Positions 1-64,000 of a stretch of 64,000 nt of DNA are shown here, one piece after another. Within the stretch, counting starts at the first letter, position 1, and each line of letters begins with the position of its first letter. This DNA comes from Flavobacterium palustre (lineage in GTDB: Bacteria > Bacteroidota > Bacteroidia > Flavobacteriales > Flavobacteriaceae), in contig NZ_BMGA01000001.1 of the NCBI RefSeq assembly GCF_014639535.1, positions 372,001 through 436,000 of the forward strand. The letters run 5' to 3'. The translations under genes and the position numbers were made by a program. Under the pieces are notes generated by a model, which made no database searches, was not told the DNA's origin, and was given only the letters and a program-made list of their open reading frames with translations.

Positions 1-329
1 TACTTCAAAGCGGAACTTATAGATTAAACCATACTGCCTGGTGGTTTGTACCGGAATGGGGCGGATATGTAAATGGAGCTGGATGGAGAGATCAAACAGC
101 TGGGACAAACTTAGCCAGTGAAGGTTGGGATGATAATTTAGACGGTCGTGTAACTATTGCAGAATGGCCAAATAACAATGCCAATAAAAATGCAATTGTG
201 ATTTCGATGGGAGCTTATGATTGGTATAATGAAGATAATAGCAACGGAGTTCCTAGTCAGGCCAATGAATTCATTGGTAATATCAAACTTTTGACACAAA
301 ACAGCATCAATTATTTAGCTGGAAATTAA
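1..329 (+). CDS. C-terminal part of a surface glycan-locus protein (DUF4960-like), 5'-truncated by the window
   Basis: The frame is open from the window start (first full codon at base 3) and ends at TAA 327-329, giving 108 residues. The visible part is rich in Trp, Asn and Gly and includes WWFVPEWGG and RVTIAEWPN. I associate this with the DUF4960 type of protein that accompanies GH32 enzymes in Bacteroidota fructan loci, but this is recalled from memory and not a search result. The stop is 19 bp before the GH32 lipoprotein gene, which suggests one operon. The role is probably binding or handling of fructan at the cell surface. The N-terminus, signal peptide and exact family cannot be seen. 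Confidence 0.55.
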   Translation, partial: LQSGTYRLNHTAWWFVPEWGGYVNGAGWRDQTAGTNLASEGWDDNLDGRVTIAEWPNNNANKNAIVISMGAYDWYNEDNSNGVPSQANEFIGNIKLLTQNSINYLAGN

Positions 330-348
330 CCATATTAAAATCAACAAA

Positions 349-1905
349 ATGAACTATAGAAATATAATAACAATGGCTTCCATTTTCTTATCAGTTGTCT
401 CCTGTAGTCAGGATGATACTTATATTGGAGGTTCAATTTCGGGTGGAGAATCAGAAATAGCCAATATTTTCCCGGTACCGCCATCATTATGGATAGCCGG
501 AGAAAGTGAACCCTATTACAGTGCAGGTTATACCGGAGATATTATGCCCTTTTTCGATAATGGAAAATTTCATATTTACTTTCTTCATGATGCACAAAAT
601 AAACCGGCAGGAAAAGGATTTCATGATATTCATGAATTTCAAAGTACTGATTTGGCTCATTTCAGTTACGAAGGACAAGTCATTCCTTATGGAACAACTA
701 CCGAAGCTGATTTTGGAGTAGGTACAGGTTCTGTTGTTAAAATTGGTAATCTTTACTACTTTTATTACACAGGTCACAATGGAATCGCTGCTTTTTTACA
801 ATCAAACCCCAGAGAAAGTGTATTGTGTGCCACAAGTCCGGATTTAAAAAATTGGACAAAAATACCTTCATTTAAAATTACAGCACCTGCTGGATATTAT
901 AATTTTGATTTTAGAGATCCACATGTTTTTTACAACGAGGATTTAAATAAATATTCAATGTTAGTAAGTACACAAACCGAACCGGGCAGAAAAGCGGTTT
1001 TGTTACATTTTACCAGCGCTGATCCTGCTTCTGGAAACTGGGAAGTTCAGGCACCTATTTATACCACCACTCCACAGGAAAATTATTTAATGATGGAATG
1101 TGCTGATATTTTTAAAATGGGTAATTATTGGTATTTGATGTTTTCTGAAAATTGGAGTGCTAACAAAGGAACACATTATAAAATAGCAACTTCTATCAAC
1201 GGACCTTGGACAACACCGCAAAATGACAGAATCGATGGAGAATATTTTTATGCTGGAAAAACAGCTTCGGATGGAAACAAAAGATATGTTTTTGGTTGGA
1301 ACGCCAGAAAAACTCCGGAAACTGATTTAGGCAATAAAGATTGGGCCGGAAATATGGTAATCCATGAATTAACACAAAATTCAGATGGAACTTTAGGAAC
1401 TCAGACACCACAGGCAGTAAAAAGTTTGTTTTCTAAAAATAGTACTATTGAAGTCGATGCTACTGTAGGTAATGTTACTGCAAATAATGGTAATTACAGT
1501 TTGAGTAGTACCACTAATAAAGCAATGGTTACTTTCAAACCTATTGGTAAAAGAGCCAAAATAAATGCGGAGCTTACTTTGACCAATACAAGTGGTAGTA
1601 CCGGATTTGTTTTTCATACTAATAATACGGGAAGTTATTATAAAATTGTTTTAGATGCTACAAAAAATGCTATTATAGGATACAATTCAGCTTCACAAGA
1701 AACAACCAAAATACCATTTGGATTGCAGGCAAATACAAAATACAATGTGGAAATAATTACCGAAGGAAGCGTAGTTGTCCTTTATATTAATGGAAAAGCA
1801 GCTTTGACTAATCGTGTTTACGGAAGAGATAAGTATAAATGGGGAGTTATTACTGAAGGACAAAACGCTACTGTTAGCAATCTTCAGCTTTCACAAGCTG
1901 AATAA
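349..1905 (+). CDS. GH32-family fructan hydrolase lipoprotein (levanase/inulinase-like)
   Basis: 518 aa. A lipoprotein signal ends at Cys19 (FLSVVSC). The GH32 five-blade propeller signature residues are in order: a nucleophile-type Asp64 in TGDIMPF, the RDP motif at 189-191 (FRDPHVF), and the acid/base Glu250 in MMECADIF, which keeps the classical E-C pair. The last ~150 residues form a beta-sandwich-like C-terminal module of the kind seen in GH32 enzymes (DUF4975 or concanavalin-like). The protein should cleave fructose from levan or inulin in the periplasm or on the cell surface. It lies 19 bp upstream of a fructokinase and downstream of a probable surface protein, so the context is a fructan polysaccharide utilisation locus. 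Endo- versus exo-action and linkage cannot be decided from sequence. Confidence 0.85.
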   Translation: MNYRNIITMASIFLSVVSCSQDDTYIGGSISGGESEIANIFPVPPSLWIAGESEPYYSAGYTGDIMPFFDNGKFHIYFLHDAQNKPAGKGFHDIHEFQSTDLAHFSYEGQVIPYGTTTEADFGVGTGSVVKIGNLYYFYYTGHNGIAAFLQSNPRESVLCATSPDLKNWTKIPSFKITAPAGYYNFDFRDPHVFYNEDLNKYSMLVSTQTEPGRKAVLLHFTSADPASGNWEVQAPIYTTTPQENYLMMECADIFKMGNYWYLMFSENWSANKGTHYKIATSINGPWTTPQNDRIDGEYFYAGKTASDGNKRYVFGWNARKTPETDLGNKDWAGNMVIHELTQNSDGTLGTQTPQAVKSLFSKNSTIEVDATVGNVTANNGNYSLSSTTNKAMVTFKPIGKRAKINAELTLTNTSGSTGFVFHTNNTGSYYKIVLDATKNAIIGYNSASQETTKIPFGLQANTKYNVEIITEGSVVVLYINGKAALTNRVYGRDKYKWGVITEGQNATVSNLQLSQAE

Positions 1906-1924
1906 CATTAAAAAAGGATAAAGT

Positions 1925-2830
1925 ATGAATAACGGAAAAAAACTTAAGGCGGTTGCTTATGGAGAAGTGCTTTGGGATGTTTTTGGCAACGAAAAAAAGA
2001 TCGGCGGAGCACCACTGAATGTAGCTTTACGCATGAAAACATTAGGTTGTGAAGCAGGAATGATTAGCTGCGTAGGAAATGATGAGGACGGAGAAGCTAT
2101 AATTAATCATGTTAAAAGTTTAGGACTTGAAACAGCTGCTATCATTAAATCGGAAGATTTTCCAACAGGATTGGTGAATGTAACTTTAAATGAGCGAGGT
2201 TCGGCTAGCTATGAAATTGCTTATCCATCGGCTTGGGATAAAATTATATTGAATGATGTTGCTAAAAATTTAGTTTCAGAAGCTGATGTATTAATTTACG
2301 GCAGTTTGATTTGCAGAGATCAGGTATCAAGACAAGCACTTGAAGAATTACTACTAATGGATGTTTACAAAGTATTTGATGTTAATTTGCGAAAGCCGCA
2401 TTACAACTATGAAATTCTGGAGCAATTAATGAATTCAGCTAATTTCATTAAGTTCAATGATGAGGAGCTGTTAGAAATAGCCACAGCCATGCATTCTCCT
2501 TTTGAAACTCTTGAAGAAAATATGCTTTTTTTCGCTAAAAAAACCTCAGCAACAGCTATCTGTGTGACCAAAGGAAAACATGGCGCTTTACTGCTTTGGG
2601 AAGGACAACTTTACAAAAACGAAGGTTATCCGGTTATGGTTTCAGACACTGTTGGAGCTGGAGATTCTTTTTTAGCCGCTTTAATTACATCCTTGTTAAC
2701 TGGAAAAGCACCTCAAGAATCTATTGATTTTGCCTGTGCCATTGGAGCCTTAGTAGCTCAGGCGTCAGGAGCCAATCCAGACATTTCACTTTCAGCTATT
2801 GATAATTTAATGGCTAAAGTAAACGTGTAA
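1925..2830 (+). CDS. PfkB-family carbohydrate kinase, probable fructokinase
   Basis: 301 aa, the usual length for a PfkB (ribokinase-like) sugar kinase. The N-terminal GGAPLNVA segment (27-34) matches the first PfkB signature. GAGDSF at 244-249 is the second, with Asp247 as the catalytic base. It sits 19 bp after the GH32 gene and would phosphorylate the fructose released by it before entry into glycolysis. The substrate is inferred from context; related kinases act on other sugars. It is cytoplasmic, with no signal peptide. A strong hairpin follows directly, so this is the last gene of the transcript. Confidence 0.85.
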   Translation: MNNGKKLKAVAYGEVLWDVFGNEKKIGGAPLNVALRMKTLGCEAGMISCVGNDEDGEAIINHVKSLGLETAAIIKSEDFPTGLVNVTLNERGSASYEIAYPSAWDKIILNDVAKNLVSEADVLIYGSLICRDQVSRQALEELLLMDVYKVFDVNLRKPHYNYEILEQLMNSANFIKFNDEELLEIATAMHSPFETLEENMLFFAKKTSATAICVTKGKHGALLLWEGQLYKNEGYPVMVSDTVGAGDSFLAALITSLLTGKAPQESIDFACAIGALVAQASGANPDISLSAIDNLMAKVNV

Positions 2831-2839
2831 TTTATAATT

Positions 2840-2876
2840 CAAAAGTCTGCAAATGTTTGCAGGCTTTTGTTTTTTG
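2840..2876 (+). terminator. Rho-independent terminator after the fructokinase gene
   Basis: An inverted repeat, CAAAAGTCTGCAAA / TTTGCAGGCTTTTG with one G-T pair, spans 2840-2869. A T-rich tract follows. It starts 10 bp after the fructokinase stop. Confidence 0.8.
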
Positions 2877-3156
2877 TTAGTACTATCTCGTTTGTTGAAT
2901 ACTTTGAACCTCATTCAACTCCATCCATAATTAAATAAGTTATGAATGGTGTACTATTTAATTTCTAAAACAAAACTTATTTTTTTTTAGAATTCCTTAA
3001 GGAATATAAAGATGATTTTATATGTGTCGTATTTATAAAAAGTAACCGTTTTTAAAATACGATAAGAACATATTATTACCTCTTAAAACAGTTGTTTTTT
3101 CAAAAATGACTGCGTTTATAATTATTTAACCAAGTAACCAAAAACCATTATTTATT
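2877..3156. other. Gene-free stretch before the second GH32-like gene
   Basis: No credible reading frame is present in these 280 bp. The stretch is very AT-rich and holds the palindrome TTCCTTAAGGAA near 2993-3004. I found no clean TTG/TAnnTTTG promoter pair. Because a terminator precedes it, the second GH32-like gene probably has its own promoter here. Confidence 0.4.
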
Positions 3157-4791
3157 ATGAAAATTATTTATTTATTTCAAAAAGCCCTTTGCTTAGGATT
3201 CTTCATTTTTTTATTGAACGGATGTAGTTCTGAAGCTTTAAAAGATTCTTCAGTAACATCAGATGTAGCATTATTAACAACATCCTCACTTTCATGTAAC
3301 GCTCAGGCAGAACAAACAGACTATAGTATCTATAGAATGACAGCAGATGGAAGCCGCATTGGAGATGTTATGCCTTATTATGATGCTACCAGCAATTCTT
3401 TTTATGTTTATTATTTGAAAGACATCTGGAATGACTCGACAAATAAAAGACATCCTTGGTATGGCTTTAAAACAACTGATTTTTATTCTTATTCAGAACT
3501 TTCAGCTGGCGAAATTTTGAGTTGCAATACAAACATCTGTACACAAGATTTTGCTTTAGGCACAGGTAATATTATTAAGAACGGAAGTAATTATTATGCT
3601 TTTTACACGGGACACAACCCAAATTATCCATCTTCTTGTGTGACTAAAAAAGAAGGAATTATGTTAGCCACCTCAACGAGTCTTAATACGAACTTTACTC
3701 CTAACACTTCTTTTGCAACCATATACCCTCCTACAGGACAAGGATTTGACGAGAATGATAATTTTAGAGATCCGTATGTCTTTTGGGACGCTAATTCTTC
3801 TCAATATATTATGCTTGTCTCTGCACGAAAAAATGTTAGTGGAACATGGAAAGGCGTTATTGTAAAATATACTTCTACTAACCTAATCAATTGGACCTAT
3901 CAAGGAGTACTTTATGATGGTGGCTCACAAAATTTCTTTATGATGGAAACCCCAGAAATATTTAACATTGGAAGTACTTATTACTTACTATTCTCTGACA
4001 TAAACAGTAAATTTCTATATTACAGAAAAAGCAGCTCCATAAATGGTCCATGGAGCATGCCTTCTGGATCTGATCGTTTTGATGGTACCGGATTTTATGC
4101 AGCTAAAACGGCAACTAATGGAACAGACAGATATATTTTTGCCTGGACTAATATTTTGACAGGCAATACCGATTCAGGCACTTGGGCATGGGGAGGCAAT
4201 CTTGCTGTGCATAAATTGTATCAAAAAGCTAATGGAGATCTTGCAGTTGCTATTCCACATACTTTAAAAAACAAGATGGAAACTACAAATTATACTCCGG
4301 TTCAAAATAGTCAATGGGGAAATATAACTTCATTATCGGGCGGATTGTCTTATCAGTTAAGCAGTACATCAAATTTTGATGTTGCAAACATAATTTATGA
4401 CCCTATAAATTTGGCACAGTATAAAATAAGTGCGAGTGTATCTTTTAGCAGTTGCAACAAAGATTTCGGTTTTATGATTGGAGCATGTGACGGTTATGAA
4501 AATTTCTATAGCCTCAGGTTTGTACCTTCGCAAAATAGATTTAGCCTTGACAAAACTGTTCGTTCTCAATTAAATACAAGCACTGTAGCCTATAATGATG
4601 TTCCATACACTTTTAGCCCTAACATACTATATGACATTCAGATAGTGATAGAAAATTCTATCCTTACTGTATATATTAATAATGAAGTTGCCCTTAGCAG
4701 CAGGGTGTATAAAGCATCAAATACCAGCTGGGGTATCTTTACCGATAATAGCACAGCTTCTTTTTACGATATTAAAGTGACGAAACCTTGA
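3157..4791 (+). CDS. Second GH32-like lipoprotein with altered E-C motif
   Basis: 544 aa. The lipoprotein signal ends at Cys23 (LLNGCSS). The layout matches the first GH32 protein: Asp70 in RIGDVMPYYD, RDP at 204-206 (FRDPYVF), and Glu264 in MMETPEIF, then a C-terminal sandwich module. The acid/base Glu is present, but the following Cys of the usual E-C pair is Thr265. The enzyme probably still hydrolyses fructans or fructosides, perhaps with different specificity. It is separated from the first GH32 unit by a terminator and 326 bp, so it may be controlled separately. The family call is good; catalytic activity is inferred. Confidence 0.75.
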   Translation: MKIIYLFQKALCLGFFIFLLNGCSSEALKDSSVTSDVALLTTSSLSCNAQAEQTDYSIYRMTADGSRIGDVMPYYDATSNSFYVYYLKDIWNDSTNKRHPWYGFKTTDFYSYSELSAGEILSCNTNICTQDFALGTGNIIKNGSNYYAFYTGHNPNYPSSCVTKKEGIMLATSTSLNTNFTPNTSFATIYPPTGQGFDENDNFRDPYVFWDANSSQYIMLVSARKNVSGTWKGVIVKYTSTNLINWTYQGVLYDGGSQNFFMMETPEIFNIGSTYYLLFSDINSKFLYYRKSSSINGPWSMPSGSDRFDGTGFYAAKTATNGTDRYIFAWTNILTGNTDSGTWAWGGNLAVHKLYQKANGDLAVAIPHTLKNKMETTNYTPVQNSQWGNITSLSGGLSYQLSSTSNFDVANIIYDPINLAQYKISASVSFSSCNKDFGFMIGACDGYENFYSLRFVPSQNRFSLDKTVRSQLNTSTVAYNDVPYTFSPNILYDIQIVIENSILTVYINNEVALSSRVYKASNTSWGIFTDNSTASFYDIKVTKP

Positions 4792-4870
4792 TGAGATTTT
4801 GAATTCTTAACATCATTTCCTGAGTTCTCACTCCTTTAAAAAAGAATTTAGTTTTTTTAATTAATTGCAT

Positions 4871-4910
4871 AAAAAAAACCTCGAAAACCATAGTGTTTTC
4901 GAGGTTTTTT
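4871..4910. terminator. Bidirectional terminator between the GH32-like gene and tRNA-Ser
   Basis: A perfect 10-bp stem, CCTCGAAAAC / GTTTTCGAGG, with a 6-nt loop (4889-4894), is flanked by an A-run on the left and a T-run on the right. It can end transcripts from the plus-strand gene stopping at 4791 and from the minus-strand tRNA. Confidence 0.85.
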
Positions 4911-4923
4911 GCTTTTTATCTAG

Positions 4924-5010
4924 CAGAGAGAAAGGGATTCGAACCCTCGATACAGTTACCCATATACTAGCTTTCCAGGCTAGCTCCTTCAACCACTCGG
5001 ACACCTCTCT
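4924..5010 (-). tRNA. tRNA-Ser(GGA)
   Basis: Read on the minus strand, 87 nt fold as a class II tRNA. The acceptor stem AGAGAGG pairs with TCTCTCT (last pair G-T), with discriminator G at 4924. The anticodon stem CTAGC/GCTAG holds loop CTGGAAA, anticodon GGA. A long variable arm follows, and the T-loop is TTCGAAT. The long variable arm and discriminator G fit serine. The 3' CCA is not encoded. Reading frames that cross this locus on both strands are not genes. Confidence 0.95.
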
Positions 5011-5067
5011 ATTTCGGATTGCAAATAACATTAAAAAATCTGAATTAGAAAAGCCAAATTGCATTTT

Positions 5068-6096
5068 TTATGACATTTCTCCTCTTAAAGGAGTTTCAAA
5101 TACTGTTTGAAAGTCTTTGGCTGGAATATTTTGCCCTAACAAATACATTAATTTGGTAATCGCAGCCTCGGTAGTACAGTCTTTTCCTGAAATCACTCCT
5201 ATTTGTTTTAATGCAGAACTTACTTCATACTGTCCCATATTGACACTTCCACTGGTGCATTGGGTTACATTGACAATATGCAAACCTTTGGCAATAGCCT
5301 TTTCTATTAAATGTAAGAACCATTCTTCTGTTGGTGCATTTCCGGAACCATAAGTTTCCAGAACAATTCCTTTTAGATTTGGAATAGCAAGCAGGGCGGC
5401 AAAAACCGTTTCCCCTATGCCCGGAAACATTTTTATGATAATCACATTTGTATCTAAAGCAGCATGAACCTTCAATTCTTTGGCACTTTCTTTAGCCAAA
5501 AACAATTCGGTTTTAAAATGCAAATTCACACCTGATTCTACCAAAGCAGGATAATTGGGCGAGGCAAAAGCGTTAAAATGCTCCGAATTAATCTTAGTTG
5601 TTCGATTACCACGATACAATTTGTATTCAAAATAAAGGCAAACTTCGGTAATTACAGGCTTGTTATTTTCCTGCAAAGAGGCTATTTGAATTGCCGTTAT
5701 GAGATTTTCCTTGGCATCAGTGCGTAAATCACCAATAGGTAGTTGCGAACCCGTTAAAATAACCGGTTTGGACAAATTTTCGAGCATAAAACTCAAAGCA
5801 GAAGCCGTATACGACATGGTATCTGAACCATGAAGCACCACAAAACCATCAAATCCGGAATAATTAGCTGTAATTATTTCAACAATTTCAGCCCATTTTT
5901 CGGGTTTCATATTAGAAGAATCAATTGGATTCTGAAACGAAATGGTTTCTATATCACAATCCAATTGTTTCAACTCAGGAATTCTTTGTAATAATTTACT
6001 AAAGTTGAAAACCCTCAGTGCTCCGGTTGTAAAATCCTTGCGCATTCCAATGGTTCCCCCAGTGTAAATTAAAAGAATTTTAGTCCTTGAGTTCAT
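5068..6096 (-). CDS. ansA: L-asparaginase, type I (cytoplasmic)
   Basis: 342 aa, no signal peptide. The asparaginase signatures are clear: TGGTIGM at 12-18 near the N-terminus, HGSDTM at 89-94 with Ser91, Asp92 and Thr93, and Lys168 in YRGNRTTK, matching the catalytic Thr-Asp-Lys arrangement of the family. The reaction is L-asparagine + water to aspartate + ammonia. The start overlaps the end of the upstream acyltransferase gene by 17 bp, which points to a shared transcript and translational coupling. Absence of a signal peptide favours the housekeeping type I enzyme over the periplasmic type II. Confidence 0.92.
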   Translation of the reverse strand: MNSRTKILLIYTGGTIGMRKDFTTGALRVFNFSKLLQRIPELKQLDCDIETISFQNPIDSSNMKPEKWAEIVEIITANYSGFDGFVVLHGSDTMSYTASALSFMLENLSKPVILTGSQLPIGDLRTDAKENLITAIQIASLQENNKPVITEVCLYFEYKLYRGNRTTKINSEHFNAFASPNYPALVESGVNLHFKTELFLAKESAKELKVHAALDTNVIIIKMFPGIGETVFAALLAIPNLKGIVLETYGSGNAPTEEWFLHLIEKAIAKGLHIVNVTQCTSGSVNMGQYEVSSALKQIGVISGKDCTTEAAITKLMYLLGQNIPAKDFQTVFETPLRGEMS

Positions 6097-7222
6097 GGGT
6101 ATATTTCAATTTATTGACCACCGGATTAGCATACATGGCTAATATTCCCTGGAAGGCAATAGGATTTGAAGCATCAATTCGTTTTTCTAATCTACGAACA
6201 AAAACAGCCTTTTCATCCTCAGTATATTGATTCGAATATTTATCAGTATTATTCAAAATATCGTAAGCAATATAATTCGTTGGCCACAATTTATAGCTGG
6301 TCAAAATCGAATCGTCAATGGCTTGTGCCAAAGCCTGAATCTGTTTATTCACATTGTCGTTTTCGGCAACAATAGCATCAATTTCTGTATCTAGAACTTT
6401 TCCGATATGGATAAAAATACGTTTTTTAGGACCTAAAGCACCGCTTAAAATGGTCATAAAATCCTCATTCTCCTGTTTTACATATACTTCATTATTTGCT
6501 TCAGCCAGTAATTGAGGCATTTTTAAAGCATCGGTAGGATCATATTCATAGGAAATGGAAACCGGAACAATCTTCAGTTTTTTGAAATAATCCATCAGAT
6601 TCGCTTCATCAGAAGCCATTCCTATCATTTTTAAAACGCCCGGATTAGTAGCATCATTTCCGTCTTTTGTTCGTCCTTCGCGTTGTGCAATCCAAACCGA
6701 GCGGTTTTCGTGCTGCAACAACTGACTGATATACTCTGATAATGTTTTAGAACTTTGCAGCATCTCTCTAGGACCTAAACCTCGTTGTACCAGGAAATTT
6801 CGGTTCAACTTAGCCAAAACATTCAAGAAAGGCTGTTTGACCAAATTATCTCCAATTGCCGAAGCCGTCATCACCAAATCATGTTCAAATAAAATAGCAT
6901 TTAACAAAGTGGTATCTAAAAGAATATCGCGATGATTAGAAATAAACAAATACGGAGTATTAGGCTCTAAGTGTTCAAAACCCGAAGTCGACAAACCTTC
7001 GGAACTTTTTTCTAATACTTTTTGAACTGATTGGTAAATAAAATTACACTGAAAATCACGAATAGAATGCGTTTTCAATAATTGTTCTTTCCAAACTTCA
7101 TCATCAACATCAGGGAAAGAAAAATTCATCAACGACTTCAACATAGGATGATGAAGTACTTTTCTTATCGCTTTATTTATTTCGGTATCATAATAGGGCC
7201 GAATCTCGTCAAACTTTTGCAT
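6080..7222 (-). CDS. Glycerolipid acyltransferase (PlsC/PlsB-like)
   Basis: 380 aa. The acyltransferase block I is NHRDILLD at 96-103. Block III appears as QREGRTKDGND (180-190), and a block IV-like VPVSISYEYDP follows. The spacing from His97 to Asp103 is five residues, not the four of the textbook HX4D box; Asp99 is an alternative. The protein probably acylates a glycerophosphate or lysophospholipid in membrane lipid synthesis at the cytoplasmic face. It has no signal peptide. Its 3' end overlaps the ansA start by 17 bp. The exact acceptor and acyl donor are unknown. Confidence 0.75.
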   Translation of the reverse strand: MQKFDEIRPYYDTEINKAIRKVLHHPMLKSLMNFSFPDVDDEVWKEQLLKTHSIRDFQCNFIYQSVQKVLEKSSEGLSTSGFEHLEPNTPYLFISNHRDILLDTTLLNAILFEHDLVMTASAIGDNLVKQPFLNVLAKLNRNFLVQRGLGPREMLQSSKTLSEYISQLLQHENRSVWIAQREGRTKDGNDATNPGVLKMIGMASDEANLMDYFKKLKIVPVSISYEYDPTDALKMPQLLAEANNEVYVKQENEDFMTILSGALGPKKRIFIHIGKVLDTEIDAIVAENDNVNKQIQALAQAIDDSILTSYKLWPTNYIAYDILNNTDKYSNQYTEDEKAVFVRRLEKRIDASNPIAFQGILAMYANPVVNKLKYTHELKD

Positions 7223-7283
7223 TTATGGTATTATTAGAAAAACAAATGAACAAAAAAAATATTAAATTTTAGCGAATTCTATT

Positions 7284-8063
7284 TTAAATCCCAAAAATTG
7301 CTTTCGAATTATCAGTAGTAATTCTGGCGATTTCACCTGCAGAAATACCGTAAATATTTGATAACTTATCAATTACATTTACCAGATAACTACTTTCATT
7401 TCTTTTGCCCCTAAAAGGAACCGGAGCCAAATAAGGCGCATCGGTTTCTAAAACAATATATTTGATATCAATTTGATTCAAAAACTGATCGATTTTACCA
7501 TTTTTAAAAGTAACTACTCCGCCAATTCCTAATTTCATATTATAAGACAAAGCCTGTAAAGCCTGCTCATAAGTCCCCGAAAAACAATGAAAAATTCCAA
7601 ATAAATCAGCCGATTTTTCTTCTTCTAAAACTTCAAAAACTTCATTAAAAGCTTCACGACAATGAATCACAATAGGTAATTTATATTCTTTTGCCAGTTG
7701 GATTTGTCTTTTAAAAGCCAATTGCTGTTCTTTCAAATGGGTTTTGTCCCAGTATAAATCGACTCCAATTTCGCCAATAGCATAGAATTTTCTCTTTTTC
7801 AGTTCTTCTTCTACATGCGTTAATTCGTCCAGATAATTGTCTTTTATATGAGTAGGATGCACACCTGTCATCAAAAAAATATGCTCTGGATATTTGGCTT
7901 CCAAATCATACATAGCTTCGGTATAAGCCGAATCGATAGCAGGAATAAAAAAACGAGTGACGCCAGCCGCTAAAGCACGCTGCATCATTTCGTCCCTGTC
8001 CTGATCAAATTCTTCGCTGTATAAATGGGTGTGGGTATCGGTAATTATGGGTTTTGTTTCCAA
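7284..8063 (-). CDS. TatD-family metal-dependent deoxyribonuclease
   Basis: 259 aa from a TTG start at 8063. The metal-binding residues are in place: His11 and His13 (THTHLY), Glu98 (GEIGVD), His134 (IHCREAF), His159 (FHCFSG) and Asp208 (ETDAPYL). Family members are 3'-5' DNases acting in repair or DNA turnover. I chose TTG because the family begins a few residues before the THTH motif. The upstream in-frame ATG at 8123 would add 20 residues (MCCLCESLCN...) encoded by an AT-rich CGCAAAG-type repeat that looks non-coding. A start at 8123 cannot be excluded from sequence alone. Confidence 0.85.
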   Translation of the reverse strand: METKPIITDTHTHLYSEEFDQDRDEMMQRALAAGVTRFFIPAIDSAYTEAMYDLEAKYPEHIFLMTGVHPTHIKDNYLDELTHVEEELKKRKFYAIGEIGVDLYWDKTHLKEQQLAFKRQIQLAKEYKLPIVIHCREAFNEVFEVLEEEKSADLFGIFHCFSGTYEQALQALSYNMKLGIGGVVTFKNGKIDQFLNQIDIKYIVLETDAPYLAPVPFRGKRNESSYLVNVIDKLSNIYGISAGEIARITTDNSKAIFGI

Positions 8064-8188
8064 GTGGTTTTCTTTAGGACGCAAAATTAAGTTATTACAC
8101 AAAGATTCGCAAAGACAACACAAAGTAGCGCAAAGAAATAATAAAGTGATTTAAACTTTTTACTAAACGTATCCTCTATAAAATAACA

Positions 8189-8340
8189 CGTCCCATAGGG
8201 ACGAACTGTTTATAGAAAACAAATTATTTACAAAAAAAGCTCCGTTAGGAGCGAACTGTATAATTAACAGACCGCTCCTAACGGAGCTAATATCCGGGGA
8301 ACACATAAATTTCTAGAAACAGGATGCTCCTCTGGAGCAT
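8189..8340. repeat. Cluster of four short palindromes (REP-like)
   Basis: Four small inverted repeats lie in a 404-bp gene-free stretch (8124-8527): CGTCCC-ATA-GGGACG at 8189-8203, GCTCC-GTTA-GGAGC at 8239-8252, its exact reverse complement GCTCC-TAAC-GGAGC at 8274-8287, and ATGCTCC-TCT-GGAGCAT at 8324-8340. The first two are each followed by GAACTGT, so they look like copies of one module. The second and third can pair with each other to form a larger 14-bp-stem hairpin. The flanks carry degenerate CGCAAA/CTTTG repeats. No gene is seen. Confidence 0.7.
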
Positions 8341-8451
8341 TATCAAAAAAGTTTAAATAAGTTCAATACAATTTTCGCAAATCTTCGCAAATCTTTGCAA
8401 ACCATATCTTTAATCTAACTCTGACAACAACATCACATAAGATTTACAAAT

Positions 8452-8489
8452 AAAAAAAGCCACACAAAAACAATAAATCTTTGTGTGGC
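8452..8489 (-). terminator. Terminator of the sigma/TPR operon
   Basis: The stem GCCACACAAA / TTTGTGTGGC (8459-8468 and 8480-8489) is followed on the minus strand by seven T. It lies 39 bp downstream of the TPR protein stop at 8528. Confidence 0.85.
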
Positions 8490-8527
8490 TTCGTGAAAAA
8501 TCTTTGTGAATCTTTGTGATATAACCC

Positions 8528-9250
8528 TTAATCCAGCTTATCCAACAACTCATGAACCTTATCATAATGTTCATAATCCGACGGAATCGTCAACAGGATT
8601 TCTTTGCAGGATTGATAGTCTTTCTGTTTTAATTTAGCCAAAGCCAAAGCATAAATCGCTTTATTTTTATAAATAGAATTACCTGATTTGATTTCGTTAA
8701 ACACCGTTTCCGCTTTTTGAATCTGATTATCTTCTAATAAAGAAACACCATAAAAATATTGAATTTCTGCCGATTTATTTTCTTTTAAAACAGTTTCGAA
8801 AAACGGAATCGCGGCTTTGTAATCCTTAGCATTAAAAGCGGTTTCAGCTTGTTTTAAATTTTCGGATACAGTTCCTCTTTCGGTTAAATAAGCATTTTCG
8901 TATTGATTGTATTCTTCAAAACCAGGTTTGGAAGGATTAAACAAAAACAGTCCCAGCAAAAGCACCACCGAAGCGGCAATCATGTACATCCACGGTTTTA
9001 TTGAAATCACCTTGGTTTTTTCGGGTTCAAAATGTTCTTTCGAAATCGTTTTTAGATTTGCTGTAAAAGCATCTCTGTCGGCTGCAAAATCAAATTTGGT
9101 TTCCAACTGGATTTGGACTTCCTTGAAAGTTTCAAATTCAGATGCCAATTCGTGGTTTTCTGAAAGCTTTTTTTCAAAATCCAATCGGGCTTCGTCTGTC
9201 AATTCGCCTTGAAGGTATTGGTCGAACAGGATATATTTTTCTTCTTTCAT
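8528..9250 (-). CDS. Membrane-anchored TPR protein, candidate anti-sigma factor
   Basis: 240 aa. The N-terminal ~80 residues are helical and charged (FDQYLQGELTDEARLDFEKK), resembling the cytoplasmic sigma-binding end of anti-sigma factors, but without the zinc-finger Cys/His set. One membrane segment lies at about 88-105 (WMYMIAASVVLLLGLFLF). The rest (about 120-240) is helical and TPR-like, predicted to lie in the periplasm. The gene starts 5 bp after the ECF sigma gene on the same strand, the standard sigma/anti-sigma arrangement. The anti-sigma role is inference from topology and pairing; a plain TPR scaffold is the alternative. Confidence 0.7.
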   Translation of the reverse strand: MKEEKYILFDQYLQGELTDEARLDFEKKLSENHELASEFETFKEVQIQLETKFDFAADRDAFTANLKTISKEHFEPEKTKVISIKPWMYMIAASVVLLLGLFLFNPSKPGFEEYNQYENAYLTERGTVSENLKQAETAFNAKDYKAAIPFFETVLKENKSAEIQYFYGVSLLEDNQIQKAETVFNEIKSGNSIYKNKAIYALALAKLKQKDYQSCKEILLTIPSDYEHYDKVHELLDKLD

Positions 9251-9255
9251 GGCTA

Positions 9256-9837
9256 CTATTTTTTTAATGATTTAAAACTACTGTGTTCCTGAATCCATTG
9301 CGTTAATTGTCCTGTACACAAAGATTTTTTCTTTCGAACATAACCATAGGTTACATTGAGTTTTTCGGCTACTTCTTCCATCGATTTTAAAGTAAAACTC
9401 CACTTTAAAACTTCCTGACATTTTTCGCCTAATCTTTGAAACATCGCATCAAAAAGCTGTTGTTTCTCTTCAAATACTTCTGTTTGCGACACCATCTCGG
9501 CTGTGGGTTCATTAGTAGATGTAAAATCATCGGAAATTGTTACCGCTTTATTCGAAGTTTTTTTGAGTTCGTTGAGCCATTTTCTTTTGCATAACAAAAA
9601 AAAATAAGCATCAAATGGACAAGTCAATTGTAATTGCTTGGCTTTTGCCTGATTGAACAGTAAAATCATAATTTCCTGTACCACATCCTGCGCCTGATCT
9701 TCATCGCCTGAATTGTTCCTGATATAAGAAACCACCTTGGGAACAAACTTCTTATAAATAGATCGAATTATCGCCGAATCATTATTAGCCAATCCTTCAA
9801 TTAAATACTGATCAGGATGTACAGTGTTTTTTGCCAT
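9256..9837 (-). CDS. ECF-type RNA polymerase sigma-70 factor
   Basis: 193 aa. Region 2 covers about 24-92 (KFVPKVVSYIRNNSGDEDQAQDVVQEIM, then the WLNEL end). Region 4 with its helix-turn-helix is near the C-terminus (SMEEVAEKLNVTYGYVRKKK). There are no region 1 or 3 domains, so it is an ECF sigma factor. It is co-transcribed with the membrane TPR protein 5 bp downstream. It is divergent from the lipoprotein/PKD/CHAT genes, with three direct repeats in the shared control region. A plausible role is to turn on that divergent set when the membrane protein releases it; the target promoters are not proven. Confidence 0.88.
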   Translation of the reverse strand: MAKNTVHPDQYLIEGLANNDSAIIRSIYKKFVPKVVSYIRNNSGDEDQAQDVVQEIMILLFNQAKAKQLQLTCPFDAYFFLLCKRKWLNELKKTSNKAVTISDDFTSTNEPTAEMVSQTEVFEEKQQLFDAMFQRLGEKCQEVLKWSFTLKSMEEVAEKLNVTYGYVRKKKSLCTGQLTQWIQEHSSFKSLKK

Positions 9838-9868
9838 GGAAAACTTTTTTTCGAAAATACTAAAAAAT

Positions 9869-10084
9869 GGGGTAACATTTTAAAACCGGATTGATATACA
9901 ACTGTAAACGTTCTTTAACATTTGAAAAAATAAAGCTGTTTGAAAAAAATCTGAAAATAATTCAGATTAAAGGGTAACAATTCAAAACACATCTTGATAT
10001 ACTCATATAAAACAAGAACAAAAAAATATTTTGAAAAACAAGGGTAACAATTTAAAACCCGAATTGATATAACAGTATAAACAA
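9869..10084 (+). promoter_or_regulatory. Three ~40-bp direct repeats in the sigma/lipoprotein divergent region
   Basis: Copies start at 9870, 9972 and 10042, all in the plus orientation. Each begins GGGTAACA, continues with a TTnAAAAC block, then 4-5 variable bases, then TTGATATA, and ends near TATAAAC or TGTAAAC. The invariant boxes GGGTAAC and TTGATATA are separated by 14, 15 and 15 nt. The last copy ends about 40 bp before the lipoprotein ATG at 10123. This could be a set of promoters for the divergent ECF factor or triplicated operator sites. Weak TTTGAAAAA similarity after copies 1 and 2 suggests that they arose by duplication. Confidence 0.65.
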
Positions 10085-10122
10085 CGAAAATCATTTTAAA
10101 CAATAATTAAAATCAAGAAATC

Positions 10123-11097
10123 ATGAGAACAAATTTTAAAACCATCGGACTTTTATTTTTAGCAGCAATTTCATTGGTAAGCTGCGAAAACGAGAACAAC
10201 GAAAACACGCCGGCAACAGCGGCAGAATTTGCAGATGTAAGACAAGCTGCCTTAGACAAAATCACTCAGGAATTTACCATTAAAGCCGAAGATGGTGCCA
10301 CAACCTTAACTTCTGAAAACGGTGTAAAAATTACCATCAACGGAAACTGCTTAACCAAAGACGGAAACCCTGTAACCGGCGACGTAAAAATTGAATATGT
10401 AGAACTTTTTGACAAAGGAAACATGTTAGTAACTAACAAGCCTACAATGGGAATTATGGGAGATGGAAATAGAAATTTATTAATCTCAGGAGGCGAATTC
10501 TTTATCAAAGCCACTCAAAACGGCAAAGAATTAGCAACAACTTGTAATATTACTTTACTTGTTCCGGGATCACTTACAGACGGCGTTGACAATGCTATGA
10601 CCTTATGGAAAGGAATTATTGATGACGAAGGAAACTTAGCCTGGGAAGATGCCCGTAAAGCCGATGGTACAAACGGTGGAAAAGGCGGTGTACAAGCCGA
10701 AGGAAACAATTATTATGTAAGTTTTGGAAACTTTGGATGGACTAATGTGGATAAATTCTACAGCGACCCAAGACCTAAAACTACTATCCTTGTTGAAGCT
10801 CCGGAAGGATATGACAATAACAACTGTGCCATCTACCTGTCTTATGATGGCGAAGGAACAAATGCACTTGCTAAATTGGACACTTACACCGCCGAAGGAT
10901 TATTTAGCGAACACTACGGTCAAATTCCGGTGGGTCTTGCTTGCCACATTATCTTTGCAACCGAAGACAATGGAAACTGGAGATACGCCATAAAAGGAGT
11001 GACTATTCAGGCCAATGATGTATATACTTTTACAATGGCTGAAACCACCGTAGGAACCGAAGCCCAATTAATTGCCGCAATCAATGCGATCCAATAA
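10123..11097 (+). CDS. Secreted lipoprotein of unknown function
   Basis: 324 aa. The lipoprotein signal ends at Cys22 (LAAISLVSCENEN). The mature part is beta-rich with a clear GDVKIEYVELFDKGNMLVTN segment followed by LISGGEFFIKATQNGKEL. I recognise this pattern from other secreted Bacteroidota proteins but cannot name a function. It is the first gene downstream of the three direct repeats and divergent from the ECF sigma gene, so it is the best candidate direct target. A terminator separates it from the PKD gene. No catalytic motif is visible. Confidence 0.7.
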   Translation: MRTNFKTIGLLFLAAISLVSCENENNENTPATAAEFADVRQAALDKITQEFTIKAEDGATTLTSENGVKITINGNCLTKDGNPVTGDVKIEYVELFDKGNMLVTNKPTMGIMGDGNRNLLISGGEFFIKATQNGKELATTCNITLLVPGSLTDGVDNAMTLWKGIIDDEGNLAWEDARKADGTNGGKGGVQAEGNNYYVSFGNFGWTNVDKFYSDPRPKTTILVEAPEGYDNNNCAIYLSYDGEGTNALAKLDTYTAEGLFSEHYGQIPVGLACHIIFATEDNGNWRYAIKGVTIQANDVYTFTMAETTVGTEAQLIAAINAIQ

Positions 11098-11115
11098 AGA
11101 TTCCCAAATTTAAAT

Positions 11116-11150
11116 TCTGAAAAAAGTGGTGATTTGCTCATCACTTTTTT
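11116..11150 (+). terminator. Terminator after the lipoprotein gene
   Basis: The stem AAAAAAGTGGTGA / TCATCACTTTTTT, with one G-T pair, spans 11120-11150 and ends in a T-run. It lies 22 bp after the stop codon. Confidence 0.8.
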
Positions 11151-11221
11151 CTATTTTTAAAAGTTTTTTAACCTTAACCAATTAAGAATTAGTAGCTATC
11201 CCTATAAACCAAAAACTGACC

Positions 11222-13177
11222 ATGAGACCACTACTATCTATGCTCTTTCTTCTTTGTTCTTTGCTCTTATTTTCCCAAAAAAAAGTCAAAGATACCGTTA
11301 CCCGAAGAGCCACTATAACTTATAATCAAAATGGAAATAGTGTTTCATACAAACCCGAAACACCGCCACTAATCCCCATTGCCGGTGCACCAAAACCCAG
11401 TTTTTCTTATCTATGGGAATTTGGCGATGGTACTTACAGCAAGGCTCCCGAACCTAAACATACTTATAAGAACAAAGGAACTTACAACACCCGACTAACC
11501 GTAACCAACAATTACGACAACGGAAAACCGCCCGCTACCCGACCAAAAAAAGTAGTTGTTAATGACATATCAGATAAAAATTTTGACGAAATAGCCTCCG
11601 TTGCAGACCAAAATGGTTTTGCCCTTCAAAAAAACTGCGATCCAATCCCTGATCAGGAAATGGAGCTAATCCTAAGTTATCAAAATCTGGAGAACTATGT
11701 TACAAGCGGAAAAATCTATCTGTTTTACAACGAAAAACAATTCAAAGACAACAACTTTGAATTAAGCAGTTTCCGAACCTATGCCGGCGAAAGAGAAGTA
11801 AAAGAAAACAACTTCGCAGCTGTTAACGACCTCGATAAAACAAATACTTATTTAGCCTCAAACGACAATTCTTTTCCAATAAAAAAATACCTAAACACCA
11901 CCACCGAAGAAGATTTGGACGCGAGTTTAGCCGAAGCACATAAAACCTTCAAAAACGTTTCAATCTTAGAATTTGACGAAGCTAATCCGCAGGAAACCCG
12001 CAATGTTTTTTATACTTTCAAAACCACTCCCGAAATGCTGAAAGACACCAGTGCTACCATAACCATGCGCGGAATTTATGTCCCAAATCGCAGTTATAAA
12101 AATCATAAGGTAAAAAATCTGGAAATGGAAATTGTTACTTCCCACGACCCCAACAAAATGGGTTCTAACGGAAGTTTCATGAATTACCGCTTGGTGCGTT
12201 TTAAAAGGGTCAATTTCAAAACCCGCTTTCAAAACAACGGCGAAGGTCCGGCAAGAATGATTCGTCTGGAAACTGATATTCCGGATATGTTTGACAAAAA
12301 AACATTCCAAATTGAAGACATGTATCCCAAATGCCCCATTTGCCCTAAAGACGAAATCCCAACTGTGAGTTGTCTGGATACCATTATCAAACAAAAACAA
12401 ATCTTCTTTACGTTTAAAAATATTTACCTGCCGGGAAGCGAACAAAAAAATGTAAAAGAAAAAGACAGTACCAAGGGTTTTGTGAAATATTCGATGAAAT
12501 TCAACGAAGACTTTCACAAGGTAAATACCCGAAGCAGAACCGCCATTATTTTCGACAAAAACGAACCCATAATCACCAACTACGCCACTACCCGATTCCT
12601 TCCCGGAATTTCCATTGGTGCCAAAGCCGGTTATAATTTTTATCCAAACTTAGATAAATCCAGAAGTTATTTTGTGGGTGCTACTATTTCGCCGTACAAA
12701 TCCTATCGTCTCTATTGGCAGGCCGAATTAATTAATAGTATCCATGATTTCAATTCAGCCATTAACATTACTACAAGTTTTGTAACCACTAGCAATGGAG
12801 TTCGTCAACCTGTCCGAACTACAAAAACCACAGCCTATTCTAATTTCAACAATGAAATTCCGTTACTGGTTCGTTACAATATCAACAATTTCATTGGTAT
12901 TGGTGCCGGAGTTCAAGCCAATATTAATGCTTCTGAAAAACAAGAGCAACATACGAAAATCGAATATTTCGAATCAGATAAAATAGATATGGCACCTTAT
13001 AAAACAGAAGAAAACAGCATCTCCAACAGTAAAACCTTTAGCAATTTAAAAACCGGATTACTGTTTGATTTAACCGTTGGTGCAGCCCGCATCGGCCCGA
13101 GTTTAGGAGCGCGCTATGTGATGAATTTCAAAGAAAATTTCAATTATGTTCAAGTGTATGGAATATGGAAGTTTTAG
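11222..13177 (+). CDS. PKD-domain outer-membrane protein with C-terminal beta-barrel
   Basis: 651 aa. A signal peptide covers about 1-18 (LLSMLFLLCSLLLFSQ). A PKD domain spans about 45-115, with its WEFGDG motif at 65-70 and HTYKNKGTY at 80-88. The middle contains a segment starting SHDPNKM with RVNFKTRFQNNGEGPARMIRL split across it, like the DPN...R(F)QN(T)G repeats of secreted Bacteroidota proteins. The C-terminal ~200 residues alternate in the style of an outer-membrane barrel and end in Phe (VYGIWKF). It may display a sensing or adhesion domain on an outer-membrane anchor. It lies directly upstream of the CHAT gene, with only a 90-bp inverted-repeat element between. Confidence 0.75.
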   Translation: MRPLLSMLFLLCSLLLFSQKKVKDTVTRRATITYNQNGNSVSYKPETPPLIPIAGAPKPSFSYLWEFGDGTYSKAPEPKHTYKNKGTYNTRLTVTNNYDNGKPPATRPKKVVVNDISDKNFDEIASVADQNGFALQKNCDPIPDQEMELILSYQNLENYVTSGKIYLFYNEKQFKDNNFELSSFRTYAGEREVKENNFAAVNDLDKTNTYLASNDNSFPIKKYLNTTTEEDLDASLAEAHKTFKNVSILEFDEANPQETRNVFYTFKTTPEMLKDTSATITMRGIYVPNRSYKNHKVKNLEMEIVTSHDPNKMGSNGSFMNYRLVRFKRVNFKTRFQNNGEGPARMIRLETDIPDMFDKKTFQIEDMYPKCPICPKDEIPTVSCLDTIIKQKQIFFTFKNIYLPGSEQKNVKEKDSTKGFVKYSMKFNEDFHKVNTRSRTAIIFDKNEPIITNYATTRFLPGISIGAKAGYNFYPNLDKSRSYFVGATISPYKSYRLYWQAELINSIHDFNSAINITTSFVTTSNGVRQPVRTTKTTAYSNFNNEIPLLVRYNINNFIGIGAGVQANINASEKQEQHTKIEYFESDKIDMAPYKTEENSISNSKTFSNLKTGLLFDLTVGAARIGPSLGARYVMNFKENFNYVQVYGIWKF

Positions 13178-13211
13178 TTTTGTTTAAACCACATAAGTCA
13201 CAAAAGTTAAT

Positions 13212-13301
13212 CTTGTCATTCCGACGAAGGAGGACACGAGCGATAGCGAACTGGCGAAGCAATCTCATCAAGTGGGATTCCTCCTTCGTCGGAATGACAA
13301 G
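13212..13301. mobile_element. 90-bp inverted-repeat (MITE-like) element
   Basis: A perfect 23-bp inverted repeat has its left arm at 13212-13234 (core GTCATTCCGACGAAGG) and right arm at 13279-13301 (core CCTTCGTCGGAATGAC), enclosing 44 bp. It carries no gene. Elements of the GTCATTCCGACGAAGG type are known to me as recurring intergenic repeats in flavobacterial genomes, which is recollection. It lies between the PKD and CHAT genes, and its right arm contains the ATG (13294-13296) that is the likely CHAT start. Confidence 0.8.
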
Positions 13302-15900
13302 CTGTGTTAAAACTATTTTCACTACATTAATTCTGTTGATAACACAATTTACTTTTGCACAAAGCATCACTTTAGAAGATAAAATCTACAATACCGTTGA
13401 TGCTTTTGTTGCCAATCCCAATGAAGAAAGTTTAAAAAAACTGGAGTCTTTCAGTAAAAACATCTCAACGCTTACAAAAAACAAAAACGAACTGCTGGCA
13501 TTGGTTGTTTTACACTGCAACAAAGCCTATTACGAAAATCAATTTAACCAACTTCAAAAAGCCGTTTCCAGCTATGAAACCGCTTGGAAAACCTACCAAA
13601 AATACCATCTCAAAGACTATGATATAGTCGAATTCTGCCTGAAACCTTTGGGCAATTTATACACTATCATCGGCGATTATGACAATGCCGAAAACACCAT
13701 CAAACAATATTACTACATTGCTACCCAACAAAAAAACCAACAGCAACAATATGCTGCCGTACTCAATTTATCGAATGTATATCAAAATTCGGGACGCATA
13801 AATGAGGCGATTGATTTACTTGAAAAAACTATTCGAAACGAAAAATTATCGAATACTCAAAAAGGGATTTTATTGAATAATTTGGGGAACAATTACCTCT
13901 TAAGAAATATAAATAAAGATCCTTCTAACGCCGAAAACTCCTTTTTAAAAGCAATTCCTCTATTAAAACAAGACAAATCACAACAGGAAGCATTAATAAA
14001 CAGCTATCTCAATTTATACAAACTTAGCATCAATTTTCGTCGAAATGAAGCATTGAATTATTACGAAAAAGCAAGGGTGATTTTTGAAAATCTACACAAC
14101 AAAAGTCCAAGGTACAAGGCTCAATTCTATTTAGAAAAAATTCATTTACTATTAGAACAAAACAAATTAACAGAAACTCAAACCGTACTCAAAACCGTTT
14201 TTAAAACCTTAATCCCGAATTATTCTATACAAAAAGGCATTCTGCCAAAAAAGAATGACCTCTACGCCGAAACTATCTTACTTGATGCGCTTGACTTTCA
14301 AGCCGAACTGTTTAGCATACAAAACAGACCAAAAAAAGCATTGGAAAGTTATACTCTTGCTTTTCATATTGAAGATTTATTTCAAAACCTCATCGTTTAT
14401 GAAAATTCAAAAATTATCACCCAAACGCGAAATCGAAAACGCATTGAAAAGTGTGTTGCGATTTACCAATCTTTATTCGAAAAAGAAAAAAATCAAAGTT
14501 ACATCGAAGATGCATTTCAATTGGTCGAAAAAACAAAGTCTGTTGTTTTAAAGGAGCGAGTAAAGAACAATTTCAAAACTTCTTTCAAAGAAAAAGCACT
14601 ATTACAACAGTTGGAAAATCAAAATACCACTATCCTCAAAGAACAACAAAAAGGAGATTTGGCTAACATCGAAACAATAAATAAAGCGATCCAAAAGCAA
14701 AATGAATTGATGTTGCAACTAAAACAAATTCAAGTTAAAACCTCTGAAAAATTGAATAAAAATATCAATTTGAATGATTTATATACCCAATTAAAAAAAG
14801 ACGATGCTATTATGGTTGAATATTTTTGTGGAACAGAAAAAGCATATTCATTTACTATTCAAAACAGCAAAATTTCTATGAGACCTTTTTGCTACGACAT
14901 TTCTATGATATGTAACACTCCTATTATAACATTTATAAGCTTTTTTCATAATGCAAATACAATTACTGAATATCTTGATTTATTCAAAAAAGAAGCTTTT
15001 GCGACTTATAGAGTATTGCAACTTCCAAAAAAAACTAACCACAAAAACCTCATCATCATTCCCGATGGAATTTTGAATTTCCTTCCTTTTGAAGCTTTAA
15101 TCACAAAAGAATCTTCAACAACTAATTTTGCCCAAATGCATTATTTGTTGAACGATTACAACATTGGTTATCAAAATTCGGCTCAGTTTTATTTGGCTGC
15201 AGACCAAAATAAAAAACAGCAAAAAGAAACCGTTTTAGGCATTTTTCCCGTTTTCGAAAATACACCTTATACACTGACTTATTCGAAAGACGAATTGCAT
15301 TCGATTCAGAAGAATTTCAACGGAAAGTATTTTCAAAATACGACTGCTACTTTTAAAAATTTCAAAAAAAATGCTGCTGATTACGGTATTTTACATCTTT
15401 CCACCCACGCCTCATCAGGCGATATCGAAACTCCGGCAAGCATTAAATTTTACGATCAGGAAATCCTGTATTCCGAATTATATCATCTAAATCTTAACCC
15501 TGATTTGGTGGTTCTAAGTGCCTGTGAAACCGGAATCGGCAAACTATTCAAAGGCGAAGGAAGCATGAGCATTGCCCGCGGATTTCAATTTGCCGGAGCG
15601 CAAAACCTGTTGTTTTCGTTATGGAAAGTCAACGATTACACCACTTCGATTTTTATGGATTCTTTTTATCAAAATATCAAAAACGGTCAATCTTATCTGG
15701 AAGCCAATGCGAACGCTAAAAGGGATTTCTTAAAAAACTCCGCTGTTTCCAACGCTAAAAAATCACCTTATTACTGGAGTGCTTTTGTGTATTATGGTGA
15801 TTTACAGACCAACAATGAATCAAATACTTATATTTTTTATATATTTGGTATATTGATTTTAATTGGTTTACTTTTGATTTTCAATCGCTACAGAAAATGA
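13294..15900 (+). CDS. Secreted TPR-CHAT protease with C-terminal membrane anchor
   Basis: 868 aa from ATG 13294. A signal peptide covers about 1-23 (TIFTTLILLITQFTFAQ). Helical TPR-type repeats fill about 60-430, then a coiled segment. The caspase-like CHAT domain runs about 560-835, with the catalytic dyad His705 (LHLSTHAS) and Cys744 (VLSACETG). A membrane helix lies at about 845-863, followed by basic NRYRK. The predicted layout is a periplasmic cysteine protease tethered to the inner membrane. The longer frame from 13165 would place 43 residues before the signal peptide, including the inverted-repeat element, so I reject it. No later in-frame ATG precedes the signal peptide. The TGA overlaps the next gene's ATG. 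Confidence 0.85.
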   Translation: MTSCVKTIFTTLILLITQFTFAQSITLEDKIYNTVDAFVANPNEESLKKLESFSKNISTLTKNKNELLALVVLHCNKAYYENQFNQLQKAVSSYETAWKTYQKYHLKDYDIVEFCLKPLGNLYTIIGDYDNAENTIKQYYYIATQQKNQQQQYAAVLNLSNVYQNSGRINEAIDLLEKTIRNEKLSNTQKGILLNNLGNNYLLRNINKDPSNAENSFLKAIPLLKQDKSQQEALINSYLNLYKLSINFRRNEALNYYEKARVIFENLHNKSPRYKAQFYLEKIHLLLEQNKLTETQTVLKTVFKTLIPNYSIQKGILPKKNDLYAETILLDALDFQAELFSIQNRPKKALESYTLAFHIEDLFQNLIVYENSKIITQTRNRKRIEKCVAIYQSLFEKEKNQSYIEDAFQLVEKTKSVVLKERVKNNFKTSFKEKALLQQLENQNTTILKEQQKGDLANIETINKAIQKQNELMLQLKQIQVKTSEKLNKNINLNDLYTQLKKDDAIMVEYFCGTEKAYSFTIQNSKISMRPFCYDISMICNTPIITFISFFHNANTITEYLDLFKKEAFATYRVLQLPKKTNHKNLIIIPDGILNFLPFEALITKESSTTNFAQMHYLLNDYNIGYQNSAQFYLAADQNKKQQKETVLGIFPVFENTPYTLTYSKDELHSIQKNFNGKYFQNTTATFKNFKKNAADYGILHLSTHASSGDIETPASIKFYDQEILYSELYHLNLNPDLVVLSACETGIGKLFKGEGSMSIARGFQFAGAQNLLFSLWKVNDYTTSIFMDSFYQNIKNGQSYLEANANAKRDFLKNSAVSNAKKSPYYWSAFVYYGDLQTNNESNTYIFYIFGILILIGLLLIFNRYRK

Positions 15901-16334
15901 AAAACCTACACGAAATCCTAAAAAAGCATCAATACAAAAAAGTCAAATTTAAGATTACCAAAACCCAACATCTATTAATAAAAGCCAAAATAAACGGAGT
16001 TAAAGGGAATTTTATTTTAGACACAGGAGCTTCTAATAGCTGCGTAGGCTTTGAACACATTGAATTATTTAATTTAAACGCCGAAGATTCCAAAACCAGA
16101 GCTTCGGGAGCGGGAGCAACAGGAATGTTGACACAAACGGCTACAGCTAATAAATTAGAGCTGGGAACATGGAAAAACCACAATTTTGATTTGATAATTT
16201 TTGACATGTCTCATGTCAATGAAGCCTTGACAGCCTACAAATCAAAAACGGTAGATGGAATTATTGGCGCTGATGTATTATTAAAAGGAAAAGCCATAAT
16301 AGATTATGCCAATTACTATTTGTATTTGCTATAA
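15897..16334 (+). CDS. Retropepsin-like aspartic protease (clan AA)
   Basis: 145 aa, single-lobe retropepsin size. The active-site motif LDTGAS lies at 41-46 with Asp42. A downstream GIIGADVL (121-128) matches the hydrophobic-hydrophobic-Gly motif that packs under the active site. Such proteins act as dimers. No signal peptide is visible, so the protein is probably cytoplasmic. Its ATG overlaps the CHAT TGA (ATGA at 15897-15900), a strong sign of translational coupling. No reverse transcriptase or integrase is nearby, so it is not part of a retroelement. The substrate is unknown; a protein of the same cluster is a reasonable guess only. Confidence 0.8.
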   Translation: MKNLHEILKKHQYKKVKFKITKTQHLLIKAKINGVKGNFILDTGASNSCVGFEHIELFNLNAEDSKTRASGAGATGMLTQTATANKLELGTWKNHNFDLIIFDMSHVNEALTAYKSKTVDGIIGADVLLKGKAIIDYANYYLYLL

Positions 16335-16355
16335 CCAACCTTAAACCAAAATAAC

Positions 16356-17120
16356 ATGAAAAACAACTACTTTAAAGCGGCAGCTTTTGCCCTGACAATG
16401 CTTTTGTTTTCCTGTTCTACCCAAGACTTAACAGACGAAAGTCAAGACCCTTCGACAACGACTAATTCAAGTACTACCAAAATGTCAAAAATGGCCCCTA
16501 CGAAACCTACAGCTCCAAAAATTTGGGAATTTAATGATTTAAATGAATGGGAAGATGCCACCCAGGTAGGAAATCCAAATTATTTTATTGATACAAACAA
16601 TGGTTACCTTCATCTTTTTACCAATGCCAATACCTGGGACAGAACCAAAGTAAAATCGGTTGCTACCTACGCTACCGGAAGTTATTCCTGGAGAGTTTAT
16701 GTACCGACAATGGGGGTAGGTGATATGGCAAGTATTGGTGCTTTTTTATACAATAATGATACGCACGAACTCGATTTTGAAATTGGCTACGGCAATCGGG
16801 CAATCCGTCAGCAATTAAATGCCGCTTCAGATGAGCTAATTGTTTATAATACTTCACAAGCGAATCCGTATCATTCATTTCAAAGCAAAATCAAAAGAGA
16901 ACAATGGTACACGCTAACCATTGAATTGGCCTTAAATTCCAAGAAAAAATACGTTACTACCTGGAAAATTGACAATGTAGTTTTATCATCCGCAACTCTT
17001 ACTTACGGCACAGCAACTAAATTTAAAATTTTCTGTAGTGTCGAAAATCTAACTTTTATAGGAGATCATATTCCTTATACACAAAACTACGCCTTATTCG
17101 ACTGGGTAGAGTTCAAATAA
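16356..17120 (+). CDS. GH16-like lipoprotein
   Basis: 254 aa. The lipoprotein signal ends at Cys20 (ALTMLLFSCS), then a Ser/Thr-rich linker. The body looks like a concanavalin-type jelly roll. The segment HELDFEIGYG carries E-x-D-x-E, the active-site pattern of GH16 enzymes such as lichenases, and WKIDNVVLSS resembles the late GH16 strand W-x-(V/I)-D-x-x-x-(V/I). It could be a beta-glucanase, or a carbohydrate-binding protein that kept the fold. It starts 21 bp after the retropepsin gene and may be read on the same transcript. The family assignment is moderate. Confidence 0.55.
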   Translation: MKNNYFKAAAFALTMLLFSCSTQDLTDESQDPSTTTNSSTTKMSKMAPTKPTAPKIWEFNDLNEWEDATQVGNPNYFIDTNNGYLHLFTNANTWDRTKVKSVATYATGSYSWRVYVPTMGVGDMASIGAFLYNNDTHELDFEIGYGNRAIRQQLNAASDELIVYNTSQANPYHSFQSKIKREQWYTLTIELALNSKKKYVTTWKIDNVVLSSATLTYGTATKFKIFCSVENLTFIGDHIPYTQNYALFDWVEFK

Positions 17121-17193
17121 AATCATCACCTTTATTTAACCGCAGATTCGCAAATTAAAAAAAATAAACCTGTGGTTAATTTTTTAAAACTAT

Positions 17194-17985
17194 TTATTTA
17201 CTTTTTGATTTTTTCTTCGAATGAGATTCTTTTGGATTTTCTCCTAAAGCCCACAAAAGTCCGCCTGTAAGATGCTGAACAAATACAGGATCGCCATAAT
17301 CCTTACTGTCATGTCCAAGAGCCGTATAAAACACCCTGCCTCCTTCAAATTCATGGCACCAGGCCAATGGTAAATAATCTCCAAAAGTACGCCCCGGATA
17401 GACCTCTTTTTCACTGTCTTTCACTGTTCGCATATCGGCAGCTAAAAGGATCTGATTATTAGGATTAAATTCATTCATATAGTAACATTCATCTTCTTTT
17501 TTCCATGTTTCACCTAACATCGAAGTCGCTGGATGATTTTTATTAATCACTTTTATTTCGAAAGGCTGAAAAGCCGGATGCCTTTTAAATTTTCCTCCTA
17601 CCATTGCTGCGTACCAAGGCCAGTCTTTTTCAGAATCAGATGCACTGTGAACACCTACAAAAGCGCCTCCACGATGAATATAATCAACCAAGGCCTGTTT
17701 TTGCTCTTCGGTATCAAAAATATCATTACAGGTATTCGAAAAAACCAGACAGCTGTATTTTGCCAGATTTTCAGTATTCATTACTGCCGGATCATCAGAA
17801 ACATCCACAATCAGATTATTTGCTTCAGCAATTTTTTTCCAGGCCTCCACACTGAAAGGAATATTTTTATGCACATAGCCTTTGCCGTTTTTGGTATAAA
17901 CCAAAATTCGTTTTTTAGCCGGCGGATTTGCAAAAACTGAACCTAAACCCAAAACAACGGTGAGCAATAGTAATTTGATTTTCAT
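17194..17985 (-). CDS. Secreted ThuA-like (glutamine-amidotransferase-fold) protein
   Basis: 263 aa with a signal peptide (LLLLTVVLGLGSVFA). ThuA-type features are seen in order: RILVYTKNGKGYVH near the start, YSCLVFSNTCNDIF, GGAFVGVHSAS (the nucleophile-elbow region), NHPATSML, and PLAWCHEFEGGRVFYTALGHD. The C-terminus is Lys/Ser-rich. ThuA-like proteins are found in sugar-use loci, but their reaction is generally unknown. The gene faces the GH16-like gene tail to tail, with 73 bp between. Confidence 0.8.
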   Translation of the reverse strand: MKIKLLLLTVVLGLGSVFANPPAKKRILVYTKNGKGYVHKNIPFSVEAWKKIAEANNLIVDVSDDPAVMNTENLAKYSCLVFSNTCNDIFDTEEQKQALVDYIHRGGAFVGVHSASDSEKDWPWYAAMVGGKFKRHPAFQPFEIKVINKNHPATSMLGETWKKEDECYYMNEFNPNNQILLAADMRTVKDSEKEVYPGRTFGDYLPLAWCHEFEGGRVFYTALGHDSKDYGDPVFVQHLTGGLLWALGENPKESHSKKKSKSK

Positions 17986-18014
17986 ATTTTTCTTTTTATA
18001 TCATTTTATAATAA

Positions 18015-18431
18015 TTAACCGAATTCCTGAATAATATAATTTTCTAATTCTTTCATCACATTATCCAAATCGTGTTTCACTCTAAAATCAGAAATCCTGT
18101 AAACATGTAATCCTAAATTAGTCAAAAACACCTCTCTCATGGTATCGTATTCTTGTTTACCATCATGACTCGAACCATCAATTTCTATAATCAACCCAAG
18201 CGACTTTACATAAAAATCAACAATAAAACTACCTATAATTCGCTGCCTGTCAAAATCAACAGACCAAAAAGTATTATTTCGTACTTGTCTCCAAAAAATA
18301 ACTTCCGACAAAACTCCCGCTTTTCGCAAGGCTTTTGCTCTGCCAGATAATGCTTTATTACGCGGTAATATCCCGACACTTCTCCTGTAAATAGGTTTCT
18401 CATGAATATAAGTAACAATTTCAGGTTTCAT
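18015..18431 (-). CDS. DUF559 / Vsr-like endonuclease-domain protein
   Basis: 138 aa from ATG 18431. The restriction-endonuclease-like core is visible: RQRIIGSFIVDFYV with Asp73, then LIIEIDGSSHD with Glu83 and Asp85, the D...ExD metal site of the Vsr/DUF559 fold. An upstream in-frame ATG at 18527 would add 32 residues translated from the palindromic element next door (FPLLRRGARRAGW); that extension is not credible as protein. The role is unknown; related proteins are small nucleases often found beside repeats. It is bounded upstream by a 193-bp inverted-repeat element. Confidence 0.75.
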   Translation of the reverse strand: MKPEIVTYIHEKPIYRRSVGILPRNKALSGRAKALRKAGVLSEVIFWRQVRNNTFWSVDFDRQRIIGSFIVDFYVKSLGLIIEIDGSSHDGKQEYDTMREVFLTNLGLHVYRISDFRVKHDLDNVMKELENYIIQEFG

Positions 18432-18465
18432 AAGCTGATTTGTTTTTTGTTTCAAGTATAGTAAC

Positions 18466-18658
18466 CACCCCGCCCTACGGGCACCCCTCCTGAGGAGGGG
18501 AAATTTAGCTTTCTTAAAAAAACGCATTAAAAATAAACGCTATACTTAACCTTCTCCACTAATCCTGAGAAGGAAAAACTTAGTTTTCTTAAAAAAACGT
18601 ATTATAAATAAACGTCACCTTCCCCTCTTTTTAAGAGGGGTGCCCGTAGGGCGGGGTG
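18466..18658. mobile_element. 193-bp element with 24-bp terminal inverted repeats (MITE-like)
   Basis: The ends are perfect 24-bp inverted repeats: left 18466-18489 beginning CACCCCGCCCTACGGG, right 18635-18658 ending CCCGTAGGGCGGGGTG. Inside each end sits a second hairpin (CCCCTC-ctga-GAGGGG style at 18484-18500, and 18622-18640). Between them is a 40-bp direct repeat at 18501-18540 and 18576-18615 with 35 of 40 matches. There is no coding capacity. It fills most of the 324-bp gap between the DUF559 gene and the E2 terminator. Confidence 0.8.
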
Positions 18659-18687
18659 TTATTTACGCATAATACCATTTCCGAATA

Positions 18688-18733
18688 TAAAAAGAAAATC
18701 CCAAATTCCTTAAAAATTGGAATTTGGGATTTT
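18688..18733 (-). terminator. Terminator after the 2-oxoglutarate dehydrogenase E2 gene
   Basis: A 15-bp stem, AAAATCCCAAATTCC / GGAATTTGGGATTTT (18695-18709 and 18719-18733), is followed on the minus strand by a T-rich tract. It lies 22 bp downstream of the E2 stop. Confidence 0.85.
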
Positions 18734-18755
18734 AAATATTTTGAATTCTCTTTTT

Positions 18756-19970
18756 TTACAATTCAAATGCTTTTTTAGGGTTTCCACCGCAAAGCAATTC
18801 AACCGGGTTTTCTAAAGCTTCTTTAACAGCAACTAAGAAACCAACAGACTCACGACCGTCGATAATTCTGTGGTCATAAGATAAAGCGATGTACATCATT
18901 GGATGAATTTCAACCTTACCGTTTACAGCAATAGGACGCTCGATAATGTTATGCATTCCCAAGATTCCAGACTGTGGAGGGTTGATGATTGGCGTAGACA
19001 ACATAGAACCAAATACACCACCATTAGTGATTGTAAAAGTACCACCTGTCATATCATCAACAGTAATTTGACCATCACGAGCTCTTAAAGCCAATCTTTT
19101 GATTTCAGCCTCAATTCCACGGAATGTTAAATTCTCAGCGTTACGAACAACAGGAACCATTAATCCTTTAGGTCCGGAAACCGCGATAGAGATATCACAG
19201 AAATCAAAACCAATTTTGTGGTCACCGTCCATCATAGAGTTTACATCAGGGAACAATTCTAAAGCTCTTGTTACCGCTTTTGTAAAGAATGACATATATC
19301 CTAAACCTACACCACCATGTTTTGCTTTGAATGCGTCTTTGTATTCATTACGCAATTGGTTGATAGGTGTCATGTTTACTTCATTGAAAGTAGTCAACAT
19401 GGCTGTTTCGTTTTTAGCAGCAACTAATCTTTCTGCCACTTTACGACGTAGCATTGATAATTTAGTACGCTCCACACCACGGCTTCCACCTGTAGGAGTT
19501 CCCATTGATGGAACAGCATTTACTGCATCGTCTTTAGTGATTCTTCCACCTTTACCAGTTCCAGTTACAGTTGCGGGTTCGATATTTTTCTCGTCTAATA
19601 TTTTTTTAGCTGCCGGAGATGGAGTTCCAGTTGCATAAGTAGCTGCTGGTGCTGCAGGAGCCGCTGGCGCAGGTGCTGCTTTTGGCGCTTCAGCTGCAGG
19701 TGCTGGCGCTGGCGCAGATCCAGATGGTTTAGCTGCAGAAGTATCAATATGACAAACTACTGCTCCTACTGCTACTGCATCACCTTCTTCTGCTTTAAGA
19801 GTAATGATTCCACTTGCTTCTGCAGGTAATTCTAATGTAGCTTTATCAGAGTCAACCTCAGCAATTGCTTGGTCTTTTTCTACATAATCTCCGTCTTTTA
19901 CTAACCAAGTTGCAATCTCAACTTCTTTAATTGATTCCCCTGGTGATGGGACTTTCATTTCTAAAACCAT
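18756..19970 (-). CDS. sucB: 2-oxoglutarate dehydrogenase E2, dihydrolipoyl succinyltransferase
   Basis: 404 aa. The lipoyl domain carries Lys43 in DSDKATLE. An Ala/Pro-rich linker (about 75-110) follows, then the peripheral subunit-binding domain ([10 protein letters not shown]...GRITKDDA), then the catalytic domain ending with His367 and Asp371 in DHRIIDG. It transfers the succinyl group to CoA in the TCA cycle. The E1 gene lies upstream on the same strand, 189 bp away, so the pair is probably one operon. The length and domain order are normal. Confidence 0.95.
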
Positions 19971-20041
19971 GTCCTATTATTTTAAATTATGAATTTTATT
20001 TTTTTTAATTGTAAACTGTTATCTCTTTTGTTTTTTTATTC

Positions 20042-20116
20042 TAGCCCTGATAGCAGCGGCATCCTTTTTCTTTTTCCTTTAAAAAGAAAAAGATACAGCG
20101 TATAGCAGGAATAGCT
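20042..20116. repeat. Intergenic palindromic repeat between sucA and sucB
   Basis: A long imperfect hairpin has outer parts CCTGATAGCAGCGG and CGTATAGCAGG that share AGC-AG boxes. The inner arms TTTTTCTTTTT and AAAAAGAAAAA pair around a short loop. Sequences of this type recur between genes in Flavobacterium, as far as I recall. It lies in the 189-bp gap between E1 and E2 and could slow or process the transcript. Confidence 0.5.
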
Positions 20117-20159
20117 TCTAAAAAATATTTTATTGCAATTGCTTCTTTTCTCGCAATGA

Positions 20160-22949
20160 CTATCTAAATAAATTTTTATCAAATACCATTCTGATAGCAT
20201 CAGCGTGACGACGTTTAGCTCTCGTATAACTTCCTGCTGCCGGTGCTGAATAGGCTTTTAATGAAGCTAATCTCCATTTTACCAAATCAAAGTTAGCTAA
20301 CATATACGTATAAGCTCCCATGTTTTTAGGTTCCTCCTGTGCCCAAACATAATCATCAGCATTTGGATATTGTGCAATAATCGCTTTTAATTGCTCCACT
20401 GGTAATGGGAATAATTGTTCGACACGAACAACTGCCACATCATTACGACTATTGTTTTCTCTCTCGGCAACGATATCATAATAGAATTTACCTGTACAGA
20501 AAACTAATGTTTTCACATCTTTTTTGTTTACTGTAGTATCGTCGATTGTTTCCTGGAATTCACCATTAGCCAATTCTTCAACTGTTGACACACATCTTGG
20601 ATCACGCAATAAACTTTTTGGAGAGAATACTACCAATGGTTTACGGTAATCTGTTTTCATTTGTCTTCTTAACAAGTGGAAAAAGTTAGCCGGAGTAGTA
20701 CAATCAGCCACATACATGTTATGACGGGCACATAATTGTAAATAACGCTCCATACGTGCAGAAGAGTGCTCAGCACCTTGTCCTTCATATCCGTGAGGCA
20801 ATAACATTACCAATCCGTTTTGATTGTTCCATTTGTCTTCGCCACAAGAAATGTATTGGTCAATCATAATTTGAGCACCGTTAGAGAAATCTCCAAATTG
20901 TGCTTCCCAAATTGTCAAAGAGTTTGGATTAGCTAAAGCATAACCATAATCAAATCCTAATACTCCGTATTCAGATAAGAAAGAGTTGAAAATACGGAAA
21001 TTTCCTTTTTTATTCTCGATTTTGTCTAACAATACTACTTCTTCTTCAGAATCTTCTACTTTCACAACCGCATGACGGTGAGAGAAAGTACCACGTTCTA
21101 CGTCCTGTCCAGAGATACGAATATCAAAACCTTCTGTCAATAAAGATCCGTAAGCCAATGCTTCAGCAGTTCCCCAATCTAAGGTATTATTGTCATAACC
21201 TGCTTTTCTGTCCGTAACAATTTTTCTAATCTTGTTGATGAATTTTTTATCTTCCGGTAAAGAAGAAATCGTGTTGATAATAGAATCTAAAGTAGCTCTA
21301 TCTACTTTTGTATCTACTTTTTGTAACATCACATCATCAGAAACTTGTTTGAATCCTTTCCATTCATCCTGCATAAACGGAGTGATGATAGTCAGGTCTT
21401 TTTTACGGGAAGCTTCTAAGTTATGATCTAAATCGTCTTTGTATTCTTTTTCTAAAGTTGACACTAAACTAGCATCGATAATTCCTTCAGATAATAATTT
21501 CTCAGCATAGATATCTCTTGGATTTCTGTGCTTAGCAATGATTTTATATAATAATGGTTGTGTAAAACGAGGCTCATCACCTTCATTGTGACCATATTTT
21601 CTGTATCCTAATAAGTCAATAAATACGTCACGTCCAAACTGCATTCTGAAATCCAACGCAAACTGCATCGCGTGAACTACAGATTCTGCATCATCAGCAT
21701 TTACGTGTAATACCGGAGATAATGTCACCTTAGCAACGTCAGTACAATAAGTAGAAGAACGAGCGTCTAAGTAGTTAGTTGTAAAACCAACCTGGTTGTT
21801 GATTACAATATGGATTGTTCCTCCTGTTTTGTAACCATCTAACTGAGCCATTTGGATGATTTCATAAAGAATACCCTGTCCTGCAATAGCAGCATCCCCG
21901 TGAACGGCAATAGGTAATACTTTAGAAAAATCCCCAGGGAAATATTTATCTTGTTTTGCTCTGGTAATACCCTCAATAACAGCACCTACAGTTTCTAAGT
22001 GCGAAGGGTTTGGAGCTAAATTGATATTGATTTTTTTACCTGACTTAGTGATTTTGTCAGCTGTAAGTCCTAAGTGGTATTTTACGTCACCGTCAAAATA
22101 CTCCTGATCGTAATCTTTACCATCAAATTCAGAGAAAATATCCTGAGTAGATTTACCAAAGATATTCGCCAAAACGTTCAAACGACCACGGTGAGCCATT
22201 CCCATTACAAATTGCTCTACTCCTTTTTCGGCAGCTCTTTCAATCAAAGCGTCCAAAGCAGGAATGATAGATTCTCCTCCTTCAAGAGAGAAACGTTTTT
22301 GACCTACATATTTAGTATGCAGGAAGTTCTCGAAAGAAACTGCCTGATTTAATTTATTTAAAATTGCCTTTTTCTCATCAGCATTAAAAGTAGGACGATT
22401 TTCATTAACATTTAATCTGTCCTGAATCCAGTCTACCACTTCCGGACGACGAATATACATATACTCGATACCAATATGCTGACAATAAACAGTAGTTAAG
22501 TGATTGATAATTTGAGACAAAGTAGAAGGTTGTAAACCTAATATTTTTGCTGCATCAAAAGTAGTATTCAAATCAGCTGAACTCAAACCGAAGTTCTCAA
22601 TATCTAAAGTTGGCGAAAAAGTTCTACGCTCTCTAACCGGGTTTGTTTTAGTAAACAAGTGACCTCTGGAACGGTATCCGTCAATTAATTTTACAACTTT
22701 AAATTCTTTTTGAAGTTGCTCAGAAATTTTACTGTTATCTGCAGGAGCCGAAGCCACTGAAGATGTTGAAGCTACTTCTCTAACGTATTGAACTGGATTT
22801 TCATCGTTATAAGTTTCCATTCCGAAATCGAAACCTTGAAAAAAACTTCTCCAGCTTGGCTCTACGCTATCTGGACTATGTAAATATTGCTCGTATAATT
22901 GTGCGAAAAACTCGGTATGCGCTGCATTTAAAAATGAAAACCTATCCAT
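20160..22949 (-). CDS. sucA: 2-oxoglutarate dehydrogenase E1 component
   Basis: 929 aa from ATG 22949, beginning MDRFSFLNAAHTEFFAQLY, the conserved E1 N-terminus. The upstream ATG at 22997 would add 16 atypical residues overlapping the promoter -7 box and is rejected. The thiamine-diphosphate region is clear: MAHRGRLNVLAN, HGDAAIAGQG, then IVINNQVGFTT, with PHGYEGQGAEHSSAR in the C-terminal half. It decarboxylates 2-oxoglutarate and passes the succinyl group to E2. The size is normal for OdhA/SucA. Confidence 0.95.
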   Translation of the reverse strand: MDRFSFLNAAHTEFFAQLYEQYLHSPDSVEPSWRSFFQGFDFGMETYNDENPVQYVREVASTSSVASAPADNSKISEQLQKEFKVVKLIDGYRSRGHLFTKTNPVRERRTFSPTLDIENFGLSSADLNTTFDAAKILGLQPSTLSQIINHLTTVYCQHIGIEYMYIRRPEVVDWIQDRLNVNENRPTFNADEKKAILNKLNQAVSFENFLHTKYVGQKRFSLEGGESIIPALDALIERAAEKGVEQFVMGMAHRGRLNVLANIFGKSTQDIFSEFDGKDYDQEYFDGDVKYHLGLTADKITKSGKKININLAPNPSHLETVGAVIEGITRAKQDKYFPGDFSKVLPIAVHGDAAIAGQGILYEIIQMAQLDGYKTGGTIHIVINNQVGFTTNYLDARSSTYCTDVAKVTLSPVLHVNADDAESVVHAMQFALDFRMQFGRDVFIDLLGYRKYGHNEGDEPRFTQPLLYKIIAKHRNPRDIYAEKLLSEGIIDASLVSTLEKEYKDDLDHNLEASRKKDLTIITPFMQDEWKGFKQVSDDVMLQKVDTKVDRATLDSIINTISSLPEDKKFINKIRKIVTDRKAGYDNNTLDWGTAEALAYGSLLTEGFDIRISGQDVERGTFSHRHAVVKVEDSEEEVVLLDKIENKKGNFRIFNSFLSEYGVLGFDYGYALANPNSLTIWEAQFGDFSNGAQIMIDQYISCGEDKWNNQNGLVMLLPHGYEGQGAEHSSARMERYLQLCARHNMYVADCTTPANFFHLLRRQMKTDYRKPLVVFSPKSLLRDPRCVSTVEELANGEFQETIDDTTVNKKDVKTLVFCTGKFYYDIVAERENNSRNDVAVVRVEQLFPLPVEQLKAIIAQYPNADDYVWAQEEPKNMGAYTYMLANFDLVKWRLASLKAYSAPAAGSYTRAKRRHADAIRMVFDKNLFR

Positions 22950-22986
22950 AATGTTACTGAATATACTTTTTGTTAAAATAGTTTGG

Positions 22987-22994
22987 CAAAAGTA
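22987..22994 (-). promoter_or_regulatory. -7 box of the sucA promoter
   Basis: On the minus strand this reads TACTTTTG, a perfect TAnnTTTG, 38 bp upstream of the sucA ATG. I see no clear TTG at the expected -33 distance, so the promoter is only half supported. Confidence 0.5.
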
Positions 22995-23065
22995 CAATAA
23001 TCAACTAAATTTACTTGAAAATTAAAACACTTTTAACTGTTAAAATGTTAAAAACCTCAATACTT

Positions 23066-23611
23066 ATGAGAAAAAAATACGCTTCAATCGTTTCAAAATC
23101 AATTTTGACTGCCTTATTAGTATTTATTTCTACTCAATTATCGGCTCAATATCAGGATTCAGGATTTAGGTCCAATAGTGATTTTTGGCAAAAAGTACAA
23201 TTTGGAGGCGGATTAGGTTTAAGTTTCGGCAACCGATACACCGATATTTCGGTTGCACCAAGTGCTATTTACAATGTCAACGAATATTTTGCAGTGGGTC
23301 TGGGTGCTCAATATACTTATGTAAAGCAAAAAGATTTTTACAACTCAAATTTATACGGAGGGAGTTTAATAACTCTGTTCAACCCCATTCCTGAAATCCA
23401 ACTTTCGGCTGAACTGGAACAACTAAGAGTCAATGTTAAAGGAATTGGTACTAATAATTTCAGCGACAATTTTTGGAATACCGGTTTGTTTTTAGGCGCC
23501 GGTTACCGCAGCAATAATGTAACCATTGGCGCACGCTACAATATATTACATGATGAAAACAAAAGTGCTTACAGTGACGCCTTTATGCCTTTTGTGAGGT
23601 TTTATTTTTGA
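23066..23611 (+). CDS. Small outer-membrane beta-barrel-like protein
   Basis: 181 aa from ATG 23066. A signal peptide ends at about residue 28 (ALLVFISTQLSAQ). The mature part has alternating strands with Gly/aromatic pattern (FGGGLGLSFGNRYTDISVAP, GLFLGAGYRS) and ends in Phe (FVRFYF), like outer-membrane barrels. Earlier in-frame ATGs at 23015 and 23045 would extend the N-terminus before a normal Lys-Lys signal start, so I prefer 23066. The function is unknown. It is divergent from sucA. Confidence 0.65.
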   Translation: MRKKYASIVSKSILTALLVFISTQLSAQYQDSGFRSNSDFWQKVQFGGGLGLSFGNRYTDISVAPSAIYNVNEYFAVGLGAQYTYVKQKDFYNSNLYGGSLITLFNPIPEIQLSAELEQLRVNVKGIGTNNFSDNFWNTGLFLGAGYRSNNVTIGARYNILHDENKSAYSDAFMPFVRFYF

Positions 23612-23695
23612 GACCCTAAGTTGCTGAGACTCTAAGCCACTAAGCTATTTATGATTCAAAAATCTAAAAACCTTAGCCACTTAGAAACTTACTTA
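23612..23695. repeat. CTAAG/CTTAG-type intergenic repeat
   Basis: Repeated boxes CTAAGTTGCTGAGACT, CTAAGCCACTAAG and, inverted, CTTAGCCACTTAG lie between two convergent genes. The last box overlaps the very end of the minus-strand gene. It could fold weakly as a terminator. No gene is seen. Confidence 0.4.
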
Positions 23696-24045
23696 AAATT
23701 ATTTCGAAACCAGACTTTTTGCCATTCTCTTTTTAGTATCAAAAAAGCAACATCTTCGGCGAGAACGACTAAATCAGAACCATCGAGTTTTTTCACTTCT
23801 TCTTCTGAAACATCAATTACATAAAGCAAATTCAGATATTCGGCAAACTTGTACTGAATCAGTCGATAGATTTTTTCGTGCAACTGAATCTTTAACTCGT
23901 CAGGAGAAATACTCTTAGGAAAATCAACTCCTTCATTAGCCAGATTAAAATCCTTGTTTAACTGCTCTATTAATTTAAGATACAAATCCTGACTTTCAGC
24001 CTCTGAAAGTAATAAATCGGTTGATATTGGCGCAATGAAACTCAT
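23689..24045 (-). CDS. Conserved-looking small protein of unknown function
   Basis: 118 aa, acidic and helical, no signal peptide or membrane segment. It is the last of three tightly packed minus-strand genes (polyprenyl synthetase, membrane protein, this). Its ATG directly abuts the membrane protein stop at 24046. I do not recognise a family. Tight packing and good codon continuity make it a real gene. Confidence 0.6.
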   Translation of the reverse strand: MSFIAPISTDLLLSEAESQDLYLKLIEQLNKDFNLANEGVDFPKSISPDELKIQLHEKIYRLIQYKFAEYLNLLYVIDVSEEEVKKLDGSDLVVLAEDVAFLILKREWQKVWFRNNFK

Positions 24046-24780
24046 TTAAGAAGGTATTATTTGTTTTAATTTTTTATTTTTCCATAACGCCACCATTTTC
24101 ACTAAAAGAACATCTCCTCCTGAATAGTAAAAAACAGCTCCCATAGGCGGATTGACCGTTGGGACGGACCCAAAAATTTTCGGAACCCATTTCCAACATT
24201 GAAAATAAGTTCCCGCTAACTCAATAAACACAACACACAGAGCGATAAAAAAATATAAATTTTGCCATTTTTTCCTTTTTAAAAGCAAAAAGAAAAGAAC
24301 TCCGGAAATCAAAGAGAAAACATCATTCAGAAGAATCCCAACCAACACAAACAGCAACGAAAAACCAATTACGAAATATTTCTTTAAAATTCGCTCATTC
24401 TCAAATGCCCATTTTGTATGTGCAAAAACATAACCCGAAGCATACACTATTGCATGACCAAATGGGACATACAAAGGAATAGCATCATTCCTGTAATGGT
24501 ACATTCCTAATAATTTACAAAAAATGATTTCTCCCAAATAAGACAAAAAAACCATTGTAAACATTAATTTCCTCAAATAGGAATCGGAAGCAAAAAAGAA
24601 AATCAGAAAATAAGCTATCGAAAGAACGTTTGTGATTTGCCTTCCGTCAAAATACCGTTCCGCAAACAATACCGAATCAATTCCCAGCGCAACAATAGTG
24701 AAAAAGGGAAACAAAAAAGCAAGCAGTAACTGCATCCCCGCATTCGGTTTTTCACTAAGGAATAAAATTCTGTTTATCAT
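24046..24780 (-). CDS. Multi-pass integral membrane protein of unknown function
   Basis: 244 aa with about seven hydrophobic segments (for example LLLAFLFPFFTIVAL, IAYFLIFFFA, FVIGFSLLFVLVGILL). It has two distinctive polar stretches, LYVPFGHAIVYASG and NPPMGAVFYYSGGDVLL, which look like a conserved active or binding site. It begins 2 bp after the polyprenyl synthetase gene on the same strand. That suggests a role in isoprenoid or membrane lipid handling, but this is inference only. No family name could be assigned. Confidence 0.6.
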   Translation of the reverse strand: MINRILFLSEKPNAGMQLLLAFLFPFFTIVALGIDSVLFAERYFDGRQITNVLSIAYFLIFFFASDSYLRKLMFTMVFLSYLGEIIFCKLLGMYHYRNDAIPLYVPFGHAIVYASGYVFAHTKWAFENERILKKYFVIGFSLLFVLVGILLNDVFSLISGVLFFLLLKRKKWQNLYFFIALCVVFIELAGTYFQCWKWVPKIFGSVPTVNPPMGAVFYYSGGDVLLVKMVALWKNKKLKQIIPS

Positions 24781-24782
24781 TT

Positions 24783-25757
24783 TTACACTTTACGCCCCAT
24801 CAATCTCTGACCAAAAGCCCTCAGCATTTCTCTTCGGTCTTCTTTAATTTTCATTTGATCCAATAATTCAAAAGCTTTAAAAGTATAAGCTTCTATTGCT
24901 TTTTGCGTTGCCTCAGCCGCACCTGAATTAACGAATAATTCTTTTGTTTGCTCAATTTTAGCCGAATTATCAATCGCTTTATTCGAAAACAAATCACTTA
25001 GTTTTTGTTGATCGGCTTCGCCGGCAAATTCCATAGTTTTTAAATACAAATAGGTTTTTTTATTTTCGATGATATCACCTCCCACTTGCTTTCCAAAAGT
25101 TTCCGGATCACCAAAAGCATCTAAATAATCATCCTGCAACTGGAAAGCCAAACCTAAATTCAATCCAAAATCATAAATCAAATCGGAATTCTCAGTAGAA
25201 GCCTCCGCAATAATAGCACCCATTTTTATAGCTGCCGCTACCAAAACCGCAGTTTTATATTCAATCATTTTCATGTATTCGGGAATCGTCACATCCTGAC
25301 GTGTCTCAAAATCAACATCCAACTGCTGACCTTCACAAACCTGCAAAGCGGTTTTACTAAACAACTTGGCTAACTTCCTGAAAATCTTTGGTTCGTAGTA
25401 TTCAAAATATTGGTAAGCCAAAATCAACATGGCATCTCCAGACAAAATTGCCGTATTCGTATTCCATTTTTCATGCACGGTAGTATTTCCTCTTCTCAAA
25501 GGCGCATCATCCATAATATCATCATGCACTAACGAAAAATTATGAAAAACCTCAACCGCCAAAGCTGCCGGCAAAGCTTTTTTATACGAAACATCAAAAA
25601 TTTCGGCACTCATAATAGTCAAAACAGGACGAATTCTTTTTCCCCCAAGTCCTAATATATAATGTATAGGTTCGTATAAATTTTTAGGCTCTTTAACTTC
25701 TAATTGTGACTGAAGATATTCTATTACAAATTCTTGATATTGACTAACGGAGTGCAT
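24783..25757 (-). CDS. Polyprenyl diphosphate synthase
   Basis: 324 aa. The first Asp-rich motif is DDIMDDAPLRRG at 79-90. The second is QDDYLD at 208-213. GGKRIRP (38-44) is the conserved diphosphate-binding start. The enzyme makes long-chain prenyl diphosphates from IPP, for menaquinone or carotenoid synthesis. Chain length cannot be read reliably; the residues just before the first motif (FHNFSLVH) lack the bulky double aromatic of the shortest-chain enzymes. It is first in a three-gene minus-strand operon. Confidence 0.9.
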   Translation of the reverse strand: MHSVSQYQEFVIEYLQSQLEVKEPKNLYEPIHYILGLGGKRIRPVLTIMSAEIFDVSYKKALPAALAVEVFHNFSLVHDDIMDDAPLRRGNTTVHEKWNTNTAILSGDAMLILAYQYFEYYEPKIFRKLAKLFSKTALQVCEGQQLDVDFETRQDVTIPEYMKMIEYKTAVLVAAAIKMGAIIAEASTENSDLIYDFGLNLGLAFQLQDDYLDAFGDPETFGKQVGGDIIENKKTYLYLKTMEFAGEADQQKLSDLFSNKAIDNSAKIEQTKELFVNSGAAEATQKAIEAYTFKAFELLDQMKIKEDRREMLRAFGQRLMGRKV

Positions 25758-25855
25758 AAACTTAATTTTGCGGCTAATTTACAGCATTCGCACTGGATTA
25801 CAAACTTCGTTTATAAATGAAATGTTAAATTATCTTAAATACAACGGAAACTATT

Positions 25856-25885
25856 TTGGTGTTTAAAGTTTCCGTTCTATATTTG
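25856..25885 (+). promoter_or_regulatory. Flavobacterial promoter for the YceI gene
   Basis: TTG at 25856-25858, a 19-nt spacer, and TATATTTG at 25878-25885 match the TTG / TAnnTTTG consensus. The YceI ATG is at 25952, giving a 5' leader of about 60 nt. Confidence 0.7.
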
Positions 25886-25951
25886 CACAGAATTTAACAA
25901 TCAAATTCGTTAGCTAATAAATCCTTGAATACGACAAATAAATTAAGAAGC

Positions 25952-26473
25952 ATGAAAACAAAGTGGAAAGTCAATTCAAACCAATCCGATGTTTTAATTC
26001 GAATGAAACATTCAATAATTGCCTATCTCGGAGGAACTGTGAATAATTTTGAGGGTCATGCCAATTTTAACAACAATGAAATTGAAGATGCCGAAATAGC
26101 CTTTTCATTAGATGTGAAAAACAGAGAGTCCAAACTGGAGCAGTTTAGCAACTATTTAAAACTAAACGATTTTTTTGATGTAAATAAATACCCAACCATC
26201 AGTTTTAAATCGACATCATTTCAAAAGATAAACAAAAACATCAATTTCTTAAAAGGCGATTTAACAATTAAAGACATCACCAAAACCGTCGAACTCGATG
26301 TGGAACTGATAGAAACAGATTCTTTAGACGGAAATAAAAAGCTGGCATTTGAACTTACCGCCGATATTAACAGAAAAGATTTCGGATTGGCATCGAATTC
26401 ATTTCACTCCAACAACGGATTGGCAATAGGACAAGATATTAAACTGGTAGCTAATGTTGAATTTGGCATTTAA
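25952..26473 (+). CDS. YceI-family lipid-binding-like protein
   Basis: 173 aa from ATG 25952. It shows the YceI pattern WKVNSNQSDVLIRMKHSIIAYLGGTVNNFEG at the start (seen in pieces), then YPTISFKSTSF, LTIKDITKTVELDVEL and RKDFGLASN, which build the lipocalin-like barrel. No signal peptide is seen, unlike periplasmic YceI. An upstream TTG at 25925 would add nine residues and is less likely. It has its own promoter and precedes the TetR/efflux operon by 32 bp, so read-through is possible. It probably binds an isoprenoid or other lipid. Confidence 0.85.
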   Translation: MKTKWKVNSNQSDVLIRMKHSIIAYLGGTVNNFEGHANFNNNEIEDAEIAFSLDVKNRESKLEQFSNYLKLNDFFDVNKYPTISFKSTSFQKINKNINFLKGDLTIKDITKTVELDVELIETDSLDGNKKLAFELTADINRKDFGLASNSFHSNNGLAIGQDIKLVANVEFGI

Positions 26474-26505
26474 CAACACAAAATATAATTATTGATTAAG
26501 AGAAA

Positions 26506-27102
26506 ATGAAAGAGAAAATTGTATCAAAAGCAACAGACATGTTCTTGAAACTGGGTTTCAAAAGCGTAACTATGGATGATATTGCCGGAGAAATGTGTAT
26601 TTCAAAAAAAACGATTTACAAATATTTTTGCAACAAAGAAAAACTCATTGAAGAAGGAACCGAGGTAATTCATCAAAACATACACAAACTGATGGATGAA
26701 GTTATTTCTAAGAACTACAACGCTATCGAAGAAAATTTTGAAATGCGTAAAATGTTTAAAGAAATGTTTCAATCCTTTGATCATTCCCCTGCCTATCAGT
26801 TAAAAAAACATTATCCTGATATTTATGAAAAAATGATGACTAATGAAATGGAAGATTGCCGACAAATGTTCTCTCAAAATATTGTCAAAGGAATTGAACA
26901 AGGACTTTACAGACCGAATGTTGATATAGTATCCGCGACACAATTTTATTACACATTAGTCTTTTCAATAAATGAAAATACTGTTTTAGAAAGAGACGCT
27001 TACGAACTGGAAGGAAAAGCATTGGAATATCATACAAGAGCAATTGCAACCGAAAAAGGAATTATCGAACTCGAAAAAAATTTACTTAATATAACTAAAT
27101 AA
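26506..27102 (+). CDS. TetR-family transcriptional regulator
   Basis: 198 aa. The N-terminal helix-turn-helix is visible as TMDDIAGEMCISKKTIYKYFCNKEKL (about 23-48, broken here by eye into helices 2 and 3). The helical ligand-binding domain follows. The stop TAA shares its last A with the ATG of the TolC gene (27102), so the regulator is coupled to the efflux operon it most likely represses. The ligand is unknown. Confidence 0.88.
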   Translation: MKEKIVSKATDMFLKLGFKSVTMDDIAGEMCISKKTIYKYFCNKEKLIEEGTEVIHQNIHKLMDEVISKNYNAIEENFEMRKMFKEMFQSFDHSPAYQLKKHYPDIYEKMMTNEMEDCRQMFSQNIVKGIEQGLYRPNVDIVSATQFYYTLVFSINENTVLERDAYELEGKALEYHTRAIATEKGIIELEKNLLNITK

Positions 27103-28442
27103 TGAAGCAATTACTAATAATAACCATTCTAACATTTGCAAGTATTGTAAATGCACAGGAAAAAACATCGCTAACACTCAAAGAGGCGATTAAATACGCC
27201 CTTGAAAACAAGGCAGATGCTAAAAAAGCAAAATTAAAAATTGAAAACAGCGAATACCAAATTCAGGAAGTACGTTCCAGAGCTTTGCCACAAATTTCGG
27301 CTAACGGAAATATGACTTACAATCCTATTTTGCAATTAAATGCTTTACCGGGAGATTTTTTTGGTGCTCCCGGAACTACACTTTTAGCACCCTTAGGACA
27401 AAAATGGACTTCTACAGCAGGCATTTCTTTAACACAGGCATTGTTTGACCAATCGGTATTTACAGGTTTAAAAGCAGCCAGAACTACTCGTGAGTTTTAT
27501 CAAATAAACAATCAACTCACCGAAGAAGAAGTAATTGAAAGAGTAGCTAACAATTACTATCAGGTGTATGTGTTACGCCAAAAATTAGCCTTGGTGGAAA
27601 CCAATTTAAAAACAACGACTAAAGTTCGTGACATTGTAAAAGGACAATATGATAACGGTTTAGCTAAAAAAATCGATTTAGACCGAATGACGGTGAACCT
27701 GTCCAATATCAACACCCAAAAACAACAAATCATCAATTCAGTTCAGTTACAGGAAAACGCACTGAAATTCTATATCGGAATGCCTATTGATGCTCAAATA
27801 GACATCCCGCAATCAGAATTTGAAGTAACTCCGGCTGCCTTTTCAGAAGCTCCGAATGTGGCTAACAGAAGCGAATTTTTAATATTAAAAAAACAAGAAG
27901 AATTACTAGAACTACAAAAAAAATCAGTGATCGCGGGTTATTATCCTACTCTTTCTCTTTCTGCAAACTACAACTACATTGGTCAGGGACCTGAAATGCC
28001 TTTATTTGCAAAACCTTCTAATGGTGTTTACTGGTCTGATTTCTCTTCCATAGGATTGAATCTGAGAGTACCTATTTTTTCAGGTTTTGGAACCAGAGCC
28101 AAAGTAAGACAGGCTGATGTGGAACTAAGAACCATTCAGGAAGATATTAAAGACACTCAGTTAGCATTGGATTTAGATTATAAAAATGCTAAAACTCAAA
28201 TTGAAAACAGCATCATCACGCTTCAAAACCAAAAAGAAAACATGAGACTGGCTGATGAAATCCTCAAAAACATCAACAACAATTATTTACAAGGTTTGGC
28301 ATCATTAACTGATTTACTGGATGCCGAAAATGCTTCTATCGAAGCTCAGAACAATTATACTGCGGCAATTTTAGATTACAAACTGGCAGAAATCAAACTT
28401 ATCAAATCAAAAGGCGAACTAAAAACTCTTATCAATAAATAA
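27102..28442 (+). CDS. TolC-family outer-membrane efflux protein
   Basis: 446 aa. A signal peptide covers about 1-18 (ITILTFASIVNAQ). Two internally repeated halves are visible: LTLKEAIKYALENKADAKKAK near the start, and a second helical half with SLTDLLDAENASIEAQNNY near the end, typical of TolC proteins. It forms the outer-membrane duct of the RND pump encoded downstream. It overlaps the TetR stop by 1 bp and is followed by the adaptor gene after 1 bp. Confidence 0.92.
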   Translation: MKQLLIITILTFASIVNAQEKTSLTLKEAIKYALENKADAKKAKLKIENSEYQIQEVRSRALPQISANGNMTYNPILQLNALPGDFFGAPGTTLLAPLGQKWTSTAGISLTQALFDQSVFTGLKAARTTREFYQINNQLTEEEVIERVANNYYQVYVLRQKLALVETNLKTTTKVRDIVKGQYDNGLAKKIDLDRMTVNLSNINTQKQQIINSVQLQENALKFYIGMPIDAQIDIPQSEFEVTPAAFSEAPNVANRSEFLILKKQEELLELQKKSVIAGYYPTLSLSANYNYIGQGPEMPLFAKPSNGVYWSDFSSIGLNLRVPIFSGFGTRAKVRQADVELRTIQEDIKDTQLALDLDYKNAKTQIENSIITLQNQKENMRLADEILKNINNNYLQGLASLTDLLDAENASIEAQNNYTAAILDYKLAEIKLIKSKGELKTLINK

Positions 28443-28443
28443 C

Positions 28444-29511
28444 ATGAAAAAATACATAACTACCGGAATTGTCATTATAGCTTCACTAGCTTTAATAGGA
28501 TTTATTTTAACGAAGAATAAAGCCGAGAACGAAGCAAAAATTGCTGTCGTTGCCGAAAAAAATGCCAGCGTATCTGTAAAAGTGGCTGCTGTAAAAACAG
28601 AAGAAGTTTCAATGGATTTTGTCGCTAATGGAAACTTTGAACCAAAACAGGAACTAAGCTTAGAAGCTGAAAAATCAGGAAAAGTAATTAAAGTTTTGGC
28701 TAAAGAAGGAGATCGTGTAACTGTAGGGCAAACTCTGGCTATTATGCGAGGTGATGCGATTAATGTTAATGCACAAGCTGCAGAAGCTGCTTACCAAAAC
28801 GCAAAATCAGATTACAATCGTTTTGAAAATGCTTATAAAACCGGTGGTGTTACTAAGCAACAACTGGATCAGGCAAAAGTAGCTTTGACAAATGCTGAAG
28901 CCAACTACAAACAAGCAAAAATTAATGTAGGTGACACTAGAATTAAAGCTCCAATAAACGGAATTATTAATGCTAAAATGATCGAGCCAGGTTCTATGCT
29001 TTCTGCTATGCCTCCTACTAAAATGTTCGATATTGTAAATGTAAACACTTTAAAATTAAAAGTAACAGTAAACGAATCTCAGGTAGCAAACTTAAAAACA
29101 GGCAACAATATTACTGTAACCAGCAGTGTTTATCCTGACAAAGAATTCTCAGGAAAAATTACTTTTATCGCTGCTAAAGCTGACAGCAGTTTGAATTTCC
29201 CGGTTGAAATTGAAATTACAAATAATAGTAACAACGACCTTAAAGCAGGTATGTATGGGACTGCAGTATTCAAATCGGCACAACAAAAACAAACAATGAC
29301 TGTAATACCAAGAACCGCTTTTGTAGGTAGTGTGAGCAGTAATCAGGTTTTTGTTGTCGAAAACGGAGTTGCAAAGTTAAAAACAGTTACCGCCGGAAGA
29401 ATTCTGGGTGATAAAGTGGAAATCTTAAACGGTTTATCAGACGGAGAAACGGTTATCACAACAGGACAAATCAACTTACAGGAAGGAAGTAAAGTAGAAA
29501 TCATTAAATAA
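28444..29511 (+). CDS. RND efflux periplasmic adaptor (membrane fusion protein)
   Basis: 355 aa. An N-terminal membrane anchor or signal (TGIVIIASLALIGFIL) is followed by a biotinyl-lipoyl-like half (GKVIKVLAKEGDRVTVGQTLA), a short coiled-coil hairpin (AAYQNAKSDYNRFENAYK), the second lipoyl half (DTRIKAPINGIINAK) and beta-barrel/MP domains. It links the inner-membrane RND permease to TolC. It has no lipobox Cys. It is one gene of the tetR-tolC-mfp-rnd cluster. Confidence 0.92.
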   Translation: MKKYITTGIVIIASLALIGFILTKNKAENEAKIAVVAEKNASVSVKVAAVKTEEVSMDFVANGNFEPKQELSLEAEKSGKVIKVLAKEGDRVTVGQTLAIMRGDAINVNAQAAEAAYQNAKSDYNRFENAYKTGGVTKQQLDQAKVALTNAEANYKQAKINVGDTRIKAPINGIINAKMIEPGSMLSAMPPTKMFDIVNVNTLKLKVTVNESQVANLKTGNNITVTSSVYPDKEFSGKITFIAAKADSSLNFPVEIEITNNSNNDLKAGMYGTAVFKSAQQKQTMTVIPRTAFVGSVSSNQVFVVENGVAKLKTVTAGRILGDKVEILNGLSDGETVITTGQINLQEGSKVEIIK

Positions 29512-29625
29512 GTTATATGTTAGGAGTTATATGTTAGAAGTTAAGACTTACTGGTTTTAAAATAGCTAACCTATATCGCATAACGAATAGCTTTTAACGC
29601 ATAACAAATAACAACCTTCTTAAAA
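29512..29625. repeat. Short tandem GTTATATGTTAG-type repeats inside the efflux operon
   Basis: GTTATATGTTAGGA at 29512 is repeated at 29526 as GTTATATGTTAGAA, then a GTTAAGA remnant. Further on, inverted-sense CGCATAAC boxes occur twice. The stretch fills the 124-bp gap between the adaptor and RND genes. No gene or clear terminator is seen. Confidence 0.5.
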
Positions 29626-29635
29626 GAAGAAATAT

Positions 29636-32600
29636 ATGAAATTAGCAGAAATATCCATAAAACGTCCTTCGTTAGTTATCGTTCTCTTTACGATACTAAT
29701 CCTTGGGGGAATATTCAGTTACAGCCAGCTGGGCTATGAATTGATTCCTAAATTTGAAATGAATGTAATTACGGTTTCAACAGTGTATCCCGGAGCTTCT
29801 CCGAGTGAGGTTGAAAACACGGTTACCAAGAAAATGGAGGACGCCATAGCCTCCTTGGAAAACATCAAGAAAATTGATTCTAAGTCTTACGAAAGTCTTT
29901 CGGTGGTTTCCATCACCCTGACTTCTAATGCCAATGTTGATGTTTCGATGAATGATGCCCAGCGAAAGATCAATGCCATTTTAAGTGATTTGCCCGAGGA
30001 TGCCAAAACGCCTTCGCTAAATAAATTCTCGCTGAGCGATATGCCAATTATTACCATTGGTGCCAACGGAAAAATGGACGAAGCTGCATTCTATGATTTG
30101 ATTGATAAAAAAATTGCTCCCGTTTTATCCCGTGTACAGGGTGTAGCTCAGGTAAACATCATTGGTGGTCAGGAACGTGAAATTCAGGTAAACCTTGATG
30201 CTACAAAAATGCAGGGATACGGTTTGTCAATTCCACAGGTACAACAAACTATCTTGTCATCAAACTTAGATTTCCCTACCGGAAACATTCAAACCCGTGA
30301 ACAAAAAATATTAATTCGTTTAGCGGGTAAATATAAAAATGTGAACGAATTAAGAAACTTAGTGGTTTCTTCTAAAAACGGAATTCAGGTTCGTTTACAA
30401 GACATTGCCGATGTTCAGGACACTCAAAAAATAGCCGAAAAGATTGCCCGCGTCGATCAAAAAAGTGCTATCGTATTGCAAATTGTAAAACAATCAGATG
30501 CTAATGCCGTTGCGGTAAGTGAGCTGGTTGCTAAAACCGTTGCAAAATTAGAAAGTGATTACAAAGTCAATGATTTAAAATTAGAGACTGCCAAAGACAG
30601 TACCATTTTCACTCTGGAAGCTGCCGACTCTGTACTACACGATTTATTAATTGCTGTAATTCTGGTAGCATTAGTAATGTTGTTCTTCCTGCACAGTATC
30701 AGAAACTCATTAATTGTAATGATTTCTATTCCTGCCTCTTTGATTGCTACTTTTATTGGTATTTATCTTTTAGGATATACCTTAAACTTAATGAGTTTAT
30801 TAGGATTATCTCTGGTTGTGGGTATTCTGGTGGATGACGCCATTGTAGTATTGGAAAACATTTACAGGCACATGGAAATGGGTAAAAGCCGTATTCGTGC
30901 CTCTTTTGACGGAACAGCCGAAATTGGAGGAACAGTAACTTCGATTACCTTAGTAATTGTGGTAGTATTTTTACCTATTTCCATGAGTACAGGATTAGTA
31001 TCAAATATTATTACACAGTTTTGTATGACTGTAGTAATTTCTACTTTATTATCTCTTTTAGCCTCTTTTACTATTATTCCATGGTTGTCTTCCCGTTTTG
31101 GAAAACTGGAACATATTGAAGGCAAAAATCTTTTTGGAAGAATTATTCTTGGTTTCGAAAGTATGTTAAGCCGTTTTACTAACTGGGTTACCGAAATTTT
31201 AAAATGGAGTTTAGACCATTATATCAAAACTATTGTTATTGTAGTGGTATTGTTCTTTACATCGACTATTGGATTAATGGGCGGTGGATTTATCGGTGGA
31301 GAATTCTTTGCTGCTTCTGATAGTGGAGAGTTTTTAGTTCAAATTGAAATGCCAAAAGACGCTTCATTGGAACAAACCAACTTTATGACTCAAAAAGCTG
31401 AAGCCTATTTGAAACAACAAAAATATGTGCATAGCCAAATTACAACTGTAGGTCAAACTTCAGAAGGAATGGGTGCTTCTCAGGCTACTACTTATAAAGC
31501 GGAGATTGATGTTAAAATGATTGACCAAAAAGACCGAACTGACGAAGCATCTGTTTATGCTGCTAAAATGAAACGCCAATTAGAAAAAGTTCTGGTGGGT
31601 GCCAAAGTAAAAACCGTTCCTGTAGGTATTATGGGAACTGCTGAAGATGCTACTCTTGGATTGATTGTAACCGGTCCTAATGTAGAAAGTGCAATGAAAT
31701 TTGCCAAATTAGCGGAAGCTGAATTAAGAACTATTCCCGGAACAACAGAGATTAAATTAACCGTTGAAGACGGAAATCCAGAGATTAACGTTCAGGTGGA
31801 TCGTGATAAAATGGCCGCACTTGGATTATCGTTACAAACTGTAGGTATGACCATGCAAACGGCTTACAGCGGAAATACAGACGGCAAATTCAGAGCAGGA
31901 GAATATGAGTACGACATCAACATCAAATACAATGCTTTTGACAGAAAGAATATTACTGATGTAAGTAATTTAATTTTCATTAATGACTTAGGACAACAAA
32001 TTAAATTATCTCAATTCGCCACTATTACCGAAGGTTCCGGACCTAGTAAACTGGAACGAAGAGACAAAGCGGCTTCGGTTACAGTACAAGGTCAAAACAT
32101 TGGAGTTCCGGCCGGAACCATTGTTGCTCAATGGCAGGAGAAACTCGACAAATTAGAAAAACCTACCGGTGTAAGTTACATTTGGGGTGGTGATCAGGAA
32201 AACCAATCGGAAGGTTTTGGTACACTTGGGATTGCATTATTAGCTGCGATTATCTTAGTTTACTTAGTAATGGTTGGATTGTATGACAGTTTTGTTCACC
32301 CGTTTGTGGTATTATTTGCTATCCCGCTTTCGTTCATTGGAGCGATGCTGGCCTTAGCATTAACTAACAATTCATTAAACATCTTCACCATTTTAGGTAT
32401 CATCATGTTGATTGGATTAGTATGTAAAAATGCGATTATGCTTGTGGATTATACCAATCAGCGAAGAGCAGCCGGAGAATCCATCAGAACAGCATTGATT
32501 CAGGCGAATCATGCCCGTTTGCGTCCTATTTTGATGACTACCATTGCGATGGTATTTGGTATGTTTCCAATTGCATTGGCATCAGGAGCCGGAGCTGAGT

Positions 32601-32812
32601 GGAAAAACGGTTTGGCCTGGGTAATTATCGGAGGTTTGATTTCATCTTTATTCCTTACTTTGATTATCGTTCCGGTGATTTATGAAATCATGGAAAAAAT
32701 CATTGCCAAATTCTCTAAAGGAGAAAAAATCGATTACGAAGCCGAAATGGTTGCCGATTACGACCACAAAGAACTAAGTGAAGACGGTTTTAACCCAAAA
32801 CACACGATGTAA
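29636..32812 (+). CDS. RND-family efflux permease (HAE1/AcrB-like)
   Basis: 1058 aa with the twelve-helix RND layout: a first helix at the N-terminus (LVIVLFTILILGGIFSY), a large periplasmic loop, helices 2-6, a second loop and helices 8-12. The proton-relay Asp pair is in VVGILVDDAIVVLENIY. The family is HAE1-type, proton-driven export of hydrophobic compounds; heavy-metal-type markers are not seen. The C-terminal ~40 residues are charged and cytoplasmic. It is the last gene of the operon and is followed by a terminator. Confidence 0.95.
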   Translation: MKLAEISIKRPSLVIVLFTILILGGIFSYSQLGYELIPKFEMNVITVSTVYPGASPSEVENTVTKKMEDAIASLENIKKIDSKSYESLSVVSITLTSNANVDVSMNDAQRKINAILSDLPEDAKTPSLNKFSLSDMPIITIGANGKMDEAAFYDLIDKKIAPVLSRVQGVAQVNIIGGQEREIQVNLDATKMQGYGLSIPQVQQTILSSNLDFPTGNIQTREQKILIRLAGKYKNVNELRNLVVSSKNGIQVRLQDIADVQDTQKIAEKIARVDQKSAIVLQIVKQSDANAVAVSELVAKTVAKLESDYKVNDLKLETAKDSTIFTLEAADSVLHDLLIAVILVALVMLFFLHSIRNSLIVMISIPASLIATFIGIYLLGYTLNLMSLLGLSLVVGILVDDAIVVLENIYRHMEMGKSRIRASFDGTAEIGGTVTSITLVIVVVFLPISMSTGLVSNIITQFCMTVVISTLLSLLASFTIIPWLSSRFGKLEHIEGKNLFGRIILGFESMLSRFTNWVTEILKWSLDHYIKTIVIVVVLFFTSTIGLMGGGFIGGEFFAASDSGEFLVQIEMPKDASLEQTNFMTQKAEAYLKQQKYVHSQITTVGQTSEGMGASQATTYKAEIDVKMIDQKDRTDEASVYAAKMKRQLEKVLVGAKVKTVPVGIMGTAEDATLGLIVTGPNVESAMKFAKLAEAELRTIPGTTEIKLTVEDGNPEINVQVDRDKMAALGLSLQTVGMTMQTAYSGNTDGKFRAGEYEYDINIKYNAFDRKNITDVSNLIFINDLGQQIKLSQFATITEGSGPSKLERRDKAASVTVQGQNIGVPAGTIVAQWQEKLDKLEKPTGVSYIWGGDQENQSEGFGTLGIALLAAIILVYLVMVGLYDSFVHPFVVLFAIPLSFIGAMLALALTNNSLNIFTILGIIMLIGLVCKNAIMLVDYTNQRRAAGESIRTALIQANHARLRPILMTTIAMVFGMFPIALASGAGAEWKNGLAWVIIGGLISSLFLTLIIVPVIYEIMEKIIAKFSKGEKIDYEAEMVADYDHKELSEDGFNPKHTM

Positions 32813-32833
32813 AATCTTCACGTTATAATAAAA

Positions 32834-32872
32834 GAAACCACCTGAAATTTAATTTTTAGGTGGTTTTTTGTT
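32834..32872 (+). terminator. Terminator of the efflux operon
   Basis: The stem AAACCACCT / AGGTGGTTT (32835-32843 and 32858-32866) is followed by a T-run. It lies 22 bp after the RND stop. Confidence 0.85.
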
Positions 32873-32945
32873 TTTGTAGGAATGGATTCTTTTGCTATAC
32901 TGTTTACAACTCTCAAAAAAAAACGAGAATCATAATAAAAACTCT

Positions 32946-33146
32946 TTATTTTGCTTCCCGTTCTGTAAGCTTATCAGCTGCTTTATCATAGTTGGAAACT
33001 ACCTGTTTCAACTGTTGAATAGCTTCAGCTGTAAGTTCGCCTTTGGCGCCTTCAGCCACCCAGCGTGCCGATGAAATTAAAGTAGCTAGTTCGTAACCGC
33101 TGAGTGTAATATGAAAAACCAGATTATTTTTCTTTTCAATGTGCAT
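32946..33146 (-). CDS. Small protein coupled to the AhpD-like gene
   Basis: 66 aa, charged and helical, with no Cys and no signal peptide. Its ATG lies inside the end of the AhpD-like gene (11-bp overlap). This coupling, together with sensible composition (SGYELATLISSARWVAEGAKG, then a helical tail), makes it a probable real gene. I do not recognise a family. It may be a partner or regulator of the AhpD-like protein. Confidence 0.6.
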   Translation of the reverse strand: MHIEKKNNLVFHITLSGYELATLISSARWVAEGAKGELTAEAIQQLKQVVSNYDKAADKLTEREAK

Positions 33147-33546
33147 GTTGTGCCATATTTTCTTTCACATAATTACCTATCTGTTTCAATTCACCGGCAA
33201 ACTCGTCATAATCCGTTTGCATGCCATTGAGGTAGGCACTCCAGCCAAGCGACATTTTTGCATAATGAACCGCTTCCTGTATTTCTTCATCTGTTGCACC
33301 AAAGAGTTTTGCGGTCTCTGCATGAAACAAGGTACAATATCTGCATTTAGTTTCTGAATGTAATGCTACACCCATTAATTCTTTGTATTTATTCGGAATT
33401 AGTGTTTCCCCCAATTGAAGGCTTTTGAATAATTCCCATTCAAAATCTAAATACGCCTCGGGAATATCTTTCATAAATCCCGGAACAATGCCTAAATGCT
33501 CTCTGATTTCGGCTTCTACTTCTGAACGATTTCTAGCTGTTGCCAT
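33136..33546 (-). CDS. AhpD-like / carboxymuconolactone decarboxylase-family protein
   Basis: 136 aa. The CMD/AhpD motif is present: Cys68-x-x-Cys71 followed by His75 (CRYCTLFH), then the helix HAETAKLFGATDEEIQEAV. Such proteins are helical oligomers with thiol peroxidase-support or related redox activity. The redox Cys pair suggests an antioxidant-type role. The gene overlaps the small protein downstream by 11 bp. Confidence 0.82.
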   Translation of the reverse strand: MATARNRSEVEAEIREHLGIVPGFMKDIPEAYLDFEWELFKSLQLGETLIPNKYKELMGVALHSETKCRYCTLFHAETAKLFGATDEEIQEAVHYAKMSLGWSAYLNGMQTDYDEFAGELKQIGNYVKENMAQHAH

Positions 33547-33771
33547 CTTTTTTGCTAATTTTTAATACAATAATTTCCAATCTGGATTTCATAAAAATTT
33601 GACCTATAAATTTACAAAAAAAAGCCAACAAAACCAATCAAACAACTGATTTACAATAAAGTAAAACAATATTAAAAATTTCAAAAAAGAAAATATTGAT
33701 AACAATAAATGTTGTTCCCTTTTCTTAGCAATATCTGGAATCGATTGGTTTACTAAACTGCTTTCTGCAAT
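33547..33771. other. Gene-free AT-rich stretch upstream of the tandem repeats
   Basis: Between the AhpD-like start and the 32-bp repeats I see no reading frame with gene-like composition and no RNA. The sequence is AT-rich and contains TCTGGAATCGATTGGTT near 33734-33750, a partial relative of the GGAATnnATTCC core in the repeats. It should hold the AhpD-like promoter on the minus strand, not located. Confidence 0.35.
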
Positions 33772-33867
33772 AACATGATAATTTTGGAATTAATTCCTAA
33801 AAAAACATAATAATTTTGGAATTGATTCCAATAAAAACATAATAATTTTGGAATAATACCCAATTTA
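33772..33867 (+). repeat. Three 32-bp tandem repeats upstream of the DUF4143 ATPase gene
   Basis: Copies start at 33772, 33804 and 33836, exactly 32 bp apart. Each begins AACATRATAATTTTGGAAT. Copies 1 and 2 continue into a near-perfect palindrome (GGAATTAATTCC; TTGGAATTGATTCCAA), while the third diverges after GGAAT. Each unit contains TAATTTTG, which fits TAnnTTTG, and a TTTTGG box. Confidence 0.8.
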
Positions 33868-33877
33868 ATTATTTTTG
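33848..33877 (+). promoter_or_regulatory. Promoter of the DUF4143 ATPase gene
   Basis: TTG at 33848-33850 lies within the third repeat copy. A 19-nt spacer and TATTTTTG at 33870-33877 follow, matching the consensus. The ATG is at 33899. The in-frame TTG at 33875 falls inside the -7 box, so it cannot be the start. Confidence 0.7.
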
Positions 33878-33898
33878 TTTCTTCAAAATCAATTCATT

Positions 33899-35029
33899 AT
33901 GGTAAGAAGAGAACAAAGCAACTACGCCAAAGCACGATTATTCAAAGGGAAAGCACTTTTGGTTTTTGGTCCAAGACAAGTGGGCAAAACTACTTTTGTC
34001 CAAAACCTAATTACCAACTTAAATAAAAAAACACTTTTTCTAAACGGAGACGAGTCGGATGTGCTGGTTTTATTCGAAAGTCCAAACGTAACGAAACTAA
34101 AAAACATTATTGGCGATAACGAAATTCTGGTTATTGATGAAGCCCAGCGCATTACCAATATTGGCATTGTACTCAAAATTATTGTGGATCAAATTAAATC
34201 AGTGCAGGTCATTGCTACGGGTTCGTCAAGTTTTGAATTAGCAAACCAACTTAACGAACCTTTGACAGGAAGGAAATACGAAATGTTTTTATATCCAATT
34301 GCCTTTTCAGAAATGGTCAATCACAATGGATTATTAGAAGAAAAAAGAGCTTTGGAACAACGCTTGATTTACGGCAATTATCCTGAAATAATAACCAATC
34401 CGATAGACGCCAAAGAACACATCAAATTGATTGCCAACAGTTATTTGTACAAGGATTTGTTTTTGTTAGAACAAATTTCGAAACCGGTTTTACTACAAAA
34501 AATTGTAAAGGCATTGGCATTGCAAGTAGGTAGCGAAGTCAATTATAACGAATTGAGTAAACTGATTCAAATAGACAACAAAACGGTGGAAAAATATATC
34601 GATTTACTCGAAAAAGCATTCGTGATTTTTAAGCTTCCTGCGTTGTCCAATAATGTTCGAAACGAAATAAAAAAAGGCAAGAAAATCTATTTTTATGACA
34701 ATGGAATTATCAATGCCGTTACAGGGAATTTCAATCCTTTATCACAAAGAACTGACATTGGTAGTTTATGGGAAAACTATATTATTAGCGAGCGCATCAA
34801 ATATTTGAACATTCAACAAAGCGAAGCCAGTCCGTATTTTTGGAGAACCACACAGCAACAAGAAATCGATTATATTGAAAAAAACGAAGATCAGATTTTA
34901 GCTTGTGAAATCAAATGGAACGCCAAAGCCAAGTATAAAATTCCAGTGACTTTTTCGACCAATTATAACAATGTAAGCTCCAAAATAGTTACGCCTGAAA
35001 ATTATGAGGAGTTCTTATTAAAACAATAG
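33899..35029 (+). CDS. ATPase with AAA and DUF4143 domains
   Basis: 376 aa from ATG 33899. Walker A is GPRQVGKTT (24-32, Lys30). Walker B is ILVIDEAQ. The C-terminal DUF4143 part contains the Lys/Arg-rich KIYFYDNGIINAV and the nuclease-like core DYIEKNEDQILACEIKW. These proteins are common in bacteria, with unknown function; a DNA- or nucleotide-related role is often suggested. It is a single-gene unit with its own promoter. No toxin, methylase or helicase neighbour points to a defence system. Confidence 0.85.
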   Translation: MVRREQSNYAKARLFKGKALLVFGPRQVGKTTFVQNLITNLNKKTLFLNGDESDVLVLFESPNVTKLKNIIGDNEILVIDEAQRITNIGIVLKIIVDQIKSVQVIATGSSSFELANQLNEPLTGRKYEMFLYPIAFSEMVNHNGLLEEKRALEQRLIYGNYPEIITNPIDAKEHIKLIANSYLYKDLFLLEQISKPVLLQKIVKALALQVGSEVNYNELSKLIQIDNKTVEKYIDLLEKAFVIFKLPALSNNVRNEIKKGKKIYFYDNGIINAVTGNFNPLSQRTDIGSLWENYIISERIKYLNIQQSEASPYFWRTTQQQEIDYIEKNEDQILACEIKWNAKAKYKIPVTFSTNYNNVSSKIVTPENYEEFLLKQ

Positions 35030-35064
35030 TGAAATTATTATTATTTAGAATAAATTAAAATTAT

Positions 35065-35095
35065 TTGCTTTGTAACATTTTGCGCTTTACTTTTG
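35065..35095 (+). promoter_or_regulatory. Promoter of the TonB-dependent receptor gene
   Basis: TTG at 35065-35067, a 20-nt spacer and TACTTTTG at 35088-35095 match the flavobacterial consensus. The receptor ATG is at 35122. No Fur box could be confirmed by eye. Confidence 0.65.
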
Positions 35096-35121
35096 TGCTA
35101 TCAATAACAATTCTAAATAAG

Positions 35122-37608
35122 ATGAAAATAAAATCTACCCTAGCTGTTTTATGCTTATTTTTTGTTCTGTTAACCAATACAACCTGGGCACAGGAAAAAG
35201 GAACAATCAAAGGACAAATCACTTTAAACGATAAACAATCACCAGAAAACATTTCTGTAATTCTAAAAGGAACCGGTTTAGGTACCATAACCGATTCCAA
35301 AGGAAATTACAGACTAAAAAATATCAAAGCTGGAAATTATACCTTAAAAATTTCAGCAATAGGATATATTACGAAAGAACTTAAGATAAGTTTAGGCATT
35401 GGTCAGGAACTTACACAAGATGCAACTATAAATGTAAATTCAGAAGAACTCAGCGAAGTACTGATTAACGGTGGCAGAAAAAATCATTTTGCTAAAAAAG
35501 AAAATGTCCAGGTTTCAAGACTACCTCTGAAAAATCTGGAAAACCCACAGGTTTATACAACAATCTCCTCAGAATTATTAAAAGAGCAGGTGGTTACTAA
35601 TATTGACGATGCGCTTAAAAATGCGCCGGGAATACAACCGCTTTGGACTTCAACAGGTCGTGGAAGTGATGGTGCAGGATATTTTGCATTAAGAGGATTC
35701 TCCGTTCAACCCAGAGCACTTAATGGATTACCGGGTATCTCAAACGGTAGCTTAGACCCGGCCAACATCGAAAAAATAGAAGTAATTAAAGGTCCTTCGG
35801 GAACTTTATTCGGAAATACGATAACCTCTTACGGTGGTTTAATTAATATTACAACTAAAACACCTTATGATCATTTTGGAGGAGAAATCAACTACACCAC
35901 AGGTTCATACGGTCTAAACCGGGTAACGACAGATGTCAACACACCATTAAACGAAGACAAAACGGTTAATTTCAGAATTAATACAGCTTACCACAACGAA
36001 AACAGCTTTCAGGATGCCGGATTCAGAAAGGCCATATTTGTCGCTCCATCATTGTCATACAAAGCTTCAGAAAAACTTTCGTTTTTATTTAATACCGAAT
36101 TCTTAAGTAACGAAGCTACTAATACAACTATGTTGTTTTTAACTCGTTCTTTTCCATTGCGCGTACACAATATGGACGAATTAGGATACAACAATAAACG
36201 TTCGTACACCAGTAATCAATTATCTATTAAAACACCTTCGTACAACTTACAAGGACAAATGTTTTATAAAATCAATGATTCTTGGACTTCACAAACCGCT
36301 ATTTCCAAAACTTCAGCCAAATCAGAAGGATATTACAGTTATTTGTTTGACAATACCGACCTACGATTAGCCAATTCTACAGTACGAAAATATGAGGGTA
36401 TTGACAACGGTCTTGTATTTGAAAGGTTTATAAACTATCAAAATTCAACCACATTAGCTACTGATATCCAACAAAACTTTATTGGAGATTTCAAAATTGG
36501 AAACATGAGAAACCGCCTTGTTGCCGGACTGGATTATTTCAACCGTCAAATAATAGACAATGGTACAGGTTATATACAAAACGGAGCAGTATATATCGGA
36601 GAAGATAATTTACAAACTGTTAATGAAGTAATATTCAAAATCACTAATCCGGCTCAATATATCAGGACAGGTGATAATGGTAAATTGAGTAAAAATGCAA
36701 CCGATGCTTTATTAGCCGGAGCAACTGTAAATAATAGTAAAACAAAACAGGAAGCTTACAGCGCTTATGTTTCCAACGTAATCAACTTTTTACCAAGTTT
36801 ATCTGCTATGGCAAGTTTACGTGTAGATCGCTTTATGAATGCACAAAACGGGACTTACAATCAAACAGCACTTTCTCCAAAATTTGGTGTGGTTTTCCAA
36901 CCTATTTTAGACAAAGTATCGCTTTTTGCTAACTACATGAATGGATTTACAAATGTTGCTCCTGCCGAAGATATTAATGGAACAACAAGAACGCCACGTG
37001 TTTTTAATCCGGAACATGCTGATCAATTAGAATTTGGAACAAAATTGAACTTATTTGAAGACAAATTATACGCTACTTTTAATTATTACAAAATTAAAGT
37101 AACTGATCGCGTTTATAACATCCGAAATTCAGCTACTGATATTACTTACTATCAAAATGGCGCACAGAAAAACGAAGGTTTTGAAGCGGAAATTATAGCA
37201 AATCCAATCCCGGGATTCAATATTGTAGCCGGATATAGTTATGTAGATGCCAATGTTACTAAAGGAGATATTAACACCATTGGTTACAGACCTACCAGTG
37301 CCGGAGCATACAATACCGCAAATTTATGGGCTAGCTACCGTTTTCAGGAAAATGCTTTAAAAGGTTTCGGTTTAGGATTTGGAGGTAATTATTCCGGAGA
37401 AAATAAAATTACTAATGGTTTAGTAACAGGGACTTTTACAATTCCAGAATACACCGTACTGAATTCTTCTATTTTCTATGGAAATGAAAAATTCACTTTA
37501 ACTTTAAAAATCGACAATATTGCCAATGTGGATACTTATGATGGATGGTCAACAATTCATCCCCGAAATATGAGAAGTGCATCTGCCAGTTTCTCTTATA
37601 AATTTTAA
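35122..37608 (+). CDS. TonB-dependent siderophore-type outer-membrane receptor
   Basis: 828 aa from ATG 35122 (the earlier ATG at 35065 overlaps the promoter). A signal peptide ends near AQ (TTWAQ). A carboxypeptidase-regulatory-like domain covers about 27-105 (GTIKGQITLND...LKISLGIGQEL). The plug follows (NIDDALKNAPGIQPLW, GYFALRGF, IEKIEVIKGPSGTLFG), then the 22-strand barrel ending SASFSYKF. The plug style fits FhuA/FecA-type ferric siderophore receptors. Three downstream membrane proteins support iron uptake. The ligand is not defined. Confidence 0.9.
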   Translation: MKIKSTLAVLCLFFVLLTNTTWAQEKGTIKGQITLNDKQSPENISVILKGTGLGTITDSKGNYRLKNIKAGNYTLKISAIGYITKELKISLGIGQELTQDATINVNSEELSEVLINGGRKNHFAKKENVQVSRLPLKNLENPQVYTTISSELLKEQVVTNIDDALKNAPGIQPLWTSTGRGSDGAGYFALRGFSVQPRALNGLPGISNGSLDPANIEKIEVIKGPSGTLFGNTITSYGGLINITTKTPYDHFGGEINYTTGSYGLNRVTTDVNTPLNEDKTVNFRINTAYHNENSFQDAGFRKAIFVAPSLSYKASEKLSFLFNTEFLSNEATNTTMLFLTRSFPLRVHNMDELGYNNKRSYTSNQLSIKTPSYNLQGQMFYKINDSWTSQTAISKTSAKSEGYYSYLFDNTDLRLANSTVRKYEGIDNGLVFERFINYQNSTTLATDIQQNFIGDFKIGNMRNRLVAGLDYFNRQIIDNGTGYIQNGAVYIGEDNLQTVNEVIFKITNPAQYIRTGDNGKLSKNATDALLAGATVNNSKTKQEAYSAYVSNVINFLPSLSAMASLRVDRFMNAQNGTYNQTALSPKFGVVFQPILDKVSLFANYMNGFTNVAPAEDINGTTRTPRVFNPEHADQLEFGTKLNLFEDKLYATFNYYKIKVTDRVYNIRNSATDITYYQNGAQKNEGFEAEIIANPIPGFNIVAGYSYVDANVTKGDINTIGYRPTSAGAYNTANLWASYRFQENALKGFGLGFGGNYSGENKITNGLVTGTFTIPEYTVLNSSIFYGNEKFTLTLKIDNIANVDTYDGWSTIHPRNMRSASASFSYKF

Positions 37609-37619
37609 AAAACAAACAA

Positions 37620-37658
37620 AAACAGCTTTCTTATTCACATAAAGAAAGCTGTTTCTTA
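37620..37658 (+). terminator. Hairpin between receptor gene and downstream membrane genes
   Basis: A 13-bp perfect stem, AAACAGCTTTCTT / AAGAAAGCTGTTT (37620-37632 and 37642-37654), has a 9-nt loop. The T-tract after it is short (TTTCTT). It lies 11 bp after the receptor stop and 15 bp before the next ATG, so it may act as a partial terminator or a processing site that lowers downstream expression. Confidence 0.6.
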
Positions 37659-37669
37659 AATAAATAATC

Positions 37670-37999
37670 ATGATTTCATTAGTTAGCCTGACTGTATTTT
37701 TTGCTTTTTATGTTTTGTATAATACCTCTAAAAAAGCAACTTTATCAACTAACTTCCCTCTTGAAAGATGGATTCAGCAAAACACGAAACCTTCGCGTTG
37801 TATTGGATTAGGTTTTTTAGTAATTGCTTACAGCATATTGATTTCATGGAAAGCAGCAGGAGCCTCAACGCTTATTTTTTTAATCCAAATTATGACTATC
37901 GGAAGTCTGGTTGTAATCCTTGCTCCATTAAAAATCATTAATCATCGATTTATACTAGGGATACTTTTCCTTGCTGTTTTTTTCGAAATTTATTCTTAA
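37670..37999 (+). CDS. Small membrane protein of an iron-uptake operon (DUF3325-like)
   Basis: 109 aa with three to four hydrophobic helices (LVSLTVFFAFYVLYN, IGLGFLVIAYSILI, LIFLIQIMTIGSLVVIL, FILGILFLAVFF). Its position between a TonB receptor and a PepSY-type protein matches the small DUF3325-type membrane proteins of iron-uptake loci. That family name comes from context and is not certain. It is 14 bp upstream of the next membrane gene. Confidence 0.6.
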   Translation: MISLVSLTVFFAFYVLYNTSKKATLSTNFPLERWIQQNTKPSRCIGLGFLVIAYSILISWKAAGASTLIFLIQIMTIGSLVVILAPLKIINHRFILGILFLAVFFEIYS

Positions 38000-38013
38000 C
38001 ACACTTTTAAAAA

Positions 38014-38316
38014 ATGCCGGCAAATCCAAAATATTTAACCCAATCCAAATGGCAACGTTTTGCCAAGATAACCGCAGCAATTTTAGGCGGTTATTTGGTT
38101 TCCATTAGTTTTCACCTGGCACTGGCCAGTTGGTTCAATAAAGCCAATATTATCATCACAATGGCTTTTAGCGGTTTTATACTTTGGGTAGCCTTAATGA
38201 TTGTGGCTTTTTTAGCTAAAAATGGCTGGAAAATCTGGCTAGTCTATTTAGGCTTAAGTCTCCTTTTTACCGGACTAATGTATTTAGGTCAAACCTATAA
38301 TCCGATAACAAAATAA
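38014..38316 (+). CDS. Small membrane protein of an iron-uptake operon (DUF3649-like)
   Basis: 100 aa, three hydrophobic helices. The N-terminus RFAKITAAILGGYLVSISF resembles DUF3649-type proteins, which have an (R/K)-x-x-x-AA-x-GGY start and accompany PepSY proteins. The gene is 3 bp upstream of the PepSY gene. The function is likely auxiliary to siderophore iron reduction or release. Confidence 0.6.
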   Translation: MPANPKYLTQSKWQRFAKITAAILGGYLVSISFHLALASWFNKANIIITMAFSGFILWVALMIVAFLAKNGWKIWLVYLGLSLLFTGLMYLGQTYNPITK

Positions 38317-38319
38317 ACG

Positions 38320-39864
38320 ATGAATAATAGAAATTACAACATCTTTTTTCATACCCACACCATTAGTGGCATTGTTATCAGCGTGGTTTTGTATGTGATA
38401 TTTTTTGCAGGTTCTTTTTCATTTTTCAGAGATGATATTGTCAATTGGGAACGCGGAGAATCGGCAGTGATTTCTAACGAAATCCAATTAAATTACGATC
38501 AAGCTTTAAAAGTATTAGACACCGCTTACGATTTACAAGGCAGAAAAATTACAATTTCTCAATCCCACAACGAAAAAAACATTGCCGTTTCCCTTGAAGC
38601 TACAAAAGACAGCTTAGCCACAAAAAAAGCCCGGGAAGGACAATTTCTTTACCTGAACAATGCAACATACAAGACTTCTACCTATGTTGAATCCTATAAT
38701 CTGGGGGAATTTATCTATCGTTTGCACTTTTTAGCTCAAATTCCCTACCCTGTTGGTTATTATTTATCGGGATTTATCGCCTTATTTTTTCTTTTTGCCA
38801 TTGTAACCGGAGTTTTGTTGCATTGGAAAAAAATTATATCTAATTTTTATGTTTTCAGACCAAAAGAAAAATTAAAAACCTGGTGGACAGATGCGCATAC
38901 TTCTTTAGGTATTTTGGGACTTCCTTTCCAATTTGTATATGCGGTAACCGGAGCCTTTTTTATGATTAAATTGCTAATTGTTGCACCCGCAGTTCAGTTT
39001 TTGTATCAGGGTGATCAGGATCAATTATACAAAGAACTGGAATACACCGGAAACAATTATGATTTTGCAAACCAACCACTAACCAAATCTTTCAGTATTA
39101 ACGAAATTGTTGCTGCAACTAAGAAAAACTGGACTGATTTTGACATTACCCGTGTAGAAATTCAAAACTACGGCGATACTAATATGCACCTGCTTGTAGA
39201 AGGGGAAGTAACCTACGATAAAAAATTTACTGCAATTGGCAAAATAGTTTACAAAGTAGCAAACGGAGAAATTGTTGTTAAGAAAGATCCTTATACGTCC
39301 AGCAGCTATTTAGACATAGTGAAAAATGTGCTGTATCGGATCCATTTTGGGGATTATGGTGGTTATGCCTTAAAAATTATCAGCTTTGTATTGGGAATTC
39401 TGACTTGTTTTGTCATCATTTCGGGAGTTATGATTTGGCTTGTTGCCCGTGACAAGAAAAATGTGCCAGAGAAAAAAAGACGCTTTAACGAAGGAGTAGT
39501 TCGGATTTACTTAGCCATTTGTTTGAGTATGTTTCCGGTAACAGCAATGAGTTTTATAGCCGCCAAAGTTTTTTATCCTTTGGGACAAAATAATCTATAT
39601 AACGTGTATTTTATCAGTTGGCTGCTATTGAGCATCTTTTTTATCCTAAAGAAAAACAACAACTTCACTAATCGATTTTGTCTGTTTTCAGGAAGTATTC
39701 TTGGTTTTATAATTCCAATTTCCAACGGAATAAAAACCGGAAACTGGTTTTGGATGTCATTTACAAATCATCAATTTCAATTGTTCTTTGTAGATGTATT
39801 TTGGGTTATACTCTCAGGTGTGACATTATATACAGCTTATAAATTAAGAACTACTGCAAAATAA
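38320..39864 (+). CDS. PepSY-associated transmembrane protein (siderophore-iron reductase-like)
   Basis: 514 aa. The N-terminal helix (FFHTHTISGIVISVVLYVIFFAG) carries His pairs. A second helix with HFLAQIPYPVGYYLSGFIALFFLFAIVTG and a third (TDAHTSLGILGLPFQFVYAVTGAFF) follow, then a C-terminal membrane block. The conserved His residues on membrane helices are typical of PepSY_TM proteins thought to reduce ferric siderophores using heme or flavin electrons. It is last in the receptor operon and is followed by a terminator. Confidence 0.85.
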   Translation: MNNRNYNIFFHTHTISGIVISVVLYVIFFAGSFSFFRDDIVNWERGESAVISNEIQLNYDQALKVLDTAYDLQGRKITISQSHNEKNIAVSLEATKDSLATKKAREGQFLYLNNATYKTSTYVESYNLGEFIYRLHFLAQIPYPVGYYLSGFIALFFLFAIVTGVLLHWKKIISNFYVFRPKEKLKTWWTDAHTSLGILGLPFQFVYAVTGAFFMIKLLIVAPAVQFLYQGDQDQLYKELEYTGNNYDFANQPLTKSFSINEIVAATKKNWTDFDITRVEIQNYGDTNMHLLVEGEVTYDKKFTAIGKIVYKVANGEIVVKKDPYTSSSYLDIVKNVLYRIHFGDYGGYALKIISFVLGILTCFVIISGVMIWLVARDKKNVPEKKRRFNEGVVRIYLAICLSMFPVTAMSFIAAKVFYPLGQNNLYNVYFISWLLLSIFFILKKNNNFTNRFCLFSGSILGFIIPISNGIKTGNWFWMSFTNHQFQLFFVDVFWVILSGVTLYTAYKLRTTAK

Positions 39865-39883
39865 TTCAGAAATCAATCTCATA

Positions 39884-39923
39884 AAAAAAGGCTTTTCCGG
39901 GAATTTCCTGAAAAGCCTTTTTC
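39884..39923. terminator. Bidirectional terminator between PepSY gene and YwqK-like gene
   Basis: AAAAAGGCTTTTC / GAAAAGCCTTTTT forms a long stem with a ~12-nt loop. Flanking A- and T-runs let it work for both converging genes (stops at 39864 and 39951). Confidence 0.85.
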
Positions 39924-39950
39924 GTAATTAATAATTAACTAGTGTAAAAT

Positions 39951-40298
39951 TTAATCCATATTAACTATTGCTTCCTTTTTCCAATTTTTTACAGAAGCAA
40001 TTTGGTTATTTGAATAATCCACTTCACTCAAAGTAGATTCATTCCAGAAAAACCATTTCCCAACTTTTTCTCCATTATTATATTCGGCAATAGCTAATTT
40101 ATTTCCATCCTGATCATAAGAAGTCCATTTTCCTTCTAATTTTCCGTTTTTAAAGAAACCTACTTGCTGAACCTTTCCATTTTCATAAAAATAAGTCGCT
40201 TTTACTTTATTTCCTACGGCTTCTAATTGTGGTTTTGGGGTTTGCGCAAAAATCATTCCTGAAATCAAAACGGCTCCGATAACTATATATTTTTTCAT
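39951..40298 (-). CDS. Secreted YwqK/MORN-repeat protein
   Basis: 115 aa. A signal peptide ends near AQ (GAVLISGMIFAQ). Three to four repeats of the type YYENGKvqqvGfFKNGKlEGkW follow (ATYFYENGKVQQVGF, FKNGKLEGKWTSYDQDG, EYNNGEKVGKWFFW), the YwqK/MORN pattern. YwqK-like proteins are sometimes labelled antitoxins, but no toxin gene is next to it and it is exported, so I do not call it an antitoxin. Confidence 0.75.
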   Translation of the reverse strand: MKKYIVIGAVLISGMIFAQTPKPQLEAVGNKVKATYFYENGKVQQVGFFKNGKLEGKWTSYDQDGNKLAIAEYNNGEKVGKWFFWNESTLSEVDYSNNQIASVKNWKKEAIVNMD

Positions 40299-40473
40299 AA
40301 TCTAAAATTTTAAGTGATTTCTTTTATCAAATTTAGATATTAATTTACATTTAAAAAACAATTTGGTAACAATTTAATAACATAGAACAAAAACTTAACA
40401 TTGGAAATAAAAACAGAAATCACAGCAGGCGTTAAAAAATCAATTTTCTCAATTCAATGTACATAATTAGTTC

Positions 40474-40481
40474 TAAATTTG
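40474..40481 (+). promoter_or_regulatory. -7 box upstream of aspS
   Basis: TAAATTTG fits TAnnTTTG and lies 53 bp before the aspS ATG. No TTG is found at the -33 distance, so support is partial. Confidence 0.4.
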
Positions 40482-40533
40482 CAGCCGGGTCTTTTTTTCT
40501 GACTTATAAACCAAATAATTAAAATTTTCGATA

Positions 40534-42282
40534 ATGTACAGAAGTCATAACTGTGGCGAGTTAAACGCCTCACATACCAACACCGAAGTAACACTTGCAG
40601 GTTGGGTTCAAAAATCACGTGATAAAGGATTCATGAATTGGGTCGATTTAAGAGACCGTTATGGAATAACACAATTAATTTTTGACGAAAGTCGTACTGA
40701 AAAAACCGTATTCGAATTAGCAAAAACACTTGGACGCGAATTTGTAATTCAAGTTAAAGGAACCGTTATCGAAAGAGAGGCTAAAAACAAAAATATCCCA
40801 ACGGGTGAAATCGAAATTTTAGTTTCAGAACTAAACATATTAAATGCTGCTTTGACGCCTCCATTCACTATTGAAGATGAAACGGATGGTGGAGAAGACA
40901 TCCGAATGAAATACCGTTACCTTGACATTAGAAGAAATCCTGTAAAAAACAGCTTGCTATTCCGTCACAAAGTAGCGATGGAAGTTCGTAAATATTTATC
41001 TGATTTGGATTTTTGTGAAGTGGAAACTCCGTATTTAATTAAATCGACTCCGGAAGGTGCCAGAGATTTTGTTGTTCCTTCCCGAATGAACGAAGGACAA
41101 TTTTATGCCTTGCCACAATCACCACAAACTTTCAAGCAATTATTAATGGTAGGCGGAATGGATAAGTATTTCCAAATTGTGAAATGTTTCCGTGATGAGG
41201 ATTTGCGTGCCGACCGTCAACCGGAGTTTACTCAGATTGACTGTGAAATGGCATTTGTAGAACAGGAAGACATTTTAAATATTTTCGAAGGTTTGACTCG
41301 TCATTTATTAAAAGAATTAAAAGGTATTGATGTAGACAAATTCCCTCGCATGACGTATGAGCACGCGATGAAAACGTATGGAAATGACAAACCGGATATC
41401 CGTTTCGGAATGGAATTTGGAGAATTAAATCAATTTGCTCAACATAAAGAATTCCCTGTTTTCAATGCAGCCGAATTAGTAGTAGGAATTGCTGTTCCCG
41501 GAGCCGGAAATTATACCCGTAAAGAAATCGATGCATTGATTGACTGGGTAAAACGTCCACAAGTAGGCGCCAGCGGAATGGTTTATGTAAAATGCAATGA
41601 AGACGGAACTTACAAATCATCAGTAGATAAATTCTACGATCAGGAGGATTTAGCAAATTGGGCTAAAACAACCGGAGCTAAAGCCGGAGATATGATTTTT
41701 GTACTTTCTGGACCTGCTAACAAAACCAGAGCACAATTAAGTGCTTTACGTATGGAATTAGCCACTCGCTTAGGCTTGCGTAATCCGGAAGTATTTGCTC
41801 CACTTTGGGTTGTTGATTTCCCTTTATTGGAATTTGACGAAGAAAGCGGTCGTTACCATGCGATGCACCATCCATTTACTTCTCCAAAACCAGAAGATAT
41901 TGCCCTACTGGAAACTAATCCGGGTCAGGTTCGTGCCAATGCTTACGACATGGTTTTGAACGGAAATGAAATTGGCGGTGGTTCAATTCGTATTCACGAC
42001 AAAGCTACGCAACAATTGATGTTTAAATATTTAGGATTCTCCGATGAAGAAGCAAAAGCACAATTTGGATTCCTGATGGATGCTTTCCAATTTGGAGCAC
42101 CACCACACGGAGGATTGGCTTTTGGATTAGATCGATTAGTAGCCATTCTTGGAGGTCAGGAAACTATCCGAGATTTCATCGCTTTCCCTAAAAACAACTC
42201 GGGAAGAGACGTGATGATTGATGCACCTTCGGCTATTGACAGCGCACAATTAAACGAATTACACATTCAATTGGATTTATAA
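40534..42282 (+). CDS. aspS: Aspartyl-tRNA synthetase
   Basis: 582 aa, bacterial-type class IIb enzyme. An N-terminal OB-fold binds the anticodon ([20 protein letters not shown]). Motif 2 is [18 protein letters not shown]. The GAD insertion domain lies in the middle. Motif 3 is [11 protein letters not shown], near the C-terminus. It charges tRNA-Asp (or tRNA-Asp/Asn). The length and domain order are normal, and it is a stand-alone gene. Confidence 0.97.
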
Positions 42283-42373
42283 TAAATATCTTTCGAAAAC
42301 CCTTGAATACACTGAATATCAATTATTTTATTAAAAAATTTGATATTAATCATTTTCGTATGATATTAAACAT

Positions 42374-42381
42374 TACATTTG
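42374..42381 (+). promoter_or_regulatory. -7 box of the cold-shock gene
   Basis: TACATTTG fits TAnnTTTG, 29 bp before the ATG at 42411. The -33 region is T-rich (TTTTCG) without a clear TTG. The 5' leader is short, unlike the long cold-shock leaders of enterobacterial cspA. Confidence 0.5.
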
Positions 42382-42410
42382 TCTTATTATAAATTATTAT
42401 TACTATTACA

Positions 42411-42605
42411 ATGCGTACAGGTACAGTTAAATTTTTCAATGAATCAAAAGGTTACGGATTCATTACAGACGAAGAAACAGGAAAAGACATTTTTGTTCAT
42501 GCTTCAGGAATCAGCGCGGAAGAATTACGCGAAGGTGACAGAGTTAGCTACGAAGAAGAAGAAGGAAGAAAAGGAAAAGTTGCTGCTAAAGTTGCAGTTA
42601 TCTAA
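42411..42605 (+). CDS. Cold-shock-domain protein
   Basis: 64 aa, a single cold-shock OB-fold. RNP1 is KGYGFI at 13-18 and RNP2 DIFVHAS at 26-32. The start MRTGTVKFFN is typical. It binds single-stranded nucleic acid and acts as an RNA chaperone. The short Glu-rich segment YEEEEGRKGK (50-59) is normal for flavobacterial homologues. A strong terminator follows. Confidence 0.95.
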   Translation: MRTGTVKFFNESKGYGFITDEETGKDIFVHASGISAEELREGDRVSYEEEEGRKGKVAAKVAVI

Positions 42606-42633
42606 ACAAAATATTTTTTTGTTACCGAATGTT

Positions 42634-42667
42634 AAGCGTCCCGATAATTATCGGGACGCTTTTTTTA
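42634..42667 (+). terminator. Terminator of the cold-shock gene
   Basis: A perfect palindrome with core GCGTCCCGAT-AATT-ATCGGGACGC (42636-42659, quoted as its two arms) is followed by a T-run. The central TCCCGAT/ATCGGGA also occurs twice inside the nuo operon. Confidence 0.85.
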
Positions 42668-42781
42668 TAATGAAAAGTTAAATTTTTAGTTTTTTTTAAG
42701 AAAACAGAAAAAAGCTTATTTATAATCATTAAAAACTAGAAAAAAACGTCTTAAAACCAACCACTAATTTTCATTGCCTAC

Positions 42782-42812
42782 TTGTGTTTTATAACATTGA
42801 AGCATATCTTTG
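42782..42812 (+). promoter_or_regulatory. Promoter of the nuo (complex I) operon
   Basis: TTG at 42782-42784, a 20-nt spacer and TATCTTTG at 42805-42812 match the flavobacterial consensus. The nuoA ATG follows at 42840, giving a leader of about 20 nt. Confidence 0.7.
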
Positions 42813-42839
42813 TGACTTATTTTAGCGAAAAATATTATT

Positions 42840-43205
42840 ATGCAAACAGAACAATTCAATTATCTTCCAATACTAATGCAAGCGCTACTTGCAATTGGTT
42901 TTGTTGTCACTACTATCTTTATTTCAGGAAAATTAGGACCTAAACGAAAATCAGCTGCCAAGGACAAGAATTTTGAGTGCGGAATTGAATCTGTTGGTAA
43001 TGCACGTATTCCTTTCTCGGTAAAATATTTCCTTGTAGCTATATTGTTTGTATTGTTTGATATCGAGGTTATTTTCCTTTATCCTTGGGCAATCAACTTC
43101 AAAGAGTTGGGAATAGAAGGAATGATAAAAATGATTGTGTTTATGGCTTTACTTTTAGTTGGTTTTTTCTACATCATCAAAAAGAAAGCATTACAGTGGG
43201 AATAA
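42840..43205 (+). CDS. nuoA: NADH-quinone oxidoreductase subunit A
   Basis: 121 aa with three membrane helices (LLAIGFVVTTIFIS, KYFLVAILFVLFDIEVIFLYPWA, MIVFMALLLVGFFYIIKK). The conserved loop contains ECGIESVGNARIPFSVKYF, holding the switch Cys of subunit A. It is part of the membrane arm of complex I and the first gene of the 14-gene operon. Confidence 0.95.
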   Translation: MQTEQFNYLPILMQALLAIGFVVTTIFISGKLGPKRKSAAKDKNFECGIESVGNARIPFSVKYFLVAILFVLFDIEVIFLYPWAINFKELGIEGMIKMIVFMALLLVGFFYIIKKKALQWE

Positions 43206-43348
43206 AAAGAGATTTCAGATTTTAGATCTCAGAATTCAGATTTAAAATCAAAAACTCTTCAAACTATAAAATACTGATTTAAAAAATTGATTTTACTTTT
43301 TAGCATTTCTCAAAATCTAAAATCTAAAATCAGAAATCTAAAATAAAA
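43206..43348. repeat. AAAATCTAAAATC-type repeat between nuoA and nuoB
   Basis: The gap contains repeated AAATCTA/AAATCAGA units (for example AAAATCTAAAATCTAAAATC near 43311-43330), and their partial inversion GATTTTAGAT near 43218-43227. The two blocks can pair as a hairpin. No gene is seen. Confidence 0.6.
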
Positions 43349-43897
43349 ATGAGCGATTCAAAAATAAAAATGGTTGCCCCTCCGGAAGGTGTTGTTGGTG
43401 AAGGTTTTTTTGCCACAAAACTAAATGACGTTGTAGGTTTGGCCCGTGCCAATTCACTTTGGCCATTGCCTTTTGCAACTTCTTGTTGTGGTATTGAATT
43501 TATGGCCACAATGGCATCTCATTATGACTTGGCACGTTTTGGTTCAGAGCGTGTAAGTTTCTCCCCTCGTCAGGCCGATATGTTGATGGTTATGGGAACT
43601 ATTTCTAAAAAAATGGCTCCAATCTTACGTCAGGTTTACGAACAAATGTCGGAGCCAAGATGGGTAATCTCTGTTGGTGCCTGTGCCTGTTCAGGCGGAA
43701 TTTTCGATACTTACTCCGTTCTTCAGGGGATTGACAAAGTAATTCCGGTTGACGTTTATGTACCGGGTTGCCCGCCAAGACCGGAGCAAATTGTAGATGG
43801 CGTGATGAAATTACAAGAACTGGTAAAATCAGAATCGGTAAGAAGAAGAAGTTCACCGGAGTATCAAGAATTATTAGCTTCTTATAATATCAAATAA
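43349..43897 (+). CDS. nuoB: NADH-quinone oxidoreductase subunit B
   Basis: 182 aa. The N2 iron-sulfur cluster ligands are seen as Cys46-Cys47 (TSCCGIEF), Cys112 (VGACACSGG) and Cys141 (VPGCPPRPE), with the spacing expected for this subunit. It is the peripheral-arm subunit at the quinone site. The next gene begins 1 bp after its stop. Confidence 0.97.
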   Translation: MSDSKIKMVAPPEGVVGEGFFATKLNDVVGLARANSLWPLPFATSCCGIEFMATMASHYDLARFGSERVSFSPRQADMLMVMGTISKKMAPILRQVYEQMSEPRWVISVGACACSGGIFDTYSVLQGIDKVIPVDVYVPGCPPRPEQIVDGVMKLQELVKSESVRRRSSPEYQELLASYNIK

Positions 43898-43898
43898 A

Positions 43899-44420
43899 AT
43901 GGCATTAGAAAACACCGCTATTCAAGAAAAATTAGCAGCAACTTTTGCAGGAGATGTTTTTAATTTCCAACAGGAAAGAGACATTTTTTCTTTTGAAATC
44001 AATGCTAATAATAATACCGCAATCATTTTATTCTTAAAAAACGATCCTGACTTACGTTTTCATTTCTTAACCGACTTATGTGGTATTCACTACCCGGATA
44101 ATCCGGTCGAAAAACAATTTGCAATTGTTTACCACATGCACAATTGGTACGAAAACAAACGTATTCGAATAAAAGCTTACCTTAACGGAGAAAATCCTGA
44201 AATCAAAACGGTTACTAATATCTTCCTCACATCAAACTGGATGGAAAGAGAAACCTATGATTTCTTCGGAATCAATTTCATTGGACATCCACAATTAAAA
44301 CGTATTTTGAATATGGATGAAATGATTTCTTTTCCAATGCGTAAAGAATTCCCAATGGAAGATGGCGGAAGAACCGATAAAGACGATCGTTTCTTCGGTA
44401 GAACAATAGACAATTGCTAA
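43899..44420 (+). CDS. nuoC: NADH-quinone oxidoreductase subunit C
   Basis: 173 aa, the separate 30-kDa-type subunit (not fused to D). It carries NWMERETYDFFGINFIGHPQ, the signature W-x-E-R-E-x-x-D-x-x-G-I motif, and the DGGRTDKDDRFFG C-terminus typical of flavobacterial NuoC. It is part of the peripheral arm. Confidence 0.95.
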   Translation: MALENTAIQEKLAATFAGDVFNFQQERDIFSFEINANNNTAIILFLKNDPDLRFHFLTDLCGIHYPDNPVEKQFAIVYHMHNWYENKRIRIKAYLNGENPEIKTVTNIFLTSNWMERETYDFFGINFIGHPQLKRILNMDEMISFPMRKEFPMEDGGRTDKDDRFFGRTIDNC

Positions 44421-44451
44421 AAAACAATATATAATTTTTCACATTCTATAA

Positions 44452-45690
44452 ATGTCAGAACTATTATTACCACCAGAGCATCGCTATGCTAAAATAATAA
44501 AGGAGCATCTAAATGAAGACGGAAACGAGCTTTCCATCCTGAATTTAGGACCTACTCACCCGGCTACTCACGGAATTTTCCAAAATATTCTATTGATGGA
44601 TGGGGAACGAATTATAGATGCTGAACCTACTATCGGTTATATCCACCGTGCTTTTGAAAAAATTGCCGAAAATCGTCCGTTTTATCAAATTACGCCACTT
44701 ACTGACCGTATGAACTATTGCTCCTCTCCTATCAACAATATGGGATGGTGGATGACTTTAGAAAAATTACTGAATATTGAAGTTCCTAAAAGAGCGCAAT
44801 ATTTAAGAGTTATTGTAATGGAATTAGCAAGAATTACCGATCACCTGATTTGTAATTCGATTTTAGGAGTTGATACCGGAGCTTACACCGGTTTCCTTTA
44901 TGTTTTTCAATTTAGAGAAAAAGTATATGAAATCTACGAAGAAATTTGTGGAGCTCGTTTAACAACCAATATGGGAAGAATTGGTGGTTTCGAAAGAGAC
45001 TGGTCACCAAAAGCTTTCGAATTATTAAACACCTTTCTTGAAGAATTCCCTCCGGCCTGGAAAGAATTCGAAAACCTATTCGAAAGAAACAGAATTTTTA
45101 TTGACAGAACAGTTAATGTAGGTGCTATTTCAGCTGAAAAAGCAATGGCTTACGGTTTTACAGGACCAAACTTACGTGCTGCCGGTGTAGATTATGATGT
45201 ACGTGTAGCTCAGCCTTATAGTTCTTACGAGGATTTTGATTTCCAAATTCCGGTAGGAAAATCAGGAGACACTTACGATCGTTTTTGTGTGCGTAATGCT
45301 GAAGTTTGGGAAAGTTTAAGTATTATTCGTCAGGCTTTGGAAAAAATGCCGGCAGGAAATGAGTATCACGCTGAAGTTCCTGATTACTATTTGCCTCCTA
45401 AAGAAGATGTTTACCACAACATGGAATCTTTAATTTATCATTTCAAAATTGTAATGGGAGAAGTTCCTGTTCCGGTTGCCGAAATTTACCATCCGGTAGA
45501 AGGAGGAAATGGAGAAATAGGTTTCTATTTAGTAACTGACGGAAGCCGTACTCCATACAGACTTCACTTTAGAAGACCTTGTTTTATCTATTACCAGGCT
45601 TATCCGGAGATGATAAAAGGAGCATTGCTATCAGATGCCATTGTTATTTTATCAAGTTTAAATGTTATTGCCGGAGAATTAGACGCATAA
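44452..45690 (+). CDS. nuoD: NADH-quinone oxidoreductase subunit D
   Basis: 412 aa, the 49-kDa-type subunit. Conserved blocks include NLGPTHPATHG, IGYIHRAFEKI, GRIGGFERDW, GFTGPNLRAAG and DGSRTPYRLHFRRPCF. With NuoB it forms the quinone-binding pocket. The size is normal. Confidence 0.97.
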   Translation: MSELLLPPEHRYAKIIKEHLNEDGNELSILNLGPTHPATHGIFQNILLMDGERIIDAEPTIGYIHRAFEKIAENRPFYQITPLTDRMNYCSSPINNMGWWMTLEKLLNIEVPKRAQYLRVIVMELARITDHLICNSILGVDTGAYTGFLYVFQFREKVYEIYEEICGARLTTNMGRIGGFERDWSPKAFELLNTFLEEFPPAWKEFENLFERNRIFIDRTVNVGAISAEKAMAYGFTGPNLRAAGVDYDVRVAQPYSSYEDFDFQIPVGKSGDTYDRFCVRNAEVWESLSIIRQALEKMPAGNEYHAEVPDYYLPPKEDVYHNMESLIYHFKIVMGEVPVPVAEIYHPVEGGNGEIGFYLVTDGSRTPYRLHFRRPCFIYYQAYPEMIKGALLSDAIVILSSLNVIAGELDA

Positions 45691-45765
45691 AAAGATTGCA
45701 GAATACAGATTGCAGAATTCAGATTGTAAAATCTAAAATCTAAAGTCTAAAATCTAAAATACAGA
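45691..45765. repeat. AAAATCTAAA-type repeat between nuoD and nuoE
   Basis: The gap contains GATTGCAGAAT twice (as GATTGCAGAATAC and GATTGCAGAATTC) and then four AAAATCTA/AAGTCTA units in tandem near 45729-45761. It resembles the nuoA-nuoB gap. No terminator-type T-run is seen, so transcription probably continues. Confidence 0.6.
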
Positions 45766-46296
45766 ATGGAAAGAGTACATTACAAACAAGAAATAAACAT
45801 GACTGACGCATTGATGAACCGCATCAATGAATTGATTAGTCATTATCCTGAAGACAAGAAGAAATCAGCTTTGTTGCCTGTTTTACACGAAGTTCAGGAC
45901 GCTCACGACAACTGGCTGAGTATCGAACTAATGGATAAGGTTGCCGAAATTCTTGAAATTTTGCCTATCGAAGTTTACGAAGTTGCCACTTTCTATACCA
46001 TGTACAACCTAAAACCAATTGGGAAATACATGTTTGAATTTTGCCAAACATCTTGCTGCTGTCTAAACGGAGTAGAAGATTTAATGGATTATACCTGCGA
46101 AAAATTAGGTGTTGGCATTGGAGAAACTACCGCTGACGGACTTTTTGAAGTAAGAGGTGTTGAATGTTTAGGCGCTTGTGGTTATGCTCCAATGATGCAA
46201 TTAGGCGATTTCTACAAAGAGCATTTGACAAAAGAAAAAATCGATCAGTTAATTGCTGATTGCCGAGATAATAAAATAATATTACACGATAAATAA
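45766..46296 (+). CDS. nuoE: NADH-quinone oxidoreductase subunit E
   Basis: 176 aa, the 24-kDa-type subunit. The [2Fe-2S] N1a ligands are Cys93 and Cys98 (CQTSCCCL) and Cys134 and Cys138 (ECLGACG). The start MERVHYKQEIN agrees with flavobacterial homologues as I recall them; a second Met at residue 12 is the alternative. It works with NuoF and NuoG in the NADH-oxidising module. Confidence 0.95.
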   Translation: MERVHYKQEINMTDALMNRINELISHYPEDKKKSALLPVLHEVQDAHDNWLSIELMDKVAEILEILPIEVYEVATFYTMYNLKPIGKYMFEFCQTSCCCLNGVEDLMDYTCEKLGVGIGETTADGLFEVRGVECLGACGYAPMMQLGDFYKEHLTKEKIDQLIADCRDNKIILHDK

Positions 46297-46297
46297 G

Positions 46298-47665
46298 ATG
46301 TCAAAGAAAATATTATTAGACAAAATCAACGTTCCGGGGATTAAAACCTACGAAGTATATCGCCAACATGGTGGTTATGCTTCGGTAGAAAAAGCCATAA
46401 AATCAATGACTCCTGATGAAGTTGTGGAGGAAGTGAAAAAATCAGGGCTTCGTGGTCGTGGTGGTGCAGGTTTCCCTGCCGGAATGAAATGGAGTTTTAT
46501 TGATAAAAAATCAGGTAAACCAAGACACTTGGTTTGCAATGCCGACGAATCAGAACCGGGAACTTTCAAAGACCGATATTTGATGGAATTTATTCCTCAT
46601 TTATTGATTGAAGGAATGATTACTTCCAGTTTTGCTTTGGGAGCAAACCGCTCGTACATCTACATTCGTGGAGAATACATGTGGGTTTTTAAAATATTAG
46701 AAAGAGCCATTGCCGAAGCTAAAGCTGCAGGATGGTTAGGAAAAAATATTTTAGGAACAGGATATGATTTAGAATTACACGTTCACTGTGGAGCCGGAGC
46801 TTACATTTGTGGAGAAGAAACCGCTTTGATCGAATCTTTGGAAGGTAAAAGAGGAAATCCACGTATCAAACCGCCTTTCCCAGCTGTTTCCGGACTTTGG
46901 GCAAACCCAACAGTCGTGAACAACGTAGAAACTATTGCAGCAGTACCTTGGATTGTAAACAATTCAGGTGATGATTATGCTAAAATTGGTGTTGGAAGAT
47001 CAACAGGAACTAAATTGATATCTGCTTCAGGAAATATTATAAATCCGGGAGTTTACGAAATCGAATTGGGATTAAGCGTAGATGAATTCATGAATTCTGA
47101 CGAATATTTGGGAGGAATGTCATCCAATAGACCTTTGAAAGCCTTAGTACCGGGAGGTTCATCAGTGCCAATTTTACCAGCCGATTTGATTTTCAAAACA
47201 GCAAATGGTGAAGATCGTTTAATGACTTACGAATCATTGAGCGACGGTGGATTTGCAACAGGTTCAATGCTGGGTTCAGGAGGATTTATCGTTTATGATG
47301 ATACCGCTTGTATTGTACGCAACACTTGGAATTTCTCCCGTTTCTATCACCATGAATCTTGCGGACAATGTACTCCATGTAGAGAAGGAACAGGCTGGTT
47401 GGAAAAAGTATTGCATAGAATCGAAACAGGTCACGGACGTGAAGAAGACATCGATTTGTTGTGGAGCATTCAATCTAAAATAGAAGGAAATACTATTTGT
47501 CCTCTTGGTGATGCGGCTTCATGGCCGGTAGCAGCAGCTATTCGTCATTTCAGAGAAGAATTTGAATACCATGTTCGTTTCCCGGAAAGAATAAAAAACA
47601 GAGATCACTTTGTGAATGAGCCTTTTGATAAAGTAAGACATTTGGTAAGCAAGCAAGTGATTTAA
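46298..47665 (+). CDS. nuoF: NADH-quinone oxidoreductase subunit F
   Basis: 455 aa, the 51-kDa-type NADH-binding subunit. The FMN loop is GRGGAGFPAGMKWSF. The NADH/acidic site is DESEPGTFKDR. The [4Fe-4S] N3 ligands are Cys355, Cys358, Cys361 (SCGQCTPC) and Cys401. It begins 1 bp after nuoE and is the entry point for electrons. Confidence 0.97.
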   Translation: MSKKILLDKINVPGIKTYEVYRQHGGYASVEKAIKSMTPDEVVEEVKKSGLRGRGGAGFPAGMKWSFIDKKSGKPRHLVCNADESEPGTFKDRYLMEFIPHLLIEGMITSSFALGANRSYIYIRGEYMWVFKILERAIAEAKAAGWLGKNILGTGYDLELHVHCGAGAYICGEETALIESLEGKRGNPRIKPPFPAVSGLWANPTVVNNVETIAAVPWIVNNSGDDYAKIGVGRSTGTKLISASGNIINPGVYEIELGLSVDEFMNSDEYLGGMSSNRPLKALVPGGSSVPILPADLIFKTANGEDRLMTYESLSDGGFATGSMLGSGGFIVYDDTACIVRNTWNFSRFYHHESCGQCTPCREGTGWLEKVLHRIETGHGREEDIDLLWSIQSKIEGNTICPLGDAASWPVAAAIRHFREEFEYHVRFPERIKNRDHFVNEPFDKVRHLVSKQVI

Positions 47666-47672
47666 AATAACG

Positions 47673-47690
47673 TCCCGATGATTATCGGGA
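47673..47690. repeat. TCCCGAT-n4-ATCGGGA palindrome between nuoF and nuoG
   Basis: TCCCGATGATTATCGGGA is an 18-bp near-palindrome inside the 70-bp gap. It shares both 7-nt arms with the cold-shock terminator core (42639-42656) and the 49868 copy. No T-run follows, so it is not a strong terminator. Confidence 0.65.
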
Positions 47691-47735
47691 TTGATTTCAA
47701 AAACAAGACACTCTCAGGAGTAAAATATTGTAATA

Positions 47736-48785
47736 ATGAAAGTAACAATAGACGGTCAAAGCATAGAAGTAGAACCAGGAACAACCATTCTACAAGCGGC
47801 ACGTATGATAGGAGGAGAATCAGTTCCGCCTGCAATGTGTTATTATTCTAAACTAAAAGGCAGCGGTGGAAAATGCCGTTGTTGTTTAGTTGAAGTTTCC
47901 AAAGGAAGTGAAGCTGACCCAAGACCCATGCCAAAATTGATGGCATCTTGTGTAACAGGATGTATGGACGGTATGGAAGTCAACAGTAAAAATTCAGACA
48001 GAGTACGTGAAGCACGTCAATCGGTTACTGAATTTTTATTAATCAATCACCCATTGGATTGTCCTATTTGTGATCAGGCAGGAGAATGCGATTTGCAGGA
48101 TTTAAGCTTTGAACACGGAAAATCAAAAACCCGTTTTATAGAAGAAAAAAGAACATTTGAACCGGAAGATATTGGTCCAAATATTCAATTGCACATGAAC
48201 CGTTGTATTTTATGTCAACGTTGTGTACAGGTTGCCGATCAATTGACTGACAAAAGAGTTCATGGTGTTTTAGATCGTGGTGATCATGCTAATATTTCGA
48301 CTTGTATTTCGAAAGCCATCGATAATGAATTCTCAGGAAACATGATTGATGTATGTCCTGTAGGTGCTTTGACTGATAAAACTTTCCGTTTCAAATCAAG
48401 AGTTTGGTTCAACAAACCTTTCAATGCGCACAGAGAATGTACTACTCCGGGATGTTGCGGAAAAACTACGGTTTGGATGTTTGGAAATGAAATACAAAGA
48501 GTTACCGGAAGAAAAGACCAATACCACGAAGTAGAAGATTTTATATGCAACACTTGTCGTTTTGACAAAAAAGAAGTTACTGACTGGGTTATTGAAGGAC
48601 CAAGAAAATTTGATAAAGATTCGGTTATCAATCAAAATAATTACACCCGAGAAATGGAGACAGTTCATATTGCTACCGAAGAAGGGATTCTGAAAGGCAG
48701 AGAACAAGACCGTAAAAAAATCAGTATGACGGCAATCCCGTTAAAAAAAGAAGAGCAGGAAGAATTTAACAATGGTAACCTATAA
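47736..48785 (+). CDS. nuoG: NADH-quinone oxidoreductase subunit G, short form
   Basis: 349 aa, about half the length of enterobacterial NuoG. The iron-sulfur N-terminal domains are complete: N1b with Cys35, Cys47, Cys50, Cys72; N5 with His105, Cys109, Cys112, Cys118 (HPLDCPICDQAGEC); then CILCQRC for N4. A remnant of the molybdopterin-like domain (CCGKTTVWMFGNEIQRVTGR) follows and stops. The large C-terminal domain is missing, with no frameshift visible and nuoH 3 bp downstream. I believe short NuoG is normal in flavobacteria. Confidence 0.92.
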   Translation: MKVTIDGQSIEVEPGTTILQAARMIGGESVPPAMCYYSKLKGSGGKCRCCLVEVSKGSEADPRPMPKLMASCVTGCMDGMEVNSKNSDRVREARQSVTEFLLINHPLDCPICDQAGECDLQDLSFEHGKSKTRFIEEKRTFEPEDIGPNIQLHMNRCILCQRCVQVADQLTDKRVHGVLDRGDHANISTCISKAIDNEFSGNMIDVCPVGALTDKTFRFKSRVWFNKPFNAHRECTTPGCCGKTTVWMFGNEIQRVTGRKDQYHEVEDFICNTCRFDKKEVTDWVIEGPRKFDKDSVINQNNYTREMETVHIATEEGILKGREQDRKKISMTAIPLKKEEQEEFNNGNL

Positions 48786-48788
48786 AAA

Positions 48789-49841
48789 ATGGACAGTACA
48801 ATTATTATAGAAAAAAGTGTTATCATTTTGGTTGTCTTTGCCATTACTATGGTCATGGCAATGTATTCTACACTTGCAGAACGAAAAATTGCAGCCTGGT
48901 TACAAGACCGTATTGGTCCGAACAGAGCCGGAAAAGGTGGGATTTTACAACCATTAGCTGATGGTTTAAAATTATTCTCAAAAGAAGAATTTGAGCCTAA
49001 CACACCTAATAAATTTTTATTTTATGTTGGACCGGCAGTAGCCATGAGTACAGCTTTAATGACAAGTGCTGTAATACCATGGGGAGACAAATTCCATCTT
49101 TTTGGGAGAGATATCATCCTGCAGGCTGCCGATATTGATGTCGCTTTATTGTATTTCTTCGGAGTAGTTTCAGTAGGTGTTTACGGAATCATCATCGGTG
49201 GATGGGCATCCAACAATAAATTCTCTCTAATGAGTGCCGTAAGAGCTACATCTCAAATGGTTTCTTACGAAATAGCCATGGGTTTATCCATCATTGCTTT
49301 ATTAATGATGACAGGAACATTGAGTCTAAGAGAAATTAGTTTACAACAACAAGGTATGCACTGGAATGTGTTCTACCAACCGCTTTCGTTCTTAATCTTC
49401 TTAATCTGTGCTTTTGCTGAATCGAACAGAACCCCTTTTGACTTAGCAGAATGTGAGAGTGAATTAATTGGAGGTTATCATACGGAGTATTCTTCTATGA
49501 AAATGGGATTCTACTTATTTGCTGAATATGCAAATATGTTTATCTCTTCAACCATTCTTGCCGTTTTATTCTTTGGAGGCTATAATTATCCGGGAATGAG
49601 TTGGGCAGTAGAAAACTGGGGCGTAAATTTAGCAAACCTAATAGGAATTGGAGTTTTATTTGCAAAAATATGTTTCTTCATCTTTTTCTATATGTGGGTA
49701 AGATGGACTATTCCAAGATTCAGATACGATCAATTGATGAATTTGGGATGGAGAATATTAATTCCGTTATCAATATTGAATATCATGATTACAGGAATTG
49801 TAATTTTGAGACACGAAATTATAGCGTTTTTAGGATTTTAA
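48789..49841 (+). CDS. nuoH: NADH-quinone oxidoreductase subunit H
   Basis: 350 aa, about eight membrane helices. Conserved blocks are LAERKIAAWLQDRIGPNRAG, ADGLKLFSKEEF and SNRTPFDLAECESELIGGYHTEY, the last being the quinone-channel loop. It joins the membrane arm to the peripheral arm. It begins 3 bp after nuoG. Confidence 0.96.
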   Translation: MDSTIIIEKSVIILVVFAITMVMAMYSTLAERKIAAWLQDRIGPNRAGKGGILQPLADGLKLFSKEEFEPNTPNKFLFYVGPAVAMSTALMTSAVIPWGDKFHLFGRDIILQAADIDVALLYFFGVVSVGVYGIIIGGWASNNKFSLMSAVRATSQMVSYEIAMGLSIIALLMMTGTLSLREISLQQQGMHWNVFYQPLSFLIFLICAFAESNRTPFDLAECESELIGGYHTEYSSMKMGFYLFAEYANMFISSTILAVLFFGGYNYPGMSWAVENWGVNLANLIGIGVLFAKICFFIFFYMWVRWTIPRFRYDQLMNLGWRILIPLSILNIMITGIVILRHEIIAFLGF

Positions 49842-49867
49842 ATTAGCAAAGATTACTATTAGTCCCG

Positions 49868-49885
49868 TCCCGATAGCTATCGGGA
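49868..49885. repeat. TCCCGAT-n4-ATCGGGA palindrome between nuoH and nuoI
   Basis: TCCCGATAGCTATCGGGA, a perfect 18-bp palindrome, sits in the 69-bp gap. The third copy of this core in the window. No poly-T follows. Confidence 0.65.
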
Positions 49886-49910
49886 AGCTAAAAAATAAAA
49901 ATAAAAAAAG

Positions 49911-50456
49911 ATGTCAATAGAAACCATATCCTTATCGGGAAGAAAAAAACAAGTCTCTAACAAAGAGATGACTTTTTTAGAGCGTTTATATCTTGTTGCG
50001 ATTGTAAAAGGATTATTTATTACGTTGAAACACTTGTTTTCAAGAAAGGTTACCATTCAGTATCCTGAGCAAGTACGTACCATGAGTCCGGTATATCGTG
50101 GACAACACATGTTAAAGCGTGACGAACAGGGAAGAGAAAACTGTACTGCCTGCGGTTTATGTGCTTTGTCATGTCCTGCGGAAGCCATTACGATGAAAGC
50201 TGCGGAACGCAAACCAAATGAAAAACATTTGTACCGCGAGGAGAAATATGCCGAAATATATGAAATCAATATGTTGCGTTGTATTTTTTGCGGACTTTGC
50301 GAGGAAGCCTGTCCAAAAGATGCAATTTATTTGACTACTTCAAAAGTATTAGTTCCTTCCAGCTATGAAAGAGAGGATTTTATTTTTGGAAAAGACAAAT
50401 TAGTGATGCCTTTAGAAATGGCTATTAAAAACACCCAACTTAAAAATGCTAACTAA
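49911..50456 (+). CDS. nuoI: NADH-quinone oxidoreductase subunit I
   Basis: 181 aa with two [4Fe-4S] ferredoxin motifs: Cys78, 81, 84, 88 (CTACGLCALSCP) and Cys124, 127, 130, 134 (CIFCGLCEEACP), clusters N6a and N6b. It carries electrons from NuoG towards NuoB. It ends directly before nuoJ. Confidence 0.97.
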   Translation: MSIETISLSGRKKQVSNKEMTFLERLYLVAIVKGLFITLKHLFSRKVTIQYPEQVRTMSPVYRGQHMLKRDEQGRENCTACGLCALSCPAEAITMKAAERKPNEKHLYREEKYAEIYEINMLRCIFCGLCEEACPKDAIYLTTSKVLVPSSYEREDFIFGKDKLVMPLEMAIKNTQLKNAN

Positions 50457-50996
50457 ATGATACATATTCCTGATTTTGCACACGCATCTACTGTACAAAT
50501 TACATTTTGTTTCTTAGCGTTTATCACTGTAATTACGGCTTTTTTAGCCATATTCAGCAGAAATCCAATTCATAGTGCACTTTATCTTGTTATTTCATTT
50601 TTCTCGATTGCAGGACATTATTTACTGTTGAATTCTCAGTTTTTGGCTATTGTTCACGTTATTGTTTACTCTGGAGCCATTATGATTTTATTCTTATTCA
50701 CCATCATGTTAATGAATTTGAATAAAGAAAATGAAGTCCACAAACCCCGTATTACCCGACTGGGAGCCATTGTTTCCTTTTGCTTAATTTGTATTGTTTT
50801 GATTTTAGTTTTTATCAATTCAAAACCTATAGCCGGAGAATACATTGCAACAGGAGAAGATTACCAATCGATAAAAGTATTAGGACGTGTTTTATTAAAC
50901 GAATACATGGTTCCTTTTGAATTTGCTTCTATCCTGCTTTTAACTGCGATGATTGGAGTAGTATTATTGTCTAAAAAAGAAAAAACTGAGAAATAA
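50457..50996 (+). CDS. nuoJ: NADH-quinone oxidoreductase subunit J
   Basis: 179 aa with five membrane helices. Conserved segments are [23 protein letters not shown] and [20 protein letters not shown], the latter holding the pi-bulge helix typical of this subunit. Membrane-arm component. It follows nuoI without a gap and ends 1 bp before nuoK. Confidence 0.95.
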
Positions 50997-50997
50997 A

Positions 50998-51318
50998 ATG
51001 ACTAATATTTTAAATGAAATAGGCATAGAAAACTATATTTTCCTTTCTGTAATACTTTTTTGTATTGGAGTATTCGGAGTTTTATACAGACGAAATGCTA
51101 TCATCGTATTTATGTCGATCGAAATTATGCTAAATGCAGTAAATCTTTTGTTTGTGGCATTTTCAACCTATCATCAGGATGCACAAGGTCAGGTATTTGT
51201 GTTTTTCTCTATGGCGGTAGCTGCGGCCGAAGTGGCGGTAGGTTTAGCGATTTTGGTATCGATTTTTAGAAATTTAGGTTCGATTGATATTAATAATTTA
51301 AAAAACTTAAAAGGATAA
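50998..51318 (+). CDS. nuoK: NADH-quinone oxidoreductase subunit K
   Basis: 106 aa, three membrane helices. The membrane Glu residues appear in [15 protein letters not shown] and [15 protein letters not shown], both required positions for proton transfer in the family. Small membrane-arm subunit, 6 bp before nuoL. Confidence 0.96.
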
Positions 51319-51324
51319 ACAATA

Positions 51325-53208
51325 ATGAATACGAATTTAGCTTTACTCTTATTATTAGCTCCTTTTTTAGGATTTTTATTTAATATTTTCTTTGGAAAAA
51401 AGATAGGAAAAACGGCTTCCGGTGTAGTGGGAACACTAACTGTAGTTTTATCATTTGCTCTTACACTTTGTTTCTTTTCGAAAATTAATATCGACCAGCA
51501 ACCTATACAAATTCAATTGTTCAATTGGATTCAAATTAGCAATTTCCGAGTAGATTTTGGTTTCCTTTTAGACCAATTATCTATTTTATGGTTGCTATTT
51601 GTAACAGGAATTGGTTCTTTAATCCACCTCTACTCGATTAGCTATATGCACGACGATGAGAATATGCACAAGTTTTTTGCGTATTTGAATTTGTTCATCT
51701 TTTTCATGATTACGTTAGTTATCGGAAGCAACTTATTAGTATTATTCATTGGTTGGGAAGGTGTTGGACTTTGCTCTTACCTACTTATCGGATTTTGGCA
51801 TAAGAATCAGGAATACAATGATGCAGCTAAAAAAGCTTTTATCATGAACCGAATTGGGGATTTAGGATTATTGATTGGTATTTTCATCATTGGTTCTTTG
51901 TTCCCTACTTTAGATTATACTACTTTAAAAACAGCTATTGCCTCTTCTAATAATTTAGATATTAGTATGATTTCGCTTGCTGCTTTTGCCTTGTTTATTG
52001 GAGCTTGTGGTAAATCAGCTCAAATTCCATTATACACCTGGTTACCTGATGCGATGGCGGGACCAACACCGGTTTCGGCTTTGATTCACGCTGCAACAAT
52101 GGTAACTGCCGGTATTTTCATGATTACGAGATTGAATTATGTATTTGATTTGGCTCCTGAAGTACAAAATATCATTGCCATTATTGGAGCTGTAACTTCA
52201 CTTGTCGCTGCAACGATTGCTTTGGTTCAAACGGACATCAAAAAAGTATTGGCTTATTCAACAGTTTCTCAATTGGGATTAATGTTCCTGGCTTTAGGTT
52301 TTGGAGCTTATGAAATTGCCGTTTTCCACGTAATCACACACGCTTTCTTTAAGGCTTGTTTGTTCTTAGGATCAGGGTCAGTAATTCACGCTCTTCACGG
52401 AGAACAGGATATGCGCAGAATGGGTGGAGTGAAAAAAGTAATGGGAATTACTTTTATAACTTTCTTACTTTCATCATTAGCCATTTCAGGAATACCTCCT
52501 TTTTCAGGGTTTTTCTCAAAAGACGAAATCTTGATGACTGCTTTTCACAATAACATTGCACTTTGGGTTATCGCTTCGCTGGCTTCATTAATGACTGCTT
52601 TTTATATGTTCCGTTTGTTGTATTTGACTTTCTTCAAAGAATTCAGAGGAACTGAACACCAAAAATCTCATTTACATGAAAGCCCGGCTTTAATTACTTT
52701 CCCTCTTATTGTTTTGGCAATTTTAGCCACTATTGGCGGAGCTATCAGCTTGCCAACAGGAAGCTGGTTAAACGGATATTTAGCACCTTTATTTTCCAAA
52801 GAAGCGCACGAAGCACATCATTTTGGAACTACAGAATACACTTTGATGGCTGTTGCAGTTCTTGGTGGAATCATTGGAATTACAATTGCTTTTGTAAAAT
52901 ACATCAAACAAAACCAGGTTCCGGCTGAAGATGCTGAAATTACAGGTTTTGCCAAAGTACTTTACAACAAATATTATGTGGACGAAATCTATGATGCTAT
53001 TTTTGTAAAATCCACAAATGTCTTATCTCGATTCTTCAGAGATTATGTAGAAACGTCTTTATCATCATTAGTATTTGGATTAGGGAAAGTAACCAACGAA
53101 TTAAGTTACCAAGGGAAAAAATTACAAACAGGAAGTATTGGTTTTTACTTGTTTGTATTTGTTTTAGGACTTTGCAGCATAGTAACTTATTTATTTTTAG
53201 CTCAATAA
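51325..53208 (+). CDS. nuoL: NADH-quinone oxidoreductase subunit L
   Basis: 627 aa antiporter-like subunit with about 14-16 helices. Core features are FIGWEGVGLCSYLLIGFWH (essential Glu), LYTWLPDAMAGPTPVSALIHAATMVTAG (broken helix with Lys/His line) and KKVLAYSTVSQLGLMFLALG. The C-terminal part has the long lateral-helix region. It is the distal proton-pump subunit. Confidence 0.97.
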   Translation: MNTNLALLLLLAPFLGFLFNIFFGKKIGKTASGVVGTLTVVLSFALTLCFFSKINIDQQPIQIQLFNWIQISNFRVDFGFLLDQLSILWLLFVTGIGSLIHLYSISYMHDDENMHKFFAYLNLFIFFMITLVIGSNLLVLFIGWEGVGLCSYLLIGFWHKNQEYNDAAKKAFIMNRIGDLGLLIGIFIIGSLFPTLDYTTLKTAIASSNNLDISMISLAAFALFIGACGKSAQIPLYTWLPDAMAGPTPVSALIHAATMVTAGIFMITRLNYVFDLAPEVQNIIAIIGAVTSLVAATIALVQTDIKKVLAYSTVSQLGLMFLALGFGAYEIAVFHVITHAFFKACLFLGSGSVIHALHGEQDMRRMGGVKKVMGITFITFLLSSLAISGIPPFSGFFSKDEILMTAFHNNIALWVIASLASLMTAFYMFRLLYLTFFKEFRGTEHQKSHLHESPALITFPLIVLAILATIGGAISLPTGSWLNGYLAPLFSKEAHEAHHFGTTEYTLMAVAVLGGIIGITIAFVKYIKQNQVPAEDAEITGFAKVLYNKYYVDEIYDAIFVKSTNVLSRFFRDYVETSLSSLVFGLGKVTNELSYQGKKLQTGSIGFYLFVFVLGLCSIVTYLFLAQ

Positions 53209-53217
53209 TTTTATATC

Positions 53218-54660
53218 ATGAACGTATCACTACTATTAATTATACTTCTTGTTGGCGCATTTGCTACTTACTTTGCCGGTGACAAACTGGCTTCAAAAGT
53301 GGCATTATTATTCAGCTTAGTCGCTTTAGGAACTTCTATTGCATTATTGAATGCTTATAATGTTGGCGAAAACATCAGTTTCTTTAAATATTGGATTAAC
53401 AATCCATCTGTTTCCTATTCATTTACAGCTGACGGATTATCATTGATCATGCTGTTATTGACAACGACATTGACTCCTTTGATTATTTATTCTTCTTTTG
53501 GAAATGAATATAAAAATGCTAAGTCTTTTTATGCGCTAATCCTGTTTATGACATTTGCAATGTCAGGAACATTCCTAGCATCTGACGGACTTTTATATTA
53601 TATTTTCTGGGAATTAGCATTAATCCCTATTTATTTCATTGCTTTAATTTGGGGTAATGGAGATACTGAAGAGCGCAAAAAAGCAGTAGTTAAGTTCTTT
53701 ATTTATACACTTGCAGGATCTTTATTTATGCTAATTGCTTTTGTTTATTTGTACCAAAAAGCAGGTAGTTTCCTAATTCAGGATTTACACAAAGTAGAAT
53801 TAAGCAGAATGGAGCAATTCTGGATATTCTGGGCATTCTTCTTGGCTTATGCCATCAAAATTCCGATTATTCCTTTCCACACCTGGCAGGCAAAAGTATA
53901 TCAAAAAGCACCTACGGTTGGGACTATGCTTTTATCAGGTATTATGCTTAAAATGGGATTATACAGTGTTTTACGTTGGCAAATTCCAATAACTCCAATC
54001 GCTTCAAAAACCTATTTACCAATATTAATCGGTTTTGGAATTGCAGGTGTAATCTATGGTTCCATTGTAGCCTTGAGACAAAAAGATTTGAAAAAATTAC
54101 TGGCTTATTCTTCATTGGCACACGTTGGATTAATTGCTGCGGGATGTTACACATTAAACATTGATGGTTTAAGAGGAGCCGTTTTACAAATGCTGGCTCA
54201 CGGTTTTGTAGTAGTGGGATTATTCTTTGCTGCTGAAATCATTTACAGAAGATTTGGAACCAGAACAATTGCCGATATGGGAGGAATCAGAACTCAGGCA
54301 CCAAAATTTGCTTCTTTATTTATGATTTTGGTTTTAGCTTCAGTAGCATTGCCTACCACTTTTAACTTTGTTGGAGAGTTTACCGTTTTATACAGTTTGT
54401 ATCAAATTAATGTATGGTTTGCCCTATTAGGCGGAACGACAATTATATTAGGAGCTTATTATATGTTGAAAATGTACCAACAAGTAATGCTTGGAGAAAC
54501 CAATTCAAAGGTATTTGCCGATGTAAATTTTCATGAAACCTTAGTTTTGGTAATCATTATTGCGGTTATTTTCTTTTTTGGATTGTATCCAAGACCTATT
54601 AACGAATTAATCACTCCTAGTTTGGATCAGATTTTAAGAACATTAAATAGAATTCAATAA
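53218..54660 (+). CDS. nuoM: NADH-quinone oxidoreductase subunit M
   Basis: 480 aa, antiporter-like. Core features are YIFWELALIPIYFIALIWG (essential Glu), IPFHTWQAKVYQKAPTVGTMLLSGIMLKMG and KKLLAYSSLAHVGLIAAG. The second pump subunit. It begins 9 bp after nuoL. Confidence 0.97.
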   Translation: MNVSLLLIILLVGAFATYFAGDKLASKVALLFSLVALGTSIALLNAYNVGENISFFKYWINNPSVSYSFTADGLSLIMLLLTTTLTPLIIYSSFGNEYKNAKSFYALILFMTFAMSGTFLASDGLLYYIFWELALIPIYFIALIWGNGDTEERKKAVVKFFIYTLAGSLFMLIAFVYLYQKAGSFLIQDLHKVELSRMEQFWIFWAFFLAYAIKIPIIPFHTWQAKVYQKAPTVGTMLLSGIMLKMGLYSVLRWQIPITPIASKTYLPILIGFGIAGVIYGSIVALRQKDLKKLLAYSSLAHVGLIAAGCYTLNIDGLRGAVLQMLAHGFVVVGLFFAAEIIYRRFGTRTIADMGGIRTQAPKFASLFMILVLASVALPTTFNFVGEFTVLYSLYQINVWFALLGGTTIILGAYYMLKMYQQVMLGETNSKVFADVNFHETLVLVIIIAVIFFFGLYPRPINELITPSLDQILRTLNRIQ

Positions 54661-54730
54661 TATTAAAAATTAAATTCAAACTAAAGATTTGCGTGTTTAT
54701 AAGCTCAAATCCTGAATCACAAAATAAAAT

Positions 54731-56098
54731 ATGAATACATTAATAGCAATAATAGGATTAGGTATTTTATGCCTTTTATTTGAAATTTTTGATGCCAGAA
54801 AAGCAATCATTCCAATAGTTGTTATTGGTTTATTAGCGATACTGGGGTTAGACATCTCTGAATACAACAACCCTAATACTTACTATAACAATATGCTGAT
54901 AGTAGGTAAATTTTCTTCGGGATTTTCAGGATTATTTATCATACTAACCATTTTCTTAGTGAGTTTATCTCATAAATTTTACGAAAATCATCAAACAAAA
55001 ATCTCCGATTTTATTGCCATAAAAATATTTTTATTAGCCGGAGCTGTAGCTATGGTTTCTTTTGGAAACTTAGCAATGTTCTTTTTAGGAATCGAAGTTT
55101 TATCAATTGCCTTGTATGTTTTGGCATCAAGCAACCGATTGAGCATCAAAAGTAACGAAGCAGGATTAAAATATTTCCTGATGGGTTCTTTTGCTTCGGG
55201 AATTATCCTGTTTGGTATCTGTTTAATTTATGGAGCAATGGGTAGTTTTGATGTTACTGAAATTAGCGAATTATCCCGTTCAGCCGAATTACCTATCTGG
55301 TTTCCAATAGGAATTGTTTTAGTATTTATTGGAATGCTTTTCAAAATTGCCGCTGTACCTTTCCATTTCTGGGCACCAGATGTTTACGAAGGATCTCCGG
55401 CTTTGACAACTGCATTAATGAGTACTTTGGCAAAGGTTGTGGCTGTTGCTACCTTATACAAATTAGTAAAAACCATGAATGCGGATATTTCCCCTGCATT
55501 TCAATTAATCATTGTAATTGTATCCATCGCATCGATGACCGTTGGAAATATCATGGCTCTGCGTCAGGTAAATGTGAAACGTATGTTGGCTTTCTCTGGT
55601 ATTTCTCACGCCGGATTTATGCTAATGACACTATTAAGCATTTCCAAATCATCCGGGACATTATTATATTATACTTCGGCTTATGCACTTGCAGGAATTG
55701 CTGCGTTCTCAGTGATTTTATACGTTTGTAAAACCAAGGAAAACGAAGACATTACTAATTTTCACGGTCTGGGAAAAAACAATCCTTTAATGGCGGCAAT
55801 TTTAACCGCTTCATTATTATCCATGGCAGGAATTCCTGTTTTTGGAGGTTTCTTTGCTAAACTGTTTTTATTCAATCAGGCTATCCAGGCCGAATTTATT
55901 GCATTAGTTATCATAGCGGTAATCAATTCAATCATTAGTGTGGGTTACTATTTCAAACTGATTTTAGCTATGTACACTAAAGAACCAAACGAAACTAAAA
56001 TCCCTACTCCAACAGTGTATTATGCCGTTGCTGTAATTGCTATTGTATTAAATATTGCCTTAGGATTGTTCCCTTCTTTTGTTTTAGACTTATTGTAA
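54731..56098 (+). CDS. nuoN: NADH-quinone oxidoreductase subunit N
   Basis: 455 aa, antiporter-like. Core features are FFLGIEVLSIALYVLASSNR (essential Glu), VPFHFWAPDVYEGSPALTTALMSTLAK and KRMLAFSGISHAGFMLMTLL. Third pump subunit and last gene of the operon; a terminator follows. All 14 subunits A-N are present in the standard order. Confidence 0.97.
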   Translation: MNTLIAIIGLGILCLLFEIFDARKAIIPIVVIGLLAILGLDISEYNNPNTYYNNMLIVGKFSSGFSGLFIILTIFLVSLSHKFYENHQTKISDFIAIKIFLLAGAVAMVSFGNLAMFFLGIEVLSIALYVLASSNRLSIKSNEAGLKYFLMGSFASGIILFGICLIYGAMGSFDVTEISELSRSAELPIWFPIGIVLVFIGMLFKIAAVPFHFWAPDVYEGSPALTTALMSTLAKVVAVATLYKLVKTMNADISPAFQLIIVIVSIASMTVGNIMALRQVNVKRMLAFSGISHAGFMLMTLLSISKSSGTLLYYTSAYALAGIAAFSVILYVCKTKENEDITNFHGLGKNNPLMAAILTASLLSMAGIPVFGGFFAKLFLFNQAIQAEFIALVIIAVINSIISVGYYFKLILAMYTKEPNETKIPTPTVYYAVAVIAIVLNIALGLFPSFVLDLL

Positions 56099-56120
56099 TA
56101 TCATCTATAATCTATATTAG

Positions 56121-56152
56121 AAACCATCAAGATTCGTTTTGATGGTTTTTTT
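56121..56152 (+). terminator. Terminator of the nuo operon
   Basis: AAACCATCAA / TTGATGGTTT with an 8-nt loop, followed by a T-run, 22 bp after the nuoN stop. Confidence 0.85.
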
Positions 56153-56210
56153 TGATATGTGGGTTTCCCAATAAAAATATAAAACCCCAACACTTCCAAA
56201 ATCTTTTAAC

Positions 56211-56218
56211 TACATTTG
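56211..56218 (+). promoter_or_regulatory. -7 box upstream of the DsbA-family gene
   Basis: TACATTTG fits TAnnTTTG and is 34 bp before the ATG at 56253. No clear -33 TTG is present. The overlapping TGTATATACA is a short palindrome that could be an operator. Confidence 0.45.
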
Positions 56219-56252
56219 TATATACAAACAAATTTGTCGATATTAAAATAAA

Positions 56253-56969
56253 ATGGAAAATAAACTAAAAATACAAATCTGGTCGGATATTATGTGTCCG
56301 TTTTGTTATATTGGAAAAAGAAGATTAGAAAATGCAATCACCCAATTTGGTCATCAGGATGCTATTGAAATCGAATGGAAAAGTTTCCAGTTAGACCCCA
56401 ATTTTATAGCTTCGGAAGATGATAATCTAACGGAACATCTTGCTGAAAAATACCGAAAAGACAGAGATTGGGCTACAGAAATGCTGGAGAACATGACTCA
56501 AAATGCCGCTAATTCAGGATTAGAATTTCACTTTGAGAAATCGGTTATGGCTAATTCCTTAAATGGGCATCGTTTATTGCATTTGGCTAAACAACACCAA
56601 CTGGGATCTGAATTAAAAGAATTACTTTTTAAAGCTTATTTCACTGATGGAAAAGATGTAAATGATAAGGAAACACTCAAAAACTTAGGCATTGAAGCCG
56701 GTCTTGATACCAATAAAATTGATGAAGTAATCAATTCAAATTCCTTCACTAAAGAAGTCGAAGAAGATATGCTAATGGCTCAAAAAATAGGAGTTCAGGG
56801 TGTTCCCTTCTTTGTTTTCGACAATAAATATGCCATTTCGGGAGCACAACATGTAGAAACTTTTGTAAAAACACTCGAAAAAGTTTGGGAAGAAGGGCAA
56901 TTCGATTCAAAAATTACTATCTTGAACGCTACTTCAGCCGACAGCTGTGGTATTGATGGTTGTAATTAA
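56253..56969 (+). CDS. DsbA-family oxidoreductase (FrnE-like)
   Basis: 238 aa, thioredoxin fold with helical insertion. The redox motif Cys15-Pro-Phe-Cys18 (DIMCPFCYIGKRRL) lies near the N-terminus. GVQGVPFFVF holds the cis-Pro loop. No signal peptide, so it is a cytoplasmic FrnE-type protein and not a periplasmic DsbA. The C-terminal CGIDGCN adds two more Cys that may form a second pair. It lies 10 bp upstream of the Gfo/Idh/MocA gene. Confidence 0.88.
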   Translation: MENKLKIQIWSDIMCPFCYIGKRRLENAITQFGHQDAIEIEWKSFQLDPNFIASEDDNLTEHLAEKYRKDRDWATEMLENMTQNAANSGLEFHFEKSVMANSLNGHRLLHLAKQHQLGSELKELLFKAYFTDGKDVNDKETLKNLGIEAGLDTNKIDEVINSNSFTKEVEEDMLMAQKIGVQGVPFFVFDNKYAISGAQHVETFVKTLEKVWEEGQFDSKITILNATSADSCGIDGCN

Positions 56970-56979
56970 TTGAACTAAA

Positions 56980-57969
56980 ATGAACAACAAAAAACAGAAC
57001 AAAATAATACGTTGGGGAATCATCGGCTGCGGCGATGTAACCGAGAAAAAAAGCGGTCCGGCTTATCAAAAAACAGAAGGATTCGAAATTGTCGCCGTGA
57101 TGCGACGCGATGCTGAAAAGGCAGCGGATTATGCTAAAAGACATGGAATAAGCAAGTTCTATTCAGACGCAGATGCCCTTATCAACGATCCCGAAGTAGA
57201 TGCGGTTTATATAGCAACTCCTCCCGATTCACATAAATTATACGGTTTAAAAGTTGCCGAAGCCGGTAAAATATGTTGCATCGAAAAACCATTGGCCCCA
57301 AGTTATGAAGACAGCAAAGCCATTTATGAAGCATTTCAAAAGAAAGATATTCCTCTTTTTGTGGCCTACTATCGACGTTCGTTACCCCGCTTTAAACAAA
57401 TTAAAAAATGGTTAGAAGCAAACAGTATTGGACAAATCAGACATATCAACTGGCATCTGAGCAAACCTGCTTCTGCGCAGGATTTATCAGGTTTTTACAA
57501 TTGGCGTACCGATGCTGCAATTGCTAAAGGAGGTTATTTTGATGATTTAGCCAGTCACGGATTGGATTTATTCAATTATCTTTTGGGAAACATAAAAGAA
57601 GTATCCGGTATAAGCGTTAACCAACAAAATTTATATTCAGCTAAAGATGCTCTTGCTGCCTGTTGGCTTCACGAAAATGGAATTACAGGAACAGGAAGTT
57701 GGAATTTTGGCACAGCAACCAGAGAAGACAAAGTAATTATTTACGGAAGTCAGGGAACAATAGAATTCTCCATATTTGATGAAAATCCCGTAATTCTTAA
57801 CAATGAAAATGGCAAAATCGAACTCTTTATTGAACATCCTGAAAACGTACAGCTCCATCATGTACAACAAATGAAAGAACAATTATTAGAACAGCGAGCC
57901 CATCCTTCTAACGGAGAATCAGCCAAACATACCAGCTGGGTTATGGATCGCATTATGAATGTGTTATAA
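56980..57969 (+). CDS. Gfo/Idh/MocA-family oxidoreductase
   Basis: 329 aa. The Rossmann NAD(P) motif is WGIIGCGDVTEKKSGP (12-27). EKPLAP marks the conserved E-K-P of the family, and the C-terminal alpha/beta domain has GGYFDDLASHGLDLFNYLLG. It oxidises or reduces a sugar or related polyol; the substrate is unknown. It is in an operon with the FrnE-like gene and is followed by a strong terminator. Confidence 0.9.
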   Translation: MNNKKQNKIIRWGIIGCGDVTEKKSGPAYQKTEGFEIVAVMRRDAEKAADYAKRHGISKFYSDADALINDPEVDAVYIATPPDSHKLYGLKVAEAGKICCIEKPLAPSYEDSKAIYEAFQKKDIPLFVAYYRRSLPRFKQIKKWLEANSIGQIRHINWHLSKPASAQDLSGFYNWRTDAAIAKGGYFDDLASHGLDLFNYLLGNIKEVSGISVNQQNLYSAKDALAACWLHENGITGTGSWNFGTATREDKVIIYGSQGTIEFSIFDENPVILNNENGKIELFIEHPENVQLHHVQQMKEQLLEQRAHPSNGESAKHTSWVMDRIMNVL

Positions 57970-57972
57970 AAT

Positions 57973-58008
57973 AAAAAAAGCTTCGGAACCACCCGAAGCT
58001 TTTTTTTA
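57973..58008 (+). terminator. Terminator after the Gfo/Idh/MocA gene
   Basis: AAAAAAAGCTTCGG / CCGAAGCTTTTTTT with a short loop, starting 4 bp after the stop. Confidence 0.9.
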
Positions 58009-58120
58009 ACTACACAAACTAATTAATTACTAACAAATAGCAAATTTCTAACCTATTAATCATTATCATAATTCGTGCCAAAAATTAATTTTAAACTTTT
58101 TTTCTAAATAATTTTCTAAA

Positions 58121-58492
58121 TTACAAAGCAGCTTTTACAACTTCTGAAAGAGGATCAGACATTATTGTTGCTGAATCACTCAAAACCAAAACTTCATATT
58201 TAGTAATTTTAGTTTTAGATTCTTCTACTAAATAATAGACTCCTTCACTAAAGTTATTCAAATCATAACTCCTAACCAGCTTTCCATTTACCGTAAGATT
58301 CTCACTGTGAATTAATTTATCATTGGCATCATAAATGCTAATCTTAACCCGGTCTTTATCTTCTAAACCAAAAGAGATCATTTTTTCCTGACGAAATTTA
58401 TTATGTAATGAAAAATTAACTGCAACTGCATACACATTCATCGCTAATAAAACGATTCCTAACACCAAACTAATTTTTAAAATCTTTTTCAT
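58121..58492 (-). CDS. Small secreted protein (DUF3244-like)
   Basis: 123 aa from ATG 58492. A signal peptide covers the start (ISLVLGIVLLAMNVYA). The mature region has a C-terminal-sorting-like beta layout: RVKISIYDANDKLIHSENL, then YDLNNFSEGVYYLVEES, resembling DUF3244 proteins of Bacteroidota. The longer frame from 58543 adds 17 residues before a normal signal start. The function is unknown. The gene is divergent from the AraC regulator. Confidence 0.7.
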   Translation of the reverse strand: MKKILKISLVLGIVLLAMNVYAVAVNFSLHNKFRQEKMISFGLEDKDRVKISIYDANDKLIHSENLTVNGKLVRSYDLNNFSEGVYYLVEESKTKITKYEVLVLSDSATIMSDPLSEVVKAAL

Positions 58493-58682
58493 AATACAAT
58501 GTTTTTTAGATTTATAATCATTTAATAATACCAAAGATAGCACAAGCTTGATTTTGAAAAGGACTGTAGATTTTCCTGTTAATATGTTATTTTACCTTTT
58601 ACGAAAACGTTTTAGCTTAATTTTGATAATATCACATATTTATTTGTTAACTTAGTAATAACCAAACCAACTAACAACTAAA

Positions 58683-59552
58683 ATGAAATCAAACCTGCCA
58701 ACACTCAAGATTATAGAGCCTTCTTTTGGAAGTTCGTTCACATTAACCAAATACAATATTAATTACAACTCGCATTTTTGGCATTATCACCCAGAAATAG
58801 AATTGATATTTGTAAATGGCGGAGCCGGAAAACGTCAGGTAGGAAGTCATATCTCGTATTATACCAATGGCGATTTGACTTTAATAGGCAGTAATTTACC
58901 TCATTGTGGTTTTACTGACGAACTAACGGGAAATAAAAATGAAATTGTTATCCAAATGAAACCTGATTTTTTGGGAGAACATTTTTTCGATATTCCTGAA
59001 ATGGTCAATATCAAAAACCTACTGCAACAGGCTAAATCCGGAATTACTTTTGGAGGAAAAACCAAAAGAAAAATTGGGAAGAAAATCGAAAAAATGGAAA
59101 ACCAAACTCCCTTTGAACGCTTACTGAGTATTATCGAAATTTTCAATTATCTGGAATTAGCCACCGAAGATGCCACTGTTTTAAATGCCGAAGGTTTCCG
59201 AATGGAAATGCACGTTCAGGACAACGAAAGAATCAATTTTATTTTTAATTATGTAAAAGACAACTTTAAAGAGCACATTAAACTGGAAGAAATTGCCGAA
59301 AAAGTAAGCATGACTGTACCTTCATTTTGCCGTTATTTCAAAAAAATAACCCATAAAACCTTTACGAAGTTCGTCAACGATTACCGATTGGTTCATGCCT
59401 GTAAATTATTAGCCGAAAAACCCATCAGTATATCGGCAATAGCTTTTGAAAGTGGTTTTAACAATTTCAGTCATTTCAACAAAACATTCAAAGAATTCAC
59501 AGGCAAAAATGCCTCAGAATACAGACATGAATTAAAATCGTTTTTAGAGTAA
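58683..59552 (+). CDS. AraC-family transcriptional regulator with cupin sensor
   Basis: 289 aa. The N-terminal cupin-like part (HFWHYHPEIELIFVNGGAGKRQVG) resembles a sugar-sensing domain. The C-terminal double helix-turn-helix includes KLEEIAEKVSMTVPSFCRYFKK and ISISAIAFESGFNNFSHFNKTFKEFTGK. It probably regulates a neighbouring carbohydrate cluster, either the small secreted protein or the GH43/esterase genes that face it. The inducer is unknown. Confidence 0.9.
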   Translation: MKSNLPTLKIIEPSFGSSFTLTKYNINYNSHFWHYHPEIELIFVNGGAGKRQVGSHISYYTNGDLTLIGSNLPHCGFTDELTGNKNEIVIQMKPDFLGEHFFDIPEMVNIKNLLQQAKSGITFGGKTKRKIGKKIEKMENQTPFERLLSIIEIFNYLELATEDATVLNAEGFRMEMHVQDNERINFIFNYVKDNFKEHIKLEEIAEKVSMTVPSFCRYFKKITHKTFTKFVNDYRLVHACKLLAEKPISISAIAFESGFNNFSHFNKTFKEFTGKNASEYRHELKSFLE

Positions 59553-59773
59553 ATGTTATCTTATTTTCTGGTAACATTTATTCCAAAAACATTCACTAAT
59601 TTTCTTTGTTTTAATTCCAACGCTAAAATATTTAGGGATAATTTTCATCTTCAGAGATAAAAAACCAGCTACCAAAGTAGCGTGAACAGACCAAGCAAAT
59701 TTAAAATAAAACATTAATAGTCAATAAATTAAATAACACTTTTTATAAATTCAGTCACGCCCAAAGATATTAT
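59553..59773. other. Gap between the AraC gene and the GH43 gene
   Basis: No gene-like frame is seen in this 221-bp convergent gap. It contains no strong hairpin that I could confirm by eye, so termination of the two converging units is not explained. Confidence 0.35.
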
Positions 59774-61273
59774 TTATTTTGGTCTATAAACAAAATTCCT
59801 GAATGTTACAGATCCTTCACCAACAGATGAAAGCCCTAATTTCAAACTCATAAAACCGCTTAAAACATTGTGATTAAACGATGAAACCTCGGCAGAATTT
59901 TCAATTTTCAACCAACCCTTTCCATCCATGCTATAAAACATATTTACAACTTGTTCCTTTTTTTCCAAACGCAAAAACAAGTGTCTTTTGTTCACTCCTT
60001 TTTCAGTTGGAAATTGCCAAACCCTAAGAATCGCCATAATATTTTCTTTATCGAAAGCAATACCTGTATATAGTTTAGTATCATAGAATAGAACCAATCC
60101 AGCCGATCCATTCCCCTCAATTTCAACCTCAACTTCAGCCCTGTATGAATGGTCTGAAGGGGTACATAATAAAGGGGAACTTTCACCAATACTTTTTCCT
60201 TTACCTTTGATTTTTATTCCATTTGAAGAAAATGTAATTCTTTGGGAATCATATTCATCAAAAAATTGCCATTGCTGATTAAGTTGTGTTCCTGTAAAAG
60301 TATCTGATAGCTTGAAATCACTTTTTATGGATTGACCTACTGGTTTTTTTATCTCGTCTTCGGTTTTAATTCCTTCTTTCATTTTGAACCAGCCATCCTT
60401 TGTCCATTCTATAGGCTGCAAAAGTGTTTGACGCCCCATGTTATAATAACCATTTTCATAACCGTGAAAAACCATCCACCAATTTCCTTTAACATCGTCA
60501 ATGATAGAGGCATGTCCTTTCGACCACCATTTCTCGGAACTGTCATTTGTTCTAATGATTGGATTATTGGGTGCGTTTTCCCAAGGTCCAAAAGGAGATT
60601 TCGAACGAGCTGAAATGACCATGTGACTTGTTGCCGGTCCTGCTGTACCTCCTTCGGCAACGGTTAGATAATAATATTCTCCCTTTTTAATCATTTTTGG
60701 TCCTTCAAGACAAAAACATTCTATAGACCATTCCCTTGGTATCTTCCAACCATCATAAGCATGTATTTCTTTCCCTGTTACCGAAAGTCCGTCCTTAGAA
60801 AGTGGTACATAACTACCATTACTAAAATAAATAAAACGATTGCCTTTATTATCTACAAAATGTCCTGGATCTATACTCCCAATCTTCAAGTCAACAGGAT
60901 CACTCCATGGCCCATTTATAGTATCTGCCCAAACCACATAATTGGTATTATTGGCAGGAAAATAGATGTAGAATTTATTATTGTATTTAACCAAATCTGG
61001 AGCCCAAACCGAACCAACACTCTTTTTTAGTGCATGAGTAATGGGTCTCCAATTGACTAAATCTTTTGAAGTCCAAATTAATAATCCCGGATAATAATTA
61101 AAGGAAGAATGTACGATATAATAATCTTCTCCATCTCTAATGATAGAAGGGTCTGGATAATCTCCTGCAAAGATTGGATTTTTATATATTTCAGCGTTTT
61201 GCCGGCTTTTTTGATGCTGTGCGTTTATAGCAAGCGACATTAAAATGATAAGTATTCGAAATATGTTCTTCAT
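59774..61273 (-). CDS. GH43-family glycosidase (xylosidase/arabinofuranosidase-type)
   Basis: 499 aa with a signal peptide (LIILMSLAINAQ). The five-blade propeller's catalytic set is visible: base Asp41 (DYPDPS), pKa-modulating Asp135 (GSIDPGHF) and acid Glu190 (CLEGPKM). The C-terminal ~190 residues (about 310-499) form a concanavalin-like beta-xylosidase-type module. It probably removes xylose or arabinose units from hemicellulose side chains. Its start overlaps the esterase stop by 1 bp, so the two are translated together. Confidence 0.88.
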   Translation of the reverse strand: MKNIFRILIILMSLAINAQHQKSRQNAEIYKNPIFAGDYPDPSIIRDGEDYYIVHSSFNYYPGLLIWTSKDLVNWRPITHALKKSVGSVWAPDLVKYNNKFYIYFPANNTNYVVWADTINGPWSDPVDLKIGSIDPGHFVDNKGNRFIYFSNGSYVPLSKDGLSVTGKEIHAYDGWKIPREWSIECFCLEGPKMIKKGEYYYLTVAEGGTAGPATSHMVISARSKSPFGPWENAPNNPIIRTNDSSEKWWSKGHASIIDDVKGNWWMVFHGYENGYYNMGRQTLLQPIEWTKDGWFKMKEGIKTEDEIKKPVGQSIKSDFKLSDTFTGTQLNQQWQFFDEYDSQRITFSSNGIKIKGKGKSIGESSPLLCTPSDHSYRAEVEVEIEGNGSAGLVLFYDTKLYTGIAFDKENIMAILRVWQFPTEKGVNKRHLFLRLEKKEQVVNMFYSMDGKGWLKIENSAEVSSFNHNVLSGFMSLKLGLSSVGEGSVTFRNFVYRPK

Positions 61274-63222
61274 TATTTACTGACACTATATTTTTCTTCT
61301 GCTGTAATCATATCCCAATTATCGGTTCTAAAAGGAGATGCAGGGAAATTTTCTCTATTGAAAAGATTGATTTCGGTATCATCATCTGCCCAACCATAAT
61401 GAACGGCAACTGGGTTTGGCACTTTTTCGCTGGCAACAACCACTTTGTTGTCCTTGATAATGGCAGTGGCAGGGTAAAAAACTTTATCTGCACCTGCAAT
61501 TTCAAAACCTTTCAAAATTCCATTTTTATCAGAAGTTGATAATCCAGTTCCAATACTAGTAAAACTTAATGCGATTTGGTTTCCTTTAACCTCCATTGCT
61601 TTGTACAGTGGTCCGCTATACACTTGTTTTTTACCATAAACATTATTTAATGCTATTGCAGACAAACGCAATCCTACATCTTTTTTGTTAGTTGGGTGAA
61701 TGTCTTTTGCATTTCCAATATCCGTAGTTACTGTCATTCCTGTGTTTGGTAATTTCAGCGTTTCTGTTTGTGCTTCGCGAAGTTCTGCCCAACGGCTTCC
61801 TTTGGTACTGTTTCCACCAAACTCATCATAGGTTGACAATTGTACAAAATAGAAAGGAAAACGGCCTTGATTCCATTTAGTTCTCCAATCGGTTATCATT
61901 AAAGGGAATGCTTTTTTGTACTGATTGGCTCTGCTTACATTCGCTTCTCCCTGATACCACAAAACACCTTCGAAAGCATATGGAATTAATGGATTAATCA
62001 TTGCATTGTACAATAACGAAGGGTAACTGTTTGGCGAAACCGAAACTTTAACATTCACTACTTTAAACTTCCAAAATCCATCAAGTGCAATGGACGAGCC
62101 GTTGAAATCGATTTTCAATTCGGCTGAATCTCCGTAAATACCTCCACCTCCAGAATAATCTGTAATTTTAACAGCAATTACATTTGCTCCTTCTTTTAAA
62201 ACTCCAGCAGGAATTTTGTAAATTCTTTTAGCATCCCAAATGTTATTGGTTCCTACTTGTACTCCGTTAACATAGGTTTGGTCTTCATCGTCTACTTTTG
62301 ACAAATACAAAATGGCTTCTTTTTTGGCTTGCTCTGCTGTTAAAATAATGGTTTTTCGCATCCAGACTACCCCGTCAATATTTCCGATTTGCTGGTTTTC
62401 CCACAATGAAGGCACTTTAATTTCAGGCCAATTGGCATCTTTAAAATCCGGTTCTTTAAATTGTTCCTGATTGGCATCAGTTACTTCAAAACCTTGAATT
62501 TTTTGGATATTATCTAAAAGTGATTTTTTATAAGTTTCAAAAATAGCATCCATATTTACCGAAGGCACAGTGGCAATCATATCTTTGAATTCGGCACTTT
62601 TTTGAAAAGCTTCACGGCTTGTCCATGTTTCCACACAGGTTCCACCCCAGGAAGTATTGATAATCCCGATTGGAATCTTTAATTCGGTATATATTTTTTT
62701 GGCAAAGAAATACCCCACAGCAGTGAAATCTTTTATGTTTTCTTTGTTAGAAACCGTCCATTTTCCTTCCTTTAAATCTTCTTTTGGTGTACCGCTTAAA
62801 TCCTGAACGACTAAAAACTGACGAATCATTGGCTCATTTGACTGTGCTTTTTGAGTTTCAAAATCAGGAAGCTTATACATTTGGAATTCCATATTAGATT
62901 GTCCCGAACAAATCCAAACTTCGCCAACTAAAACATCCTTAATTACAATTTTGTTTTTCCCTGTAATGATTAGTTCAAAAGGTCCTCCAGCTTTTTCAGC
63001 ACTCAAACTTACCATCCATTTACCGTTTTTGTCGGCTTGAACCATTTTGGCTTGTTTATTAAAGTGAATTTCTACTTTTTCATCAGGATTAGCCCAGCCC
63101 CAAACCGGAATTGGTTTATTTCTTTGCAAAACCATTCCGTCAGAAAACAGCAAAGGCATACGAACATTTGCATTGACTACTATGCTACACATCAAAAAAA
63201 GAAATGCTATGTTTTTCTTCAT
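61273..63222 (-). CDS. Secreted carbohydrate acetylesterase (sialate-O-acetylesterase-like)
   Basis: 649 aa with a signal peptide (IAFLFLMCSIVVNA). The SGNH nucleophile Ser109 lies in CSGQSNMEF and the catalytic His in KDIHPTNK. A jelly-roll insertion (DGVVWMRKTIILTAEQ...SGGGIYGDSAEL) lies in the middle, as in sialate-O-acetylesterase-type enzymes that also act on acetylated xylan. The context with GH43 and GH42 favours a plant hemicellulose substrate. It is 28 bp downstream of the GH42 gene. Confidence 0.85.
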   Translation of the reverse strand: MKKNIAFLFLMCSIVVNANVRMPLLFSDGMVLQRNKPIPVWGWANPDEKVEIHFNKQAKMVQADKNGKWMVSLSAEKAGGPFELIITGKNKIVIKDVLVGEVWICSGQSNMEFQMYKLPDFETQKAQSNEPMIRQFLVVQDLSGTPKEDLKEGKWTVSNKENIKDFTAVGYFFAKKIYTELKIPIGIINTSWGGTCVETWTSREAFQKSAEFKDMIATVPSVNMDAIFETYKKSLLDNIQKIQGFEVTDANQEQFKEPDFKDANWPEIKVPSLWENQQIGNIDGVVWMRKTIILTAEQAKKEAILYLSKVDDEDQTYVNGVQVGTNNIWDAKRIYKIPAGVLKEGANVIAVKITDYSGGGGIYGDSAELKIDFNGSSIALDGFWKFKVVNVKVSVSPNSYPSLLYNAMINPLIPYAFEGVLWYQGEANVSRANQYKKAFPLMITDWRTKWNQGRFPFYFVQLSTYDEFGGNSTKGSRWAELREAQTETLKLPNTGMTVTTDIGNAKDIHPTNKKDVGLRLSAIALNNVYGKKQVYSGPLYKAMEVKGNQIALSFTSIGTGLSTSDKNGILKGFEIAGADKVFYPATAIIKDNKVVVASEKVPNPVAVHYGWADDDTEINLFNRENFPASPFRTDNWDMITAEEKYSVSK

Positions 63223-63250
63223 TTTTTTAAGTTTTAAATTATCTAAAAAC

Positions 63251-64000
63251 CTACTCTTTCCAAACAGTTACTCCTGCAGGTTTTACTGTAGCGTTACCTA
63301 TAAGGATTTCTGATTTGGCAGGAATTTGTAATTGGTAATCTGTTGATGAATAATTTACTGCGACCCAAAATCCATCACGCCATTGAACATAAACTCCTTC
63401 AGGATAATTTTCGGTAGTTGCTCCTGCTTGTTCATATACTTTTCTCAAAACATCACGCTCTAAACTAGCATCATCTGTATCTACACCAATATATGTAACG
63501 GTTCCTTTTCCAATGGTATTAGTAACAACGGCTGCTTTCCCGGCATAAAACTGATCAGCATAAATTGCCAAAACATTCTTTTTTTGATTCGCTTCAATTA
63601 AATCGGCCCAGTTATTCCAAGAATAACTCTTTCCTAAAGCTGATATTTTCCCTTCAACATTAGCCGGTAAATGATCAAAATTATCAATCTTAGCATCAAT
63701 AAGAGGTGAAATTATTTCTCCCCAACCCGATCTAAAAATATGTCCGTTTCTATCTTTTACTCCCGTTCGAACCGTTAAAACTAAATTCCCTCCTTGTTTC
63801 ACATAGTTTTCCCATTTGCTAATAAGCGTTTTATCAACCAATTCAAATGCCGGAGCGATTACTATGTTGTACTCATTCAAATCATCATTTTCATATACAA
63901 TATCAGCTGGAGCTCCAAATGATTTTGCGATTTCCAGATATTTCTGAAAAAATGACAAAGTATTCCACTGGGTCGTTTGACCTTGCCTTCCCATGCTCCA
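63251..64000 (-). CDS. GH42-type beta-galactosidase, C-terminal part (window truncates the 5' end)
   Basis: The frame continues past the window end (the last codons read W-S-M-G-R-Q-G-Q). The visible 250 residues contain the glutamine-amidotransferase-like trimerisation domain of GH42 enzymes (VIAPAFELVDKTLISKWENYVKQGGNLVLTVRTG) and the small C-terminal beta domain. The GH42 catalytic residues are outside the window. It would act on beta-galactosides or beta-arabinosides of plant polysaccharides and is upstream of the esterase and GH43 genes in one operon. An upstream start cannot be located. Confidence 0.75.
   Translation of the reverse strand, partial: WSMGRQGQTTQWNTLSFFQKYLEIAKSFGAPADIVYENDDLNEYNIVIAPAFELVDKTLISKWENYVKQGGNLVLTVRTGVKDRNGHIFRSGWGEIISPLIDAKIDNFDHLPANVEGKISALGKSYSWNNWADLIEANQKKNVLAIYADQFYAGKAAVVTNTIGKGTVTYIGVDTDDASLERDVLRKVYEQAGATTENYPEGVYVQWRDGFWVAVNYSSTDYQLQIPAKSEILIGNATVKPAGVTVWKE

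Follow-up and report, generated by a model that had tools for sequence, protein, structure and literature searches.

The window analyzed here is a stretch of 64,000 nucleotides from Flavobacterium palustre, in which five linked genes occupy approximately 8 kb: tprM and sig on the reverse strand and, divergent from them, lipo, pkd and chat on the forward strand. An initial annotation of this region had proposed a six-gene module, and ORFs for all six genes are present where it placed them. The sig gene (9256..9837, reverse strand) is located 5 bp upstream of tprM and encodes a short protein (193 amino acids) that matches Sigma70_r2 and TIGR02937 above their cut-offs and sigma region 4 below cut-off; its identification as an ECF-type sigma factor stands. 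The tprM gene (8528..9250, reverse strand) encodes a protein with a predicted topology of an N-terminal cytoplasmic domain, one transmembrane (TM) segment at about residues 88-104, and a periplasmic linker followed by TPR. This ORF lies 5 bp downstream of sig. Its earlier label, membrane TPR protein, is better replaced by that of a putative single-pass anti-sigma-like protein. Two NCBIfam anti-sigma models match 17/22 and 15/22 of the TprM orthologues, with a best E-value of ~1e-6; the scores of the window TprM, the only protein for which scores are listed, are far below the curated cut-offs. A PDB sequence search with TprM returned, among the matches listed, weak TPR ones. We infer that TprM inhibits sig.

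The lipo gene (10123..11097, forward strand) encodes a conserved lipoprotein without a known family and, as annotated, is divergent from the sigma pair. Its 20 aligned orthologues show 49-96% identity to the window protein, for which the AlphaFold2 model has a mean pLDDT of 71. A terminator-like stem (11119-11151) separates lipo from pkd, which counts against the model proposed below. The pkd gene (11222..13177, forward strand) encodes an exported protein with matches to PKD, DUF7619 and DUF7849 domains; the PKD assignment is thereby upheld, and the outer-membrane location given with it is perhaps correct.

The product of chat (13294..15900, forward strand, with the start codon taken at 13294) consists of a signal peptide, a TPR region, a CHAT protease domain and a C-terminal TM segment with a basic tail. 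It is the sole CHAT match in the source genome, and a strong one (Pfam PF12770, E 1.1e-46; score 160 bits, cut-off 24), with the His-Cys dyad present. The codons for His705 (15406-15408) and Cys744 (15523-15525), which we take to be the catalytic pair, are both intact. In the alignments the Cys is conserved in 64/64 rows and the His in 55/55 aligned rows, a further 9 rows being unaligned at the His. Among the 60 matches listed from a PDB sequence search with CHAT, all were to the TPR part. The ends of the chat orthologues, read by eye (16 of the 23 are in alignment A1), show a signal peptide and, at the C-terminus, a hydrophobic stretch followed by a basic tail; CHAT, previously described as secreted, is therefore better read as a predicted inner-membrane-anchored, periplasmic protein. 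The predicted compartments are thus given by a signal peptide and C-terminal TM segment for CHAT, and by a single TM segment with the linker beyond it for TprM. In the window chat is not adjacent to tprM, a second feature that counts against the model.

Linkage was assessed in 100 genomes, the source genome among them. Orthologues of chat and pkd (E below 1e-100) occur in an identical set of 23 genomes. Orthologues of sig occur in those 23 and as a fragment in one more, G049, while tprM is found in 22 of the 23 and in G049, the exception being G031, where the contig ends. Among the genomes compared the cassette is an all-or-none block, and homologues of tprM, sig, lipo, pkd and chat are linked in the relatives; F. 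johnsoniae strain CI04 (locus L171) is one carrier. Within the genus the site is fixed, between tatD and a gene for a retropepsin-like aspartic protease (clan AA), and the presence and absence of the cassette force at least 5 changes on a tree of the flanks, which covers all but 4 of 41 loci. The retropepsin gene (15897..16334, forward strand) overlaps chat by 4 bp and adjoins it in every same-genus cassette locus. However, 31 genomes without the cassette also carry it, and it is beside tatD in 18 of the 19 cassette-less loci fetched (drawn from the 29 cassette-less genomes of the genus in which a retropepsin was matched). We therefore rejected it as a member; it is a resident neighbor, conserved next to the cassette, and the module has one protease rather than the two that had been claimed. 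The lipoprotein gene that follows (16356..17120, forward strand), initially labeled GH16-like, was likewise rejected, since it is sporadic: it occurs in only 11/80 loci and at two cassette-less sites. No glycoside hydrolase match to its product was found in Pfam, only PH_20 at E 0.012. These loci were taken as the top 80 among 272 confirmed stretches, and some of them come from the same organisms as the 100-genome set. With these two genes set aside, the reported combination is a real, conserved module in which a transcription switch and a protease stand with a likely envelope-facing membrane protein. A description of this module was found nowhere in the literature covered by our limited searches. 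PMC7159879 makes no mention of CHAT, sigma factor, anti-sigma or ECF as whole words; in PMC8055020 the terms CHAT domain, sigma factor and tetratricopeptide each occur a single time.

Tandem copies of an ECF-like promoter motif, GGGTAACA-N14-TTGATATA, precede lipo. The window has three promoter-like copies, all on the forward strand and all absent from the initial annotation: copy 1 (9870..9898), which reads GGGTAACA-N13-TTGATATA, copy 2 (9972..10001), which has the N14 spacer, and copy 3 (10042..10071), 51 bp ahead of the lipo start codon. In many relatives copy 1 precedes a gene for a membrane protein of 98-101 amino acids; such a gene was not seen after copy 1 in the window. The motif is present in 22/23 cassette genomes and in G049, which retains a cassette remnant, versus 0/76 other genomes, and the reversed motif gave no matches. 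The motif thus co-occurs with sig across genomes, and we infer that sig reads these promoters. In the 80-locus set the spacer is 14 in 139/139 motif copies, where 12 to 15 was allowed; three long loci of this set (L130, L157 and L162) contain no exact copy. None of the 139 copies is directed toward sig and all are directed away from it, an arrangement that gives no sign of the self-activation usual for ECF factors. Exact sites distal to the cassette number 11, and each is followed at 24-160 bp by an ORF with a product that, judged by eye, looks exported; among these products are an L,D-transpeptidase and a protein with RCC1 repeats and a type IX secretion tail. A relaxed form of the promoter pattern is noisier: its reversed control matched in 6/24 genomes, and the pattern itself gave one match in the cassette-less genome G010 and a few more away from the cassette. 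Sigma-70 sites were considered as an account of the intergenic copies and rejected, the region giving 34 against 29.2 in shuffles in a scan not made for this phylum.

A second conserved feature lies in the TprM linker. Following the membrane segment, an Arg is invariant in 73/73 orthologues, at a near-fixed distance ahead of the TPR, and is followed by Gly (55) or Ser (18). In the window the linker reads LTERG, with Arg125-Gly126 encoded at 8873..8878 on the reverse strand, and this is where CHAT is predicted to cut. We extended the count to TM partners of CHAT loci across the phylum, using 38 partner pairs, 36 with a TM segment, from 60 loci plus L054, L056 and L057. R[SG] is present in the linker of 23/36, against a mean of 7.8 and a maximum of 16 in 1000 shuffles; two of these 23 matches (L254 and L258) are at odd distances and may be due to chance. 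In a tighter linker stretch the motif occurs in 19/28 partners, a count reached in 0/2000 shuffles, and it is present in 4/4 TM partners from loci outside the motif definition. It is found in 16/21 partners close to CHAT versus 7/15 further off, and in 0/11 TM partners of other sigma genes of the source genome. These control partners look mostly like anti-sigmas of other kinds, so the Arg could be a subfamily trait rather than a cleavage site. The remaining 13/36 TM partners lack R[SG], and L220 has Met where Arg is expected. L238 and L255 keep the motif though their periplasmic part, judged by eye in the alignment, is not TPR-like. Alignment A4 comprises 28 of the 38 partner pairs plus two orthologues.

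Related gene trios recur across Bacteroidota. We surveyed two sets of CHAT loci, 60 and 19, hand-picked from the best-scoring places listed and therefore not random draws; the first set is spread over families. An ECF sigma gene lies within approximately 7 kb on either side of CHAT in 33/60 loci and near CHAT in 5/19 loci of the second sample, whereas the expectation by chance is ~6%, based on 17 Sigma70_r2 matches in the 3.97-Mb source genome. Among same-genus control loci, 1/31 has an ECF sigma gene, namely the G049 remnant. The fetched stretch contains no ECF sigma gene in 27/60 and 14/19 loci, so CHAT often works without such a partner or with a distant one. Phylum-wide, CHAT is often tied to an anti-sigma gene, in both orientations, and the TM partner is within 300 bp of CHAT in 21/36 cases. 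Among 30 mostly phylum-wide partners, anti-sigma models match 9, 8 and 5, and zf-HC2 matches 3. In the first sample, 25 CHATs adjacent to a sigma gene were sorted by a crude hydropathy rule: 15 have a C-terminal TM segment, 11 a signal peptide and 6 neither, and export therefore cannot be assumed for every one of them. On the CHAT tree, sigma-adjacency labels were assigned by hand from the neighborhood survey; no clear acidic column separating sigma-linked from unlinked CHATs was found.

The promoter and linker motifs suggest a joint function for these genes, which the initial annotation had left open. We propose, with a probability of about 0.62, that they form an envelope signaling cassette in which CHAT cuts the TprM linker after Arg125, freeing sig for GGGTAACA-N14-TTGATATA promoters. 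In this model sig would be kept at the inner membrane by the anti-sigma TprM. The exported, inner-membrane-anchored TPR-CHAT would sense a signal, presumably periplasmic or from the outer membrane, either directly or by way of Lipo and PKD, and would then perform the site-1 cleavage of TprM (T-E-R|G/S). Further host proteolysis would free sig to transcribe lipo-pkd-chat and a few genes for exported proteins elsewhere. Since chat lies downstream of the promoters that sig is predicted to read, a positive loop would result. Besides the two features already named, this model has against it the CHAT loci that lack an ECF sigma gene, the sigma-adjacent CHATs with neither export feature, the TM partners without R[SG], the low anti-sigma scores of the window TprM, the orientation of all motif copies away from sig, and the three long loci that contain no exact copy.

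It could be argued instead that CHAT belongs among the products of the regulon and is not its switch: sig and TprM would sense by other means, while Lipo, PKD and CHAT would be envelope-repair or surface products, with CHAT cutting other periplasmic proteins. As expected of a target, chat is downstream of motif copies; the distal targets also look exported, and for many CHAT genes the neighborhood is free of sigma genes. Against this reading stand the phylum-wide tie of CHAT to anti-sigma genes, often within 300 bp, and the linker motif, which many partners at CHAT loci carry and none of the 11 controls does; we regard it as unlikely. Less probable still is that a different protease cuts the linker and that CHAT only travels along, in which case the Arg-Gly/Ser would be where that protease cuts or would cap the TPR structurally. 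In favor of this reading, the Arg lies at a near-fixed distance from the TPR, R[SG] also occurs in 7/15 partners whose CHAT is kilobases away, and cleavage of TprM by CHAT is itself predicted from sequence; against it, L238 and L255 keep the motif with a periplasmic part that is not TPR-like, and the motif is absent from 11/11 other TM partners of the source genome.

A conflict or defense module, with CHAT as a suicide effector released upon infection, is very improbable, even though a CHAT protease acts in CRISPR-linked signaling. No strong defense match of the module proteins was found in PADLOC-DB: CHAT matched a generic TPR model (E 1.3e-5) and PKD matched AriA (E 0.027), while the retropepsin neighbor matched PDC-M08B (E 6.6e-9). 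The fixed genus site, the all-or-none occurrence with its changes on the flank tree, the envelope-like distal targets and the predicted periplasmic location of CHAT all speak against this reading, and we rejected it on the PADLOC-DB result together with the site and regulon evidence.

The control of anti-sigma factors by proteolysis is already known, and DegS, for example, is a PDZ serine protease. To our knowledge, the site-1 proteases of anti-sigma factors described so far are of kinds other than CHAT. The envelope cassette resembles two systems quoted in PMC10028731, RseA-DegS-RseP-sigmaE of E. coli and RsiW-sigmaW of B. subtilis, in its putative membrane anti-sigma, ECF sigma, envelope-like targets and predicted periplasmic site-1 cut; it departs from them in the kind of site-1 protease predicted, a caspase-like CHAT cysteine enzyme expected to cut at Arg. 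Like PorXY-SigP, which controls type IX secretion in P. gingivalis (PMC7712824), it would place envelope functions of a Bacteroidota member under an ECF sigma factor, but the genes are different, and the available part of that paper does not mention a CHAT protease or membrane anti-sigma for PorXY-SigP. A close parallel in gene arrangement is the Craspase relay of type III-E CRISPR. According to PMC10028731, the TPR-CHAT protein Csx29 cuts Csx30, an inhibitor of the ECF sigma factor CASP-sigma, and CASP-sigma motifs occur in its own locus; here too a TPR-CHAT gene stands with genes for an ECF sigma factor and its putative inhibitor, and the promoter motifs that this factor is predicted to read are in the locus. 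Unlike in Craspase, the prediction for CHAT is export and anchoring in the membrane, the putative inhibitor is itself a membrane protein, the targets are envelope-like and the chromosomal site is fixed in the genus. No ORF as large as a Cas7-11/gRAMP effector was found in the ORF list or Pfam matches for positions 5000-22000. By analogy, the cassette is best explained as a putative envelope counterpart of the Csx29-Csx30-CASP-sigma relay.

More tentatively, exported TPR-CHATs across the phylum may form a class of Arg-specific site-1 proteases that act on single-pass anti-sigmas with a linker R|(S/G) and any sensor domain; the CRISPR relay would then be a cytosolic form recruited from a chromosomal signaling theme that is older and far more widespread. 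We consider this broader proposal possible but doubtful, and slightly less likely because neither export feature is seen in 6/25 sigma-adjacent CHATs. If true, a site-1 role for CHAT, a caspase/separase-like protease, outside of CRISPR would provide a function for many Bacteroidota CHATs, with the cut site predicted to the residue, and would hint at where the Craspase relay came from.

Within a set of 100 genomes (that of Flavobacterium palustre, 60 others of the genus and 39 of the order), 23 encode full orthologs of the TPR-CHAT protease gene chat (E below 1e-100), and the same 23 encode full orthologs of the PKD protein gene pkd. Orthologs of the ECF sigma factor gene sig occur in these 23 genomes, with a fragment in genome G049; tprM, for an anti-sigma-like membrane TPR protein, is found in 22 of them and in G049, the contig of G031 stopping before tprM. 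The lipoprotein gene lipo is present in 22 cassette genomes (not G047); G033 has a stray copy, and weaker relatives occur elsewhere. The order tprM-sig, divergent from lipo-pkd-chat, is held in the 22 fetched loci except in G031 (contig cut) and G047 (without lipo). Named loci (the best 80 of 272, nearly all titled Flavobacterium) include sig in 74, tprM in 72, lipo in 71 and pkd in 77. Several of the gaps are short contigs; locus L153 lacks sig, tprM and lipo although its contig is long, and lipo is absent from L129, L139 and L143. The gene positions and domains of the initial annotation agree with the ORF list and profile matches, and the linkage it proposed for homologs of these five genes is confirmed by co-occurrence in both sets. 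L052 carries a tandem pair of lipo copies (4377-6385), and the stray lipo of G033 (L073) lies close to a retropepsin gene, the other cassette genes being absent.

The downstream retropepsin gene, once counted in the same module, and the GH16-like lipoprotein gene that follows it do not belong to the cassette. The retropepsin gene (E below 1e-25) is found in 54/100 genomes, all 23 with the cassette and 31 without; it directly adjoins tatD (59 to 421 bp) in 18 of 19 fetched same-genus loci lacking the cassette. In the 19th, G049 (L067), the cassette is reduced to a single ORF between tatD and retropepsin, matching parts of sig and tprM, and a distal copy of the promoter-like motif described below persists before an L,D-transpeptidase-like ORF. 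This remnant suggests loss of the cassette. In G076, from a different family, cassette and retropepsin are on separate contigs. The GH16-like gene is present in 11 of the best 80 of 272 named loci and at two cassette-less sites. On a tree of flanking proteins from 37 of 41 loci, cassette presence needs 6 changes, 5 of them forced by well-supported branches; the cassette has therefore been gained or lost repeatedly at one site.

The motif GGGTAACA-N13/14-TTGATATA occurs three times between sig and lipo, at 9870, 9972 and 10042, always directed to lipo; 100 shuffles of the window gave no copy. Copies are present in the sig-lipo intergenic stretches of all 22 relatives, diverged in G025. The best 80 of 272 named loci yielded 139 exact copies. 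Every one has a spacer of 14 and lies on the lipo strand, none being directed toward sig; between sig and pkd, 70 loci have one to five exact copies and 10 have none, including the long loci L130, L157 and L162. Exact matches were found in 23/100 genomes (22 of the 23 with the cassette, plus G049) and in 0/76 of the remainder, with none for the reversed control; a relaxed pattern gave some background matches. In relatives, additional small genes in the sig-lipo interval have motif copies ahead of them too; they encode a membrane protein (98-101 aa), an exported protein (145-148 aa), a lipoprotein (194-199 aa) and, in G047, an OmpA-family protein of 623 aa. Each of the 11 distal exact copies is followed, 24-160 bp further on, by an ORF with a product that, judged by eye, looks exported. 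At such sites G006 and G053 have an L,D-transpeptidase, G042 and G049 similar-looking ORFs, and G040 an RCC1-repeat protein that bears a type IX secretion tail; the one distal exact copy in F. palustre (C14:2253) precedes an exported-looking 245 aa protein without a Pfam match. The motif is unlike the TAnnTTTG and CGT-box motifs of F. psychrophilum, as given in the available text of PMC9723704, and is a candidate cognate promoter of sig.

The chat product, with its start taken at 13294, begins with a signal peptide, continues into TPRs and a CHAT domain that holds His705 and Cys744, and ends in a hydrophobic C-terminal segment with a basic tail, which the full-length orthologs share. It is the only CHAT match in the genome. 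The signal peptide agrees with the earlier description as "secreted", while the C-terminal segment and tail point to an inner-membrane anchor; from these features together we predict a protein on the periplasmic side, tethered to the inner membrane. A palindrome of 86 bp (13214-13299), whose 21-bp inverted ends match perfectly, lies at the chat 5' end and provides the ATG, and relatives begin with different signal peptides; an arm of the palindrome, allowing up to 3 mismatches, has no further occurrence in the window. A terminator-like stem between lipo and pkd (11119-11151) might give lipo a higher level than pkd-chat. ORF 18015-18527 looks DUF559/Vsr-like, and its N-terminal part resembles translated repeat DNA.

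Across the phylum, CHAT occurs in 190 of the 392 genomes sampled. Two sets of CHAT loci were hand-picked from the best-scoring places; an ECF sigma gene turned up within about 7 kb in 33/60 of the first and 5/19 of the second, against an expected rate of ~6% per locus based on 17 Sigma70_r2 matches in the 3.97-Mb F. palustre genome (the number may be higher in other genomes). Among 31 control loci within the genus, one had such a gene, the G049 remnant. Of 36 membrane proteins encoded beside the sigma gene (TM partners), 21 are encoded within 300 bp of CHAT in an operon or convergent arrangement. Mapped onto a 70-domain CHAT tree, sigma adjacency requires 15 changes, at least 6 of them forced, versus 23.8 in shuffles; the sigma link is therefore old or arose more than once. 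Anti-sigma profiles matched among 30 partners were NF052375 (9), NF047528 (8), NF010501 (5) and zf-HC2 (3), and two anti-sigma models match 17/22 and 15/22 TprM orthologs. Speaking against a uniform picture, 6 of 25 sigma-adjacent CHATs in the first sample have neither a signal peptide nor a C-terminal TM by a crude hydropathy rule. In one clade (L239, L240, L246 and L250) the sigma gene lies about 2.5-3.3 kb from CHAT, and the anti-sigma-like protein has a common D-G-[VIL]-R-[SA] linker.

In TprM, the linker between TM and TPR contains an Arg (Arg125) in 73/73 orthologs. The next residue is Gly in 55 and Ser in 18, and the residue before the Arg is Glu in 71; positions 127-131 vary freely. 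Phylum-wide, R[SG] is present in the corresponding stretch of 23/36 TM partners (shuffled mean 7.8, maximum 16 in 1000) and absent from 13; 21 of the 23 matches lie 18-39 residues past the TM, and two are at odd distances. In a tighter stretch it occurs in 19/28 partners (shuffled mean 4.6; 0/2000 shuffles as high). L238 and L255, in which the sensor part looks unlike TPR, retain R[SG]; so do 4/4 TM partners of loci outside the motif definition (five pairs, one without a TM by the rule). It was found in 0/11 TM partners of the other 16 F. palustre sigma genes, one-genome controls that look mostly like other anti-sigma kinds. One of the 13 partners lacking the motif, a CHAT-linked anti-sigma-like protein (L220:4080-4805), has Met in place of the Arg. 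An Arg in the P1 position would be in keeping with a separase-like protease, and from sequence we predict Arg125 as the CHAT cut site.

The nearest described case, on the available text of PMC10028731, is the Csx29-Csx30-CASP-sigma relay of type III-E CRISPR (Craspase), in which a TPR-CHAT protease cleaves an ECF sigma inhibitor. Among the matches listed from open-licence papers, we recognized no description of a CHAT-sigma/anti-sigma cassette outside Craspase work; "CHAT domain" was absent among those listed (best 15 of 99) in one CHAT/sigma search. A TprM-CHAT-sig relay is the most likely reading of the cassette. TprM would keep sig at the membrane until an envelope signal, perhaps via Lipo or PKD, switches CHAT on. 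CHAT would then cleave TprM after Arg125, and additional proteolysis would release sig, which may boost lipo-pkd-chat and a few exported proteins.
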